Shown: piece by piece, positions 1-64,000 of the stretch
Layout: the number at the start of each line of letters is the position of its first letter
Numbering within the stretch: position 1 is the first letter of the stretch
Assembly (NCBI GenBank): GCA_029237695.1
Contig: CM055272.1
Location: 12,450,042-12,514,041 of the forward strand
From: Conchocele bisecta
Lineage: Eukaryota; Mollusca; Bivalvia; Lucinida; Thyasiridae
DNA length: 64,000 nucleotides
Direction of reading: 5' to 3'
Translations under genes and position numbers: made by a program
Notes under the pieces: model-generated
What the model was told of the DNA's origin: nothing
Databases searched by the model: none
What the model saw: only the letters and a program-made list of their open reading frames with translations

Positions 1-196
1 ATTACATTATCACAGCCAATTTGGCTGTGATAATGTAATAAATTCAGTATAATAATTCTGCATACTTTTAATCATGAAATATATGCATTTGTTAGTTCTA
101 TATGAAATAATGCATTTCAGGAAAAATAAATGATTACTCCCTCAAAGTATACTTTGCTAGTAAAGTATACTTTGCAATGTTGGTGAAATCGGCTAC
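1..196. mobile_element. Family A foldback element, copy 1 (left-truncated by window)
   Basis: This is the right half of a roughly 305 bp palindromic element that recurs seven times in the window. The centre (TGGCTGTGATAATGTAAT) and the right arm ending GGTGAAATCGGCTAC are present; the left arm lies outside the window. Full copies begin GTAGCC(T/C)(A/G)TTTCA and end in the reverse complement. No coding capacity is seen, so it is a non-autonomous MITE-like element of unknown superfamily. Confidence 0.75.
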
Positions 197-1372
197 TGAT
201 AGCTGATATGTCCTTTAAGAGGCTTACATCTGCATATGCATGTTGAACTATGCTGATGCTTTTGCATATTGTATGATGGCGTTACAAGGGCGTCGTCAGG
301 GGAGGTTCGATGGGTTCGTACGAACCCCCTTTTTTGGAGCCATCAGGATTTCTTTTTTTGTACAAATGATGGCGATAGCCATTGTCAGTGCATGAATAGG
401 ACATCATGATACTATTCGTATACACTACTAACAAAACACAGTCAAGAGACGCCAAGACGTATTGCAAGATGCCAATTTCAGAAATACTTTTCTTAAATTG
501 ACTCAAATCTCTGCCCAGGAGGTAGGTTTTATACAAACATACCCGAATGCAGCAATTGGCTTCTGGAAATGGAACTTTCCGGGGCCGTGCAGCAACTGAA
601 ATATGTAAGGGGGCCCCTTACATATTTCGGTTGCTTCACAGCTGAAAGTCGAACCCCCTTTTCAAAAATGCTGGTGACGCACATGCGTTATTGGGTGCCT
701 CGATTACTAACAGAGACAAATGGCTACTAATATTTCGAAAAAAAAATCAAACGACATGTGATAATTTGTTAAAAAATGTTTAAAAATGTAAACGTTTTGG
801 TTACTAATATCAAAAGATCAGTATTCAACCAGCATAACTGAACTTTTAGCACATTTATATCTCAAATAATTCTTAAAACACATCATTTTTGTTCGCAATG
901 CAATTCAACTACGCGAAAAGAAACATATTGATATTGCCACCAATGTGTGCCCATGTGTTCCCGAAATATATTCAGTCCCTACCAACTTGCGGATCCACTC
1001 AGTCTGGCTGCAAAGTTGGCTGCAAAGTTACAGTTGTCCGATCTGTCGCGGAACCAAACGTCGTGGAAGCCTTAATGAGCGTCTGTGTGTCCCGCCATTA
1101 GCGGGTCGTTATCACATGATAGATGATTCAATGTTGCTTCTGAAACAAACAGATGGACTGAATGCTATTTTTAGCTGAATTTGAATATACGTCTATCACA
1201 ACTACATACTGCAAGCCACGGTTCGTTCGTATGTACGACGAGATAATCCACTTTAGCGAGTGGATTATCGAGTGTACATACATGTACGAAATAACGTGAT
1301 CTAACTGTGTTATCACATCCTCATGTCCATGTATTGCCCAATGTCATGTGCATGATGCCAATGCATCATATT
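197..1372. other. Intergenic stretch without recognised gene; small hairpins
   Basis: No exon-like coding signal is visible. Around 578-645 there is a hairpin whose arms pair GAAATATGTAAGGGG with its complement, flanked at 310-340 and 645-665 by related 'GGTTCG..CCCCC' sequence, suggesting another short foldback element. A second hairpin at about 1225-1290 pairs ACGAGATAATCCACT with AGTGGATTATCGAGT. The remainder is AT-rich unique sequence. Confidence 0.5.
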
Positions 1373-1832
1373 CAAGGTGTGGGATCACGTGTTTCCGAAC
1401 GGCGTGACGTCATGTTTTTTTAGATGTGTTTTCAGTAGAATTCCTTTAATCTCTTTCTAATGGAATGACATGGTTTTATGAAATATACCGCAACAAATGC
1501 GGTACACGTTGCCCTTTATTGTATAGGCGGCTTTAATCCGTCATAATTATGTCGTTTTGACGAAGAATCGCTTACTATAAATGTAAATAAAAACTAGAGC
1601 ATGTGAATGTATGAAATACACGTTACTCGATTCTTTGTGAAAGTTATAAGTTATTGTAAATAACTTTCAGAGCACCCATATATCACATATGCCATCGTAT
1701 TCGGTGCTCTACATATCATAAACATCCGTCCGTTTGTTTTTTAAAGAAAATCTGCAGTAAAAATGACGTCACAGATTACATGTACGTCACGTCGAAAAAG
1801 CGGGCTCGGAAATTACGTGATCCCACACTTTG
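1373..1832. mobile_element. Family K element, copy 1 (TGTGGGATCACGTG termini)
   Basis: Terminal inverted repeats are visible: the left end reads GTGTGGGATCACGTG..TTCCGAAC and the right end GCTCGGAAATTACGTGATCCCACAC. The interior contains the pair GAAAGTTATAAGTTA..TAACTTTC. It is about 460 bp without a coding frame. Related copies are at 11707-11903 and 59525-59586. Confidence 0.65.
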
Positions 1833-1914
1833 ATATTGTTAACTATTCATTAGTAACTGTTACGGCTCTGTTTGTCCGTCTATACGGAGCTATCTCATGC
1901 CCGTGTGCCTATCA

Positions 1915-2221
1915 GTAGCCCGTTTCACCAACATTTCAAAGTATACTTTTCCAGCAAAGTATACTTTGAGGGAGAAATTTTCAATTTTAGGATAAATTTA
2001 TTAATTGTTATTATACTGAATTTATTACATTATCACAGCCATTTGATGGCTGTGATAATGTAATAAATTCAGTATAATAATTCTGCATACTTTTAATCAT
2101 CAAATATATGCAGTAGTTAGTTCTATGTGAAATAATGCATTTCAGGAAAAATAAATAATTGCTCCCTCAAAGTATACTTTGCTAGATAAGTATACTTTGT
2201 AATTTTGATGAAATCGGCTAC
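1915..2221. mobile_element. Family A foldback element, copy 2
   Basis: A full-length palindrome from GTAGCCCGTTTCACC to GATGAAATCGGCTAC. Subterminal AAAGTATACTTT motifs are duplicated in each arm and the centre is AGCCATTTGATGGCT. It looks like a non-autonomous element. Confidence 0.8.
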
Positions 2222-2954
2222 AGATCTACATATTAGTGATGGACATATCTCACAAATATGTTGCGTGGGATACATACTCATTGACAATTACTTTAACATG
2301 TAATTGAATAGTGTATTCCCCACCCCCCACCACACGCGTCAGTGCCCAATTCACATGACACATCCTGCAATTAACGTCAACCAGATGCAGTATCGACAGT
2401 TATGCGTCATTAATAAAGTATTAGACATAACGAGAAGTTATGGTAGATAGTCTAATCTGTCTGACCGGTCTGGTTTGTCTAGCTGCCGTAAACGTACGTG
2501 CGTCAATATGTCTATGCCGTGATGGTCGTCAGATTAATATCTCTTCAAGCCTATGTGCGTATTGTACATTTCTGCAATCACAGCGTCAGAATGTATGGCA
2601 TATATATTAGGCCAGAACATTGTATCAACAACCCGAATGTTCTGGTTGTCACGCTGCGTGACAGCCATAGCATTCGGGTTGACTGTAACCATGATTGCGC
2701 GATTCCAAGTACAAAATGAAAACCAACATCGGGGTATCCGTGGCCTTGGCATTAACGTAGTTTGTAATTTTCACGTAACATTGAATCGTCATACAGTTCT
2801 AATTGAAAAGCAGATAAGAAGACGAACAAATGAAGACAAGAAAACAATAACCTAACAACAACCCACCCTAACGACTAACGGTGTACGGTCTCAATACGCT
2901 GTCAATGCTCGAGATATGCAACATTGTGGTGACAGTGTTTGTCCGAGATAATAT
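2222..2954. other. Intergenic stretch, no gene recognised
   Basis: No splice-flanked coding segment is visible. Partial self-complementarity around 2620-2690 (CCGAATGTTCTGG, GTTGTCACGCTGCGTGACAGCC) suggests a decayed foldback element. The rest looks unique. Confidence 0.4.
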
Positions 2955-3190
2955 GATACACGCCATGTGATTTTGTACCTTCGGACATCTGCGTAATGTC
3001 ATGAACTACTATTACAAAATTTACAATATTTTCCGTTAGTCGTGTAAAAGGTTGACACATGTACTCTTAAAGTTTTTTCAACCTTTTACTTTATCTATGA
3101 AAATTAGTGTAAATTTTGTAAACGTATTTAATGAAATTACGCAGATATCCGAACGTACAAACAACGCATGGCTTGTCTCATATGTGGCCG
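2955..3190. mobile_element. Family M foldback element, copy 1
   Basis: The left end reads CATGTGATTTTGTACCTTCGG, followed by ACATCTGCGTAAT. The right end contains ATTACGCAGATATCCGAACG, then a CATGGCTTGTCTCAT-type flank. It closely matches the better-preserved copy at 19118-19352 and has no coding potential. Confidence 0.6.
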
Positions 3191-3264
3191 TGACTGGAGA
3201 CCAATGTAGATTCCTGTGTCTACACAGTGCGCCATTATGTCATGCTTCCGACAATAAGCATACC

Positions 3265-3463
3265 CAGTGGAACATCTCTAAACCGGACACCCTCACAGGG
3301 TGTCCGGTTTAGAGAGGTTCCACTGTAATTAAGCACTCTATGGCCATTTTGTTGTCATTTTATGTTATGAATAGACAGGAAAATGACAAAAATTACATTG
3401 AAACACATCTAAATTAGACACAATGGGGTCCCCGTGGTGTTCGGTGTAGAGGGGTTCCATTTT
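3265..3463. mobile_element. Family C pogo-like MITE, copy 1
   Basis: It starts CAGTGGAACATCTCTAAACC and contains the complementary GGTTTAGAGAGGTTCCACTG (to 3325), then continues into the longer family C body and a decayed end near 3463. CAG..CTG termini flanked by TA, with a 'GGAACCTC' subterminal motif, are typical of pogo/Tigger-type (Tc1/mariner) non-autonomous elements, so the superfamily is inferred from termini only. Confidence 0.6.
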
Positions 3464-4763
3464 GTAGGTCCTTATCAATATGTATGCGTGTATTACTATA
3501 TCAGAAACTAGACTGGTCACAATGCCGTAAGCCCTATTTCTCCAGTCACGTTCTATATCTATATCGTTATTTCTCTAACATGGCCAAACGCCAGCAACAA
3601 AGCATTTTACATTTCCAACTATTGTTTTCAATTTGTCTACCGTCTCAGGAGTATTCGGGTCAGGTGGACAGGTCAGTTTGTACGAAGACGTAATGCCATG
3701 TCACGGTTTCACCGAGGCTTTAACCCTTATTACGCTGAATTAAATTATGTCGTCTGCCGGAAATGTTATATTTTTAAGACGATTCTCATGCGATGTCAAA
3801 ACTTTTTTGTTAAGAATTAAGGCAAAAATGAAAAAACAGCAGACGAAAATTTCCGCCTCCAGCGTAGTGAGGGTTAAATGATAGAAGCTGGATCGTCACG
3901 TATCGTCATTTCATCCCGTGTACCTGCAGTGTTTACACGGCGCGAAGTTTCCTGGGACGAAACGGAATGGACGCTTTTACGTCGCTGGAATTCACAAATA
4001 ACGCGTCTTACGATTGGCTGTGAGGATATCAATCATAGCCAATCGTGTTCATGTGTTCGCCACGACATTTTTATTAACACAGCAACGAATGCCTCGATAC
4101 AAGTATACAGATCCTCCTTTTTCGTGCCATGACGTAGAGGGTCACGTGATTGTACCATCGGTCAGATGACAGACATACTATGTGGAGTCGAACTGAAGGT
4201 AAAACTGTGTCATATTTATGCAGATAGATAGATAGATAGTTTATTTACGTCTCACCAATTGTACAACATATACTAAAACGGAGCAAACAATTATTTACAT
4301 AATGCACAATTGTAATTATAAACAGAATTATGAGAGACGAGAGTAACTCTAAAATATACGTAAGATCAACATAAAATTCGTAAATGCACGTGGCGAAATA
4401 AGGGAATATAGTGTATGTACCGTGACGTATATATATAGTACACGATGTTACACGTTTATAACGTCTTTAACCCCGTAATTAAGGCAAAGCATGCTTTCTT
4501 TCATTGGTGTACAGTATTACTAAAACATCAACATAATATTGCCGAATCATATTTCTGAACATTTGCCAAAATTTACAATTCTTAATTTAATGTAGAAGAA
4601 ATGACAACATTTTACCCGCAACGCCCACGCCAAGCCGACAACAATATGCGCGAAGTCACGAGCTACATGCATCATACAACTATTTTACTTAATGTACACA
4701 ATATGTGCATGTTTGCAATGACATTTACGGACTAAACTACTTTGAGAATAATTAACAAACGCA
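3464..4763. other. Intergenic stretch with a GATA microsatellite
   Basis: No gene recognised. A short (GATA)n tract lies at about 4224-4240. The sequence 3710-3870 has decayed inverted segments. The remainder is AT-rich and shows no exon-like feature. Confidence 0.4.
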
Positions 4764-5178
4764 TTTTATCCCGTCAACACAGTGCGTATGTGCCGTGAAA
4801 CACGGTGCCGTGAAACATTGTTGATATCCAGTCAATACTATTTTTGCATTTTACAGCCATTTGTAGGTGTTGACGTGATAAATAGAATAGTAGGTTAGTG
4901 CCGTGAATGGGAAAAAATATCTGGCGCGGCACGGAAACGGGATGTGATCGGCAGAGCCTCGCCCATCCCGTTTCCTGAGCCTTGCCAGATATTTTTTCCC
5001 ATTCACGGCACTAACCTACTATTCTCTATCTATTTTCCTTATTTCTGAACCAAAGTATATGTTGTGACCACGGTTCAAATGAGTGGTCACAACATATACT
5101 TCTGATGAGAAATAAAGAAATTATTGAGCCTTGCCGGATATTTTTTCCCATTCACGGCACTAACCTACTATTCTCTAT
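4764..5178. mobile_element. Family F foldback element, composite copy 1
   Basis: It begins with TTTATCCCGTCAACACAGTG and carries a long hairpin whose arms are built from GGTTAGTGCCGTGAATGGGA and its complement, around a central GGCAGAGCC. A second partial right arm follows at 5105-5178, separated by a small hairpin (CATATACTT..). Related copies are at 8589-9175 and 31163-31433. Confidence 0.65.
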
Positions 5179-5259
5179 ATATGAAACCCAAATACATGTA
5201 CACTTACCCAAGGTCTACCCATATTTTGGAGTATGTACCTTATTTATTAGAAATTAACC

Positions 5260-6576
5260 AGGACATGACACGGGTGGGGTCGGATGAACTACATGGAGCA
5301 TGATTTCCCGCCTGTACGAGGAGATAATCCGCGAGCTTTAGCTCGCGGATTATCTCCTCGTACAGGCGGAGGAACCATGCTCTAAGTAGGTCGAACATTG
5401 GTTTTTTTTATCCTCGCACAGGCGGATGAACCATCTGTAAGTAGGTCTTACATTGGGTTTGTTTTCTCCTCGTACAGGCGGAGGAACCATGCTCTAAGTA
5501 GGTCGAACATTGGTTTTTTTTATCCTCGCACAGGCGGATGAACCATCTGTAAGTAGGTCTTACATTGGGTTTGTTTTCTCCTCGTACAGGCGGAGGAACC
5601 ATGCTCTAAGTAGGTCGTACATTGGTTTTTTTTCTCCTCGTACAGGCGGATGAACCATGCTCTAAGTAGGTCTTACATTGGTTTTTTTTCTCCTCGTACA
5701 GGCGGATGAACCATGCTCTAAGTAGGTCTTACATTGGGTTTGTTTTCTCCTCGTACAGGCGGATGAACCATGCTCTAAGTAGGTCGTACATTGGTTTTTT
5801 TCTCCTCGTACAGGCGGAGGAACCATGCTCTAAGTAGGTCGTACATTGGTTTTTTTCTCCTCGTACAGGCGGATGAACCATGCTCTAAGTAGGTCTTACA
5901 TTGGTTTTTTTTCTCCTCGTACAGGCGGAGGAACCATGCTCTAAGTAGGTCGTACATTGGTTTTTTTCTCCTCGTACAGGCGGATGAACCATGCTCTAAG
6001 TAGGTCTTACATTGGTTTTTTTTCTCCTCGTACAGGCGGAGGAACCATGCTCTAAGTAGGTCGTACATTGGTTTTTTCTCGTCACGTACAGGCGATGCAA
6101 CCATGCTCTAAGTAGGTCGTACATTGGTTTTTTTCTCCTCGTACAGGCGGATGAACCATGCTAAGTAGGTCTACATGGTATCGTACGGCGGATTGGAACA
6201 TGCTCTAAGTAGGTCTACATTTGGTTTTTTTCTCCTGCGTACAGGCGGATGAACCATGCTCTAAGTAGGTCGTACATTGGTTTTTTTCTCCTCGTACAGG
6301 CGGATGGAACCATGCTCTAAGTAGGTCGTACATTGGTTTTTTTCTCCTCGTACAGGCGGATGAACCATGCTCTAATAGGTCTTTACCATTGGGATTTTTT
6401 TTCTCCTCTTACAGTGCGGAATGAAACCCATGCTCCTAAGTAGGTTTTTACATTGGACTTTTTCTCCTCGTACAGGCGGATGAACCATGCTCTAAGTAGG
6501 TCTTACATTGGTTTTTTTCTCCTCGTACAGGCGGAGGAACCATGCTCTAAGTAGGTTTTACATTGGTTTTAGCAAG
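5260..6576. repeat. Minisatellite, 55-57 bp unit, grown from a foldback arm
   Basis: About 22 head-to-tail units contain CTCCTCGTACAGGCGGATGA, then ACCATGCTCTAAGTAGGTC and a T-run. The array opens at 5285-5390 with a hairpin (arms CCTGTACGAGGAGATAATCC / complement) whose right arm is the first unit. A single-copy relative without tandem expansion is at 58845-58990. Units at 6150-6450 carry many small indels. Open frames through the array are by-products of its period. Confidence 0.85.
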
Positions 6577-6756
6577 CAATAATGTGGACCATAGCACTTG
6601 TAGATGTTTCCACGCAACGCCTCACACCTTCCGCCGCTCCATCATCACTACTCACGGCATCTAGTGATTGTGCGCTAATGTCAGCCGGAAACGTATCATG
6701 CGCCAACCGCCACATAACACCCGCTGTCATCCGTCATTGCACGTACAGTGAGTGTA

Positions 6757-6938
6757 CCGTACGACTAAAATGATCGTAAGTGCGAATTTAGGACAGTCCG
6801 GAATTTTCAAGTTATTGTATTTATATTTATTACACATAAGCTATGCTCAATAAATGTAAATCCAATAATTGTTGTAATTTACAGACTATCATATTTTTGC
6901 ACTTTTTAGTCATACGAAGTTTATTGAAACGTCCCCCA
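6757..6938. mobile_element. Family B foldback element, copy 1 (degraded)
   Basis: It keeps ACGACTAAAATGATCGTAAG on the left, TATGCTCAATAAATGTAAAT in the middle and a CGAAGTTTATTGAAAC end. The central palindrome of the intact copies has been lost. Confidence 0.55.
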
Positions 6939-7187
6939 GGCTTTTATTTCTCTGTGATGCAGTTTTATCAGTATTTAGTCAGGCTCACTACGACATAAAA
7001 CGGGTAATATATTGTACATGTTACCATGGTTACTAAACACATATTGAGTTGTGTCCAACATTTGACATTCCTGCAGTAAATGAAGAAACTGAGATTATGT
7101 TATCGCCGAGCATGTAACAATGGTGTCATATATAAATATTGATACACTTTGTCATTTCGTATACTTCGTATACTACTTCCACCAACC

Positions 7188-7470
7188 AGGGCCCGGTTGC
7201 TCAAAACATCTGTTAGCTTAACGGACTGTTAAATCCTTAACTGAATGGTTAAAATCTCTGTTTTAACAGAGATTTTAACCATTCAGTTAAGGATTTAACA
7301 GTCCGTTAAGGATTTAACAGGGCCCGGTTGTTCAAAACATCCGTTAGCTTAACGGACTGTTAAATCCTTAACTGAATGGTTAAAATCTCTGTTTTAACAG
7401 AGATTTTAACCATTCAGTTAAGGATTTAACAGTCCGTTAAGCTAACTGGTGTCTTGAACAAGTGGGCCCA
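7188..7470. mobile_element. Family H foldback, two tandem copies
   Basis: Two adjacent hairpins share the outer motif GGGCCCGGTTG and the arm GTTAGCTTAACGGACTGTTA, and each has a near-perfect palindromic core (CTCTGTTTTAACAGAG). The second ends AACTGGTGTCTTGAACAAGT, then GGGCCC. A related copy is at 36127-36345. Confidence 0.7.
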
Positions 7471-7788
7471 GATATAAAAAAGACAGCAGAGCGATATCCA
7501 CACAAATCCGGGTATGGAATGCGTTCGGGCCAATTCACACCCTTAAACATAAGACAACACGAAATATGAACAAACATTTGCGAGGTTCGAACTCTTGACC
7601 GAAATGAAGAAATGTTCTGCCAACAGATATTCACTGAGCCACACCACATATTAGCTTGGGATGAACCAAAAATGCACGATAGTGACACACATGAACGTCC
7701 TTTATGAATGTATCACAGTTTAATTATGCACGAAAACGAGGCTATGATATGTCGTCGTCGGTGTGTCAACAATTCTGGAATTAGGATT
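7471..7788. other. Short intergenic stretch, nothing recognised
   Basis: Unique-looking sequence between a family H and a family L element. No splice-bounded coding segment or RNA gene is visible. Confidence 0.4.
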
Positions 7789-8228
7789 ACAAGGTGTATG
7801 ATCACGTGTTTACAACAACAACAACAACAACAACAACAAGTACTGAAACTTCCAGAAGCCCTCCGATTCAAAGTACATATTCATTTATTTAGTCCTTATT
7901 ATATAACGGATTTTGATGACATATGGCGCATCAAACGCGTCTCGTTAAGCTGCATTTGGCGGTCTCGGTACTTTGACCCAAACTTCTGTCGTTTTTGCGA
8001 AGAATCGATTTCCGTGTCTATTGACACGGAAATCGATTCTTCGCAAAAAACGACATAAGTATGTGCCGAACTGCCGGGACCACCAAATGCACTCATGAAA
8101 ACGCGTTTGCTGCGCCATATTTCATAAAAATCCGTACAATATCAAACAATACTTACTTTGGAGTGGGAACGTTTTCAACACTTTCAGCCATTGTTGTTGT
8201 TGTTGTAACCACGTGATCATCACATTGG
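7789..8228. mobile_element. Family L foldback element with AAC/GTT microsatellite, copy 1
   Basis: The ends read AAGGTGTATGATCACGTG and CCACGTGATCATCACATTGG, each followed inwards by (AAC)n or (GTT)n. The interior has a perfect hairpin from GCGAAGAATCGATTTCCGTG and its complement around position 8020. A second copy is at 24674-25045, where the AAC and GTT tracts are again symmetric, so the microsatellite belongs to the terminal repeat. Confidence 0.7.
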
Positions 8229-8588
8229 ATTAGTTAAAATAAACAATTGCAACATTCACGAGCCAACATGATTTACATAGAGTATGTTATTTATTAAACA
8301 AGTTTACTGATTCGTAAGAAACGAGGCTATGCCGAGTTTCTTATGAAATCAGTCAACGAGGTGACTAAATATCACATTACGTCAATACAAATGCTAGATT
8401 ATATTTATTGCATAAACACACCATCATCCATTAAAACTGTACTGACTGCAAGACATGTTTTGTTTTTGCAACGATCACATTTGCGTATGTATTACACTTA
8501 GTCTAGTGTATTATGATTTTAATGCGCTGCGAACGCCCATGTTATGCAATAACACGGTGTATTGGGTTGATCACGGAACTCTGAACAT
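8229..8588. other. Intergenic stretch with a weak hairpin
   Basis: A decayed inverted pair lies at 8305-8350 (TTCGTAAGAAAC / GTTTCTTATGAA). No gene is recognised. Confidence 0.4.
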
Positions 8589-9175
8589 AGAGAATATAGA
8601 GAATAGTAGGTTAGTGCCGTTAATGGGAAAAATATCTGGCAAGGCTCAGGAAACGGGATGGGCGAGGCTCTGCCGAGCACATCCCGTTTCCGTGCCGCGC
8701 CAGATAATTTTTCCCATTCACGGCACTAACCTACTATTCTACTTATCCCGTCAACACCTAAAAATGGCTGTAAAATGCAAAACTAGTATTGACTGGATAT
8801 CAAAAATGTTTAACTGCACCGTGTTTCACGGCACATACGCACTGTGTTGACGGGATAAAGTAGGTTAGTGCCGTGACTGGGAAAAGATATATAGCAAGGC
8901 TTAGGAAAGGGACTTCCCATCCCGTTTCCGTGCCGCGCCAGATATTTTTCCCATTCACGGCACTAACCTACTATTCTATTTATCCCGTCAACACCTACAA
9001 ATAGCTTTAAAATGCAAAACAATAACCACAGTCGCATCCTAAAAATCGGAGAATCGACTAGTATGACAACCGCACATATTCATACGCAGTGATTAGGTCG
9101 TATTGACAGGATATCAAAACAACTTTTCACGGCACCGTATTTCACGGCACATACGCACTGTGTTGACGGGATAAA
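8589..9175. mobile_element. Family F foldback element, composite copy 2
   Basis: Two family F hairpins, opposite in orientation to copy 1, share a TTATCCCGTCAACACCTA segment and the arm GTAGGTTAGTGCCGT. It ends TGTGTTGACGGGATAAAT. The copies appear partly duplicated or nested. Confidence 0.65.
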
Positions 9176-9425
9176 TACTTTGTTCGTTCGGAAGTGAGCT
9201 ATTGTTCCAGGAAATAGAGAAAAATAATTTCCGATGGAACATTGTTTACTGGTGTCACGTTACATCGACTTTGTAGCGATAAATCAGAACTACAGAATAA
9301 CAGATGGAGGCATACACGTATATACTGTCATCAGCGTTACACTTCTTGGATTCCTCAAAAAAACATTCAAACGTAATTTCTTTAAGAAGTCAATACTTAT
9401 ACCTCTATCATAATGTTTGCAAATA

Positions 9426-9797
9426 CAGTGGAACCTCCCCGAACGGCCACCTCTATACAACAACACCCATCTCTGTAACAGCCGCTATTTTATATTCCAA
9501 ATGGATGATTTCCTCTATATCTAACCCTTAGACTGCTGAGCATGAACATTATCGTCTGATGTTGCTTTTGCATTCTTTCTCAATAAAAACATGTTTTGAC
9601 AGCACTTTAGAATCATTTCCATTGGAAATTATTCTAAAATGTTGCCAAAGCATGTTTTTGATGAGAATTATCGAAACAAATAAATAAACAGCGGACGACA
9701 AATTTAATTCAGCATTAACCTCCCTACAACAGCCACCTCTCTACAACAGCCAGTTTTGCGTCTTCCGATGGGTGGCTGTTGTAGAGAGGTTGCACTG
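9426..9797. mobile_element. Family D pogo-like MITE, copy 1
   Basis: It starts CAGTGGAACCTCCCCGAACG and ends GAGAGGTTGCACTG, flanked by TA on both sides. The middle holds an ACATGTTTTGACAGCA..AATGATTCTAAAATG palindrome. The termini resemble family C, suggesting mobilisation by a related pogo-type transposase (inference). Other copies lie at 24179, 25892, 33294, 33702 and 60496. Confidence 0.65.
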
Positions 9798-9928
9798 TAA
9801 TGTAGATTCAGATGAGCTGGAATTATTCTGCCATTTGTGGATAACAATATATGTGGATCTAAAATGCATGTACCGCCCTTTCTGATAAATGGAATAGTCT
9901 GAAAAATAACACGGTTGTGTTCATTCCA

Positions 9929-10234
9929 GTAGCCTATTTCATCAACATTGCAAAGTAGACTTATCTAGCAAAGTATACTTTGAGGGAGAAATTTTCAATT
10001 TAAGAATAAATTTATTAATTTTTATTATACTGAATTTATTACATTATCACAGCCATTTTGGCTGTGATAATGTAATAAATTCAGTATAATAATTCTGCAT
10101 ATATTTAATCATCAAATCTATGCAGTCGTTAGTTCTATATGAAAGAATGCATTTTGAAAAAAAAAAAATGATTACTCCCTCAAAGTATACTTTGCTAGCT
10201 AAGTATACTTTGCAATTTTGATGAAATCGGCTAC
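9929..10234. mobile_element. Family A foldback element, copy 3
   Basis: Full-length palindrome, GTAGCCTATTTCATC to GATGAAATCGGCTAC, with the standard AGCCATTTTGGCT centre. Confidence 0.8.
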
Positions 10235-11310
10235 AGATACGTATGTGTGATAGTGGTAAGAGTTCAATAAACCAACACGCCTCTGGAAGTCCGTTCCGTG
10301 TCGTATTGCCATATTCGGCCGATATTGATTTAGAAAATCTGTCATATTTTACGTAAATGGCATTGAACATTTACGACAAACAAATCAATTCCGCATGAGC
10401 TGTAACTTTTATATCAAATTTCGAGTTAATCTTCGGAACATATACCGTTTATTTAACCAGGAGAACTGATTATCATGAAATACGAGTGATTGGGTCCTTA
10501 CGCTAAATAAACGAGTGAGCGTATCGAACCGAGTTTATTTAGCGGTAGGACATATAAAAACAAAGCGAATCGGGAGTAACATATAGTAAATATATATGCG
10601 AATTATTTTCTGGAGGCGGGCCGTAGTGAAGGTGACTGTCTCGCGATTCAGATGGTGTGTCCGAGAACATGATTTAATTGGTCAAAGGAAACACGTCATG
10701 GCGACGTTACTGACGTCATTACTCCATAAATGGTAAACACGAGAGTGGTGTAAACTACTGCTGGCGAGTGGTGTGATTCACTGTAAGATTTCTGTAAACT
10801 ACTGGCCGAAATGTAAGAAAGATCTATTTCCTTTCTTCGAAATCAATATCGGCGAACAACAGCGATGCGATAAGGGAGCTCAAAGATTATACATATACAC
10901 TACACAATTCAGATTATTTGCTAGGAACATTGTCTTGTTTTATGAAGTGTATTGTATTGCTTGATTGATTACATGGCTTAGAATTCGCCCTCAGCTGACA
11001 CGGTGTCGCAACTACAGCGAACGTTCAACTTACTGTTTGTCCCACGTTGTTCTGCCGACCTACTTTAATGTTTTTGATTATATAAATATAGGACAAATAT
11101 TGAGATGCGTAATTCTATTCTTCTTACAATGTACTTACATGGCTTGTCTGAAATATAAATTTCATATTTTCTAAAGAAAATGGTCAAAAGTATGTCGACA
11201 GAAAAACGTGGAACAAAGCAATCAGCGCTGTACTCGTACCTTAGGCTCTGATACATGTGGCTGTGACTGGAGAAATGGAGCTTATGGGTTTTGCAACCAG
11301 TGTAGATCAA
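10235..11310. other. Intergenic stretch, no gene recognised
   Basis: A partial inverted pair lies at about 10495-10545 (CGCTAAATAAAC / GTTTATTTAGCG). Around 11140-11250 decayed family M-like sequence is seen (ACATGGCTTGTCTGA). No exon is supported. Confidence 0.4.
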
Positions 11311-11614
11311 GTAGCCGATTTCATCAAAATTGCAAAGTATACTTTCTAGCAAAGTATACTTTGAGGGAGTAATCATTTATTTTTCCTGAAATGCATTATT
11401 TCATATAGAACTAACCACTGCATATATTTGATGACTAAAAGTATGCAGAATTATTATACTGAATGTATTACATTATCACAGCCAAAATGGCTGTGATAAT
11501 GTAATAAATTGAGTATAATAAAAATTAATAAATGTATCCTTAAATTGAAAATTTCTCCCTCAAAGTATACTTTGCTAGATAAGTATACTTTGCAATGTTG
11601 GTGAAATAGGCTAC
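11311..11614. mobile_element. Family A foldback element, copy 4
   Basis: Full-length copy in the opposite internal orientation to copies 2 and 3. It runs from GTAGCCGATTTCATC to GTGAAATAGGCTAC with an AGCCAAAATGGCT centre. Confidence 0.8.
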
Positions 11615-11706
11615 AGATCAGCCTGTGAGATCGCTATTCCATTATTAAATTACCCGTCATGTTTCTAACGAGCAATTCAGATCAGGCTACAGGAGACTCA
11701 CTGTCA

Positions 11707-11903
11707 GGATGTGGGATCACGTGGTTTCCGAACCTGATTTTCGACGCGACGTCATTATTAGAGTAGATTTTCATTAAAATCTTCCTAACAAACGTACGGA
11801 TGTTCTTGATATGTAGCGCACCAAATACGATGGTATATTATGTGTTTTATGGGTGCTCTGAAAGTTATTTACAGTAACTCATAACTTTCACAAAGAATCG
11901 AGT
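11707..11903. mobile_element. Family K element, copy 2 (right end missing)
   Basis: It starts GATGTGGGATCACGTGG..TTTCCGAAC and continues with a family K interior (TGCTCTGAAAGTTATTTACA). The right terminus is absent, and a family B copy begins just downstream. Confidence 0.55.
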
Positions 11904-11930
11904 ACCGTTGATTTATTACATTCGTACGAC

Positions 11931-12154
11931 TAAATTGTTCGTAAGTACAAAATTTTGATAGTCTGTAAATTTCACATTAACAAATTTTTCAATATGTTCT
12001 TGTAAACAATTGTGGAATTTACATTTATTGAGCATAGGCTGCATATGCAGCCTATGCTCAATAAATGTAAATCCATCAATTGAAATTTACAGACTATTCT
12101 AAATCTGCACTTACGAACATTTTAGTCGTACGAAGTTTAGTGAAACGGGCCCCA
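11931..12154. mobile_element. Family B foldback element, copy 2
   Basis: Arms TTCGTACGACTAAATTGTTC and GAACATTTTAGTCGTACGAA enclose the invariant core TAGGCTGCATATGCAGCCTA. It ends GTTTAGTGAAACGGGCCCC. Confidence 0.75.
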
Positions 12155-12619
12155 GGTTTGATATTACGTCCCGTATTGCATCGCCAGTTTTCGCCGATAT
12201 TGACTTGGAAAAGCAACTTCTTATTTTTCGTAATGACGAAACATTAATATTTGCTCATACGGAATTCAATTCAACATGGGCTGTAAAATACGGCGATCAG
12301 TCTGTAAAGCATACGACTTTAAGTCGCCCTGCGTTACAGACAGAAACTCCGGGTTTCTATCTCTATGTTCCATGACAAGCAATCATTCATTCCGACATTG
12401 TTCCGCCAAGAAGGTATCCATCAGTTCCGTCTTTTCGTCTCTGATTCCGTATAATATGTCACCAAACACGCAGTTAGTGGGTAAGAAAATGCGTTTCACG
12501 ATATTTGAGGAAATATAATTGCGGAAATATAACACAGCCCCCTCCATGTACACATATAGCACAACCTGACATGTCTATTGTTGCTTCTACCGAAACTCCT
12601 CTCGTGGGTTTTGGACATT
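12155..12619. other. Intergenic stretch, no gene recognised
   Basis: No strong inverted repeat, exon-like segment or RNA gene was recognised between the family B and family G copies. Confidence 0.4.
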
Positions 12620-12867
12620 TAACCCTTTCACCCCTAAGTAACTCGAATGGCTTTTGATATGTTCATTTTGCAACCAACCCAACCGTCACAAAATGGTTAT
12701 CAGACTAGTCCATTTATGAAAAGGGGATATTTTTTTGTTCTCAAAAATATTAAAATTACTTTCAAAAAGTGCAGATCCTGATGAGACGGTTCGTTACGAG
12801 CCGGCTCATCTGGATCTGCACTTTTTGCATAAACCGCTATAGCGGGATTTCAGGTTCAAAGGGTTAA
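12620..12867. mobile_element. Family G foldback element, copy 1
   Basis: It starts TTAACCCTTTCACCCCTAAG and ends GGTTCAAAGGGTTAA. The internal hairpin is AGTGCAGATCCTGATGAGAC..CCGGCTCATCTGGATCTGCA, with a TTACGAGCCGG turn. The outer CCCTTTCACCC.. and ..AAAGGGTTAA ends are imperfectly complementary. Confidence 0.65.
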
Positions 12868-13021
12868 ATGCATTATTTCTCAATATTATGAAAACTTAAT
12901 TTCATGAATAAAAGCGTTGCCCATCGCAGATATCCCATATGTGGATTTTCGCTTCATGCGCAGTAAATACCACATTAAATAATTTATATTATTTTCTCAT
13001 ATTTTGGTATATATAGTAAAT

Positions 13022-13160
13022 ACATGGTTAGTGCCGTCGAATATAAAATATATTCGATTGAGCCTTAGACAGCTTTATTGGGGCGAGCTTTAGAGAGACC
13101 CTATAAAGTTGTCGGGGCGAAACCGAATATATTTTATATTCGACGGCACTAATCATGTAT
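13022..13160. mobile_element. Family F-related hairpin
   Basis: The arms begin GGTTAGTGCCGTCGAATATA and its complement, enclosing two short internal pairs (GGGGCGAGC..). It shares the GTTAGTGCCGT end with family F but has a different body. Confidence 0.6.
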
Positions 13161-14327
13161 TTAATCTATACCGCATACTAAACTTAATTGTTGAACGTGC
13201 GTGACGTCATGTTTTGACGTCATTCTCTCGCCATATGTCACAAATCTAACGACGTCATTCAACGCAAAATGGCGGCGTCCACGCTACATAGATTCGGTAT
13301 TGTATCTGATTAAATCTCTGATTCATTTTAGTGGATCTTCAATATTGGCTGGTTTTAGACTACACAGTTGTCATAATAAGCATTACAATCATAATGGACA
13401 TATCCATGTCGTTGGTTACATCGCATAATTATACTGTAAAAATGGGCAAAATTCAGCTGAACGACAGCGATTTCGATTTTAAAATTCGCCACCATCTTCA
13501 ATTTGCTGTTGAGACTGACCAATCAGAGGCCACGATTAGGGGTCAAAGGTGAACAGATAAATGCAAAAACGGCACTTCATGTATATTAGGCTACTTCAGG
13601 TGTATTAAGTTACTTCAGAATATAAACAGCATTTATTCAACCCCGTTTATTATGCTACATGGAGCGATGGTTGCGGTATAAAAATAAATGTTGGACGCCC
13701 GCCTTACTTTGAAATAACACGTTTAGGTCAAGAAAGTTAGATATCCCACCCCACACACTCTGAGAAAGTGTATAGTTATTCAATACTACTACGGAAGATT
13801 CAAGTGCGAAAGTTAATTTCATGTGTTTCAGCTGGCTATTTAGCCTTATTGGAGTATCGTTTTACGTCACATTGATGTAATAGTTTCCCATTGAAACGAG
13901 CATGGGCCTTTATGTGACGTCAGAATGACGAACGTCGACCTTGTGCAGTTAGTAGCAGTCTTATTTTCAGTACGAGCTGACAAAAAGGGGCATTTCGAAG
14001 CCACTGATATTGTCGGTCGTACTATCATGATTTCCGTTGGTGGTAACCTGGGAAGTCTAGGTCAGTGCTAGCCAACCGAGTTCTGAGACTAATCAGTGTC
14101 GCTGAACCTGGTTATTAGCACTTTATATACTCGGGTGTTTGCTTTCATTAGTTTAGATATATTGTTGAATTGGAAAAGTATCCCAGAATAGTTTTGCTGA
14201 CTGCACATACAGATATCGACGGCACTGGACGTATATACGCATTGTTCAATCTCGCTCACATCTTATCGATGGTTGTTGTTATTAGACTTCAGTGACTATC
14301 CTCGGCGAACAGCGTAGCGTCTGATCA
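13161..14327. other. Intergenic stretch rich in TGACGTCA-like motifs
   Basis: Several near-TGACGTCA palindromes occur (13201, 13216, 13252, 13915). These may be leftovers of older elements or fortuitous CRE-like sites. No coding exon is seen. Nothing else was recognised. Confidence 0.35.
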
Positions 14328-14632
14328 GTAGCCTATTTCACCAACATTGCAAAGTATACTTTTCTAGCAAAGTATACTTTGAGGGAGTAATCATTTATTT
14401 TCCGCAAAATGCATTATTTCATATACAACTAACGACCGCATATATTTGATGATTAAAAGTATGCAGAATTATTATACTGAATTTATTACATTATCACAGC
14501 CAAAATGGCTGTGATAATGTAATAAATTCAGTATAATAAAAAATAATAAATTTATCCTAAACTTGAAAATTTCTTCCTCAAAGTATACTTTGCTAGAAAA
14601 GTATACTTTGCAATGTTGGTGAAATGGGCTAC
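14328..14632. mobile_element. Family A foldback element, copy 5
   Basis: Full-length, from GTAGCCTATTTCACCAACAT to GTTGGTGAAATGGGCTAC, with an AGCCAAAATGGCT centre. Confidence 0.8.
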
Positions 14633-15111
14633 AGACTGCGCTGGAGCGCAATCTAATATGGAGCAAACCTGTTCGCAAGGACCGTAAGACCCAATTAATC
14701 AGCCATATAAAGATTTACGTTCGCGATTAACATCAATCCGATTAATCAGATATTGGAAAGTGAACTTTGCTTTACAAACCGTCTTTATTGTCTGAAAACC
14801 ACTCTCAGGCTATGCAGGGCGTCATTAAACGCAGCGACGTCATTCGCTACTGTTGTTTGCGCGCATCCACAGTGTCCGTGCCTCACACATGACGTCATTA
14901 TCAAACCATTGGATTCTGTTACTGGTGGTCATGGCGACCACAATTAATTGTAGTGTCCATCTGTGGAAGTTCACAGAGAAAACCGCCGGCAAACCAGCAC
15001 AATTACTCGTGTTTGTGAAGCACTCGGCGAGTTATCTGGTCAGCGCTAATGAAGCCATTGTCGCGGCTATCCGCGGCGCCATCTGGCGGTACACAGCCAT
15101 ATATAATTACA
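14633..15111. other. Intergenic stretch, no gene recognised
   Basis: Slightly GC-richer sequence with an open frame of about 120 codons starting near 14853. It has no domain signature, no convincing splice sites and no similarity I can recognise, so I do not call it a gene. Confidence 0.4.
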
Positions 15112-15306
15112 TAGTAGAACCTCTCCTAACCGGACACGCAGCAGTCTTTGTATACTTTGTATTGTCATCTACCTCTGTTCAAATTCGCCTAGCACATCCG
15201 CATGTATTGACATACTAGTACTCATATGTCTGATTTACAGTGGAACATCTCTAAACCGGACACCCTGGGGACCCCCCAGGGTGTCCGGTTTAGAGAGGTT
15301 CCACTG
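15112..15306. mobile_element. Family C pogo-like MITE, long composite, copy 2
   Basis: It opens with GTAGAACCTCTCCTAACCGG and a family C body, then contains a complete short hairpin from CAGTGGAACATCTCTAAACC (15238) to GAGGTTCCACTG (15306). The short hairpin is flanked by TA on both sides. The same long-plus-short arrangement recurs at 26262, 31447, 36416 and 59124. Confidence 0.65.
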
Positions 15307-15631
15307 TATACGAATGTATCCGAATGTATCCGAAGGCCTCATCAAAACTGCTACATCCATTAATTTCCGCAATTCAAATGTCGATTCATTTCTTATGACA
15401 AGAAACAATTCCGTTCGATGTTTTGTTCCCCATACTTACAATGTAGTGTGTTGCGTGCAATGAATCAGTAGATACTATAGGTAGGTCGGTCGCTCTGTGT
15501 TTGTAATTAACTCTTAAAAGGCTGCAACGGATATTGTCGTGTTCTATATTTTCTTATCAGTGACACGTCTTAACAAATTGTGCGTTGGCAGCGCATGAGA
15601 ATTTTCACCATTTGAATATGTATCGTGTATG
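15307..15631. other. Intergenic stretch, nothing recognised
   Basis: Unique-looking AT-rich sequence between a family C and a family J element. Confidence 0.35.
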
Positions 15632-16161
15632 TTAAAGGTACATGACCACTCAGTAGACACAAAATGTTCTTTATAAGAATTAAATAAGTTTATTATTGTG
15701 TCACTATTCCACCAGTTCTAACAAATTACGAGTGCCCGCTACAGATATAATCATTTAGTAATATTTATTTTACTGATAGTGACGCGCGGTATCAGGCTAT
15801 TTTCATATGCAAATGAGGCATGATATTTTTTAATTATTTATACTAATTAAATGCGTAACCTGAAAAAAATAATAATTTCGACATATCATAAATTATGATC
15901 ATTGCACATCAACAAATAAATACAGAGAATAAATAGTAATGTCCGTTAACATTTTAAGGAAACACAGTCATTGCCCCTGATATCAGTGTGGACATTTTCG
16001 TTTGGTATGAAATGTATAATAATGCCAATCAATACGTGTGGTAATGGTGAATGAATGTTTAGTTTGCCAGAAAATGTAATATCTACAGAATATACAAAAC
16101 TATCTGTCTCCCTATATTATAACTTGGCATTTGTGCCTATTGAGTGGGCATGTACCTTTAA
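15632..16161. mobile_element. Family J element, copy 1
   Basis: Terminal inverted repeats are TTAAAGGTACATGACCACTC and GAGTGGGCATGTACCTTTAA, 530 bp apart. The interior is AT-rich and non-coding. It abuts the family G copy at 16160, sharing the TTTAACCC junction. A longer copy with more interior is at 27745-28467, and a right-end copy in inverted orientation is at 29982. Confidence 0.7.
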
Positions 16162-16648
16162 CCCTTGAACCCGAATGCCCGCGATATCTGTTTATGCAAA
16201 CAGTGCAGATCCAGATGAGCCGGCTCGTAACGAGCCGTCTCATCAGGATCTGCACTTTTTGAAAGTAATTTTCATATTTTTGAGAACGAAAAATACCACC
16301 TTTTCATAAATGGACTAGTCTGAAAATATTTGTGTGATGATTGGATTGGCTGCAAAAGTAACATATCAAAATCCATTCCAGGGGCCCGTTTCACTAAACT
16401 TCCTACGACTAAAATGTTCGTAAGTGCAAATTTAAGATCGTCTGTAAATTTTAATTTATGGATTTACATTTATTGAGCATAGGCTGCATATGCAGCCTAT
16501 GCTCAATAAATGTAAATCCAATAATTATTTACAAGAAAAAATTGTGAATGTAAAATATACAGACTATCATAATTTTGCACTTACGAACATTTTAGTCGTA
16601 GGAAGTTTAGTGAAACGGCCCCCAGTTACCTAGTGGTGAAAGGGTTAA
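16160..16648. mobile_element. Family G foldback element, copy 2, split by a family B insertion
   Basis: It runs from TTAACCCTTGAACCCGAATG through the hairpin GCAGATCCAGATGAGCCGGC. It is interrupted after ATCCATTCCA by a family B element (16381-16623), then resumes with GTTACCTAGTGGTGAAAGGG. The intact family G copies show this junction uninterrupted, so family B moved in later. Confidence 0.75.
16381..16623. mobile_element. Family B foldback element, copy 3 (nested in family G)
   Basis: From GGGGCCCGTTTCACTAAACT to TTTAGTGAAACGGCCCCC around the core TAGGCTGCATATGCAGCCTA. This is one of the best preserved copies and defines the element ends because the host repeat is known. Confidence 0.8.
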
Positions 16649-17149
16649 AGTTATATATTATTTTAAAAATGGTCCCCCTAAATAAATAATGTACTGTTGA
16701 TGACGCCGTAGAGATAAGCAATGTGATGTTGTACATGTACCTACTCATAGACCGATCTGTAATATTTCATGACACATACGAGTACATTGTACCCTATTTA
16801 CACAATTTACGATATTTTCCGTAAATGACGTCGAACTTTGAGGTAGTTTTCAGAATTCCACATTTGCAATGAACATGTCGTCAACTGTCGAAGTCATTTG
16901 CAGAAAATATCACGGTTTCTGTAAATGTTTTTCATGTAAAATCGCACATCGACAAGTAATTACGTGTAGGTATACAAACAATCACATGGCTTGTCTCATG
17001 TCTATTACAGTTCAGTCACAGCCACCGGGAATATTAGAGATTATAATTTCAAACGTTTTTGTGCGACGTAGACAAATTAATCACCGTGCCGATGTTCTAT
17101 GAAATACTGATTATTATTTGGACAAGCTGTGGTCACTGTGTAAACGTAT
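16649..17149. other. Decayed family M-like sequence
   Basis: From about 16798 to 17000 the pieces TTTTCCGTAAATGACGTCGA and CACATGGCTTGTCTCATG match parts of family M, with the central hairpin lost. No gene is recognised. Confidence 0.4.
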
Positions 17150-17246
17150 AAAGCTGGAGTTACACTGAGCAATACTGGGCTCACTGGTCGTGTATACTAC
17201 TACACGACCAGTGAGCCCAGTATTGCTCAGTGTAACTCCAGCTTTA
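17150..17246. repeat. Near-perfect isolated hairpin, arms about 45 bp
   Basis: The arm beginning AAAGCTGGAGTTACACTGAG is repeated as an almost exact complement after a turn at GTATACTACTAC. No second copy was seen in the window, so it may be a recent foldback insertion or a single inverted duplication. Confidence 0.7.
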
Positions 17247-17322
17247 TCTGGACGGTTTTGTCGCTAATTTAAATCATTGACTCACTCCAACTATATTGTC
17301 CACACTTCGTAGCAACACAACA

Positions 17323-17566
17323 GGGGGCCGTTTCACTAAACTTCCTACGACTAAAATGTTCGTAAGTGCAAAATTATGATAGTCTGTAAATTTTACATTA
17401 ACAATTTTTTCTTGTAAATAATTATTGGATTTACATTTATTGAGCATAGGCTGCATATGCAGCCTATGCTCAATAAATGTAAATCCATCAATTGAACTTT
17501 CCAGACGATTCTAAATGTGCACTTACGAACATTTTAGTCGTAGGAAGTTTAGTGAAACGGGCCCCT
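17323..17566. mobile_element. Family B foldback element, copy 4
   Basis: From GGGGGCCGTTTCACTAAACT to TTTAGTGAAACGGGCCCC, with the standard TGCATATGCA core. Confidence 0.8.
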
Positions 17567-17997
17567 GTAGTTCAGCTCTGCGAATCATTAGAAACACCGG
17601 GATCTACACTAGGTACATAGCATGTGGCCCTGTTTGTCGTCGATTTCCAACATTAGAACCAGAACGTCCAATAATGAAGATGTATCATTTCTATTGCATC
17701 ACGTGCCCGTGAGTCTACGTCAGAAGCGCAACACGAAGTACACTGTATTGGAGTGTTAATATTGAAACCCTTAAGTCGCGTTAGTTATGTTCACATCGTG
17801 TTATGTTCGCATCATCTAGCCGCCGTTTGTGGTGTGTTCGTTTGTCAAGATATTATGTAATTTATACCGCATTGTGTCGACATATATGGATCTGAAGATG
17901 AGATACTGTCACGAGTGACCTTTCTGGGAATTAATTGCAATTTCTGAGACATTTAGTAAGTGATAGCGGAGTTTAATGGAGTTAATTGAAGGTTTTA
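17567..17997. other. Intergenic stretch, nothing recognised
   Basis: No repeat family, exon or RNA gene was recognised. Confidence 0.35.
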
Positions 17998-18309
17998 CAA
18001 CCCTTTTCACCCCTAAGTAAGTTAGACTTGATTTTGATGTGTAAGTGACATCGGATGATATGGATGTTTCACCCTTTCACCCCTAAATAACTAGACTTTG
18101 ATTTTGATGTGTTAATTTTGAAACCAATCCAATTGTCACAAAATGATTTTCAGACCTTTATGAAATGGGGGTGTTTTTCTAGAAAATATGAAAATTACTT
18201 GCAAAAAGTGCAGATTCTGATGAGAAACGGCTAGTCACGAGCCGGCTCATTTGGATATACACTGTTTTTGCCAATACCACTATACAGGCCTGCGGTGTTG
18301 AAAGGGTTG
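17998..18309. mobile_element. Family G foldback element, copy 3
   Basis: The left end is partly duplicated (CCCTTTTCACCCCTAAGTAA near 18002 and CCCTTTCACCCCTAAATAAC near 18073), followed by the AAAAAGTGCAGATTCTGATG arm. It ends AAAGGGTTGA. More diverged than copies 1 and 2. Confidence 0.6.
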
Positions 18310-18393
18310 AACATCTTGCGAAATCGGTGACATATTTGACCACCGGTGGAAGTCTCGGACCTGTGACACAAAAGATGCCCATTGAAAAACCCA

Positions 18394-18478
18394 TTACCCC
18401 ACCCACCTGGTCTCGTGCTGTAATGTAATGTACAGTACGAGACCAGGTGGGTCGGGTAACGGGATTTTTTTAAAGGGA
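18394..18478. repeat. Isolated hairpin
   Basis: CCACCTGGTCTCGTGCTGTA pairs with a TACAGTACGAGACCAGGTGG arm. Wider similarity continues outwards (CCCATTACCC / GGGTAACGGG), consistent with a foldback element of perhaps 180 bp (about 18350-18530). Confidence 0.55.
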
Positions 18479-18708
18479 TTTTCTTTGTGTCACGTGTCCG
18501 AGTTTTCCACCTGTGTATCTTACCAGCAATTCGGCACATTTCTTGGGCATACGTGACCCACTGTGGCAAAACTGGGCTTATTGGCACTTTTTGCAGCCTG
18601 ATATACATGCAAATATAACTATTTTGTTCGAAACATTGTGCTACATGCGTGTAAACTATATGCGACGTGAACGCCGTATCGGGTTGCATGCGGTAAACCA
18701 AGAGTTCT

Positions 18709-18954
18709 GGGGGGCCGTTTCACTAAACTTCGAACGACTAAAATATTGGTAAGTGCAAATTTAGGATCGTCTGGAAATTTCAATTGACGGATTTACATTT
18801 ATTGAGCATAGGCTGCATATGCAGCATATGCTCAATAATTGTAAATCCAATAATTGTTTACAAGAAATCATTGTTAATGCGAAATTTACAGACTATCATT
18901 AGTTTGCACTTACGAACATTTTAGTCGTACGAAGTTTAGTGAAACGGCCTCCAG
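18709..18954. mobile_element. Family B foldback element, copy 5
   Basis: From GGGGGGCCGTTTCACTAAAC to TTTAGTGAAACGGCCTCC. The core keeps GGCTGCATATGCAGC with one substitution nearby. Confidence 0.78.
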
Positions 18955-19117
18955 TTGTCATTCTCATTAATTAGTGTCTGCTCTAACTAAACCCTATGCA
19001 ACATGACACGAGGAACACGAATGTTCGTGTGTCTGGTGTCATATAGCATAGGAAGATATCATAGCGAACTACATAGACAGGAACGGCAGTAAGTCTCATT
19101 AATTATAGAGACAGGAC

Positions 19118-19352
19118 ATGTGATTTTGTACCTTCGGACATCTGCGTAATTTCGAGAAATACGTTTACAAAATTTACAACATTTTCCGTAAATGGCGTCG
19201 AAAGTTGACAAAATATTCAGAGTACATGCGGATGTACTCTGAAAATTTTGTCAACTTTCGACTTTATTTATGAAAAATATTGTAAATTTTGTAAGCGTAT
19301 TTAATGAAATTACGCAGATGTCCGAAGGTATAAAATCACATGGCCTGTCTCA
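19118..19352. mobile_element. Family M foldback element, copy 2
   Basis: The left end ATGTGATTTTGTACCTTCGG and the right end CCGAAGGTATAAAATCACAT are complementary. The core pairs CAGAGTACATGC..GGATGTACTCTG between GTTGACAAAAT and ATTTTGTCAAC. It is the best-preserved family M copy. Confidence 0.7.
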
Positions 19353-19390
19353 TTTATCGTTGAAGAACAATACAGTAATGATGACTTTCA

Positions 19391-20177
19391 GAAATATGCT
19401 GAAGAGTAAATTCTAAGAAATAATTGCCAGTATCGCAGATGCGCATGCGTGATGTACATATATTTGCTGTGCTTGATTATTATTATCAATTCTACTGGAT
19501 ATCGTATACATTGTGCACGCTACATGTGTGTATATACATCACACATGCCTACAGCGGCTGTTTATGTACGTGAGTATATGACTTATATTGAACATTTGTA
19601 CTTCAACAATACGATATATTTCATTTTACATTTTGCAATGATATCAGTGCACTTAGTTCTGTGTGACAACATCTCAGCAACTGTGATTCGTGTTTGTTGC
19701 TGGTGTGCAAATATAGAAGAGAATAACAGATTGCAAAACTAGATTTTCCGCCGTTCTATCACATAGAACTACAGTGCACTGTGCAATATGCTGAAGAGTA
19801 AATTCTAAGAAATCAGTTGCCAGTATCGCAGATGCGCATGCGTAGATGTACATATATTTGCTGTGCTTGATTATTATTATCAATTCTACTGGATATCGTA
19901 TACATTGTGCACGCTACATGTGTGTATATACATCACACATGCCTACAGCGGCTGTTTATGTACGTGAGTATATGACTTATATTGAACATTTGTACTTCAA
20001 CAATACGATATATTTCATTTTACATTTTGCAATGATATCAGTGCACTTAGTTCTGTGTGACACAATCTCAGCAACTGTGTTCTTGTTTGTTGTTGGTGTG
20101 CAAATATAGAAGAGAATAACAGATTGCAAAACTAGATTTACCGCCGTTCTATCACATAGAACTACAGTGCACTGTGC
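19391..20177. repeat. Recent tandem duplication, unit about 393 bp (two copies)
   Basis: Copy one (about 19393-19785) and copy two (about 19787-20177) both run from AATATGCTGAAGAGTAAATT to GAACTACAGTGCACTGTGCA with only a few differences. The largest is at 20075-20095 against 19680-19695. Identical open frames in both copies are a consequence of the duplication and have no recognisable domain. Confidence 0.85.
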
Positions 20178-20340
20178 ACCTGTTGAAGTTTACATGTTGT
20201 GTTATAATGGTTTATATATTATTATTCACTGCACCTGTTCTTTGATGCAGGCCGACATTCACAGTTAGTAGAAACACATTATATAGAAATACATGTACAT
20301 GTAAAATTGAGAAATATTTGAAAATAATAGGCAAATGTGT

Positions 20341-20501
20341 TCTTGTAAATAATTATTGGATTTAAATTTACTGAGCATAGGCTGCATATGCAGCCTATGC
20401 TCAATAAATGTGAATCCATCAATTGAATTTTACAGACTATTCTAAATATGCACTTACGAACATTTTAGTCGTACGGCGAAGCTTAGTAAAACGGCCCCCA
20501 G
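20341..20501. mobile_element. Family B foldback element, copy 6 (left arm lost)
   Basis: The core TAGGCTGCATATGCAGCCTA and the right arm ACGAACATTTTAGTCGTACG are present. The left terminus is missing and the end reads AAAACGGCCCCCAG. Confidence 0.65.
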
Positions 20502-20576
20502 ATTAGCATTAGGAAAAGTATATGACAACTGTTCATGAATCCCAGTATTACTAAGCATACTCTAGACTACAATACA

Positions 20577-20916
20577 CGGAGCCCCGCATGGGACGTAGAA
20601 TTCAATTCGTTCCCACGAATTAACAATTCATTCCCTCAATTTAGCAATTCGTTCCCACGAAATAACAATTCGTTCCACGGGAACTAATTGTTTATTCGTG
20701 GTACAATTCGTTCCACGGGAACTAATTGTTTATTCGTGGGAACGAATTGTTATATGGTGGGAATTAATTGTTAATTCGATGGAACGAATTGTTACATTGA
20801 GAGAACGAATTGGCAATTTGTGGGAACGAATTGTTAATTCGAGGGAACGAATTGTTATATCGAGGGAATGAATTGTTATTTCGTGGGAACGAATTAATAA
20901 AACAGCGGGGCTCCGT
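20577..20916. mobile_element. Family I element: foldback whose arms are 21 bp tandem repeats, copy 1
   Basis: It is bounded by ACGGAGCCCCGC and GCGGGGCTCCGT. The left arm is a run of CAATTCGTTCCCACGAATTAA-like 21 bp units. The right arm is a run of the complementary units (GAACGAATTGTTATTTCGTGG). The element therefore folds back through tandem arrays rather than unique arms. Confidence 0.7.
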
Positions 20917-21470
20917 AAAATTGAGCACAAGATGAGAACATTATCTTAAACATGATGCATGTATTGTGGCATGTACACTGCACATAATAAGAATTACAAT
21001 GAAATTTCCACTTTTCACATTTCAAGATGGAAGACACAATAATAATAGAACATGATACAACCACCATAAGGTTTCGAGCATATTGAAGCTGAAAATAGCA
21101 GAGCATGGGGATTATTATATTGAAGCTTAAGTTATAATTACGAGCCATAGTTTAATATGTTTTTTATTAGAATAAACATGGCGAAACAATGATGCTACGA
21201 TCGCTGTTCAATGTGACTCTTTGCTTCACATTTTCATTTCATTTTCCTTCTGAATTTCATTTATATTTCCTTAAGCTGGTATTGTTTGGCAAAATAAATA
21301 TTATTGAACTGCGCAATATAAGCGCATTCGCGCAGTTGTAAAACAGTAAAGATCCTCGTCCGATGACAGGACTGTGCTTGCTGATCAGGAGCTAGACTGG
21401 CCACAAATGCAACTCCCCATTACATAATTATGGGACACAAACTGGGCGTATTATTACAGTTGCAATTAGT
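20917..21470. other. Intergenic stretch, no gene recognised
   Basis: AT-rich unique-looking sequence. Nothing beyond short simple runs is visible. Confidence 0.35.
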
Positions 21471-21765
21471 CAGGGGCGGATCCAGCATTTGGGGAACGGA
21501 TGGGTTGTCTAGTTGCGAAGGTAACTTTTGCAATCTACTCCCGTACCTAGCTACGGACGGTACGGGAGTAATTGCAAGATTTACCGTTTGCAACTAGGGG
21601 GTTGTTCTATTTTCGAGCCCTTCGAAATGCATTTTCCTGTGTTTTACGGCATTTAAATTCGGACTCCAACTGATAGAAACTGTAATCTATGTCAACTCCG
21701 TGGCTGAACGGGGGGGGGGGGGGTGCAACACAGAAACCCCCCCCCCCGGTCCAGATCCGCCCCTG
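21471..21765. mobile_element. hAT-like MITE (CAGGGGCGGATCCAG terminus)
   Basis: Starts CAGGGGCGGATCCAGC and ends GGTCCAGATCCGCCCCTG. It is flanked by TTAGT on both sides, a possible part of a target duplication. CAGGGGCGGATC ends are common among animal hAT elements. The interior has a TACTCCCGTACC / GGTACGGGAGTA hairpin and poly-G and poly-C runs. It carries no transposase. A related fragment in reverse lies at about 62374-62560. Confidence 0.7.
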
Positions 21766-21935
21766 TTAGTGAGGCGGGGATTGGCATATATATCCTCGTA
21801 GTCAGATTGTGACCTTCACAGTTCGTCAACAAACTACTGAAGCCGTACCACCGTCATCAAAATGAGCAAATATCTGTCAGTATCATAATCCGATTTGCTT
21901 TAAAATCGCATTGTCTCAGATCAAATGCGAGATAT

Positions 21936-22293
21936 TATATGAATGAATGCCATTTTTGTGGAATTTATCGGGGTATAAGCTTGGAAAAGTCGCGGGAATA
22001 CTGGACGAAGGCCGGAAGGCCTCGTCCAGTATTTCCGCGACTTTTCCAAGTTTATATCCCCGATAAATTCAACAAAAAGGCCATTCATTCCTTATAATTC
22101 CAGCATTTGAAATAAATTCATCAAGAAAATGTGTTTATTTTCCGTTTTCTTAAGAATTATTTTAGCTGCGCCTCACGGTTACTGAAAGTAGTTCGGCGTG
22201 GGAGTTTACTGGGATATCAATTTTGGACAGAGACTTGCTACGGGCCAATCAAATGTTAGGGAATTGTGTAAATATTTTTGTGCTGGAATTATT
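21936..22293. mobile_element. Family E element, copy 1
   Basis: A hairpin with arms GGAATGAATGGCC..GGTATAAACTTGGAAAAGTCGC and complement turns at GAAGGCCGGAAGGCCT. It is followed by a conserved 200 bp tail ending TTTGTGCTGGAATTAT, complementary to ATAATTCCAGCA at the end of the hairpin. The four copies in the window (28702, 32390, 56497) share this layout. Confidence 0.7.
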
Positions 22294-22389
22294 AGATACT
22301 AAATTTGCTGTTGCTATGTATGTACTGCAAATAACATATATCAGCAAAGTGGGTGGTTGGTCGGGCGAACGCGATGGTGTAAATTAACG

Positions 22390-22804
22390 GTGGGGTTCCT
22401 CCTTATAGGAATCACGATTTGCCTGGTTTGGCCCTCAGGTACGTTTTTATCTTTGGCTCTTTTTGTTACCTGGGAGTTGAATTGGGTTATTGCCCATTAT
22501 ACAAGTAGTCAGATTATTACTGATCCTTGATTGGGAGGGGCCAAGTGATTCTGGTGTGGCGAGGACCTGGCATCAGATCAGGATTATTCTGATTTCAGGG
22601 CTGAATATATAGTTTGTTTATTGTAAATTTTCAGTTCTGATTTTGGGATTCCCCCCCCCCATTGGTACATGTACTTGAACATGTACATGTACTTGTACAG
22701 GTAATATATGGGATTTAGTACTAAACCCATTGATCCGGCCTTAAAAGACCTTAACTGTCGATAGGCCATTAAACCCCAACAAACAAATAAACAAACAAAC
22801 AAAC
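22390..22804 (+). mobile_element. SINE-like retroposon with (CAAA)n tail
   Basis: It contains a GTGTGGCGAGGACCTGGCAT segment and neighbouring sequence that also occurs, reverse-complemented, in the SINE at 62826-63309, so the two share a middle domain. The end is TTAAACCCCAACAAAC followed by (CAAA)n, a typical retroposon tail. I cannot delimit a tRNA-like head confidently. Confidence 0.6.
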
Positions 22805-24178
22805 ATATATGAGCAAAACGCGCAATTTTATTTGATATAATTCTAATAAAGTATCACACACTGTGATCATGGTGATACGCAGTGCAGATAATTTGGTAAT
22901 GTATTTCCGCTAATACTGTACCAGGAAGCTTGAGAAACTATACATGTGCACATACATGTCGCGAACGCCCCACCATACGTGCCATATCAATGCATCGGTA
23001 AGACGATAGCCACCCTACTGGGATAATCTAGTGTAGGCTACTGACAGGCAGGGATACATAACAAACATATACCGCCTTGGAACGGTCAATGAACACGATA
23101 TTTCACTGGAGCGGTTAATAATATTTAGCGCAGCGCTGCAAATCTCGCGATTACCTTGACATCGTACACGCAGATATTGTACATCTTAGTAAAGATTATC
23201 TAAGCATTGATTGTTGTGATGTGAGACCGTGACGGGAGAAATGTAGCTTATCATGTTCGCGAACAGTGTAGACCCAGACCAGACTGCGCATCTGCGCAGT
23301 CTGGTCAGGGTCTGCACTGTTCGTTGCACATTCAGTGAAACACACGTACTGCGTTTAACAAGCATCATGAATCATTTACCAGGCTGAATGAGTGTGATAG
23401 CAGCGCAGGAAGCTGATTGGACACAATTACCAGACGTCCCATTATCCAGTCACTCCGCGCTGGGGTAAAACGTTTCATGTCGAAATAAGCGCCGGATTCC
23501 TGACGAAGTCCTGTAGAAGATACTACAAAAAATACAGTTTCGTCTAGTAACCGGCGCACATTTCTTGCACAGGTTATTAGACGAAAATGTGTTTATACAC
23601 TTTATTCCGCATGAAAAATTGTCAGGAATCCAGCGGTTTATTCAACGTGAAGCATATTACGCCGGCGCGGAGTGCAGCACCAGCTGTTCTAACCGCCATA
23701 TGTCTGAGATTGTGCAGGCTGCACAACTGCGGTCAGGCTTATCGACTCCACCCGAGCTTCTATTGGCACGGCTCGCTACACTGGTATTACTACGCTACCT
23801 AGTGTAAAACTCCAAGGGGTATGCAAAAGTAGTCTGGTATAAAAGAAATCCTGGTGCTTTGAGACCAAGAGATATGTTATTGGCCACTTCTACTTGGGGG
23901 GTATTTTACACCAATATGCAGCATACATACATTTGTAGCAGGTAACAGAAAACAATGAGCATGTTCGTCACGTGATGTACATGCAAGCATAGTTTATTTG
24001 TCCAATTTATGCAAACAATACCAGGGGACATAACGAGATTGACGTTTTCTTTCTTACGTTTACTATATGCAGATGTAGTAACAGGCTGCATGTCATGCAC
24101 AAGTAGGTGCCACCGAATCCACACGAATAATGAGAGACTGGCCATATTTGGAGGATTATACAGTTATAGGAGGTTATG
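22805..24178. other. Intergenic stretch with several hairpins
   Basis: A clear hairpin lies at 23240-23325 (CCAGACTGCGCA / TGCGCAGTCTGG inside GAACAGTGTAGACC.. arms). Inverted sequence is seen at 23480-23640 (CCGGATTCCTGAC / GTCAGGAATCC). A short element with GTGTAAAA termini may occupy 23803-23914. No exon is supported. Confidence 0.45.
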
Positions 24179-24334
24179 CAGTCGACCCTCAGCAAACGGC
24201 CATCTCTCTACAACACCCCCTTTCTGTAACCGATATTTTATATCCCAAATAGACAAATGGCTCTATATTTAATCTCCCTACCACAGTCAGTTTTGTGTCG
24301 TCCATCGGATTGGTGTTGCAGAGACGTTGCACTG
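24179..24334. mobile_element. Family D pogo-like MITE, copy 2 (internally deleted)
   Basis: The left part (AACGGCCATCTCTCTACAAC) and the right end (GAGACGTTGCACTG) are present, but the central AATGATTCTAAAATG palindrome is deleted. Confidence 0.55.
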
Positions 24335-24673
24335 TGTAGTAAATTCATTTGGTGTTTATAACCCATTAGCACGGCTATTGTTGTATTGGAACGGTGCTCG
24401 TATAGAACTGACTGAAGCCTGAAGGACAGGCAGCAGCTGGTCTGTTATTTTAATCGCGTGTTGTTATAGAAATACATTTTTGTGCTGAGTTATAATATCT
24501 CTAATAATTGGTGATTCCGGTCGATAGGGACTTATCATTCTAGAATATGACATCTCGTCCTGAGTGGTTTAAATCATCATCGCCATGAGTGGTTTAAATT
24601 TAAACGCAGTTATAGTTATTACGCAAACAACTGAACTATGCTTCCAATGCTATTTAAATCAAATTAACGAACG
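24335..24673. other. Intergenic stretch, nothing recognised
   Basis: No repeat family or coding signal is visible. Confidence 0.35.
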
Positions 24674-25045
24674 CAAGGTGCATGATCTCATGGTTACAAC
24701 AACAACAACGTTGCCCACAAGTAAGTATTATTTAATGAAACGTGTCTTCATGAGCTGCATTTGGTGGTCCAGGGAGTTCGGCACAGACGTATGTCGTTTT
24801 TGCGAAGAATCGATTTCCGTGTCGGTAGACACGGAAATCCATTCTTCGCAAAAACGACAGAAGGTTTGGCGAAAACACAGAGACCACCAAATGTAGCTTA
24901 GCAAGACGCGTTTGATGCGCCATATGTCATCAAAATCCGTTACGTAATAAGGACAATATAAAAGAATACGTACTTTGAATCAGATGGATTCCGCAAGTTT
25001 CAGTACTTGTTGTTGTTGTTAGTACCACGTGATCATACACCTTGG
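24674..25045. mobile_element. Family L foldback element, copy 2
   Basis: From AAGGTGCATGATCTCATGG with (AAC)n to (GTT)n and CCACGTGATCATACACCTT. The central hairpin GCGAAGAATCGATTTCCGTG is conserved with copy 1. Confidence 0.7.
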
Positions 25046-25616
25046 AACGTATATATAAAGTGTTGTATAGGTAACTCAATGTAAATGCAAGCACCGGCAT
25101 TGTCATTTACCAGCCACTGGGTGTCAGATAAGCACATAAAAGTCACGAAACAGGTTAGTATATCATCATGATCATGATTTAATACAATAGATGCATGTGT
25201 ATACTATATTTGAGATCAGTCATACAATTTGTACCTATGACCACGAGTCTGAAATCAAAATGGGGTTGCCAACAATACGTGCATTTGTTATGCAATTGAT
25301 GCATGGTAAATGGCTTAATTGTTTTTATATAGTAATTTCCAGTAACCTCCGAACGGAAGCACATTTAATACACATTGTTTTAAAGTCACTCTTTTTATTC
25401 GATAAAAAGAGTGACTTTAAAACAATGTGTATTAAAGGTGCTTCCCTTCGGAGGTTATTGGAAATGACTATAATTATCTAATAAAAAGAGTGACTTTAAA
25501 ACAACGTGTTTTTATATATATTATTACTAATTCTAATAAGCTAAAATGGAAACCTACTTATAAGGGTGGCATACTATGATAATTTCTCAACGCATTGTCA
25601 AATTATCATGTATATA
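25046..25616. repeat. Stretch containing a large hairpin (about 25300-25510)
   Basis: TTTAATACACATTGTTTTAA and the following GTCACTCTTTTTAT pair with their complements around TTCGA at about 25400. The outer arms (AATTTCCAGTAACCTCCGAA / GGAGGTTATTGGAAATGACT) extend it. A further AAAAAGAGTGACTTTAAAAC copy follows at 25483. No gene is seen in the rest. Confidence 0.6.
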
Positions 25617-25798
25617 CAGTGCAACCCCTCTAAACCGGACACCCTCGGGACCCCATTGTGTCTGTGTCTGTCATTATCCTGTCTGTTCATAACAGAAAAT
25701 GACAAACATTGGTAATCGAGTGCTTAATTACGGTGAACCCTCTCTAAACCGGACACCCTGAGACCTCCCAGGGTGTCAGGTTTAGAGAGGGTCCACTG
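25617..25798. mobile_element. Family C pogo-like MITE, copy 3
   Basis: From CAGTGCAACCCCTCTAAACC to GAGAGGGTCCACTG, flanked by TA. It contains GTCTGTTCATAACAGAAAAT and an internal second terminus, indicating nesting of a short within a long copy. Confidence 0.62.
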
Positions 25799-25891
25799 TA
25801 GTACTTTACACCACAAAGTCTTCGGAATCTGACTGAGACATCACAATGCCTTTATAGTCGATGTGTCTCAGGTGCTGATGTCTGACATATA

Positions 25892-26241
25892 CAGTGGAAC
25901 CTCCCCGAACGGCCACCTCTCTACAACAATACCCTCTCTATAACAGCCGCTATTTCCTCTGTATATAACCCTTAGACTGCTGAGCATGAACATTGACGTC
26001 TGCTGCTGCTTTGCCTTCTTTCTCAATAAAAACATGTTTTGACAGCATTTTAGAATCATTTCCATTGGAAATGATTCTAAAATGTTGCCAAAGCATGTTT
26101 TTGATGAGAATTATCGAAGAAAATAAATAAACAGCGGACGACAAAATTTAATTCAGCATTAACCCCCCTACAACAGCCACCTCTCTACAACAGCCAGTTT
26201 TGCGTCTTCCCATAGGTGGCTGTTATAGAGAGGTTGCACTG
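25892..26241. mobile_element. Family D pogo-like MITE, copy 3
   Basis: From CAGTGGAACCTCCCCGAACG to AGAGAGGTTGCACTG, with the central CATTTCCATTGGAAATG palindrome and TA flanks. One of the fullest copies. Confidence 0.68.
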
Positions 26242-26261
26242 TACAAGTAATGTAGTACGTA

Positions 26262-26477
26262 CAGTAGAACCTCTCTAAACCGGACATGCAGGCAGTATGT
26301 GTATCATTCATTTTATGGATTTCATTGGTGTATATTTATTATGATAATGCCTGTTCCAGTTCGCATAAACACATCCGCATACCCTGGCATAGTAATATGT
26401 CTGATTTACAGTGGAACTTCTCTAAACCGGACACCCTGGGGACCTCCCAGTGTGTCCGGTTTAGAGAGGTTCCACTG
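26262..26477. mobile_element. Family C pogo-like MITE, long composite, copy 4
   Basis: From CAGTAGAACCTCTCTAAACC through a body containing TGATAATGCCTGTTCCAGTT to an internal short hairpin ending GAGAGGTTCCACTG. It lies 20 bp from the family D copy. Confidence 0.68.
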
Positions 26478-27270
26478 TATATATTTTATTTTCGCTTCAT
26501 GCACAGTAAATGACATTCATGAACCAATCGCACCATTTTATTTGATGGAATTCTCAAACATATGTGTTATATTCAAGTACATACTATTAGAAACTGTGAT
26601 AAACAGGGGAGATAATTTGGTTTGGCATAATTTGCTATGTGTCTCTATACGTGTACACGTACATGTAGCGATCCAATAATTTTTGCTGTGAAATGATTAT
26701 ACTATGTTACATTTAGACACGAGTTTCCACTATAACCGCTAGTGTAATTAACTTAAATAAAATAAATTGGTAACCATCGATTGCAAAACATATTTATAAC
26801 TATCCAAAAAAAAAAGTTATTTTCAGTATTAAACATTTTTTTTTACCAATCGCCGATTTTTCACCTAGGCGACTTATATGTACATGTACTATTGGGTTCA
26901 GAAACACGATACAAATCTGCAATTAAACTATTTTCCCTAATCTGTTTCATCACTGTCTAGTCATGTCTCAGACCCAGTGCCTTTAAATAGATCGATATCG
27001 TGCGGTAATATCTACAGCGGTAATTTACCGTATCGGCAGTCCGCTAGTTACGGTTTATTGAAATTGTGTCCCATTTACATTCAGAAATATTGATTTTCCT
27101 TTTATTTGGAAATAGACGAGCAGTGAAGTCGTTAACACAAATACACCGATGCGGTAATGGTCGTATAACATAATATGACGATTATTGCCCAAGAGCGAAA
27201 ATGGAACTTGACTGTGTGTGTTTCCCTACAAGTATTACATAATGGCAGTTAATGATAATTGCCACTACCG
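26478..27270. other. Intergenic stretch, no gene recognised
   Basis: AT-rich unique-looking sequence with poly-A and poly-T runs at about 26808-26850. Nothing supported. Confidence 0.35.
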
Positions 27271-27646
27271 TTAACAATTCGTTCCCACGATATTACAATT
27301 CGCTCCCTCGAATTAAGAATTCGTTCCAACGAAATGACAATTCGTTCCCTCAATTTAACAATTCGTTCCGTCGAATTAACAATTCGTTCCCACGATATAG
27401 CAATTTATTCCCCCGAATTAACTATTCGTTCCAACGAAATGACAATTCGTTCCCTCAATTTAACAATTCGTTCCCTCGAATTAACAATTCGTTCCCACGA
27501 TATAGCAATTGGTTCCCTCGAATTAACAATTCGTTCCAACGAAATGACAATTCGTTCCCTCAATTTAACAATTCGTTTCCTCTAATTAACAATTCGTTCC
27601 CACGATATAACAATTCGTTCCCACGTGGGAACAAATTGTTAAATTG
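27271..27646. mobile_element. Family I element, 21 bp unit array, copy 2 (one arm expanded)
   Basis: About seventeen CAATTCGTTCC(C/A)(T/A)CGAATTAA-like 21 bp units run in one direction. A very short complementary arm (CCCACGTGGGAACAAATTG) remains at the right end. Long open frames rich in Asn, Ser, Phe, Pro and Arg are an effect of the 21 bp (7 codon) period, not a gene. Confidence 0.7.
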
Positions 27647-27744
27647 ACATAATCATTATAACGTAAAAATGCGGAGGCACGAGCAGTAAGCAATATGTAT
27701 CCTTCAAATAGCACAGACAGTAATCGATTCGATTCGGCTCATAT

Positions 27745-28467
27745 TTAAAGGTACATGCCCACGCAGTAGGCACAAAATGTTCTTTATAGGAATTAAACAA
27801 GTGTATAATTATGTCACTATTCCACCAGTTCTAAATATTACGAGTGCCCGCTATACAAATATAATCATTTATTAATTATCAATTTACTGTTAGCGACGCG
27901 CGGCGGTAACAGTTTATTTTGATAATGTGCGGGGACGACGACTTTCACATCACGGCTTGCGGTGCGCATGCGCAGTATACTACGCGCGACAGTCGGCTTC
28001 CCAATATGTAAACAAGAATATCAACATGTTGAAACGTCCAGGACGGAAATTGTGTGAAACGGCGTCGGCCAAAAAAAGGGCGAAATGTCTGAGAGACAGG
28101 CAGTACAGAGAGAGAGAGAGAGAGAGTGGTTAATATTGGCGACCAGATCACCAAATGGAAAGAGTTACGTGGAGATTTAGATTTGGACTCGAACAGAGAT
28201 TTTTTTTCTCAACTTCCGATACTTCACTGCGCATGTCAAAGATGTGATATGATTGACCGTGTCACGTGACGCGTGTTGGTAAAAATAGCACGAGGTCGGA
28301 AAATACCCTTTCTGGTCGCGGCATATAAAATGCGATTTAACACCAATTAACACACGCCGTAATTAAAAATAACTCGTTAGTGGGTAGACAAATGGCTCAT
28401 ATAAGGCATGACAGAAAATGAAAAGTAGTAGTACAGTGTAACCTGCTGCGTGGGCATGTACCTTTAA
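27745..28467. mobile_element. Family J element, copy 2 (long version)
   Basis: From TTTAAAGGTACATGCCCACG to CGTGGGCATGTACCTTTAA, 0.72 kb. Compared with copy 1 it has an extra interior at about 27925-28320. That interior includes GCGCATGCGCAG, a short (GA)n run and an open frame of 68 codons with a Lys/Arg-rich second half (about 27927-28133). The frame may be the remnant of a transposon-encoded protein, but it is too short to classify. Confidence 0.65.
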
Positions 28468-28701
28468 GGGTGGGAATTGGCTCGAACACCTTCCATACAG
28501 ACAGTATCAATGTGTATGCCAATTTATGAAGATTCGAACAGTATGTCAAAAGTCTTTTGGGCCACCTTGTACATTCATCAATATAACTGATTTCTTTTAT
28601 TTTCTTCTAGGACTGTGTCGTCGTATTGTGTATGAATTTATTTAACATTCCGCGAATACAATTTGTTTTAAATTAGTGTTTTGCCATTACAATGATGTAC
28701 A

Positions 28702-29040
28702 TTATAGGAATGAATGGCCTTTTTGTGGAATTTATCAGGATATAAACTTGGAAAAGTCGCGGGAATACTGGACGAGGCCTTCCGGCGACTTTTTCAAGTT
28801 TATATCCCCGATAAATCCCACAAAAAGGCCATTCATTCCTTATAATTCCAGCATTTGAAATAAATTCATCAAGAAAATGTGTTTATTTTCCGTTTTCTTA
28901 ATAATTATTTTAACTGCGCCTCACGGTTATGGAAAGTAGTTCGGTGTGGGAGTTTACTGGGATATAAATTTTGGACAGAGATTTGCGACGGGCCAATCAA
29001 ATGTTAGGAATTGTGTAAATATTTTTGTGCTGGAATTATT
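28702..29040. mobile_element. Family E element, copy 2
   Basis: TATAGGAATGAATGGCCTTT to TTGTGCTGGAATTAT. Part of the hairpin turn is deleted (GAGGCCTTCCGGCGAC) relative to copies 1 and 3. Confidence 0.68.
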
Positions 29041-29539
29041 TACTTATGAATGTGCTCACACGTTTCTTCTTTTCCAGATATAAATATCCAATGATGTAAA
29101 CAAGATACATCATGAGTATATACATTTATAATCGCCAAAGTTCCTACCAAAATGCACGAGCAAGTCGTCAACTGTGACACTATGGGGCGGATATATATAT
29201 TTACTCCAACAACCAACAGTTCAAGCAGGTGACCGAATCGGAAATTGCATTCTGTTGGGTATGACGTGATCAGAAGTGGACCGCCACACCGTCCGAACGT
29301 ACGGAAGCACAACAAAGCGCCTACGTTGGCGTGATAAAGAAATAAAGTTACCAGACCACCAGAGACCTCAATCCACGGGAGAGCAGCACCCATCTATTAC
29401 ACAAAACAAGTGATATCCAGAGGTAAGACCATGTGACAAAATGTACCTGGAACCTTTTGTGGAAAATCCCGGTCCCTGTCATTCCATACGCTTCTACCAG
29501 TGCATCAATGAGTGAGAGTCTAATCATGTTTACAACGAT
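29041..29539. other. Intergenic stretch, no gene recognised
   Basis: A minus-strand open frame of about 117 codons (29040-29393) has no recognisable domain or splice context and is not called. Confidence 0.4.
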
Positions 29540-29786
29540 TTAACCCTTTCACTCCTAGATAACTGGAATGGATTTTGATATGTTAAATTTTGCAACCGAT
29601 CCAATCCTCACAAAATTATTTTAAGTCCATTAATGAAAGTGGGCGTGTGTGTTGTTGCTCTCAAAAATATGAAAATTACTTTAAAAAAGTGCAGATCCTG
29701 ATGAGACGGCTCGTTACGAGCCGGCTCATCTGGATATGCACTGTTTGCATAAACCGCTATAGTGGGCTTTCTGGTTCAATGGGTTC
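29540..29786. mobile_element. Family G foldback element, copy 4
   Basis: From TTAACCCTTTCACTCCTAGA through GTGCAGATCCTGATGAGACG..GGCTCATCTGGATATGCACT to CAATGGGTTC. Confidence 0.65.
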
Positions 29787-29981
29787 AGCATGCATACGCG
29801 CCATCTGATATGGGTTATCCTGGTTGCGTACGTTGTAAAGTACGTTTTCTCAGTAGGAGGCCAATTTATGCTAGCGTATGTCTGCATGTTGCTATGCCCG
29901 GTTGACCATGCTTAGCTGCCATTGGATGATGCTTTTGCTATACAGTCCTGTCGTTACAGTACGTGTAGCGGCTAGTATATC

Positions 29982-30300
29982 TTAAAGGTACATGCCCACT
30001 CAGTAGGCACAGCATGTTCCGTATATCAGAGACATCATCTGGAACATTTTCTGACAAAATAAACATTAATTCACCATTACCCCACGTATTGATTGACATT
30101 ATTATACATTTTGTATCAGACGTAAATTTCCACACTGATATCAGGGGCGATAACCGTGTTTCCTTAAAATGTTAACATACATTACTATTTTGTCAGGCAT
30201 TTAACTAGTATAAATAATTACAAAATATCATGCCTCATTTGCATATGAAAATAGCCTGATGCCACCACTATCAGTAAAATAAATATTACTAAATGATGAC
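29982..30300. mobile_element. Family J element, copy 3 (partial, inverted relative to copy 1)
   Basis: It begins TTAAAGGTACATGCCCACTC and continues as the reverse complement of the right half of copy 1 (AACATTAATTCACCATTACC, TGCCTCATTTGCATATGAAA). The distal terminus is missing. Confidence 0.6.
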
Positions 30301-30431
30301 GTCGAATTATATCCGCATGGGTTCTGAGCGTGGCGTCAACATTTTGTAATATACATAAATATCACAGTTTTGGTAAATATTTTTTCAGGATTCACATTTT
30401 TAGGTGCAAAATCTCAGGGATTGTCTTGTAT

Positions 30432-30536
30432 GTACGGAGCCCCGCAGGGGACATGGCTTTCTTTCCATGAACGAATTGTTATTTCGTGGGAACGAATTAA
30501 TAAAACAAATCAATGTCCCCTGCGGGGCTCCGTACA
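30432..30536. mobile_element. Family I element, minimal copy 3
   Basis: Only the ends TACGGAGCCCCGCAGGGGAC and GTCCCCTGCGGGGCTCCGTA and a few CAATTCGTTCC-like units remain. This shows the true termini of family I. Confidence 0.75.
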
Positions 30537-31162
30537 AATACATACACGTAACAAAGGGTAATATTTTCCAGGATATTTGTTTTGAAATGTTGATGAGATT
30601 AATAATGAGTTGTGATGATTTCATTTGTGACAGGCCATCTTATATTATAGCCAGCACAGATAATGGACTGTTGAGTGCACAGTTTATTTATGGCATCTAT
30701 CGAATTCACGATGTTCATCATATGTAAACTGGTACTAGAAACACGAATATTGTAAATCCTAACACAGTGTACACACCGTAACAGGAGAACTAGAAAGCTG
30801 CCATAAAACATGCCATATCCTACATGTAGAAAGCTGACATTTTCCATGGATCATCTTGGCAACATGTTTATGTCTTGTCTAAACCATAACACGTGTCGGT
30901 AATCCTTGATATTAAATACTGATTTCATCCGAAACGCTGAGTTGCTTTAATTAAATAGACTTTAGTGCTTTAATTGATGATGATATGTTCACGTTAATGC
31001 GATCACATGTGTTGTCCGGTTTAGAGAGGTTCCGCTGTATATCGAACTTTGCATAAATGTGACGTCCACCTGACAGATTCCGCAAATTATAACGCCGATG
31101 ATTTCCCCGAAGTTGTTCTTACGGACGGACAATTACTCGTGATTTTCCACGTTATGAAACCT
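30537..31162. other. Intergenic stretch with a family C end fragment
   Basis: TTGTCCGGTTTAGAGAGGTT at 31013-31038 is an isolated family C terminus. No gene is seen. Confidence 0.45.
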
Positions 31163-31433
31163 TTTTATCCCGTCAACACAGTGCGTATGTGCCGTGAAAC
31201 ACGGTGCCGTGAAACATTTTTGATATCCAGTCAATACTATTTTTGCATTTTGCAGCCATTTGTAGGTGTTGACGGGATAAATAGAATAGTAGGTTAGTGC
31301 CGTGAATGGGAAAAAATATCTGGCGCGGCACAGAAACGGGATGTGCTCGGCAGAGCCTCGCCCCTCCCGTTTCCTGAGCCTTGCCAGATATTTTTTTTTC
31401 CCATTCACGGCACTAACCTACTATTCTCTATTT
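31163..31433. mobile_element. Family F foldback element, copy 3
   Basis: From TTTATCCCGTCAACACAGTG to GGCACTAACCTACTATTCTC. It is the cleanest single copy, with the hairpin turn at TCGGCAGAGCCTCGCC. Confidence 0.72.
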
Positions 31434-31446
31434 ATAGGACTTAATA

Positions 31447-31675
31447 CATTGTCACCCCTCCAAACCGGACATTCGGAAAATATGGATGTTTAACTTACAT
31501 GTGTTTCGCTGTTATGTATCTCTGATTACAATGACTTTTCATGATTGCAGAACACTAGACTGTGCCATGAAGCTACATGAATGTGCCATGAAACATGTCT
31601 GATTTACAGTGGAATATCTCCAAACCGGACACCCTGGGGACCTCCCAGGGTGTCTGGTTTAGAGAGGTGACATTG
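31447..31675. mobile_element. Family C pogo-like MITE, long composite, copy 5
   Basis: A decayed left end (CCCTCCAAACCGGACATTC) and an intact short hairpin (CAGTGGAATATCTCCAAACC to GAGAGGTGACATTG). It ends about 0.2 kb upstream of the receptor start codon. Confidence 0.6.
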
Positions 31676-31881
31676 TAATTATATCGTCGTGTAATTACAG
31701 TGAATGAACTACTCGGCCATTTCATCACGCTCTCTTCTCTCTTCAAAAATTACGTACAGAAACATCTCAGATATTATATGTGGTTTTAACGTTGACATCA
31801 ACGTTAAAACCGCATCTAATATACGAGACATCATGTGACACACCGTACCTATAATATGACAGTCCCGCGTAATTGCAGACT
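31676..31881 (+). promoter_or_regulatory. Presumed 5' flank / 5'UTR of the receptor gene
   Basis: About 0.2 kb between the last family C element and the start codon. It contains a hairpin at about 31770-31824 (TGTGGTTTTAACGTTGA / complement). No TATA box or initiator is convincing. An AATTGCAG at 31871-31878 could be an acceptor of an upstream non-coding exon, so the transcription start cannot be placed. Confidence 0.3.
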
Positions 31882-32155
31882 ATGAACAGCACAAACGTGA
31901 CGTCGACGTCGGCGGCGTTGGAGGATTTGGACGTCACGTTCCTGCTCTACTACTACGGCATCTTCCTGCTGATCACGTGCGTCAATATCCCTGGCAACGT
32001 GGCAATCATCTGTACGGTGATCCGCAACCCCCAGCTCCGGCAGCCGTGCAACTTCTACATCACCAGTCTCGCCGTCTCCGACCTACTCATCGCCCTCATG
32101 TACCCGCTCTACGTCGTCTCGCATCTCCAGGACAACCGCGTCGGCAAGGACCTGG
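31882..32155 (+). CDS. GPCR exon 1 (N-terminus, TM1, TM2)
   Basis: The ATG at 31882 is the first in frame and gives a short extracellular tail before TM1. Residues 1-91 plus one base are encoded. TM1 spans about residues 20-45 (GNV at 38-40) and TM2 about 57-80. The donor is CCTGG|GTACGT (phase 1). An upstream TTG in the same frame at 31873 is not a plausible eukaryotic start. The region is GC-rich compared with its surroundings, as expected for coding sequence here. Confidence 0.92.
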
Positions 32156-35100
32156 GTACGTCCATTATCAATACTGTCACATTTTTCCTTGAATACTTTT
32201 ATGTGTTGTACCTGTATGGTCAAGTAAAGTAATGGACAACCGCGTTGGTACGTCCAATATGCCTAGCAAAAATTAGCTGTGTTGTGCAGGCAACAGTTCG
32301 GAATATTCAACAGGTATACTGTCTGTTCCACATTTTTTTTCCGCTGACGAATGTTTGCCTATTAAATGCATTAAATATAAATAAATTATTATAGGAATGA
32401 ATGGCATTTTTGTGGAATTTATCTGGGTATAAATTTGGAAAAGTCGCGGGAATACTGGACGAAGGCCGGAAGGCCTCGTCCAGTATTCCCGCGACTTTTC
32501 CAAGTTTATATCCCCGAAAAAGGCCATTCATTCCTTATAATTCCAGCATTTGAAATAAATTCACCAAGAAAGTGTGTTTATTTTCCGTGTTCTTAAGAAT
32601 TATTTTAACTGCGCCTCACGATTACGGAAAGTAGTTCGGCGTGGGAGTTTACTGGGATATAAATTTTGGACAGAGACTTGCTACGGGCCAATCAAATGTC
32701 AGGGAATTGTGTAAATATTTTTGTGCTGGAATTATGATGTAACTAAGACCACTAAAGTTACATTTTGAAAATCGATTCACACATTCTAAAATAATTAAAA
32801 AAAATCTATTGTTAGTCCCTATGTTAAATTCACATAGGATTTTTTTCGCAATACAATCAATATTTGATGGCATTTATCAAATAAATGACACATTTGGGAG
32901 GGTGCCTCTTTCGTTATTGATGAAAAAGTATTTTACAGTTAAATACTGTTTTACATTTAATGTGTTTGAACGTGAAACAGACAGTAGGTAGGGTGAGCCT
33001 TTTATTTTATTTACCGCACTAATTTAGATTTTACTATCTGTTGATTTAGTGTGGTTGGTTAAACATAGATACTTGATTTTCTCATTTTCCTGACCAGTCT
33101 GTGTGTCTGTAGTATTGAGTTAGGCTGCTTTCAATTCTATGTTCTACTCGCTCCTGTTCTCTGTATTGTTCACAATCTATTACCTTCAAAAGGTAATACG
33201 TCATGCTCCTCTTTGATCTTCATTGCGGTAAAATTACACCATTCTGTATTCTTTTTGTTTGAAGTAACCGTTTTATAATTTTGAATTATGCTACAGTGCA
33301 ACCTCTCTACAACAGCCACCCATGGGAAGACACATAACTGGCTGTTGCAGAGAGGTGGCTGTTGTAGGGAGGTTAATGCTGAATTAAATTTTGTCGTCTG
33401 CTGTTTATTTATTTTCTTCGATAATTCTCATCAAATACATGCTTTGACGGCATTTTAGAATCATTTCAGTTGGAAATGATTCTAAAGTGCTGTCAAAACA
33501 TGTGTTTATTGAGAAAGAAGGCAAATGCAACAGAGATTACAGTGTTCGTGCTCTCGTCTATCAAATGTTCATTTTGCAGTCCCTGTCTCGGTGTATTAAT
33601 GTTACTTCTATTGTCAATGCTAGAAATTTCTGCCAGGATATACTCCATTTTATTGAACATTTATACAATTACTAGAGTTACCTCCAGTAATTGTTCAAGT
33701 ACAGTGCAACCTCTCTACAACAGCCACCCATGGAAAGAGGCAAAACTGGCTGTTATAGAGAGGTGGCTGTTGTAGGGAGGTTAATGCTGAATACAATTTT
33801 ATCTTCTGATGTTTATTTATTTTCTTCAATAATTCTCAATAAAAACATGTTTTGACAGCATTTTAGAATCATTTCCAATGGAAATGATTCTAAAATGCTG
33901 TCAAAACATGTTTTTATTGAGAAAGAATGCAAAATCAACATCAAACGACAATGTTCATGCTCAGCAGTGTAAGGGTTAGATATAGAGGAAATCATCCATT
34001 TGGGATATAAAATAGTGGCTGTTACAGAGAGGGTGTTGTTGTAGAGGTGGCCGTTCGGGGAGGTTCCACTGTATATAAATCACGAACACACTGTGACTGT
34101 TCCAACGTTTGACATCGGGCCGAAACGTGACAACAGTGGGTTTGTGGTTTGTTGAGCATAATTCAATATATAATGGAACCAATTTAATCCGGATGTCCCC
34201 AGGGTGTCCGGTTTAGAGAGGTTCAACTGTAATACCACATACACTTTGCGGTATGTACGACAATAGCCTATTTGAAGCATACCAATTTTACTCCGGTATT
34301 AAATATCTACAAGGTAACACATTCGACATCTTTGCAATCAACGGAAGTGGTACTAATGTACTCTGGGCCCGGTTCTCTAGTTCAACAATTGTAGAGCGCA
34401 CGAAGGCCGGGATCTACAGGGTCCCGGCCTTCGTGCGCGTTACAGTTACTGATTAGCGAGCCGGGCCCATGGTACACTAGTACCATTTACGTTGGTTGAA
34501 AATATGGCGAGTGTCCTACCTTCTAGATATTTAATGTCAGAGTAAAATTGGGTATGATTTAAAGAGCGTTGTGTCGTTCATACCACACAGGCACTGTGTA
34601 CAGGTAGTACAGGCATATGGATACTCCGGTACATGCGTATGTCCTGTACATGTAAGTCATCACCATACATTATCACTGTAGACCGATGACAGTGAAACCA
34701 CCAAATTAGTCACATTGGGATTTTCCGGGTGTCCGCTTTAGAGAGGTTCCACTGCATCATATTGCTGCGAACGGCTTTTAGTTTAGAAGTCTCTCGGATT
34801 AAAAAAAAACACTATGCAAAGTCAAAAGTTGTTTTCATCATGACCCTGTGTAATGTGGTTTAATTGAAGATATATGACGATACTAGGATCGCTGGAATTA
34901 TTTTTTTTCAGGATTTTTTAAAACAATAAAAATGTGTTTTCATTATGGCCGTGTGTTAAGTGATTTAATTGAAGGTATATGATGATACTGGGACTGCCGG
35001 GATATTTCTATTTTCACCGATATCGGTACACAAGTATCAACTTAGCTATCGTGTTGAACGCAACAAGATAGGAAATCCGATTTTTATGTACCTATATGGG

Positions 35101-38100
35101 TGAAAATAGAAACGACCCAGCGGTCCTAGTATCCTCATATACATGTATCTTTAATTAAACAACTTTACACGGCCTTGATGAAAAACGTTTTTATTTTTTT
35201 TATAGTATTTTTTTAAAAAGTCCTGATATACCCCTTTAAAACGTCCATTTACAATGGACGGGAAGTGTCGAGACTGCTGTTCTGATAAATACACGTCGAG
35301 GTTTAATTGAGTTTACGTCTAGACTACCATCCCGAGGCAAGAGCGATACATATACATATTTGTCCGATAATTGACAGAACTAGTTTTTCATTTCTAACTC
35401 GTTTCAGCATCAGTATAGCAAATTCGTGTTTCTAGTACATGTACCGGGTAACACCCGTTGTGGTTGCAACAGGTAATGTCAATCGGCATAGCTGATTACA
35501 ATTTTCAAGGCGATATTAGTAACATGAATAGTTGTGTTTTAGTATCGAATTGCATAGAGTATGCACGGTGGTGAGAATCAGCAACACATTGTATTCTAAG
35601 ATTAACCTTTTGAACCCGAAAGCCCGCTATAGCGGTTTATGCAAACAGTGCCGATCCAGATGAGCCGGCTCGTAACGAGCCGTCTCATCAGGATCTGCAA
35701 TTTTTGCTAGTAATTTTCATATTTTTAAAACGCCCCATTTTCATAAATGGAAAATTAACATATCAAAATCCAGTCCAGTTACTTAGCGGTGAATGGGTTA
35801 ACTCTTTGCATTATATACAAGCGGTGAAAAGAACAGTCAACATATTAAAGAGTATTATTCTTATTTCCCTCTGTCAATATGTGTCGGAATTTCATTACAT
35901 GTAGTCTTCAAATTCCATTAGAATTGTGTCCGGTGGGCTCTCCGGACTGAATGTCAATGAAATTCCAATACATAATCATGATCATTAAATTAAAGAAAAT
36001 GATTACCGTTGCTACATGTATGTTGTAAGAATCAATAGCCCACCGTTTTCCCAGCATGCAAAAAGTCAAAACCTGTGAACCGCCGTAACTGTTACGTGTT
36101 ACAGATTTGTGGTGAAAATAACAACCAGGGCTCTGTTGTTCAAAACATCAGTTAGCTTAACGGACTGTTAAATCCTTAACTGAATGGTTGAAATCTCTGT
36201 TGGTTGTTCAAAACATCAGTTAGCTTAACGGACTGTTAAATCCTTAACTGAATTGTTAAAATCTCTGTTTAACAGAGATTTCAACCATTCAGTTAAGGAT
36301 TTAACAGTCCGTTAAGCTAACTGATGTTTTGAACAACCGGGTCCAGTAAATTAGGAGAATTATAATCGAGTCCAATACATGTTCATGATATTTACATTAA
36401 AGAAAACATAATATACAGTATAACCCCTGTAAACCGGACACGCAGCAAGTTTTGTATACTTAACTTTATGTGTGTCATCGTCATCTACATCTGATGATAC
36501 TGCCTGTGCAAGTTCGCAAAGCACAGCCGCATGCCTTGGCATAGTCATATGTCTGATTTACAGTGGAACCTCTCTAAACCTCTCTCCCATGGGGACCTCC
36601 CAGTGTGTCCGGTTTGAGGAGGTTCCACTGTGCTATCGGCTCCTGTTATTGAACTACATATGTAGCCCACACGTTTTTCAGCATGCGTCAACCCCAGTTA
36701 CATGTTGCAGGTCTGTGGTCGACGTGTCGCCTCGTGATGGGACAGGTGCTGGCCCTGGAGGCGTGCTCCTCCTACACACTGGTTGCCATCACTGTAACCC
36801 GCTACATCGCCATTGTTCACCCGCTTCGCTACCACCTCTACATCACGCGCCGCACCACCTACATCACCATCGCCGCCATCTGGCTCCTCTCCCAGGGCAT
36901 CTGTGCAGCCCTTTACACAATGTACAACCCCGGTACGTACATGGTGTATATCTCCCAGGGCATCTGTGCCGTCCTTTATACAATGTAGAGCCCCGGTACG
37001 TACTTGGTGTATATCTCCCAGGGCATCTGTGCCGTCCTTTATACAATGTAGAACCCCGGTACGTACTTAGTGTATGTCTCTCAGTGCATCTGTGCCGTCC
37101 TTTATACAATGTAGAACCCCGGTACGTACTTAGTGTATATCTCCCAGGGCATCTGTGCCATCCTTTATACACTGTACAACCCCGGTACGTACTTAGTGTA
37201 TATCTCTCAGGGCATCTGTTCCGTCCTTTATACAATGTAGAACCCCGGTACGTACTTAGTGTATATCTACCAGGGCATCTGTGCCGTCCTTTTTACAATG
37301 TAGAACCCCCGTACGCACTTAGTGTATATCTCCCAGTGCATCTGTGCCGTCCTTTATACAGTGTAGAACCCGGTACGCACTTACTGTATATCTCCCAGGG
37401 CATCAGTGCCGTCCTTTATACAATGTAGAACCCCGGTACGTACTTAGTGTATATCTACCAGGGCATCTGTGCCGTCCTCTATATAATGTACAGTCCCGGT
37501 TCGTACTTAGTGTATATCTACCAGGCCATCTGTGCCGTCCTTTATACAATGTAGAACCCCGGTACGTACTTAGTGTATATCTCCCAGGGCATCTGTGCCG
37601 TCCTTTATATAACGTACAACCCCGGTACGTACTTAGTGTATATCTCTCAGTGCATATGTGCCGTCCTTTATACAATGTAGAACCCCGGTACGCACTTAGT
37701 GTATATCTCTCAGTGCATCTGTGCCGTCATTTACACAATGTACAACCCCGGTACGTACTTAGTGTATATCTCACAGGGCATCTGTGCCGTCCTTTATACA
37801 ATGTAGAACCCCGGTACGTACTTATTCTATATCTACCAGGGCATCTGTGCCGTCCTTTATACAATGTAGAACCCCGGTACGTACTTAGTGTATACCTCTC
37901 AGGGCATCTGTACCGTCCTTTATACAATGTAGAACCCCGGTACGTACTTAGTGTATTTCTCCCAGGGCATCTGTGCCGTCCTTTATACACTGTACAACCC
38001 CGGTACGTACTTAGTGTATATCTACCAGGGCATCTGTGCCGTCCTTTATACAATGTAGAACCCCGGTACGTACTTAGTGTATACCTCTCAGGGCATCTGT

Positions 38101-41100
38101 TCCGTCCTTTATACAATGTAGAAACCCCACCGGTAACGTACTTAGTGTATATCTCCCCGGGCATATGTGCCGTCCTTTATACACTGTACAACCCCGGTAC
38201 GTACTTAGTGTATATCTCCCAGGGCATCTGTGCCGTCATTTATACAATGTAGAACCCCTGTACGTACTTGGTGTATACCTCTCAGGGCATCTGTTCCGTC
38301 CTTTATACAATGTAGAACCCCGGTACGTACTTAGTGTATATCTCCCAAGGCATCTGTGCCGTCCTTTATACACTGTACAACCCCGGTACGTACTTAGTGT
38401 ATATCTCCCAGTGCATCTGTGCCGTCCTTTATACACTGTACAACCCCGGTACGTACTTCGTGTATATCTACCAGGGCATCTGTGCCGTACCTTTATACAA
38501 TGTAGCACCCCGGTTACGTACTTAGTGTATATCTCACAGGCATCATGTGGCCGTCCTTTATACATGTACAACACCGGTACGTAACTTTTATCTATATCTA
38601 CCAGGGCATCTTGTGCCGTCCTTTATACAATGTAGAACCCCGGGGTACGTACTTAGTGTTATACCTCTCAGGGCATCTGTGCCGTCCTTTATACAATGTA
38701 GAACCCCGGTACGTACTTAGTGTATATCTACCAGGGCATCTGTGCCGTCCTTTATACAATGTAGCACCCCGGTACGTACTTAGTGTATATCTCCCATTGC
38801 ATCTGTGCCGTCCTTTATACATTGTACAACCCCGGTACGTACTTATTCCATATCTACCAGGGCATCTGTGCCGTCCTTTATACAATGTAGAACCCCGGTA
38901 TGTACATAGTGTATACCTCTCAGGGCATCTGTTTGCCGTCCTACCCCCCCCCCCCCCCTTTTTGATACATGTAGAAACACCCCGGTATGTACTTAGTGTA
39001 TACCTCTCAGGGCATCTGTGCCGTCCTTTATACAATGTAGAACCCCGGTACGTACTTAGTGTATACCTCTCAGGGCATCTGTTCCGTCCTTTATACAATG
39101 TAGAACCCAGGTACGTACTTAGTGTATATCTCCCAGGGCATCTGTGCCGTCCTTTATATAATGTACAACCCCGGTACGTACTTAGTGTATATCTACCAGG
39201 GCATCTGTGCCGTCCTTTATACATGTATAACCCGGTACGGTACGTTATAGTGTATACCTCTCAGGGCATCTGTGCCGTCCTTTATACACTGTACAACCCC
39301 GGTACGTACTTATTATATATCTACCAGGGCATCTGTACCGTCCTTTATACAATGTAGAACCCCGGTACGTACTTAGTGTATATCTCCCAGGGCATCTGTG
39401 CCGTCCTTTATACACTGTACAACCCCGGTACGTACTTAGTGTATATCTACCAGGGCATCTGTGCCGTCCTTTATACAACATAGCACCCCGGTACGTACTT
39501 AGTGTATATCTACCAGTGCATCTGTGCCGTCCTTTATGCACTGTACAACCCCGGTACGAACTTAGTCTATATCTACCAGGGCATCTGTGCCGTCCTTTAT
39601 ACAATGTAGAACCCCGGTACGTACTTAGTGTATATCTCTCTGGGCATCTGTGCCGTCCTTTACACAATGTAGAACCCCGGTACGTACTTAGTGTATATCT
39701 CTCAGGGCATCTGTGCCGTCCTTTATACAATGTAGAACACCAGTACGTACTTAGTGTATATCTCTCAGGGCATCTGTGCCGTCCTTTATTAAATGTAGAA
39801 CCCCGGTACGTACTTAGTGTATATCTCCCAGGGCATATGTGTCGTCCTTTATACACTGTACAGTTCCGGTACGTACTTAGTGTATATCTCCCAGGGCATT
39901 TGTGCCGTCCTTTATACAATGCACAGTCCCGGTACGTACTTAGTGTATATCTCCCAGGGCATCTGTGTCGTCCTTTATACACTGTACAATCCTGGTACGT
40001 ACTTAGTGTATATCTACCAGGGCCTCTGTGCCGTCCTTTACACAATGTACAACCCCGGTACGTACATGGTGTATATCTCCCAGGGCATCTGTGCCGTCCT
40101 TTATACATTGTACAACCCCGGTACGTACTTAGTGTATATCTCCCAGGGCATCTGTGCCGTCCTTTATACAATGTAGAACCCCGGTACGTACTTAGTGTAT
40201 ATCTCCCAGGGCATCTGTGCCGTCCTTTACACAATGTAGAACACCGGTACGTACTTAGTGTATATCTCACAGGGCATATGTGCCGTCCTTTATTCACTGT
40301 ACAACCCCGGTACGTACTTAGTGTATATCTCCCAGGGCATCTGTGCCGTCCTATATACACTGTACAACCCTGGTACGTACTTAGTGTATATGTCCCAGTG
40401 CATCTGTGCCGTCCTTTATACAATGTAGAACCCCGGTACGTACTTAGTGTATATCTCCCAGGGCATCTGTGCCGTCCTTTATCACTGTAGAACCCACTGG
40501 TGCGTACTAGGTGTATTATCTCCCAGCATCTGTGCCGTCCTTTATACACTGTACACGGTACGTACTTAGTGTATATCTCATCAGGGCATCTGTGCCGTCC
40601 TTTATACACTGTAGAACACTGTCGTCTTTAGTGTATGATCTCCCAGGGCATCTGTGCCGTCCTTTATACACTGTACAACCCCGGTACGTACTTAGTGTAT
40701 ATCTCCCAGGGCATTTGTGCCGTCCTTTATTCACTGTAGAACCCCGGTGCGTACTTAGTGTATATCTCCCACGGGCATCTGTGCCGTCCTTTATACATGT
40801 AACAACCTGGTACGTACTTAGTGTATATCTCCCAGGGGCATCTGTGCCGTCCTTTATACACTGTACAACCCCGCGGTACGTACTTAGTGTATATCTCTCA
40901 TGGGCATTTCTGTGCCGTCCTTTATCACTGTAGAACGGTACGTACTTAGTGTATATCTCACAGGGCTATCGTGCCGTCCTATATACACTGTACAACTGGT
41001 ACGTACTTAGTGATATCTCTCAGGGCAGATGCCGTCCTTTATACAAATGAACCGGTCCCGGTAACCCGTACTTTAAAGTTAGTGGTATATCTCTCAGAAG

Positions 41101-44100
41101 TATCTGTGCCGGTTTTTTTTCCCCCTGTACAAATAATTACAACCCTGGTACGGACTTAGTGTATAATCTTCTCAGGGCAATATGGTGCCGGTCCTTTATA
41201 CAATGTTACATCCCGGTAGTACTTTAAGTTTCGTGTATATCTCTCAGAGTTTGTGTTTGCCGTCTGTACACAATTTACAACACTGGTACGTATTAGTATA
41301 TCTCTCAGGGCATATGTGCCGTCCATTTATACAATGTACACAAGTCACGTACGTACTTTAAGTTAGTGTATATCTCTCAGTAGTATCTGTGCCGTCCCTG
41401 TAAACAATTTATCTAAACCCTGGTACGTACTTAGTGTATATCTCTCAGGGCATATGTGCCGTCCTTTATACAATGTACAGTCCCGGTACGTACTTTAAGT
41501 TAGTGTATATCTCTCAGAGTATCTGTGCCGTCCTGTACACAATTTACACCTGGTAGGTACGTACTTAGTGTATATCTCTCAGGGCATATGTGCCGTCCTT
41601 TATACAATGTACAGTCCCGGTACGTACATGTACTTTAAGTTAGTGTATATCTCTCCGAGTATCTGTGCCGTCCTGTACACAATTTACAACCCTGGTACGT
41701 ACTTAGTGTATATCTCTCAGGGCATATGTGCCGTCCTTTATACAATGTACAGTCCCGGTACGTACTTTAAGTTAGTGTATATCTCTCAGAGTATCTGTGC
41801 CGTCCTGACACAATTTACAACCCTGGTACGTACTTAGTGTATATCTCTCAGGGCATATGTGCCGTCCTTTATACAATGTACAGTCCCGGTACGTACTTTA
41901 AGTTAGTGTATATCTCTCAGAGTATCTGTGCCGTCCTGTACACAATTTACAACCCTGGAACGTACTTAGTGTATATCTCTCAGGGCATATGTGCCGTCCT
42001 TTATACAATGTACAGTCCCGGTACGTACTTTAAGTTAGTGTATATCTCTCAGAGTATCTGTGCCGTCCTGTACACAATTTACAACCCTGGTACGTACTTA
42101 GTGTATATCTCTCAGGGCATATGTGCCGTCCTTTATACAATGTACAGTCCCGGTACGTACTTTAAGTTAGTGTATATCTCTCAGAGTATCTGTGCCGTCC
42201 TGTACACAATTTACAACCCTGGTACGTACTTAGTGTATATCTCTCAGGGCATCTGTGCCGTCCTTTATACACTCTACAACCCCGGTACGTATTTAGTGTA
42301 TATCTCACAGGTCACCTATTCGGAAGCCCATTAGGGCCACATTAACTGTTTATTTTTTATTATTGACATTTATTCAAGATAACATATTGCATTTTCAAGA
42401 TATTTTCTTGAATTTTCATCATCTTGTCCCTGAATTTTCATGATATTACATCTTTTTTCGACTTTTCAAGAAGTTTTCTTAAATTTTCAATATATTTTCT
42501 TGAATTTTCATGTTAATGTCATCGGTATCACTACACCAATCCACCGCTCGCTGGTCACCTTGACAATACTAACAAAAGTCCAAAAGGCATTGCCGATATG
42601 CAGGAGTGGATAAGGTCACTGAGGACCTTTCTTTATTTTATTATCAAACCTGTCAGCGAGGGGAGTAGATTGTGTTAACGATGCCCTTATTTGGCATGTG
42701 TGACCAGTTTGGCTCCCGATCTCTATATTTCGAGGTGGATTGAGGATTGGGGCTTATGTCATTTATGGCTAGTCTGACTTCTGATCTCTATACGTGGTTG
42801 GAAGATTGGGGCTTATGACAATTGTGGCCAGTTAAATAAATTGTAAGCTATCTAGCCAGGTTTTGGATTGATTTTTATGCCCGTGGTCTCGGTAGAGCCG
42901 GAGGCATATATTGTTTGGACTGTGTGTCCATGTGTCCATGTGTCCGTCCGTGTGTCTGGCACATTAAGAAGTTCACCGGAGTTTCGAAATTATGTTTTAA
43001 CTTCTATATCCCTTGAAGAATTACTTAAATAGTTCAACACAGTATACCTGTGGACAAATGCCACACATCCTTGCTTCCCTTAATACTACCTTGATCTTTT
43101 GACATTGACAACTTTGAACTGTTTCCCAATTTAAGAAGTTCGCCGGAGTTTCAAAATTCTGTCAGAACTTCTATATTCCTTGAATGATTACTTGCTGCCC
43201 TTAATATGACCTTCACAACTTTGAACTTTTTCACACATTAAGAATTTAGCAGGCGTTTCGAAATTATGTCATAACTTCTATACTCCTTGAAGGATTACGT
43301 AAATATTTCAACACAGCATACTTGTGGACAAATGTCATACATCCATGATGCCCTTAATATCCTTAATATTGAAGGATTACTTTAATAGTTCAATACCGCG
43401 GTACATCGTACTTGTGGACGAATGCCACACATCTATGCTGCCATTAATATGACCTTTTGACCTTGAACACTTTGAACCTTTTCACACATTAATAAATTCG
43501 CCGGAGTTTCTCAATTCTGTCATAACTTCTATATCCCTTGATCGATTACTTTAATATTTCAATACATCAAACCTATGGACAAATGCCACATATCCATGTT
43601 GCCCGTTCACCATTTGATCCTCACAACTGTGCTTATCAATACTTATCACTTTCGGTTAATTACCGTTGCCGCAGTTTCTCCAATCTGGCACCGGGGACAT
43701 TCGTGTGCCGATAGGCCAGATGTTCTTGTTTCAAAAACGTTTCTTTTTTTCGATCTTCCTCCTCGCTCCCCAGATTATTTTAGCCCCACATTTAATTCCC
43801 ATAAGAAAATAGACATCACTGACTCTTTGTTAATCATGAAAATGTACTTACATTTTTTTTTTTAGATTTTATTTGTTTAATAGCCTAAAGTATTTCGACA
43901 GAAAGACAGGTACAACAAACAGTAGTGAATATCTCCCAGGGCACCTGTGCTGTCTCCATACACACTATACCTAAAAGGAGGCAGTGTCGAAAACAGAAAC
44001 GGAAACGGAAATTTCCCGAAACCTAGCTACATATGTGGTGTATATGTAATTGATCTCGTACGTACTTGCTGTGTAGCCACTGGTGCAGTTTAACTGGTAC

Positions 44101-47100
44101 AGTTCCACACCATTTTATTTGCAGACGAACATTTGGCTATTAAACACATTAAATCTAAACAACTATTTAAGTGTACATGTAAGTAGTTTTTCATCAATAA
44201 CAAAAAGTCCCCCCACCCACCCCCCACAAAACAGTTTGATGAAATTCCACCATCAAACAATTTTTTTATAGCGAAAAAACAATTTCCTATGGGAATTTAA
44301 CATGGGGGTTAGAACATTTTTTAATATAATTTTTGCAATTTGTGGACCGATTTTCAAAATATAACGTTTGTTTTCGTAGTTACGCACATCATTTCTAAGC
44401 TATCTAGCCTGGTTTTGAAGCCAATTTCCATTTCTCTCGTTTTTTGACTCTTCCCCGAGCTCCTCCACATCCATTTCCCATGTTAAATTACCATAGGAAA
44501 TTTCTTTTCGCAATACAATCAATATTTGATGGAATTTCATCAAATAATCTTTTTTGACAAGGGTGACATTTTCGTTCTGATAAAACCAAATTAAGTTTTT
44601 GTTTTTAAATCTGTAGTCAATGGCTTGTAAAGTAAAGGTGTCATGTTTCATTTATTTCTTTGCTTTTGTCGGATATGAAATGTGTCATTGTCAAATATTT
44701 CTTTGCTTTTGTCGGATATGAAATGTGGCATTGTCAAAGTATATGAAAAACAATAACTGTTACATCTTCTAGCTCCAATCTCAGCGAAATGCAATTTTAA
44801 GAGGTAAACTGACCAACTGATGCACAATTTACATACCTATCGAATGCTACCAGTAAAGTATTCAAACTGTTCAGGTTTATGAGCTGTACTAACGATACGT
44901 CATTGAAACTGTTAAGGTTTATGAGCTTGACTAACGATACGTCATTTAAATCTTTGAGGTTTATGAGCTGTACTAACGATACGATACGTCATTCAAACTG
45001 TTCAGGTTTATGAACTTTAGTAACGATAATTCATTCAAACTGTTCAGATTTATGAGCTGTACTAACGATACGTCATTGAAACTGTTTATGTTTATGAGCT
45101 GTACTAACGATACGTCATTGGAACTGTTGAGGTTTATGAGCTGTACTAACGATACGTCATTTAAACTTTTGAGGTTTATGAGCTGTACTAACGATACGAT
45201 ACGTCATTCAAACTGTTCAGGTTTATGAACTGTACTAACGATACGTCATTCAAACTGTTGAGGTTTATGAGCTGTACTAACGATACGATACGTCATTCAT
45301 TTATAATTATTATAGTCATGCTGAATATTATTTATGATTTACTTCTACACATATACATGTAGATATATGTAGTAATTTTAGCACAAACTTACAAACGCGA
45401 ATTGATGTCTCAAAATTGAATTAATATTGTAATATTGTGAAAAATGTCATTGTTTGTAAATCGACACGCAATCTGTAAGAGAAATTTTAATACAAATAAC
45501 CTTGAAAACTATAACTGACATTTCCATCTTAAATTTAAGCTGATCACGTGTCAGAGAAAGTGCAGGCCAACTATGATATTGACAAATAACCATTATTAAC
45601 TGTATTAAGCCTTGGCTGACATTTGAAACAGACAATGTGGGCGTGCACGAGAAAGCTCTGTTGTCTAAAACTGGTACAAATTTGTCTGTCATTGATTGAT
45701 TATGCTTTCCTAACTCATTTTGCGTGTCATTATTAATCCTTATACTGCTGAATTAAAGTTTGTAGTCTGCTGCTCATTTTTATTTTACTTTCGAGTTTTC
45801 TCATAAAAAACAGGATTTGACAAGATTTCGAATCATTTCCCATGATTCCGTAAAAACGTAAATCCACCAGTTGAAATTTCCAGACCATCATAAATGTGCA
45901 CTTAGGAACATCTTAGCCGCACGAAGTTTAGTGCTACGGGTTCCTGGTTAGTCAAGTCAATTACTATGAATTGGTGCTATTGTTCCAGAGAACTACGCTG
46001 GCGTGTGCCGGTTTGAGCTGGTGTACTCGGTGACACACGTTGTGATGTTCCTGACAATAATGCTGATCGTGCCCTTCTGTGTCATGTTGGCGCTCTACAC
46101 CCGCATCGTGAACATCGCCAAACAGCAGGTATGGTATCCAGAGTCCATGTTTGAGTTCTACACACCACATTGTCAACATCGCCAAACAGCAGCTATGGTA
46201 TACTGAGCCAATGTTTTAGTTCTACACCCGCATCTTGAACATCGCCAAACAGCAGGACCTGGTATGGCATGTTGAGACCATGCATGAGTTCTACACATAA
46301 CCTTGTCAACATCGCCAAGCAGCAGCTATGGTATAGTTTTAGTTCTACACCCACATCTTGAACATCGCCAAACAGCAGGTATGGTCTCACTATGTATGAG
46401 TTCTATACACCACCTTGTCAACATCGCCAAGCAGCAGCTATGGTATACTGAGCCCATGTTTTAGTTCTACACCCACATATTGAACATCGCCAAACAGCAG
46501 GTATGGTATGTTGAGACCATGTTGGAGTTCTACACCCACATTGTCAACATCGCCAAACAGAAGCTATGGTATACTGAGCCAATGTTTTACTTCTACACCC
46601 GCATCGTGAACATCGCCAAACAGCAGGTATGGTATGTTGAGACCATGTTTGAGTTCTACACACCACATTGTCAACATCGCCAAACAGCAGCTATGGTATA
46701 CTGAGCCAATGTTTTAGTTTTACACCCGCATCGTGAACATCGCCAAACAGCAGGTATGGCATGTTGAGACCATGTTTGAGTTCTGCACACGCATTGTCAA
46801 CATAATCAAACAGCAGGTATGTCATGCTGAGTCCATGTTTGATTTCTACACCCACATTGTCAACATCGCCAAACAGCAGGTATGGTATACTGAGCGCATG
46901 CTTGAGTTATGTACATCCACATTGCCAACATCGCCAAACAGCAGCTATGGTATACTGGGCCAATGTTTTAGTTCTGCACCCGCATCGTGAACATCGCCAA
47001 ACAGCAGGTATGGTATGCTGATACCATGTTTAAGTTCTACACCCACATTGTCAACATCACCAAACGGCAGGTATGGTATACTGAGCGCATGCTTGAGTTC

Positions 47101-50100
47101 TGTACACCCACATTGTCAACATCGCCAAACAGCAGCTATGATATACTAGGTCAATTTTTTAGTTCTGCACCCGCATCGTGAACATCGCCAAACAGCAGGT
47201 ATGGCATGTTGAGACCATGTTTGAGTTCTACACCCGCATCGTGAACATCGCCAAACAGCAGGTATGGTATGCGGAGCCCATGCTTGAGTTCTACACCCGC
47301 ATCGTGAACATCGCCAAACAGCAGGTATGGTATGCGGAGCCCATGTTTGAGTTCTACAAACCACATTGTCAACATCGCCGAACAACAGGAATGGTATACT
47401 GAGCCCATGTTTGAGTTCTACAGCCGCATTGTTAACATCACCAAATAACTGGAAAGGTATACTGAGCCCGTGTTTGAGTTCTACAACCGCATTGTCAACA
47501 TCGCCAAACAGCAGGACTGGTATGATATGCTGAGTCCATGTTTGAGTTCTACATCCACATCGTCAACATAGTCAAACAGCAGGTATGGTATACTGAGCCC
47601 ACGTTTGAGTTCTACACCCACATTGTCAACATCACCAAACAGCAGGTATGATATGCTGAGCCCATGTTTGAGTTCTGTACACCCACATTGTCAACATCGC
47701 CAAACAGCATGTATGATATACTGAGCCCATATGTGAGTTCTACACTCGCATTGTCAACATCGCCAAACAGCAGGTATGGTATGCTGAGCCCATGTTTCAG
47801 TTCTATACACCCACATTGTCAACATCGCCAAACAGCTGGTATGGTATACTGAGCTCATGTTTGAGTTCTGTATACCCACATTGTCAACATCGCCAAACAG
47901 CAGGTATGGTATACTGAGCCAATTTTTTAGTTCTACACCCACATTGTCAACATCGCCAAACAGCAGGTATGGTATACTGAGCCCATGGTTAAGTTCTAGA
48001 CTCACATTGTCAACGTCACCAAACAACACGTATGTTATGCTGAGCTCGTGTTGGAGTTCTGTACTTCCACATTGTCAACATCGCCAAACAGCAGGTATGG
48101 TACACTGATCCCATGTTTGAGTTCTAGACCCACATTGTCAGCATCACGAACAGCAGGTATGGTATGCTGAGACCATGTATGAGTTATGTAAACCTGCATT
48201 GTTAACATCGCCAAATAGCAGGTATTGTGTACTCAGCCACTGCTTGAGTTATGTACACCTGCATTGTTGACATCGCCAAATAGCAGGTATGGTATACAGA
48301 GCCCATGTTTGAATTCATGTACACCCGCATTGTCAACATCGCCAAACGGCATGTATGGCATACTGAGCCCATGTTTGAGTTCTACACCCGCATTGTCAAC
48401 ATCGCCAAACAGCAGGTATGGTATACGGAGCAATGTTTGAGTTCTGTACACCCGCATTGTCAAAATCATCAAACAGCATGTATGGTATGCTGAGCCCATC
48501 TTTGAGTTCTACACCCACATTGTCAACATCACGAAACAGCTGGTATGGTATACTGAGCCCATGTTTGAGTTCTACATTCACATTGTAAACATCACCCTAA
48601 AATAAACAGCAGGCAAGTATGGTATGCTGAGCCCCATCTTTGAGTTAGTCTACATCCCACCTTTTGGTCAAACATCGCCAAAACCCAGTAGGTATGCTGA
48701 CCCTGTTTTAGTTTTCTGTACACCCGCAATGTCAACACGCCAAACAGCAGGTAATGGTAATCTGATCCCAATGTTTAAGTTTCTGTACACCACATTGTCA
48801 ACATCGCCAAACTGCAGTAATGGTAACCAAAGAGCCCATGGTTTAATTATGTCCCATGTTTAAGTTCTGTACCACCAGCAGTAAATATAAACTGCAGGAT
48901 GGTATACTGAGCCAATGTTTGAGTTATGTATACCATGCAATTGTGTACTTCGCCAGATAGCAGGTATTGGTGTACAGAGCCCAATGTTTGAATTATGTCA
49001 CCCGCATTGTCACTCACCCAAAAACAGAAGGTATGGTATACTGAGCCATGTTTAAGTTCTGTGCACCGCACTGTCAACACATCAAACAGCAGGTTGGTTA
49101 TTACTGAGCACCCATGTTTAAGTTCTGTACACCCGCATTGTCAACACACCAAACAGCAGGTATGGTATACTGAGCCCATGTTTAAGTTCTGTACACCCGT
49201 GTTGTCAACACACCAAACAACAGGTATGGTATACTGAGCCCATGTTTAAGTTCTGTACACCCGCATTGTCAACACACCAAACAGCAGGTATGGTATGCTG
49301 AACCCATGTTTAAGTTCTGTACACCCGCATTGTCAACACACCAAACAGCAGGTATGGTATACTTAGACCATGTTTAAGTTCTGTACACCCGCATTGTCAA
49401 CACACCACACAGCAGGTATGGTATACTTTAGACAATGTTTTAAGTTTGTACACCCGGCATTGTCAACACACCAAACAGCAGTTATGGTATACTGAGCCCA
49501 TGTTTAAGTTCTGTACACCCGCATTGTCAACACACCAAACAGCAGGTATGGTATACTGAGCCCATGTTTGAGTTCTGTACACCCACATTGTCAACATCGC
49601 CAAACAGATTGGATGATATACTGAGCCCATTTAGTGAGTTCTACAAACGCATTGTCAACAAGCCAAACTGCAGGTATGGTATGCTGAGACCTTGTTTCGA
49701 GTTATATACACCCACATTGTCAACATCGCCCAAACAGATGGTATGGTATTACTGAGCTCTTGTTTGAGTTCTGTATACCAATTTGTCAACATGCAAAACC
49801 TGCAGTATGGTATACTGAGCCAATTTTTTGAGTTCTTACACCCCACATTGTCAACATCGGTTCAAACAGCAGGGTTAGGTTTACTGAGCCATGGTAAGTT
49901 CTAGATCTTATTGCCAACGTCACCAAAAACACGTATGTTATGCTGAGCTCGTGTTGGAGTTTGTACTTCCACATTGTCTACATCGTCCAAACAGCAGGTT
50001 ATTGGTTACACTGATCCATGTTTGAGTTCTAGACCCACATTGTCAGGCATCACGAACAGCAGGTATGGTTTTGCGGAGACCATGTATGAGTTATGTAAAC

Positions 50101-53100
50101 TGCTTGTTAACATTCGCAAATAGCAGGGTATTGTGTAACTCAGCACTTGTTTGAGTTATGTACACCTGCATTGTTGACACATCGGCCAAATAGCAGGTAT
50201 GGGTATACAGAGCCCATGTTTGAATTCATGTACACCCGCATTGTCAACATCGCCAAACGGCATGTATGGCATACTGAGCCCATGTTTGAGTTCTACACCC
50301 GCATTGTCAACATCGCCAAACAGCAGGTATGGTATACGGAGCAATGTTTGAGTACTGTACACCCGCATTGTCAAAATCATCAAACAGCATGTATGGTATG
50401 CTGAGCCCATCTTTGAGTTCTACACCCACATTGTCAACATCACGAAACAGCTGGTATGGTATACTGAGCCCATGTTTAGTTCTAGTTCGGTTCACATTGT
50501 AAACATCACCAAACAGCAAGTATGGTTAGGCTGAGACATGTTTGAGTTATCTACATCCACACTTGGTAAACATCGCACCAAACAGTAGGTATGGTATGTG
50601 AGCTCGGTTTGAGTTTGTACACCAAATTGTCAACATCGCCAAACAGCAGTATGGTTTATTTATACTGAGCCCAATGTTTGAGTTATGTACCCTGCATTGT
50701 TAACATCGCCAACTAGCAGGTATGGTGTACAGAGCCCATGTTTGAATTATGTACACCCGCATTGTCAACACACCAAACAGCAGGTATGGTATACTGAGCC
50801 CATGGTTTAGTTCTGTGCACCCGCACTGTCACACACATTCAAACAGCAGGTATGGTATAGGAGCCATGTTAAGTTCTGTACCACACCGCATTGTCAACAC
50901 ACCAAACAGCAGGTATGGTATACTGAGCCCATGTTTAAGTTCTGTACACCCGTGTTGTCAACACACCAAACAACAGGTATGGTATACTGAGCCCATGTTT
51001 AAGTTCTGTACACCCGCATTGTCAACACACCAAGACAGCAGGTATGGTTTGCTGGACCCATGTTTAAGTTCTGTACACCCGCATTGTCAACACACCAACA
51101 GCGGTATGGTATACTTAGACCATGTGTTTAAGTTCTGTACACCCGCTTAGTCTAAACACCAAACTGCAGGTATGGTTATTCTGAGCCATGTTTAAGTTCT
51201 GTGCACCCGCATTGTCAAACATCAAACAGCAGGTTTTGTATACTGAGCATGTTTAAGTTCTGTACACCCGCATTGTCAAACACACCAAAACAGCAGGTAT
51301 GGTTTACTGAGCCCATGATTTAAGTTTGTACACCCGCATTGTCAACACACCAAACAGCAGGTATGGTATACTGAACCCATGTTTAAGTTCTGTACACCCG
51401 CATTGTCAACACACCAAACAGCAGGTATGGTATACTTAGACCATGTTTAAGTTCTGTTACACCGCCATGTCAACACACCAAACAGCAGTATGGTATACTG
51501 AGCATGTTTAAGTTCTGTACACCCGCTTGTTCAACACACCAAAACAGCAGGTATGGTATACTGAGCCCATGTTTAAGTTCTGTACACCCGCATTGTCAAC
51601 ACACCAAACAGCAGGTATGGTATACTGAGCCCATGTTTAAGTTCTGTACACCCGCATTGTCGACATCACCAAACAGCAGGTATGTAATGCTGAGACCATG
51701 TTTGAGTTCTACACCCGCATTGTGAACATCGCCAAACAGCAGGTATGGTATGCTGAGCCAATGTTTGCGTTTTACAAACCACATTGTCAACATCGCAAAA
51801 CAGGAGGTATGATATGCTGAGCCCATGTTTGTGTTCCACACACCACATTGTAAATATCGCTAAGGACAAACTTATTGAGGTTCGGTCATACCACTGCAAG
51901 TAGGATCGAACCTTTTATTAGTTTGTTAATATATACTAGCCAGCTCTTACATGGTACCAATATAGGATAGTCTGCTTGTCAACATGTTTTGAGAGTGATA
52001 GAAACTTGGTAAACCTGATATAATATCAAAAGTCACTAACTGATATTCGTCCCGCATTCCACCACCGCCTGCCTGCGCTAATTTGCCAATATTTGTAAAT
52101 GTGTTTATCAAAAAAATACTGGATTATTGTGTTTCAAAGTAAGCAGCTTGATTGGCGGAGCCTGAGCTGTGCTACAGATCAGACACAACCAATCAAACTG
52201 CTTGATTGCGAGTGGATACTGCCAATAGATGTTTAGAAACGTTGACATCTTAGAAATGTGACCACAGGCGGTGGTGTAGGCGAATGCAAAGCTCGTTACA
52301 TGCACCTGATACACGGGTTTATTACGTAGATTTCAAATTCTGACTATTTATGGCCGTTATTTGCCAACCGCATTAACTGTCATTTCGGCTAATTCTGCGC
52401 ATCGGCTAATGCGCAATTCACGTCAAATTTAGACTAGCATACGTCATAATAAAATATGTGGACTTTGGAATAAACAAGCTGATTAATTGCTACACTGTGG
52501 CACATTTTTATCACATTCCGATAGTTTTGTAAAAAGTTATTCAGAATATAGTCAACATGTGTAAAACCCTCAGACCCTGCTGATGGAATAACTGTCTTCT
52601 TTATTAATTTAACTGTTCAATTAAGAAACTAACCTGTCATAATGTCGTTGGATAGTTCTGCTTCAAGTTTAATACCAATTTTGCTATTCTGATCCAGTAT
52701 GCTGTTCGCCATTTTGTTTACACTACCAGATGCGCAGCATTAGCAGAAACAAATGTGCAAACACACATGTGATGTCATACATCACACAATTTGCATCCCT
52801 TACTGACGTCAGAACATTTAACTTGCACAGATTGAATATGGGGACGTTAATGACATATTTTGTTTGGAAAGCCTTTGGTGCTCAGAATTAGCCGACTAGT
52901 CAGATATCACTAATCATGGGTAATAAAATGTCTCTTGCCCGTATCTGACTGGAAACATTGTATGACGCATGCGCAGTTAGTTACTATTTGCTTCCTTCCC
53001 AACTCGTCGAGAAAAAAATCAAGATGGCTGCTTTACAGTTAAATCCCATTTCAACGTTTGAGAACAATCATTGCCAATGCAGCTGAGCATGAACAATCCA

Positions 53101-55286
53101 TCAGCTTCAACAGTAGTTGCAGCCTGTAACTATGTGAAACTCCCGTACAGTACGTTCTGATACGTACGGTACGGGGGGGGGGGGGGGGGGTCACAAGGTT
53201 AATGGCTACAACTACTTCAACAATAATGCACCTTCGGTCTCAGGCTGATGTCAAGTTACCTCGGGCTGATACCTAGGTTGTATCAAACTAGCCAGGTAAT
53301 AACCTCTAATAATCAGGTAACTAGCTTTGTCTTGGCTGTACTGACTGATAACATATTGCTGTATCAGGCATTGTCCTGATATGAATATCCGGGTTACTAC
53401 ACATTGAGAATTGGCGTTTTATTGGTCGAACGTGGTCACATGACGTTACTGAATTACGTCAGTGGAATGACGTCACGGAAACAAGTCCGAGTTATTTTCA
53501 ACGAAAACAACGTCATAATTGCTCATTATGTAGCCAAAACGTTACCTGATAAATTGAATACCGTGCTAACGTCATTTGATTGGCAAACCTCGGAATTCTT
53601 ACGCGTTTCCTATCCTTGCCTGATAAACTTGATATCAAAAGACACTAGCACGGTATTATATATGTGTTAACACAGGCGAACAAGATGGCGGTGTTGGTGG
53701 TCCGGGACGGCGACTGCCCGGACACGTGCACGCCGAGCATGCTGCCGAGCGAGTTCAAGTCCACGGTGATGGTGTCTATCCTGCTCGGCTTCTTTACCAT
53801 ATCGTGGACGCCGATGTGTGTCTACTTCTTCGTCTCCGTGCTCTGTACTAGCTGTAAGATCAACAAGTATGTCAGGTACGGATATACACACGGGTTTGAA
53901 CTCACCCGTTCGCTCATTAACCCTTAAAATGGTGGAAATAATACATAATGTTCATGTGAATCTCAATTCCTATATCTTAAAACAAACACATGTGTTGGAT
54001 TAAACATATTGTATTTGTGCATGTATATAATTTACAATTAAGGAATCGATAGTAGTACAATGTATATCAGGCCCGTAGCGGTGTGTAAAATAATGCCACG
54101 GCAGCCTTTTTAGCAGGAAAAATTCCACTTAGACCCTCAAAATTGGCTGACGAAAAATGAAAAACAGGCCAAAATAATGCCACGGCAGCACGGCATGGCC
54201 GCTACGGCCCTGTATAATATACATAATTATACAAATGGGATTGGATGGAATGCTAGCTTAAAATATATAAATCCTCTCACATGTGTTGGCAGTACATTAC
54301 AATTGCCTCCGCTAAATACGCACATTTGTCTTGATCAATGTTAAAAAACGGACAAAACAACGAGAAGACAATACACACTCAAGTTCAACTTGTAAATATG
54401 GCCTTTCATTATTCATCGCATAACACCGATGATCATAAACCGATGCTTTTGTTTCGTTCCACGCTTTTCTGCCGAACTACTTTTGGCTATTAACCACATT
54501 AAATCTAAAAACATATTTAAATTTAAGTACTTTTCAATCAATAAAAAAAATTCACTCTCCATATGTTATTCATTTGATGAATTTTCATCAAATAATTTTA
54601 ATATGAGAACAATGTACACAAAAGTTAGATTTTGAAAATCGGTCCTCAAATTCCAAATTTTCTTTTAAAAATCTGTTTTATCCCCCATGTTATTAACATG
54701 GTTAACAACTCATAGAAAAATGTAATTTCCCTATAAAATAAATGTTTGACAAAACATGGGGGGAGGGGGGGGGGGGGCAACTTTCTTAATATTTACGAAA
54801 AACATAATAAATTATCTATACTGTCGTTCTGATTAGTATGTTTTACCCACAACAATATTTGCTGAACATGATTTTGAGACACATACCACCAGCTGGCATA
54901 ACCGGCTTCATTCGGAACAAGTCAGCTAGTCTAGACCAGAAAGCAACACATGCACACTGATTTCCGTTTCCAGGGCGACGGTGCGGATTATACTCTACCT
55001 CAACTCGGCCGTCAACGTGTTTATATACGCCGGCCGACTCAGTGACTTTCGGCAGAATATTCGCAAGGACGCGCGCGATTGTTGTTCCATGTGCTGCCAT
55101 CTATTCCATCGCATTCAGACGCGTTTACACGGACGGCCACGTTTGGGTTCTGAGAGCTCCACACGAACTAAAAATAGACACGACTCTAAGTTTTTGTTGG
55201 AGAGAATTTCGTCCAGTGAAAAGTCGTCTAAAACGATAGAGGACCGCACACCGAGAACTGAACAAGACGCTACTGTCGTGTCTTAA
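31882..55286 (+). CDS. Class A (rhodopsin-family) GPCR gene, five coding exons, 382 aa
   Basis: Exons 31882-32155, 36711-36932, 45989-46128, 53676-53875 and 54974-55286 join without frameshift (1149 nt including TAA; intron phases 1, 1, 0, 2). The product has a short N-terminus with N-glycosylation sites at Asn2 and Asn5 and seven hydrophobic helices. Hallmarks by position: Asn39 (1.50), LAVSD with Asp67 (2.50), Cys97 and Cys172 (conserved disulfide), Arg122 (3.50), Trp149 (4.50), Pro194 (5.50), Tyr202 (5.58), SWTP with Trp256 and Pro258 (6.48/6.50), Asn293 and Tyr297 (7.49/7.53), and helix 8 with a CC..CC palmitoylation candidate at 315-320. It should act at the plasma membrane by coupling a ligand to G proteins. 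Residue 3.32 is Val104, not Asp, so a classical amine receptor is unlikely; an adenosine-like or orphan identity is possible. The ligand is unknown. Confidence 0.93.
32156..32389 (+). repeat. Intron 1 start with one degenerate duplicate of the exon 1 end and donor
   Basis: At 32234-32260 the sequence GGACAACCGCGTTGGTACGT, followed by CCAATAT, repeats the end of exon 1 plus donor (GGACAACCGCGTCGG..GGGTACGTCCATTAT at 32130-32169) with an internal deletion of roughly 14-15 bp. It lies about 104 bp downstream of the original. It is a single-copy counterpart of the satellites in introns 2 and 3. Confidence 0.75.
32390..32736. mobile_element. Family E element, copy 3 (in intron 1)
   Basis: TATAGGAATGAATGGCATTT to TTGTGCTGGAATTAT with the hairpin turn GAAGGCCGGAAGGCCT intact. 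Confidence 0.7.
32737..33293. repeat. Dispersed intronic repeat (family O) in intron 1
   Basis: Segments such as CGCAATACAATCAATATTTG and the preceding TATTAAATGCATTAAATAT (32360-32390) recur, diverged, at 44090-44600 and 54430-54750 in introns 2 and 4 of the same gene. There are no clear termini or coding capacity. It is possibly an old element or an intron-to-intron duplication. Confidence 0.45.
33294..33540. mobile_element. Family D pogo-like MITE, copy 4 (truncated)
   Basis: It starts CAGTGCAACCTCTCTACAAC, contains the AATGATTCTAAAGTGCTGTC palindrome half and loses similarity near 33540. Confidence 0.6.
33702..34071. mobile_element. Family D pogo-like MITE, copy 5
   Basis: CAGTGCAACCTCTCTACAAC to CGGGGAGGTTCCACTG with TA flanks, in the inverse orientation to copies 1 and 3. 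It has a perfect central palindrome around 33868-33890. Confidence 0.7.
34171..34230. mobile_element. Family C MITE fragment, copy 6
   Basis: GGGTGTCCGGTTTAGAGAGG..TTCAACTGT with a decayed left half. A further terminus-only fragment lies at 34727-34755. Confidence 0.5.
34349..34488. mobile_element. Foldback element with GGGCCCGG ends
   Basis: Outer pairing TACTAATGTACTCTGGGCCC / GGGCCCATGGTACACTAGTA and an inner perfect hairpin GCGCACGAAGGCCGGGA. The outer GGGCCCGG resembles family H, but the body differs. Confidence 0.55.
34790..35235. repeat. Inverted repeat with internal duplication in intron 1
   Basis: A segment containing GTTTAATTGAAGATATATGA is repeated at 34968-34990 and appears inverted at 35140-35165 (ATACATGTATCTTTAATTAA). 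The inner arms TTCTATTTTCACC / GGTGAAAATAGAA at 35008 and 35098 complete a large, imperfect foldback of about 0.4 kb. Confidence 0.55.
35602..35801. mobile_element. Family G foldback element, copy 5
   Basis: TTAACCTTTTGAACCCGAAA to TAGCGGTGAATGGGTTA, with the hairpin GCCGATCCAGATGAGCCGGC. The right side is internally deleted. Confidence 0.6.
36127..36345. mobile_element. Family H foldback, copy 2 (duplicated left arm)
   Basis: The left arm GTTAGCTTAACGGACTGTTA occurs twice before the single right arm TAACAGTCCGTTAAGCTAAC. It ends TTTTGAACAACCGGGTCC. Confidence 0.65.
36416..36630. mobile_element. Family C pogo-like MITE, copy 8, 80 bp upstream of exon 2
   Basis: CAGTATAACCCCTGTAAACC at the left, an inner CAGTGGAACCTCTCTAAACC copy and a GAGGAGGTTCCACTG end. 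Its right end is 80 bp before the exon 2 acceptor, so it may lie within the branch-point neighbourhood. Confidence 0.65.
36711..36932 (+). CDS. GPCR exon 2 (ECL1, TM3, ICL2, TM4)
   Basis: The acceptor is TACATGTTGCAG|GT and the donor CCCCG|GTACGT (phase 1 on both sides). It encodes residues 92 (split) to 165 plus one base. Contents: the ECL1 Trp94, Cys97, TM3 (about 97-122) ending TRY at 121-123 instead of D/ERY, ICL2 with PLRY, and TM4 with Trp149. The last 45 bases are the source of the array that follows. Without splicing, the reading frame would meet a TAG at 36986 in the first repeat unit. Confidence 0.93.
36888..42310 (+). repeat. Array A: 63 bp satellite made of the exon 2 end plus splice donor
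   Basis: The first unit is the genuine exon 2 tail (45 nt from TCTCCCAGGGCATCTGTGC to AACCCCG) plus 18 nt of intron (GTACGTACATGGTGTATA). Units then repeat head to tail at 63 bp (for example GTACGT at 36933 and 36996). By length there are about 85 units. Each keeps a donor-like CCCCG|GTACGT and an acceptor-like TATATCTCCCAG, 37 nt apart. From about 41470 the array changes to a 132 bp two-unit period (a 63 bp and a 69 bp unit). Long open frames on both strands follow from the 63 = 3 x 21 period. Confidence 0.95.
42311..42963. other. Intron 2 sequence after array A
   Basis: T-rich repeats of TTTTCTTGAATTTTCATGA at 42385-42510, then unique-looking sequence with twice-repeated ATTGGGGCTTATG..GTGGCCAGT at 42745 and 42805. 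No exon. Confidence 0.4.
42964..43607. repeat. Diverged tandem repeat, unit 110-170 bp
   Basis: About four copies start AAGAAGTTC(G/A)CCGGAGTTTC and continue ..AACTTCTATAT(C)CCTTGA.. and GTGGACAAATGCCACA. The spacing is irregular through internal deletions. An old satellite, non-coding. Confidence 0.6.
43608..44082 (+). repeat. Intron 2 segment with an isolated relic of the array A unit
   Basis: At 43927-43972, AATATCTCCCAGGGCACCTG and TGCTGTCTCCATACACACTA match the exon 2-derived unit with about 20% difference, 1.6 kb beyond the end of array A. CTCGTACGTACTTGCTGTGT at 44055-44075 may be another donor-side relic. Confidence 0.5.
44083..44760. repeat. Family O dispersed repeat in intron 2
   Basis: It shares TGGCTATTAAACACATTAAA and CGCAATACAATCAATATTTG with introns 1 and 4. 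A 55-60 bp direct repeat (TTTCTTTGCTTTTGTCGGAT) sits at 44657 and 44698. No gene. Confidence 0.45.
44868..45297. repeat. Minisatellite, 42-47 bp unit, intron 2
   Basis: About ten units contain GGTTTATGAGCTGTACTAAC, then GATACGTCATT. Some units carry an extra GATAC. The 42 bp period is a multiple of three and gives a spurious open frame. Confidence 0.85.
45298..45849. other. Intron 2 3' part, nothing recognised
   Basis: AT-rich sequence; 45735-45850 resembles a decayed family D interior (CATTTCCCATGATTCCG). No exon. Confidence 0.35.
45850..45947. mobile_element. Family B foldback right half, copy 7, 41 bp upstream of exon 3
   Basis: GTAAATCCACCAGTTGAAAT through ACATCTTAGCCGCACGAAGT to GCTACGGGTTCCTGG. 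The left arm and core are gone. It ends 41 bp before the exon 3 start, within reach of the branch point. Confidence 0.6.
45989..46128 (+). CDS. GPCR exon 3 (ECL2, TM5, start of ICL3)
   Basis: Acceptor TATTGTTCCAG|AG (phase 1) and donor CAGCAG|GTATGG (phase 0). It encodes Glu166 (split) to Gln212. Cys172 is the expected partner of Cys97. TM5 (about 176-202) has Pro194 and Tyr202. The 140 nt length is not a multiple of three, so skipping it would shift the frame. It sits between the two splice-junction satellites, and its last 35 nt seed the second one. Confidence 0.93.
46091..51862 (+). repeat. Array B: 63 bp satellite made of the exon 3 end plus splice donor
   Basis: Units consist of an exon 3-derived part (CTACACCCGCAT, then CGTGAACATCGCCAAACAGC and AG) and about 28 nt of intron (GTATGGTATACTGAGCCCAT..). 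The exon part is base-for-base identical to exon 3 in units ending at 47261 and 47324, which are exactly 63 bp apart. About 85-90 units are present by length. A variant with ..AACACACCAAACAGCAG dominates 48970-51650. Blocks near 48220-48590 recur near 50145-50500, giving a higher-order period of about 1.9 kb. Units carry CAG|GTATGG donor-like sites but no good acceptor. Confidence 0.95.
51863..53675. other. Intron 3 3' part
   Basis: No exon apart from exon 4 at its end. It includes a poly-G run at 53174-53190 beside GTACGG repeats, and several TGACGTCA-like motifs at 53430-53580. No recognised element family. Confidence 0.4.
53676..53875 (+). CDS. GPCR exon 4 (ICL3, TM6, ECL3)
   Basis: Acceptor GTGTTAACACAG|GC (phase 0) and donor GTCAG|GTACGG (phase 2). 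Residues 213-278 plus two bases. It contains ICL3 and TM6 (about 241-266) with FF..SWTP: Phe252 at 6.44, Trp256 at 6.48, Pro258 at 6.50. Unlike exons 1 to 3, no downstream duplicate of its end was found. Confidence 0.92.
53876..54973. other. Intron 4, containing family O sequence
   Basis: 1098 bp. 54430-54750 carries family O-like sequence (TTTGGCTATTAACCACATTA, ATTTTCATCAAATAATTTTA) related to introns 1 and 2. A poly-G run lies at 54761-54777. Confidence 0.5.
54068..54212. mobile_element. hAT-like MITE with CAGGCCCGTAGCGG ends (intron 4)
   Basis: Starts CAGGCCCGTAGCGGTG and ends CATGGCCGCTACGGCCCTG. An internal direct repeat AAAATAATGCCACGGCAGC lies just inside. CAGGG/CAGGC-type ends suggest hAT (inference). 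No coding capacity. Confidence 0.65.
54974..55286 (+). CDS. GPCR exon 5 (TM7, helix 8, C-tail, stop)
   Basis: Acceptor TCCGTTTCCAG|GG (phase 2), ends TAA at 55284-55286. Residues 279 (split) to 382. TM7 carries NVFIY at 293-297 where NPxxY is usual (Pro7.50 replaced by Val). Helix 8 (RLSDFRQNIRKD) and cysteines at 315, 316, 319 and 320 follow. The basic, Ser/Thr-rich tail offers kinase and arrestin sites. Confidence 0.92.
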
Positions 55287-55313
55287 GGACATAGTTCATA
55301 GAAAACTATCATT

Positions 55314-55646
55314 GTAGCCTATTTTACCAACATTGCAAAGTATACTTATCTAGCAAAGTATACTTTGAGGGAGAAATTTTCAATTTAAGAATAAATTTAT
55401 TAATTTTTATATACTGAATTTAAAATGGCTGTGATAAAATAAGAAATTCAGTATATAAAAATTAATAAATTAAATGTAATAAATGTAATAAATTCAGTTT
55501 AATAATTCTGCATACTTTTAATCATCAAATATATGCAGTCATTAGTTCTATATGAAATAATTGATTTCGGGAAAAATAAATGATTACTCCATCAAAGTAT
55601 AATTTGCTAGATAAGTATACTTTGCAATGTTGGTGAAATAAGCTAC
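55314..55646. mobile_element. Family A foldback element, copy 6, in the receptor 3'UTR
   Basis: From GTAGCCTATTTTACCAACAT to GTTGGTGAAATAAGCTAC. The centre is rearranged: the usual palindrome is duplicated and partly deleted around 55410-55500. It begins 28 bp after the stop codon, so the transcript very probably runs into it. Confidence 0.78.
55390..55395 (+). promoter_or_regulatory. Candidate poly(A) signal supplied by a MITE
   Basis: AATAAA, 104 bp after the receptor stop, inside family A copy 6. A second AATAAA is at 55575-55580. No earlier AATAAA is present after the stop. Use of either site is inferred. Confidence 0.4.
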
Positions 55647-56496
55647 TGGTTGCATAGAAAATTGCTTCGTGCATAACACTATGTGAACATATATTTATAA
55701 CCTGCACGGCGCATTGAGTTGCCATCGCTGCCATGGATACCATCGATCAGTTTCAACATTTGCAGTATTTGGCACAGCACATAATACAAACTATTAACAT
55801 GTGATGCAATACGTCCCATAATGTGAAATTCAAAATGGCCACCGACGTCATTTTGCAAAATGCAGCAATATTTATGTAACCGTAGTAACCAGAATATCAC
55901 ACTATTCAAATGAGGCATGTTTTAATAATATATTTAGAACATATGCCATCAACCTCATTATTGTACGTCACAAAACATAAAACTGACCGATGTTTTGTTC
56001 ATACTAGAATGTCGGAGAAAAAATCATGTTGGTTAAAGCAATGCACAGTATGGCAAAGTTTAACATTAACTCGAGTATTGTCATGGGAGTGTAGTGATTA
56101 CATGTACATGTACGTGTATCCCATAAATATTACGAAGCTATTATCTTTGTACCCAAACTTAATTCTCTATTAATATGACATTAAGATACTGTTTTAACAT
56201 TTGAAAGTGTTGTCCGCTGGACAGTTCATTAGTGTGGACAAAATAATGCTCATCTTTAATTTACAAAATGTATTTTATAACACATTCCACATCCTTCTCA
56301 ACATACAGGCAAGCATATTTCGGTATCCTGCGGTACTGCTATAATATAATATAGCTATAATATAGCAGTACGGCAGAATACCGAAATATGCCTGCCTGTA
56401 TGTAGAGAAGGATTATATGAACGGTGCGGTAATACTGGTTATATATTACACTGATTACTTTCATTGAGACCTAACGCCATTTGGTTTGTTATTTAT
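55647..56496. repeat. Intergenic stretch with a hairpin at 56293-56411
   Basis: Arms CATACAGGCAAGCATATTTC and GAAATATGCCTGCCTGTATG enclose a second pair around CTATAATATAATATAG. The rest is without recognised genes. Confidence 0.6.
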
Positions 56497-56870
56497 TATA
56501 GGAATGAATGGCCTTTTTGTGGAATTTATCGGGGTATAAACTTGGAAAAGTCGCGGGAATACTGGACGAAGGCCGGAACGAAACGAAGGCTGGAAGGCCT
56601 CGTCCAGTATTCCCACGACTTTTCCAAGTTTATATCCCCGATAAATTCCACAAAAAGGCCATTCGTTCCTTATAATTCCAGCATCTTAAATACATTCATC
56701 AAGAGAATGTGTTTATTTTCCGTTTTCTTAATACTTATTTTAACTGCGCCTGACGGTTACGGAAAGTAGTTCGACATGGAGTTTACTGGGATATAAATTT
56801 TGGACAGAGACTTGCTAAGGACCAATCAAATGTTATGGAATTGTGTAAATATTTTGTTGCTGGAATTATA
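56497..56870. mobile_element. Family E element, copy 4
   Basis: TATAGGAATGAATGGCCTTT to TTGCTGGAATTATA. The hairpin turn is enlarged by a partial duplication (GAAGGCCGGAACGAAACGAA). Confidence 0.7.
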
Positions 56871-57959
56871 GTGAGGTAAGTTTGTAGCTTCTAGCTGGAT
56901 ACGAGCTCGTATTGTAAAAAAATAACATGACTGTTTAAAAGCATGATAATTGACGATGCATTATATGTATTTCTGCAGGATTACGATAATTCTTAAAGAA
57001 AAATTCCGTCCGACGACCTATGTATACCAGCTATAAATCGATATTCTTTACATAACTATGTTCTAACTATGCTATTTCGACAAGATAACAATATTCCTCA
57101 AAAGAACATGTACACTTTCCGTCAAAATATATACATTAGCTTTAATAACCTTTGTTACATACCAGCTCGTGTCCGACCAGAGCTTGAAACAATATTCAAT
57201 GATATAGCCTTATAATAATTATTATCAAAAGTCAAAGAGACAGGTCACATTGGAACTACTTGTATTATGCCCAGCTGTGGTATTCCATCCATTATAGCAT
57301 TGTCGTTGTTTACCGATGTTGAAGTCGAATAAACCGAAGCCAAAAGGTGTATCCCCCGCCGATAGGCAAGCAGAGATATAGCGTGTGTCCATGTACGTAC
57401 GTACGTGCGTACGTTAGTAACACCTTTCATTTTTCAATAACTCCTGAACCGGTTTACATAATTTGATAATATTTGCTCACAATGTGTGTATAGGGATGGT
57501 GTTTTGTTTTGCATACGACACACATCCGACCGCCCAAGGTCAAGGGCACAGAGGATTTGTGTTAACCTTGTTTGTAAACATGTTAAATATTTTGTTTTTG
57601 TTTTTTATTATCAAGTCTGCCAGCGATGGTGATGACCTTAGTGATAACGCTGCCCTTGTTTTGTATTATGGCTCAGTAGAGTGTATGTATCGACATGATA
57701 ACGTTTACTGACCACACACTACAGAATGCTGTGTCGGATCTCTAATGTCACACCATTTCCATGTCGTCACTTTTATCAACTAGTTTCACGGACCTAAATA
57801 TATGTACTAATTCGATTATGTCTCGTGTGAATATATCGAATATGCCTGACGTCAACACGAACAGGGCTATCATGATTCAGTATGCAAATGTTAAAACTGT
57901 GTATTATGCAGACTGTGTCCTGCATTTCTCTTACACGCTACACAATGGTAATGTGATCT
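56871..57959. other. Intergenic stretch, diverged repeat-like sequence
   Basis: 57340-57690 (GTATCCCCCGCCGATAGGCA, GATGACCTTAGTGATAACGC) looks like an old dispersed element; a (GTAC)n run lies at 57391-57412. No lectin or receptor exon was found here. Confidence 0.4.
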
Positions 57960-58725
57960 ATTGCACTAGTTGAGGCCTTATAAGGTATACATTGGCAATG
58001 TGATTTATTGCACTAGTTGAGGACATTATAAGTTACACATTCGCAATGAGATTTATTGCACTAGTTGATGCCTTATAAGGTACACATTGGCAATGTGATT
58101 TATTGCACTAGTTGAGGCCGCATAAGGTACACATTGGTTATGTGATGTAATGGACTAGTTGAGGCCTTATTTGGTACACATTGGTAATGTGATTTATTGC
58201 ACTAGTTGAGGCCTTATAAGGTACACATTGGCAATGTGATTTATTGCACTAGTTGAGGTCCTATAAGGTACACATTGGCAATGTGATTTATTGCACTAGT
58301 TGATGCCTTATAAGGTACACATTGGCAATGTGATTTATTGCACTAGTTGAGGCCGCATAAGGTACACATTGGTTATGTGATGTAATGGACTAGTTGAGGC
58401 CTTATTTGGTACACATTGGCAATGTGATTTATTGCACTAGTTGAGGCCTTATAAGGTACACATTGGCAATGTGATTTATTGCACTAGTTGAGGTCCTATA
58501 AGGTACACATTGGCAATGTGATTTATTGCACTTGTTGAGGCCTTATAAGGTAGACATTAGCAATGCGATTTATTGCACTAGTTGAGGACTTATAAGGTAC
58601 ATATTGGGAATGTGATTTATTTCACTAGTTGAGGGCTTATAAGTTACACATTGGCAATGTGATTTATTGCACTAGTTGAGGCCTTATAAGGTACATGTTG
58701 GGAATGTGATGTATTAGACTAGTTG
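57960..58725. repeat. Minisatellite, 47 bp unit with a higher-order pattern
   Basis: About sixteen units contain GTGATTTATTGCACTAGTTG followed by AGGCCTTATAAGGTACACATTGGCAAT. A variant with TGTGATGTAATGGACTAGTT appears near 58140 and again near 58376, about 236 bp (five units) apart, inside otherwise matching five-unit blocks. Confidence 0.88.
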
Positions 58726-59123
58726 ACGGCAGTAACTCAGCAAAGGTCCCGTACCGCCCGTAGCATAATTATGCTATGTACGGTAATGGAGTTACTGCTC
58801 GCAACTATAAATATCCCACTTCACACATATTCCCAATTTGTGTCCCGGGTTATTAGAACAACCAGACCTGTTACGGGTGGTATGTGGGTGGAATAAATTA
58901 CATGGAGCACGGTTGTCCGTCTGTACCGTTGATAATTCGCGAGTTTCATTTTGTTTATTATCTCCTCGTACATGCGGACGAATCGAGCTATTTAAACATT
59001 TTTTGCGTGTTAGAATACGGGAAACAAAAATGGCGTCTGCTCTTGTTTCATATTTTATCTTCAATCTCAATAAAAATATGGTTATGCAATACTGATATGT
59101 GGCTCTGATTGGAGAAATTAGTA
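58726..59123. mobile_element. Small hairpin plus single-copy relative of the 5.3 kb minisatellite
   Basis: A hairpin at 58733-58798 pairs GGCAGTAACTC with GAGTTACTGC. From about 58845 to 58990 the sequence (AATAAATTACATGGAGCACG, TTATCTCCTCGTACATGCGG) corresponds to the hairpin that starts the minisatellite at 5260, here without tandem expansion. Confidence 0.55.
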
Positions 59124-59337
59124 CAGTAAAACGTCGCTAAACCGAACACACAGACAGTCTGTGTAGCCTTAATTTTATGGGTTTCCGTAGTGTATATTTA
59201 TGATGATAATGCCTGGTTAAGTTCGCAAAGTACAGCCGCATACCTGGGCATAGTCATATGTCTGATTTACAGTGGGACATCTCTAAACCGGACACCCTGG
59301 GACCTCCCAGGGTGTCCGGTTTACAGAGGTCCCACTG
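59124..59337. mobile_element. Family C pogo-like MITE, long composite, copy 9
   Basis: CAGTAAAACGTCGCTAAACC, the family C body (TGATAATGCCTGGTTAAGTT) and the terminal short hairpin ending GAGGTCCCACTG, with TA flanks. Confidence 0.66.
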
Positions 59338-59524
59338 TATTATGGATTTTGCGACCAGTGTAGATCCATCAATGTAACACCTATCATGCTTCTACATGTA
59401 ACAAGCAATATCGGCCATGTAGGCTACAGGAGTGTGCTATTTGATCAGGAGCTACACTGGTCACACATCCCATAGGCGTCAGTTCTCCAGTCACAGCCAC
59501 AGATTATCAGTACCAATACCAATG

Positions 59525-59586
59525 TCAGGGTGTGGAATCACGTGGTTTCCGAACCCACATCACGCCGTTCGTGATCCCACACCCTG
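59525..59586. mobile_element. Family K mini-copy immediately upstream of a lectin exon
   Basis: Just the two termini remain: AGGGTGTGGAATCACGTGG..TTTCCGAAC and CGTGATCCCACACCCT, 62 bp in all. It ends about 20 bp before the splice acceptor of the next exon. Confidence 0.65.
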
Positions 59587-59606
59587 AATCCTCAAAATTT
59601 ATGCAG

Positions 59607-59737
59607 AAACTGGCGCAATGAGCCGGATAACTACGACGGTTACCAGAACTGTATGGCCATCAACGAGTTCGGCTTGTTCAGCGACGAGTACTGTGCCAGC
59701 AAACTCGGCTTCATCTGCAAGTATCCGTTACAGACAG
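59607..59737 (+). CDS. C-type lectin domain exon (C-terminal half of a CTLD)
   Basis: Acceptor TTTATGCAG|AA (phase 2) and donor CAGACAG|GTAAG (phase 1). The 43 whole codons encode the second half of a C-type lectin fold: NWRNEPDNYDGYQNC near the start, GLFSDEYC and a final FIC. The EPD replaces the usual EPN or QPD sugar-site motif, and FSD stands where WND is expected, so classical Ca2+/sugar binding is uncertain. The N-terminal half of this domain must be encoded upstream, but I could not find it in the 4 kb to the receptor gene. It joins in frame to the exon at 62108. It is likely a secreted or membrane multi-CTLD protein. Confidence 0.85.
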
Positions 59738-59779
59738 GTAAGCATCTAGCACTGTAGCCTGTATATTTATTACTGAACA

Positions 59780-60084
59780 GTAGCCTATTTCACCAACATT
59801 GCAAAGTATACTTTTCTAGCAAAGTATACTTTGAGGGAGAAATTTTCAATTTTAGGATAAATTTATTAATTTTTATTATACTGAATTTATTACATTATCA
59901 CAGCCATTTTGGCTGTGATAACGTAATAAATTCAGTATAATAATTCTGCATACTTTTAATCATCAACTATTTGCAGTCATTAGTTCTATATGAAATAATG
60001 CATTTCACAAACAATAAATGATTACTCCCTCAAAGTATACTTTGCTAGAAAAGTATACTTTGCAATGTTGGTGAAATAGGCTAC
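59780..60084. mobile_element. Family A foldback element, copy 7 (in lectin intron)
   Basis: The best preserved copy: GTAGCCTATTTCACCAACAT to ATGTTGGTGAAATAGGCTAC. The flanks CA and TG extend the palindrome to CAGTAGCC..GGCTACTG. Confidence 0.82.
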
Positions 60085-60107
60085 TGGACACATTGTCTGT
60101 TCATCTA

Positions 60108-60332
60108 CAGTGGACCTCTCTAAACGGACTCCCTCCGGAGTCTAATTTAGATGGGTTTCAATGTAATTTATGTCATTGTCGTGTCTGTTCATAACAGAAA
60201 ATGACAAACATTGGCCATCGAGTGCTTAATTACAGTGGAACCTTTCTAAACCAGACACCATTACAGCGGAACCTCTCTAAACCGGACACCCTGGGGACCT
60301 CCCAGGGTGTCCGGTTTGGAGAGGTTGCACTG
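60108..60332. mobile_element. Family C pogo-like MITE, copy 10 (nested set)
   Basis: Three family C left ends follow one another (60108, about 60235, about 60265) before the GTTGCACTG end. This indicates repeated insertion of family C into its own kind. Confidence 0.6.
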
Positions 60333-60495
60333 TATCTTATACGGAACTCCGTGTAAACTTCTATTGATCCTCAATTGATATAATCGCTATTGTAATAGTA
60401 GGTATCGTGTGTATTGCAGGTATATGCATTCCGGGTATACAGTAGCAGTACAATGTACATGATGTATGTTCTATGGTGTAATGCCATCATTGATA

Positions 60496-60781
60496 CAGTG
60501 CAACCTCTCTACAACTTGGCTGTTGTAGAGAGGTGGCTGTTGTCGGGAGGTTAATGCTGAATTAAATGTTGTCGTCCGCTGTTTATTTATTTTCTTCGAT
60601 AAAACTCATCAAAAACATGTTTTGACAACATTTTAAGGCAAAGCAACAGCAGACGACAATTTTCTTCCTCAGCAGTCTAAGGGTTAGATACAGATGAAAT
60701 CATCAATTTAGGATATAAAATAGTGGCTGTTATAGAGAGGATGTTGTTGTAGAGAGGTGGCCGTTCGGGGAGGTGCGACTG
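60496..60781. mobile_element. Family D pogo-like MITE, copy 6 (internal deletion)
   Basis: CAGTGCAACCTCTCTACAAC to CGGGGAGGTGCGACTG with TA flanks. The central palindrome is reduced to GTTTTGACAACATTTTAAGG. Confidence 0.62.
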
Positions 60782-61026
60782 TATGTGGTTCCTAGCAACA
60801 ATATAATTATGCAAACAATACACATGTAATTAAAACATACAGTGGCACACATGCGATCAGCATGTTGATATGATAGTGTATTACACTTTTTAGACATGTA
60901 GACAAACATTGTAGTCATTCTATTGTCGATGTATTTATAATCAAGACTTCGAACTTTGTGCGACTCAATGTCACCTTTACCAGTTCGAGAAGGACATGTA
61001 ATGTATTTCCTATTTCTCATACAATC

Positions 61027-61288
61027 CCATTATTCCTAGTGCCTACACAGACCTACACAGAAAACTCTCAAGGATTCTTGAAATCCCGATCTGGTTTATT
61101 CAGTTTAGTTTTGAGAATTTAGTGAAAGCGCGATACGAACTCGCGTCCGACCTAACGTAGTCGGGTGACTTGTGTCAGGTTTTCGGGCTGGCATGGTACG
61201 GCTTCTGCGTGTAAAATGCTGATTATGTGTCGGTGTTATTAGGCGCAGGTGAGCCTTAGCTCTGTGTAGGCACAAGGAATAATGGTAT
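61027..61288. mobile_element. Foldback element enclosing a tRNA-like box B
   Basis: The ends ATTATTCCTAGTGCCTACAC and GTGTAGGCACAAGGAATAAT are complementary. On the minus strand the interior has GCGAGTTCGTATCGCG, which looks like a tRNA T-arm with a pol III box B. This suggests a tRNA-derived SINE relic captured in a foldback. No complete tRNA cloverleaf could be drawn. Confidence 0.5.
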
Positions 61289-61507
61289 TTTATCAAAAAT
61301 AGAAAATATATTACTTCTTGAAACTGGTGATGGTGAAATTGAGGCACACGGAGTGAAAAGCCTTGATTATAATACATTGATGATAGAAAGACTATCCTTT
61401 TTGAAAACATGTCTAAACAAGTATAATAATACACTATCCTATCAACATGCCGATCGCATGTGCAGTGGCACACACATATCCTGGAAACAGGTCTTCAAGT
61501 TATTATT

Positions 61508-61800
61508 ATCAATATATATATATCGATGGTCTATTAACATAAGGTCATAACTGCTATGCTAAAGCATAGCACTTACGACCTTATGTTACTAGACCATCGA
61601 TATATATATATATATTATACATTATGTGGCCAGTTTCATACTTGTTGTCAACAGTGCACGACTTAGTTGTTGCTAATCTACCAGACTATAAAGCTCTTAC
61701 TCGTACCATATCGATGGTCTAGTAACATAAGGTCGTAAATGCTATGTTTTAGCATAGCAGTTACGACTTTATATTACTAGACCATCGATATAAGGCTATT
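61508..61800. repeat. Two related hairpins sharing one sequence
   Basis: At 61508-61615 and 61706-61796, arms of ATATCGATGGTCTA(T/G)TAACA followed by TAAGGTC pair with their complements around a ..GCTATG(C/T)T(A/T)AGCATAGC turn. Two copies 200 bp apart in the lectin intron, probably one young foldback family. Confidence 0.7.
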
Positions 61801-61825
61801 ACATGTGTTTGACTTGCAAGTGTTT

Positions 61826-62083
61826 ATTAATTCGTTCCCACGAAATAACAATTCGTACCTCAATTTAACAATTCGTACCCACGAATTAACGATTCATTCC
61901 CTCAATTTAACAATTCGTTCCCACGAAATAACAATTCGTTCCCACGGGAACGAATTGTTAGTTCGTGTGAACGAATTGTTATATCGTGGTAACGAATTGT
62001 TATTTCGAGGGAACGAATTGTTAAATTGAGGGAACGAATTCTTATTACTAAAAAAAAATCCATGTCCCTGCGGGACTCCGTAG
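61826..62083. mobile_element. Family I element, copy 4, abutting a lectin exon
   Basis: 21 bp CAATTCGTTCCCACGAAATAA-type units face complementary GAACGAATTGTTATTTCGAGG units. It ends CCCTGCGGGACTCCGTA at 62083, 24 bp before the acceptor of the exon at 62108. Confidence 0.7.
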
Positions 62084-62107
62084 TCTATAGCGTTACAACA
62101 CACACAG

Positions 62108-62283
62108 GTAACTTGTGTCGAACGACGAGCGGCTGGCTACAGACGAAAACATCCTGTTACTACATGAGCCAGCTACTGAACGCCTCCCAGCACCTGTCGT
62201 GGGCCGCCGCGAAACAGTACTGTACCGGTCTCGTCCCAGGACAGCGCGCCCAACTCATGTCGCTCACGAACACATACGATATG
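62108..62283 (+). CDS. C-type lectin domain exon (N-terminal half of the next CTLD)
   Basis: Acceptor CAACACACACAG|GT (phase 1), compatible with the exon at 59607-59737; the joined codon is Gly. After a linker with one Cys come GWL..KTSCYYMS and LSWAAAKQYC..AQLMSLTN, the standard first half of a C-type lectin domain, with an Asn-Ala-Ser glycosylation site. The donor is placed at TATG|GTAAAA. The frame stays open to 62313, so a slightly later end is possible. The C-terminal half is not found in the remaining 1.7 kb and should lie beyond the window. Function is inferred as pattern or glycan recognition. Confidence 0.82.
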
Positions 62284-62811
62284 GTAAAAACGGATATAGC
62301 GAAGATTTGTTGAAGGTTCCCAAATGAAACCGATTGGAAAATGTTATATACTAATCTACCTACAATACCTACAGGGCGGATCTGGAGTTTACATAGCTCA
62401 CAACAGTTTACCACCAGTTGGAGTCTGAATTTAAATGCCGTAAGACACAGGAAAGTGCATTTCTGGACATCTCCCCGGACCCCCTCCCCTAGCATATTCA
62501 CTCCACTCTGTGGAGTTTGAAAATAGGACAACCACCCTCTCCCCAAATGCTGGATAAGAGGCCGGTTGTAGTATGACGAAATATTTAAAGGCGGGGTATA
62601 TGGGTTGCTAAGAAGATATATAAAAAGTAATAATCTTAAATTTTGTGAATACATGAGTTTTCTTGTAGTAGTTAACGTGGGTCAATATATTCAGAAATAA
62701 AAATATAAAATCTATATATATGCTGCAGATCATATATATAAGCTATATATATGCTGCAGATTGAGAAAACAGTATAACACTAAACAATAACCCTTCGTAT
62801 GCACCGGATCC
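62284..62811. other. Intron sequence with a reversed hAT-like MITE fragment
   Basis: 62374-62560 (GGGCGGATCTGGAGTTTACA, CAGGAAAGTGCATTTC) is the reverse-complement relative of the element at 21471, without clean ends. (TATA)n and TATGCTGCAGAT repeats lie at 62712-62762; an inverted match of the latter occurs at 63984-64000. Confidence 0.45.
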
Positions 62812-62825
62812 CGAAGGATGCAAGA

Positions 62826-63309
62826 GTGAGTGAGTGAGTGAATAGGGTTTGACGTCCGCTTTTCTGACATAGAGGTACAAGCCTCAGGGAGTCTACACGC
62901 AGACGGGTCAACGGGGTCGAGTCCCATATCCACCTGTCCAAGGGGGGTAAATCCCAACTTCAGAACTCAATATTTACAATCAAAATATATATTCAGTCCT
63001 GAAATTAGAACAACCTGATCTGGTGCCAGGCCCTCGCCACACCAGCATCATTTATCCCATCCCCTAAAAGTAATAGGATTAGCGCTAATCTTACTTTTAT
63101 ATATGGGGCATAGCCCGACTCAACTCTCACATACAAGAAAGCCAAAAATGTACATGAGGGCCAAATCCGGTATAGTGGGTTCCGGAAAGTATGAACCCAA
63201 TCGTTAAGCCAGTTTAGTCGCCTTTTACGACAAGCAATGGCTACTGCAGCACTATTCTCAGGATCAGTTGATCCCGCCCCGGTGCCTGCACGGGGCGAAG
63301 GATGCAAGA
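62826..63309 (-). mobile_element. SINE-like retroposon with (TCAC)n tail, in the Penelope fragment
   Basis: It is flanked by the 14 bp direct repeat CGAAGGATGCAAGA (62812-62825 and 63296-63309), a target-site duplication. On the minus strand it runs from a GTGCAGGCACCGGGGCGG head through CTTGTCGTAAAAGGCGACTA, a core resembling conserved domains of invertebrate SINEs, to a (TCAC)n tail. It shares its middle with the SINE at 22390-22804. Confidence 0.72.
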
Positions 63310-63983
63310 ACGAGAAAATAAGTATATGGTATGGAAAACAAAATCGTTCAACAGTGCTAATAGAAATGGAAAATGGAAAAAAATGAAATCCCAAGCGCTT
63401 TCGGCTGTTAGGCCTTCATCAGGGGTGTATAAACGTAAAAAGAAAAAAAACTAAAATCAAATCAATAAAGCAGTAATTAATTAATAGACAACTACACAGT
63501 AAAGTGTTAATCTATTAAATGAAGCATGTGACTGGTAATATATGGATGCTGAACAATGGACTATGTCGCGTCTGTAGAATGGCTGAGCGATATTTAACAT
63601 CGCTATGATTTTTACAGAATGCGATTTGTACCCGGAAGTGGGATGCAACCATGTTCTTCAGTTGTAAGTTAACAGCGCCATGATTAAAATTGCGCTCTGG
63701 TCTAAAACTTTCTGAGTCTGATTGCATTAGTCGTCTTTGTTAATGCCATGGGGGCATTTTGTGTCCAGTCTATTGATCCAGTACTGTTCACGCTTCTTTC
63801 TCGTGTCGTCGTTCCATGACTCATTATGTTCGACCCCCACCAATAACATGTCCTTGAACGTATGTTGTTCCAGAGCGAAGTGTTCTGAAGCTGGTGATCT
63901 GGCAAACTTGCGCGTTTTCCAGTCTGATCGATGTAAGTTTATACGCAGACTGACCAAAAATGCACTCAGTCTGCGTATAAACT
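63310..63983 (-). mobile_element. Penelope-like retroelement, 3' fragment
   Basis: The minus-strand reading frame down to 63727 ends in a segment typical of the C-terminal GIY-YIG part of Penelope-like elements: NLHRSDWKTRKF, then SEHF, a HTFKDM motif, WNDDTRKKREQYWINRLDT and HGINKDD before the stop. Downstream (63375-63430, minus strand) is CCTAACAGCCGAAAGCGCTT, often seen in such elements' 3' regions. The reverse transcriptase part is missing: similarity stops at an 18 bp inverted repeat (63936-63953 / 63966-63983). Confidence 0.7.
63727..63950 (-). pseudogene. Penelope-like ORF remnant, C-terminal endonuclease portion
   Basis: About 75 codons remain, truncated at the N-terminal side. In complete elements this region follows the reverse transcriptase and ends the GIY-YIG endonuclease. 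The visible C-terminal pattern (charged W-I-x-R-L-x-T-x-x-P-x-G-I-N) supports the family call. No start codon of its own is expected. It is non-functional as it stands. Confidence 0.65.
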
Positions 63984-64000
63984 ATGATCTGCAGCATATA

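What the first reader, a model, noticed from the sequence alone, without database searches (positions are those of the whole stretch)
36888..42310. A satellite array grown from an exon-intron junction (exon 2 end + donor)
Seen directly: the first unit of a ~5.4 kb, ~85-unit tandem array is the true last 45 nt of GPCR exon 2 plus the first 18 nt of intron 2, and every unit repeats that junction including CCCCG|GTACGT. Tandem duplication across an AG/GT-containing boundary is a known model of intron gain and growth, but a full satellite seeded at an authentic splice donor is not something I know described. It could dilute or buffer donor choice, bind U1 along its length, or be a neutral expansion.
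Basis: partly seen in the sequence, partly recalled or inferred. Interest (0 to 1): 0.92.

Follow-up and report, generated by a model that had tools for sequence, protein, structure and literature searches.

The report
Exon-end splice-donor repeat arrays
In a large animal genome (probably a mollusc), two neighbouring introns of a receptor gene are mostly filled by thousands of bases of short repeats copied from the end of their own upstream exon plus its splice signal, and the same kind of array turned up at several unrelated exons of that genome.

Summary
Array 1 (36888-42311) has 84 full 63-bp units; the first is exactly the last 45 nt of GPCR exon 2 plus 18 nt of intron 2. Correction: CCCCGGTACGT occurs 38 times, not in every unit; the donor GT survives in 83 of 84.

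In the same 1.89-Gb genome I found donor-anchored arrays at eight further exons (periods 20-138 bp): ten in eight genes, plus one putative. Homology supports six of the ten exons; four rest on frame and splice signals.

Most of ten aligned relatives keep the exon ends, so the exon came first. Array donors lead to stops and donor columns are not specially conserved overall. I favour tandem duplication across the donor, tolerated because the first donor is used (inferred; no RNA data).

A single such array is not new: human ABCA7 (PMC5954066), CBS (PMC2630376). Recurrence in one genome is the new part; its frequency is unmeasured.

The parts
31882..32155 (+). GPCR exon 1 (CDS from ATG), donor CTGG|GTACGT; no array
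36711..36932 (+). GPCR exon 2, acceptor TTGCAG|GTCTG, donor CCCCG|GTACGT, phase-1 end
   Evidence: relatives
36888..36950 (+). Founder unit of array 1: last 45 nt of exon 2 + first 18 nt of intron 2
36888..42311 (+). Array 1: 84 full 63-bp units plus a partial one; about 59% of intron 2; last part arranged as ~132-bp dimers
43923..43969 (+). Isolated degenerate array-1 unit in intron 2
   Evidence: nhmmer E=6.3e-7; BLAST
45989..46128 (+). GPCR exon 3, donor CAGCAG|GTATGG, phase-0 end
46083..46145 (+). Founder unit of array 2: last 46 nt of exon 3 + first 17 nt of intron 3
46083..51862 (+). Array 2: 89 units of ~63 bp plus a partial one; about 76% of intron 3
53676..53875 (+). GPCR exon 4, donor GTCAG|GTACGG; no array
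54974..55286 (+). GPCR exon 5 with stop codon

Best explanation
Each array is a minisatellite born by a short tandem duplication that spanned the authentic 5' splice site of its upstream exon, then expanded by unequal exchange or slippage into the intron. The exon copy stays in place as unit 1 and its donor is the one used for a functional mRNA; all later units, most with a decoy donor, are removed as intron. Shown: the founder unit is exon end plus donor; relatives keep the exon ends; array donors lead to in-frame stops; the same anatomy at ten exons of the genome. Inferred: that the first donor is used in this animal, that growth is near neutral, and the recombination step. Array 1 begins with TCTCCCAGG in the exon and ends with TCTCACAGG in the intron, which fits a microhomology-mediated first duplication.
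For: Founder units identical to exon end plus donor. Of ten relatives aligned (of 21 found), seven resemble the exon 2 end (three closely, SQGVCIVMYTIYNP) and seven clearly resemble the exon 3 end (e.g. MLGLYVRIAKIARTQ); P0013, P0014 and P0016 are weak. Using donor 2 of array 1 gives an in-frame stop; exon 3 read on into array 2 also reaches a stop. Across eleven arrays (ten plus the putative L043) the period modulo 3 is 0 in six and 1 or 2 in five, so use of array donors would shift the frame in those five. The donor window ranks 29 of 63 and 8 of 63 nine-column windows, and 12 of 63 and 16 of 63 cyclic shifts do as well as the core donor columns: no strong sign of selection on the repeated donors. 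Other donor-anchored arrays. Human precedent: in ABCA7 retention of one unit is about 2% as I read the passage, so the first donor serves most transcripts there (my inference; PMC5954066).
Against: No RNA data: donor use is not measured. GT is kept in 83 of 84 units of array 1, rank 4 of 62 dinucleotides, which selection on donors would also give. Pure survivorship predicts many more arrays in mid-intron than at donors; in this gene two of the three arrays with ten or more copies are at donors, which suggests a bias that neutrality alone may not explain (small numbers). ABCA7 arrays are not neutral: length lowers expression and raises skipping of the next exon. In CBS 844ins68, a duplicated intron 7/exon 8 junction, the distal site is strongly favoured (the paper calls these donor sites, though such a junction is the acceptor side, so the parallel is loose).
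Confidence: 0.8

Rival explanations
1. 5' splice sites are real hot spots of minisatellite birth in this genome (for example through R-loops, polymerase pausing or the GC step at exon ends), not merely the sites where duplications survive.
For: Ten donor-anchored arrays in eight genes; two apparently consecutive donors hit in each of two genes (GPCR, and the L011 gene, relatives of whose second exon bear PF26039). Exon ends are GC-rich: 0.48-0.62 in the last 60 nt.
Against: Found mostly by searching for donor-like motifs and by fetching only the 5' side, so biased. Genome-wide, pairs of CAGGTAAGT 42-72 nt apart are no commoner than the reversed control: 466 against 510. Four non-dispersed arrays inspected in 20 stretches on C1 showed no clear exon, one being doubtful; three other window arrays showed none. 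Three arrays have a definite or possible exon of the opposite strand beside them instead.
Confidence: 0.35
2. The arrays are functional: the repeated donors bind U1 snRNP and protect long introns from premature polyadenylation, or buffer donor choice.
For: Donor GT kept in 83 of 84 units of array 1 (rank 4 of 62 dinucleotides) and 76 of 89 of array 2.
Against: Other columns are kept as well; U1 pairing of the array-1 donor is only moderate, -6.5 kcal/mol against -14.0 for a perfect site, and several early alternate units of array 2 have CTATGG in place of GTATGG.
Confidence: 0.08
3. Assembly artefact: the arrays are much shorter or partly duplicated by mis-assembly.
For: Indel-rich zones; array-2 lag-29 identity is raised (0.861, the highest of the lags tried), consistent with a ~1.8-kb internal duplication.
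Against: Units differ by substitutions (mean pairwise identity 0.891 and 0.833), with coherent subfamilies; similar arrays stand on other contigs.
Confidence: 0.07
4. The introns themselves were created by tandem duplication of an exonic AG|GT motif and later grew (classic tandem-duplication intron gain).
For: Array 2 units contain CAG|GT, a ratchet-like AG|GT.
Against: BLAST of the exon 3 and exon 4 starts hits no array unit, and the arrays end 3.7 and 1.8 kb before the next exons. For the second exon of the L011 gene, ORFs of relatives run past the same exon end into unrelated letters, which fits an intron already there (inference).
Confidence: 0.04

Closest known systems
ABCA7 intron 18 VNTR, human (PMC5954066; passages read)
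   Same: Tandem array whose first unit contains the authentic donor; kb-scale (298-10,678 bp); expands into the intron; a donor site at the start of the unit, one of whose copies is used in a minor isoform (single-unit retention).
   Different: 25-bp unit that starts at the GT itself, so no exon letters (as in our L038); single locus; known to be polymorphic, with next-exon skipping rising and expression falling with length.
CBS 31-bp VNTR c.1444_1467+7(16_21), human (PMC2630376, PMC1395315, PMC5188458; passages read)
   Same: Unit = exon end (24 nt) + first 7 nt of intron, as I read the variant name; here 45+18 and 46+17.
   Different: 16-21 units, about 0.5-0.65 kb; single locus; more units reported to go with lower enzyme activity (PMC5188458 passage).
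Intron gain by tandem duplication of proto-splice sites, Drosophila (PMC2891723; passages read) and human introns from tandem arrays (Zhuo et al. 2007: title seen in a reference list; paper not held)
   Same: Tandem duplication across a splice motif.
   Different: There a duplication creates an intron; here it enlarges existing ones, with exon copy and donor unchanged.

Membership tests
Donor-anchored VNTR (ABCA7/CBS type) | First unit contains the authentic splice donor of a coding exon | tested here: met
Donor-anchored VNTR (ABCA7/CBS type) | Tandem units continue into the intron only | tested here: met
   Array 1 to 42311, array 2 to 51862, both ending inside introns 2 and 3
Donor-anchored VNTR (ABCA7/CBS type) | Copy number varies between individuals | not testable with these tools
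   one assembly only
Donor-anchored VNTR (ABCA7/CBS type) | Length affects splicing or expression | not testable with these tools
   no RNA data held
Intron gain by tandem duplication | Intron bounded by the duplicated AG|GT motif, downstream exon continuing from the last unit | tested here: not met
   BLAST of exon 3 and exon 4 starts hits no array unit
Rfam RNA family | Match above gathering score | tested here: not met
   0 matches in the window

The most novel reading that the evidence does not exclude
In this genome 5' splice sites act as recurrent birthplaces of satellites: donor-anchored arrays are a standing route by which introns, and so the 1.9-Gb genome, grow, driven by a mutational bias at exon ends and permitted because the first donor wins.
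Probability: 0.35. Interest if true: 0.85.

Novelty: new variant of a known kind. Interest (0 to 1): 0.7.

Why it matters
The donor-anchored VNTRs that I could find in print are isolated human loci studied for disease. A genome with at least ten donor-anchored arrays, including neighbouring introns of the same gene, would make them a class, offer natural replicates for asking why minisatellites start at donors, and give a test bed for how the spliceosome picks one donor among dozens of near copies. It would also describe a mutational route of intron growth without transposons.

Tried and rejected
Array peptide as a coding repeat: the 419-aa array-1 ORF gave no protein at E<=0.001 among the 8000 candidates scored, a capped set. 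RNA structure: z-scores -0.94 and +0.59 on the first 252 nt of each array. Rfam: none. Paper searches listed 1, 1, 1, 0 and 2 papers, none on point by title and abstract start (listings only). A general multiple-of-21 period was dropped: other arrays have periods 20, 30, 40, 44, 59, 65, 138. The window's arrays at 5353, 44860 and 57939 show no exon at their edges by eye. A planned unbiased survey of exon ends (PF00069) and the reversed-motif control list did not complete, so frequency is unmeasured. A first automatic period search picked multiples of the unit in several cases and was replaced.
Full report
WHAT IS THERE. The window holds a complete five-exon rhodopsin-family GPCR gene on the + strand (31882-55286; 383 aa). 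Among its 21 relatives the ten best are 48-54% identical, and the named ones of these come from Mytilus, Haliotis, Pinctada, Saccostrea and Ostrea, so the genome is probably that of a mollusc; it is unnamed, 1.89 Gb in 1196 contigs. Array 1 starts inside exon 2 at 36888 and runs to 42311: 84 full units of 63 bp and a partial one. Unit 1 is the last 45 nt of exon 2 and the first 18 nt of intron 2. The exact 11-mer CCCCGGTACGT occurs 38 times; GT at the donor position is kept in 83 of 84 units.

THE SECOND ARRAY. Intron 3 begins the same way. Array 2, 46083-51862, has 89 units of about 63 bp and a partial one; unit 1 is the last 46 nt of exon 3 plus 17 nt of intron 3. GT is kept in 76 of 89 units. 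BLAST of the exon 2 end hits no unit of array 2 and that of the exon 3 end no unit of array 1, so these look like two independent events with the same period. The arrays make up 59% of intron 2 and 76% of intron 3. BLAST with the starts and ends of exons 1 and 4 hits no array.

WHICH CAME FIRST. I aligned ten of the 21 relatives. Seven resemble the exon 2 end, three of them closely (SQGVCIVMYTIYNP against SQGICAALYTMYNP), and seven clearly resemble the exon 3 end; P0013, P0014 and P0016 are weak. So the exon is ancestral. A degenerate unit at 43923-43969 (E=6.3e-7) suggests an older or once larger array. Array 1 starts with TCTCCCAGG in the exon and ends with TCTCACAGG in the intron, as expected if a short imperfect direct repeat primed the first duplication (inference).

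RECURRENCE IN THE GENOME. (a) Loci L001-L008 were cut at the first eight of 147 matches of CCCCGGTACGT, and L009-L013 I fetched because of further matches listed there, mostly clustered ones. They contain donor-anchored arrays at four further exons: L002/L003 (138-bp unit, two similar loci), two apparently consecutive exons in L011 (44-bp and 20-bp units; the first also in the similar locus L012) and one in L013 (40 bp). The second L011 exon has eight relatives, best E=1.1e-24, whose precomputed Pfam is PF26039; Pfam run on the two joined exons itself gave nothing. That this is a DC-STAMP-like gene is my recall. The 44-bp arrays of L009 showed no exon at their edges, and for the 62-bp array of L013 no source exon was seen; the edges of the L010 arrays were not examined. 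(b) Of the 466 matches of CAGGTAAGT-N42-72-CAGGTAAGT, 100 are listed. I grouped these by eye into about 20 clusters, chose 12, mostly those that looked like arrays, and fetched only their 5' side, so an exon at the 3' side would have been missed. Of the 12: five start at an exon end with its donor: L034 and L035 (similar loci, 59 bp), L038 (Spondin_N exon, 65 bp), L040 (GTF3C1-like exon, 42 bp), L042 (metabotropic glutamate receptor exon, 30 bp); one is putative (L043, 30 bp, no Pfam match); three have an exon of the opposite strand beside the array (L037 alpha-amylase; L041 LRRK2 propeller; L039 by open frame only); one shows no exon (L036); two did not reach the array edge (L044, L045; a further stretch, L047, did not either). 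With the GPCR this gives ten exons in eight genes, similar loci counted once. Homology supports six: both GPCR exons, the second L011 exon, L038 (7.2e-13), L040 (4.4e-6) and L042 (1.5e-7 Pfam, 4.2e-12 PDB). The first L011 exon, L002, L013 and L034 rest on open frame plus splice signals; L002 and L013 gave no match in Pfam or PDB searches, L034 only a chance-level Pfam match (E=0.061).

ANATOMY ACROSS CASES. Exon nt + intron nt per unit: 45+18, 46+17, 9+35 and 17+3 (L011), 34+6 (L013), 112+26 (L002), 47+12 (L034), 8+34 (L040), 13+17 (L042), 0+65 (L038, which starts at the donor itself), and 11+19 for the putative L043. Period modulo 3 is 0 in six of eleven. In these eleven the exon copy is at the 5' edge, which the way of fetching partly builds in.

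CONTROLS AND NEGATIVES. The donor-motif pair is not in excess over its reversed control genome-wide: 466 against 510. In 20 stretches of 9.9 kb every 10 Mb on C1, 27 arrays with period of at least 10 and at least 3 copies were found; I inspected the edges of four that did not look like dispersed-repeat families and saw no clear exon, one (L023) being doubtful. Three other arrays of the window show none. So not every array is exon-anchored, and the frequency of donor anchoring is unknown.

FUNCTION. The donor is not strongly distinguished by conservation: its window ranks 29 of 63 (array 1) and 8 of 63 (array 2), and 12 of 63 and 16 of 63 cyclic shifts do as well; GT alone ranks 4 of 62 and 27 of 62 dinucleotides. 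RNA folds are ordinary. Use of donor 2 in array 1 would add an in-frame stop. The simplest account is that the first donor is used and the rest is spliced out. For the second L011 exon, ORFs of eight relatives continue past the exon end for 2 to 52 residues without a repeat; five of the eight tails are 23 residues or longer, more than three 20-bp units, and the other three are too short to tell. So that array is probably lineage-specific, if the tails are intron read-through (inference).

WHAT IS KNOWN. Human ABCA7: 25-bp VNTR whose first GT is the exon 18 donor, alleles about 12-427 units, about 2% single-unit retention as I read the passage, next-exon skipping rising and expression falling with length (PMC5954066, passages read). 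Human CBS: 31-bp VNTR spanning the exon 13 end and intron 13 start (passages read). So a single donor-anchored array is a known kind. Ten full-text searches (listings) did not show such arrays described as a recurrent class in one genome; most subscription papers are not held.

VERDICT. The recurrence, with two donors hit in each of two genes, is what deserves follow-up.

Noticed in passing
window 46083-51862: Array 2, seeded at the exon 3 end and donor, was not part of the finding; several early alternate units read CAGCAG|CTATGG, having lost the donor GT.
   Followed up: yes
window 44860-45287: A 42-bp, ten-copy array in intron 2 whose unit contains TACTAAC (a branch-point-like heptamer) and TTCAG|G; no exon source found in the window.
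   Followed up: partly
window 20603-20895, 27271-27625, 61829-62045; also L011, L014, L015, L022: A dispersed 21-bp repeat family (AATTCGTTCCCACGAATTAAC and its complement) in short arrays.
   Followed up: no
L037 (C1:73977700-73978750): Beside a minus-strand alpha-amylase exon, a block of roughly 110 bp holding the exon start, its acceptor and some intron is repeated upstream: an acceptor-side counterpart.
   Followed up: partly
window about 62100-62313: Open frame that resembles a C-type lectin exon (by eye from the ORF list; not searched).
   Followed up: no
window 38944-38958 and 53173-53190: Long C and G homopolymers, with indel clusters in the arrays, that look like residual long-read errors.
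   Followed up: no
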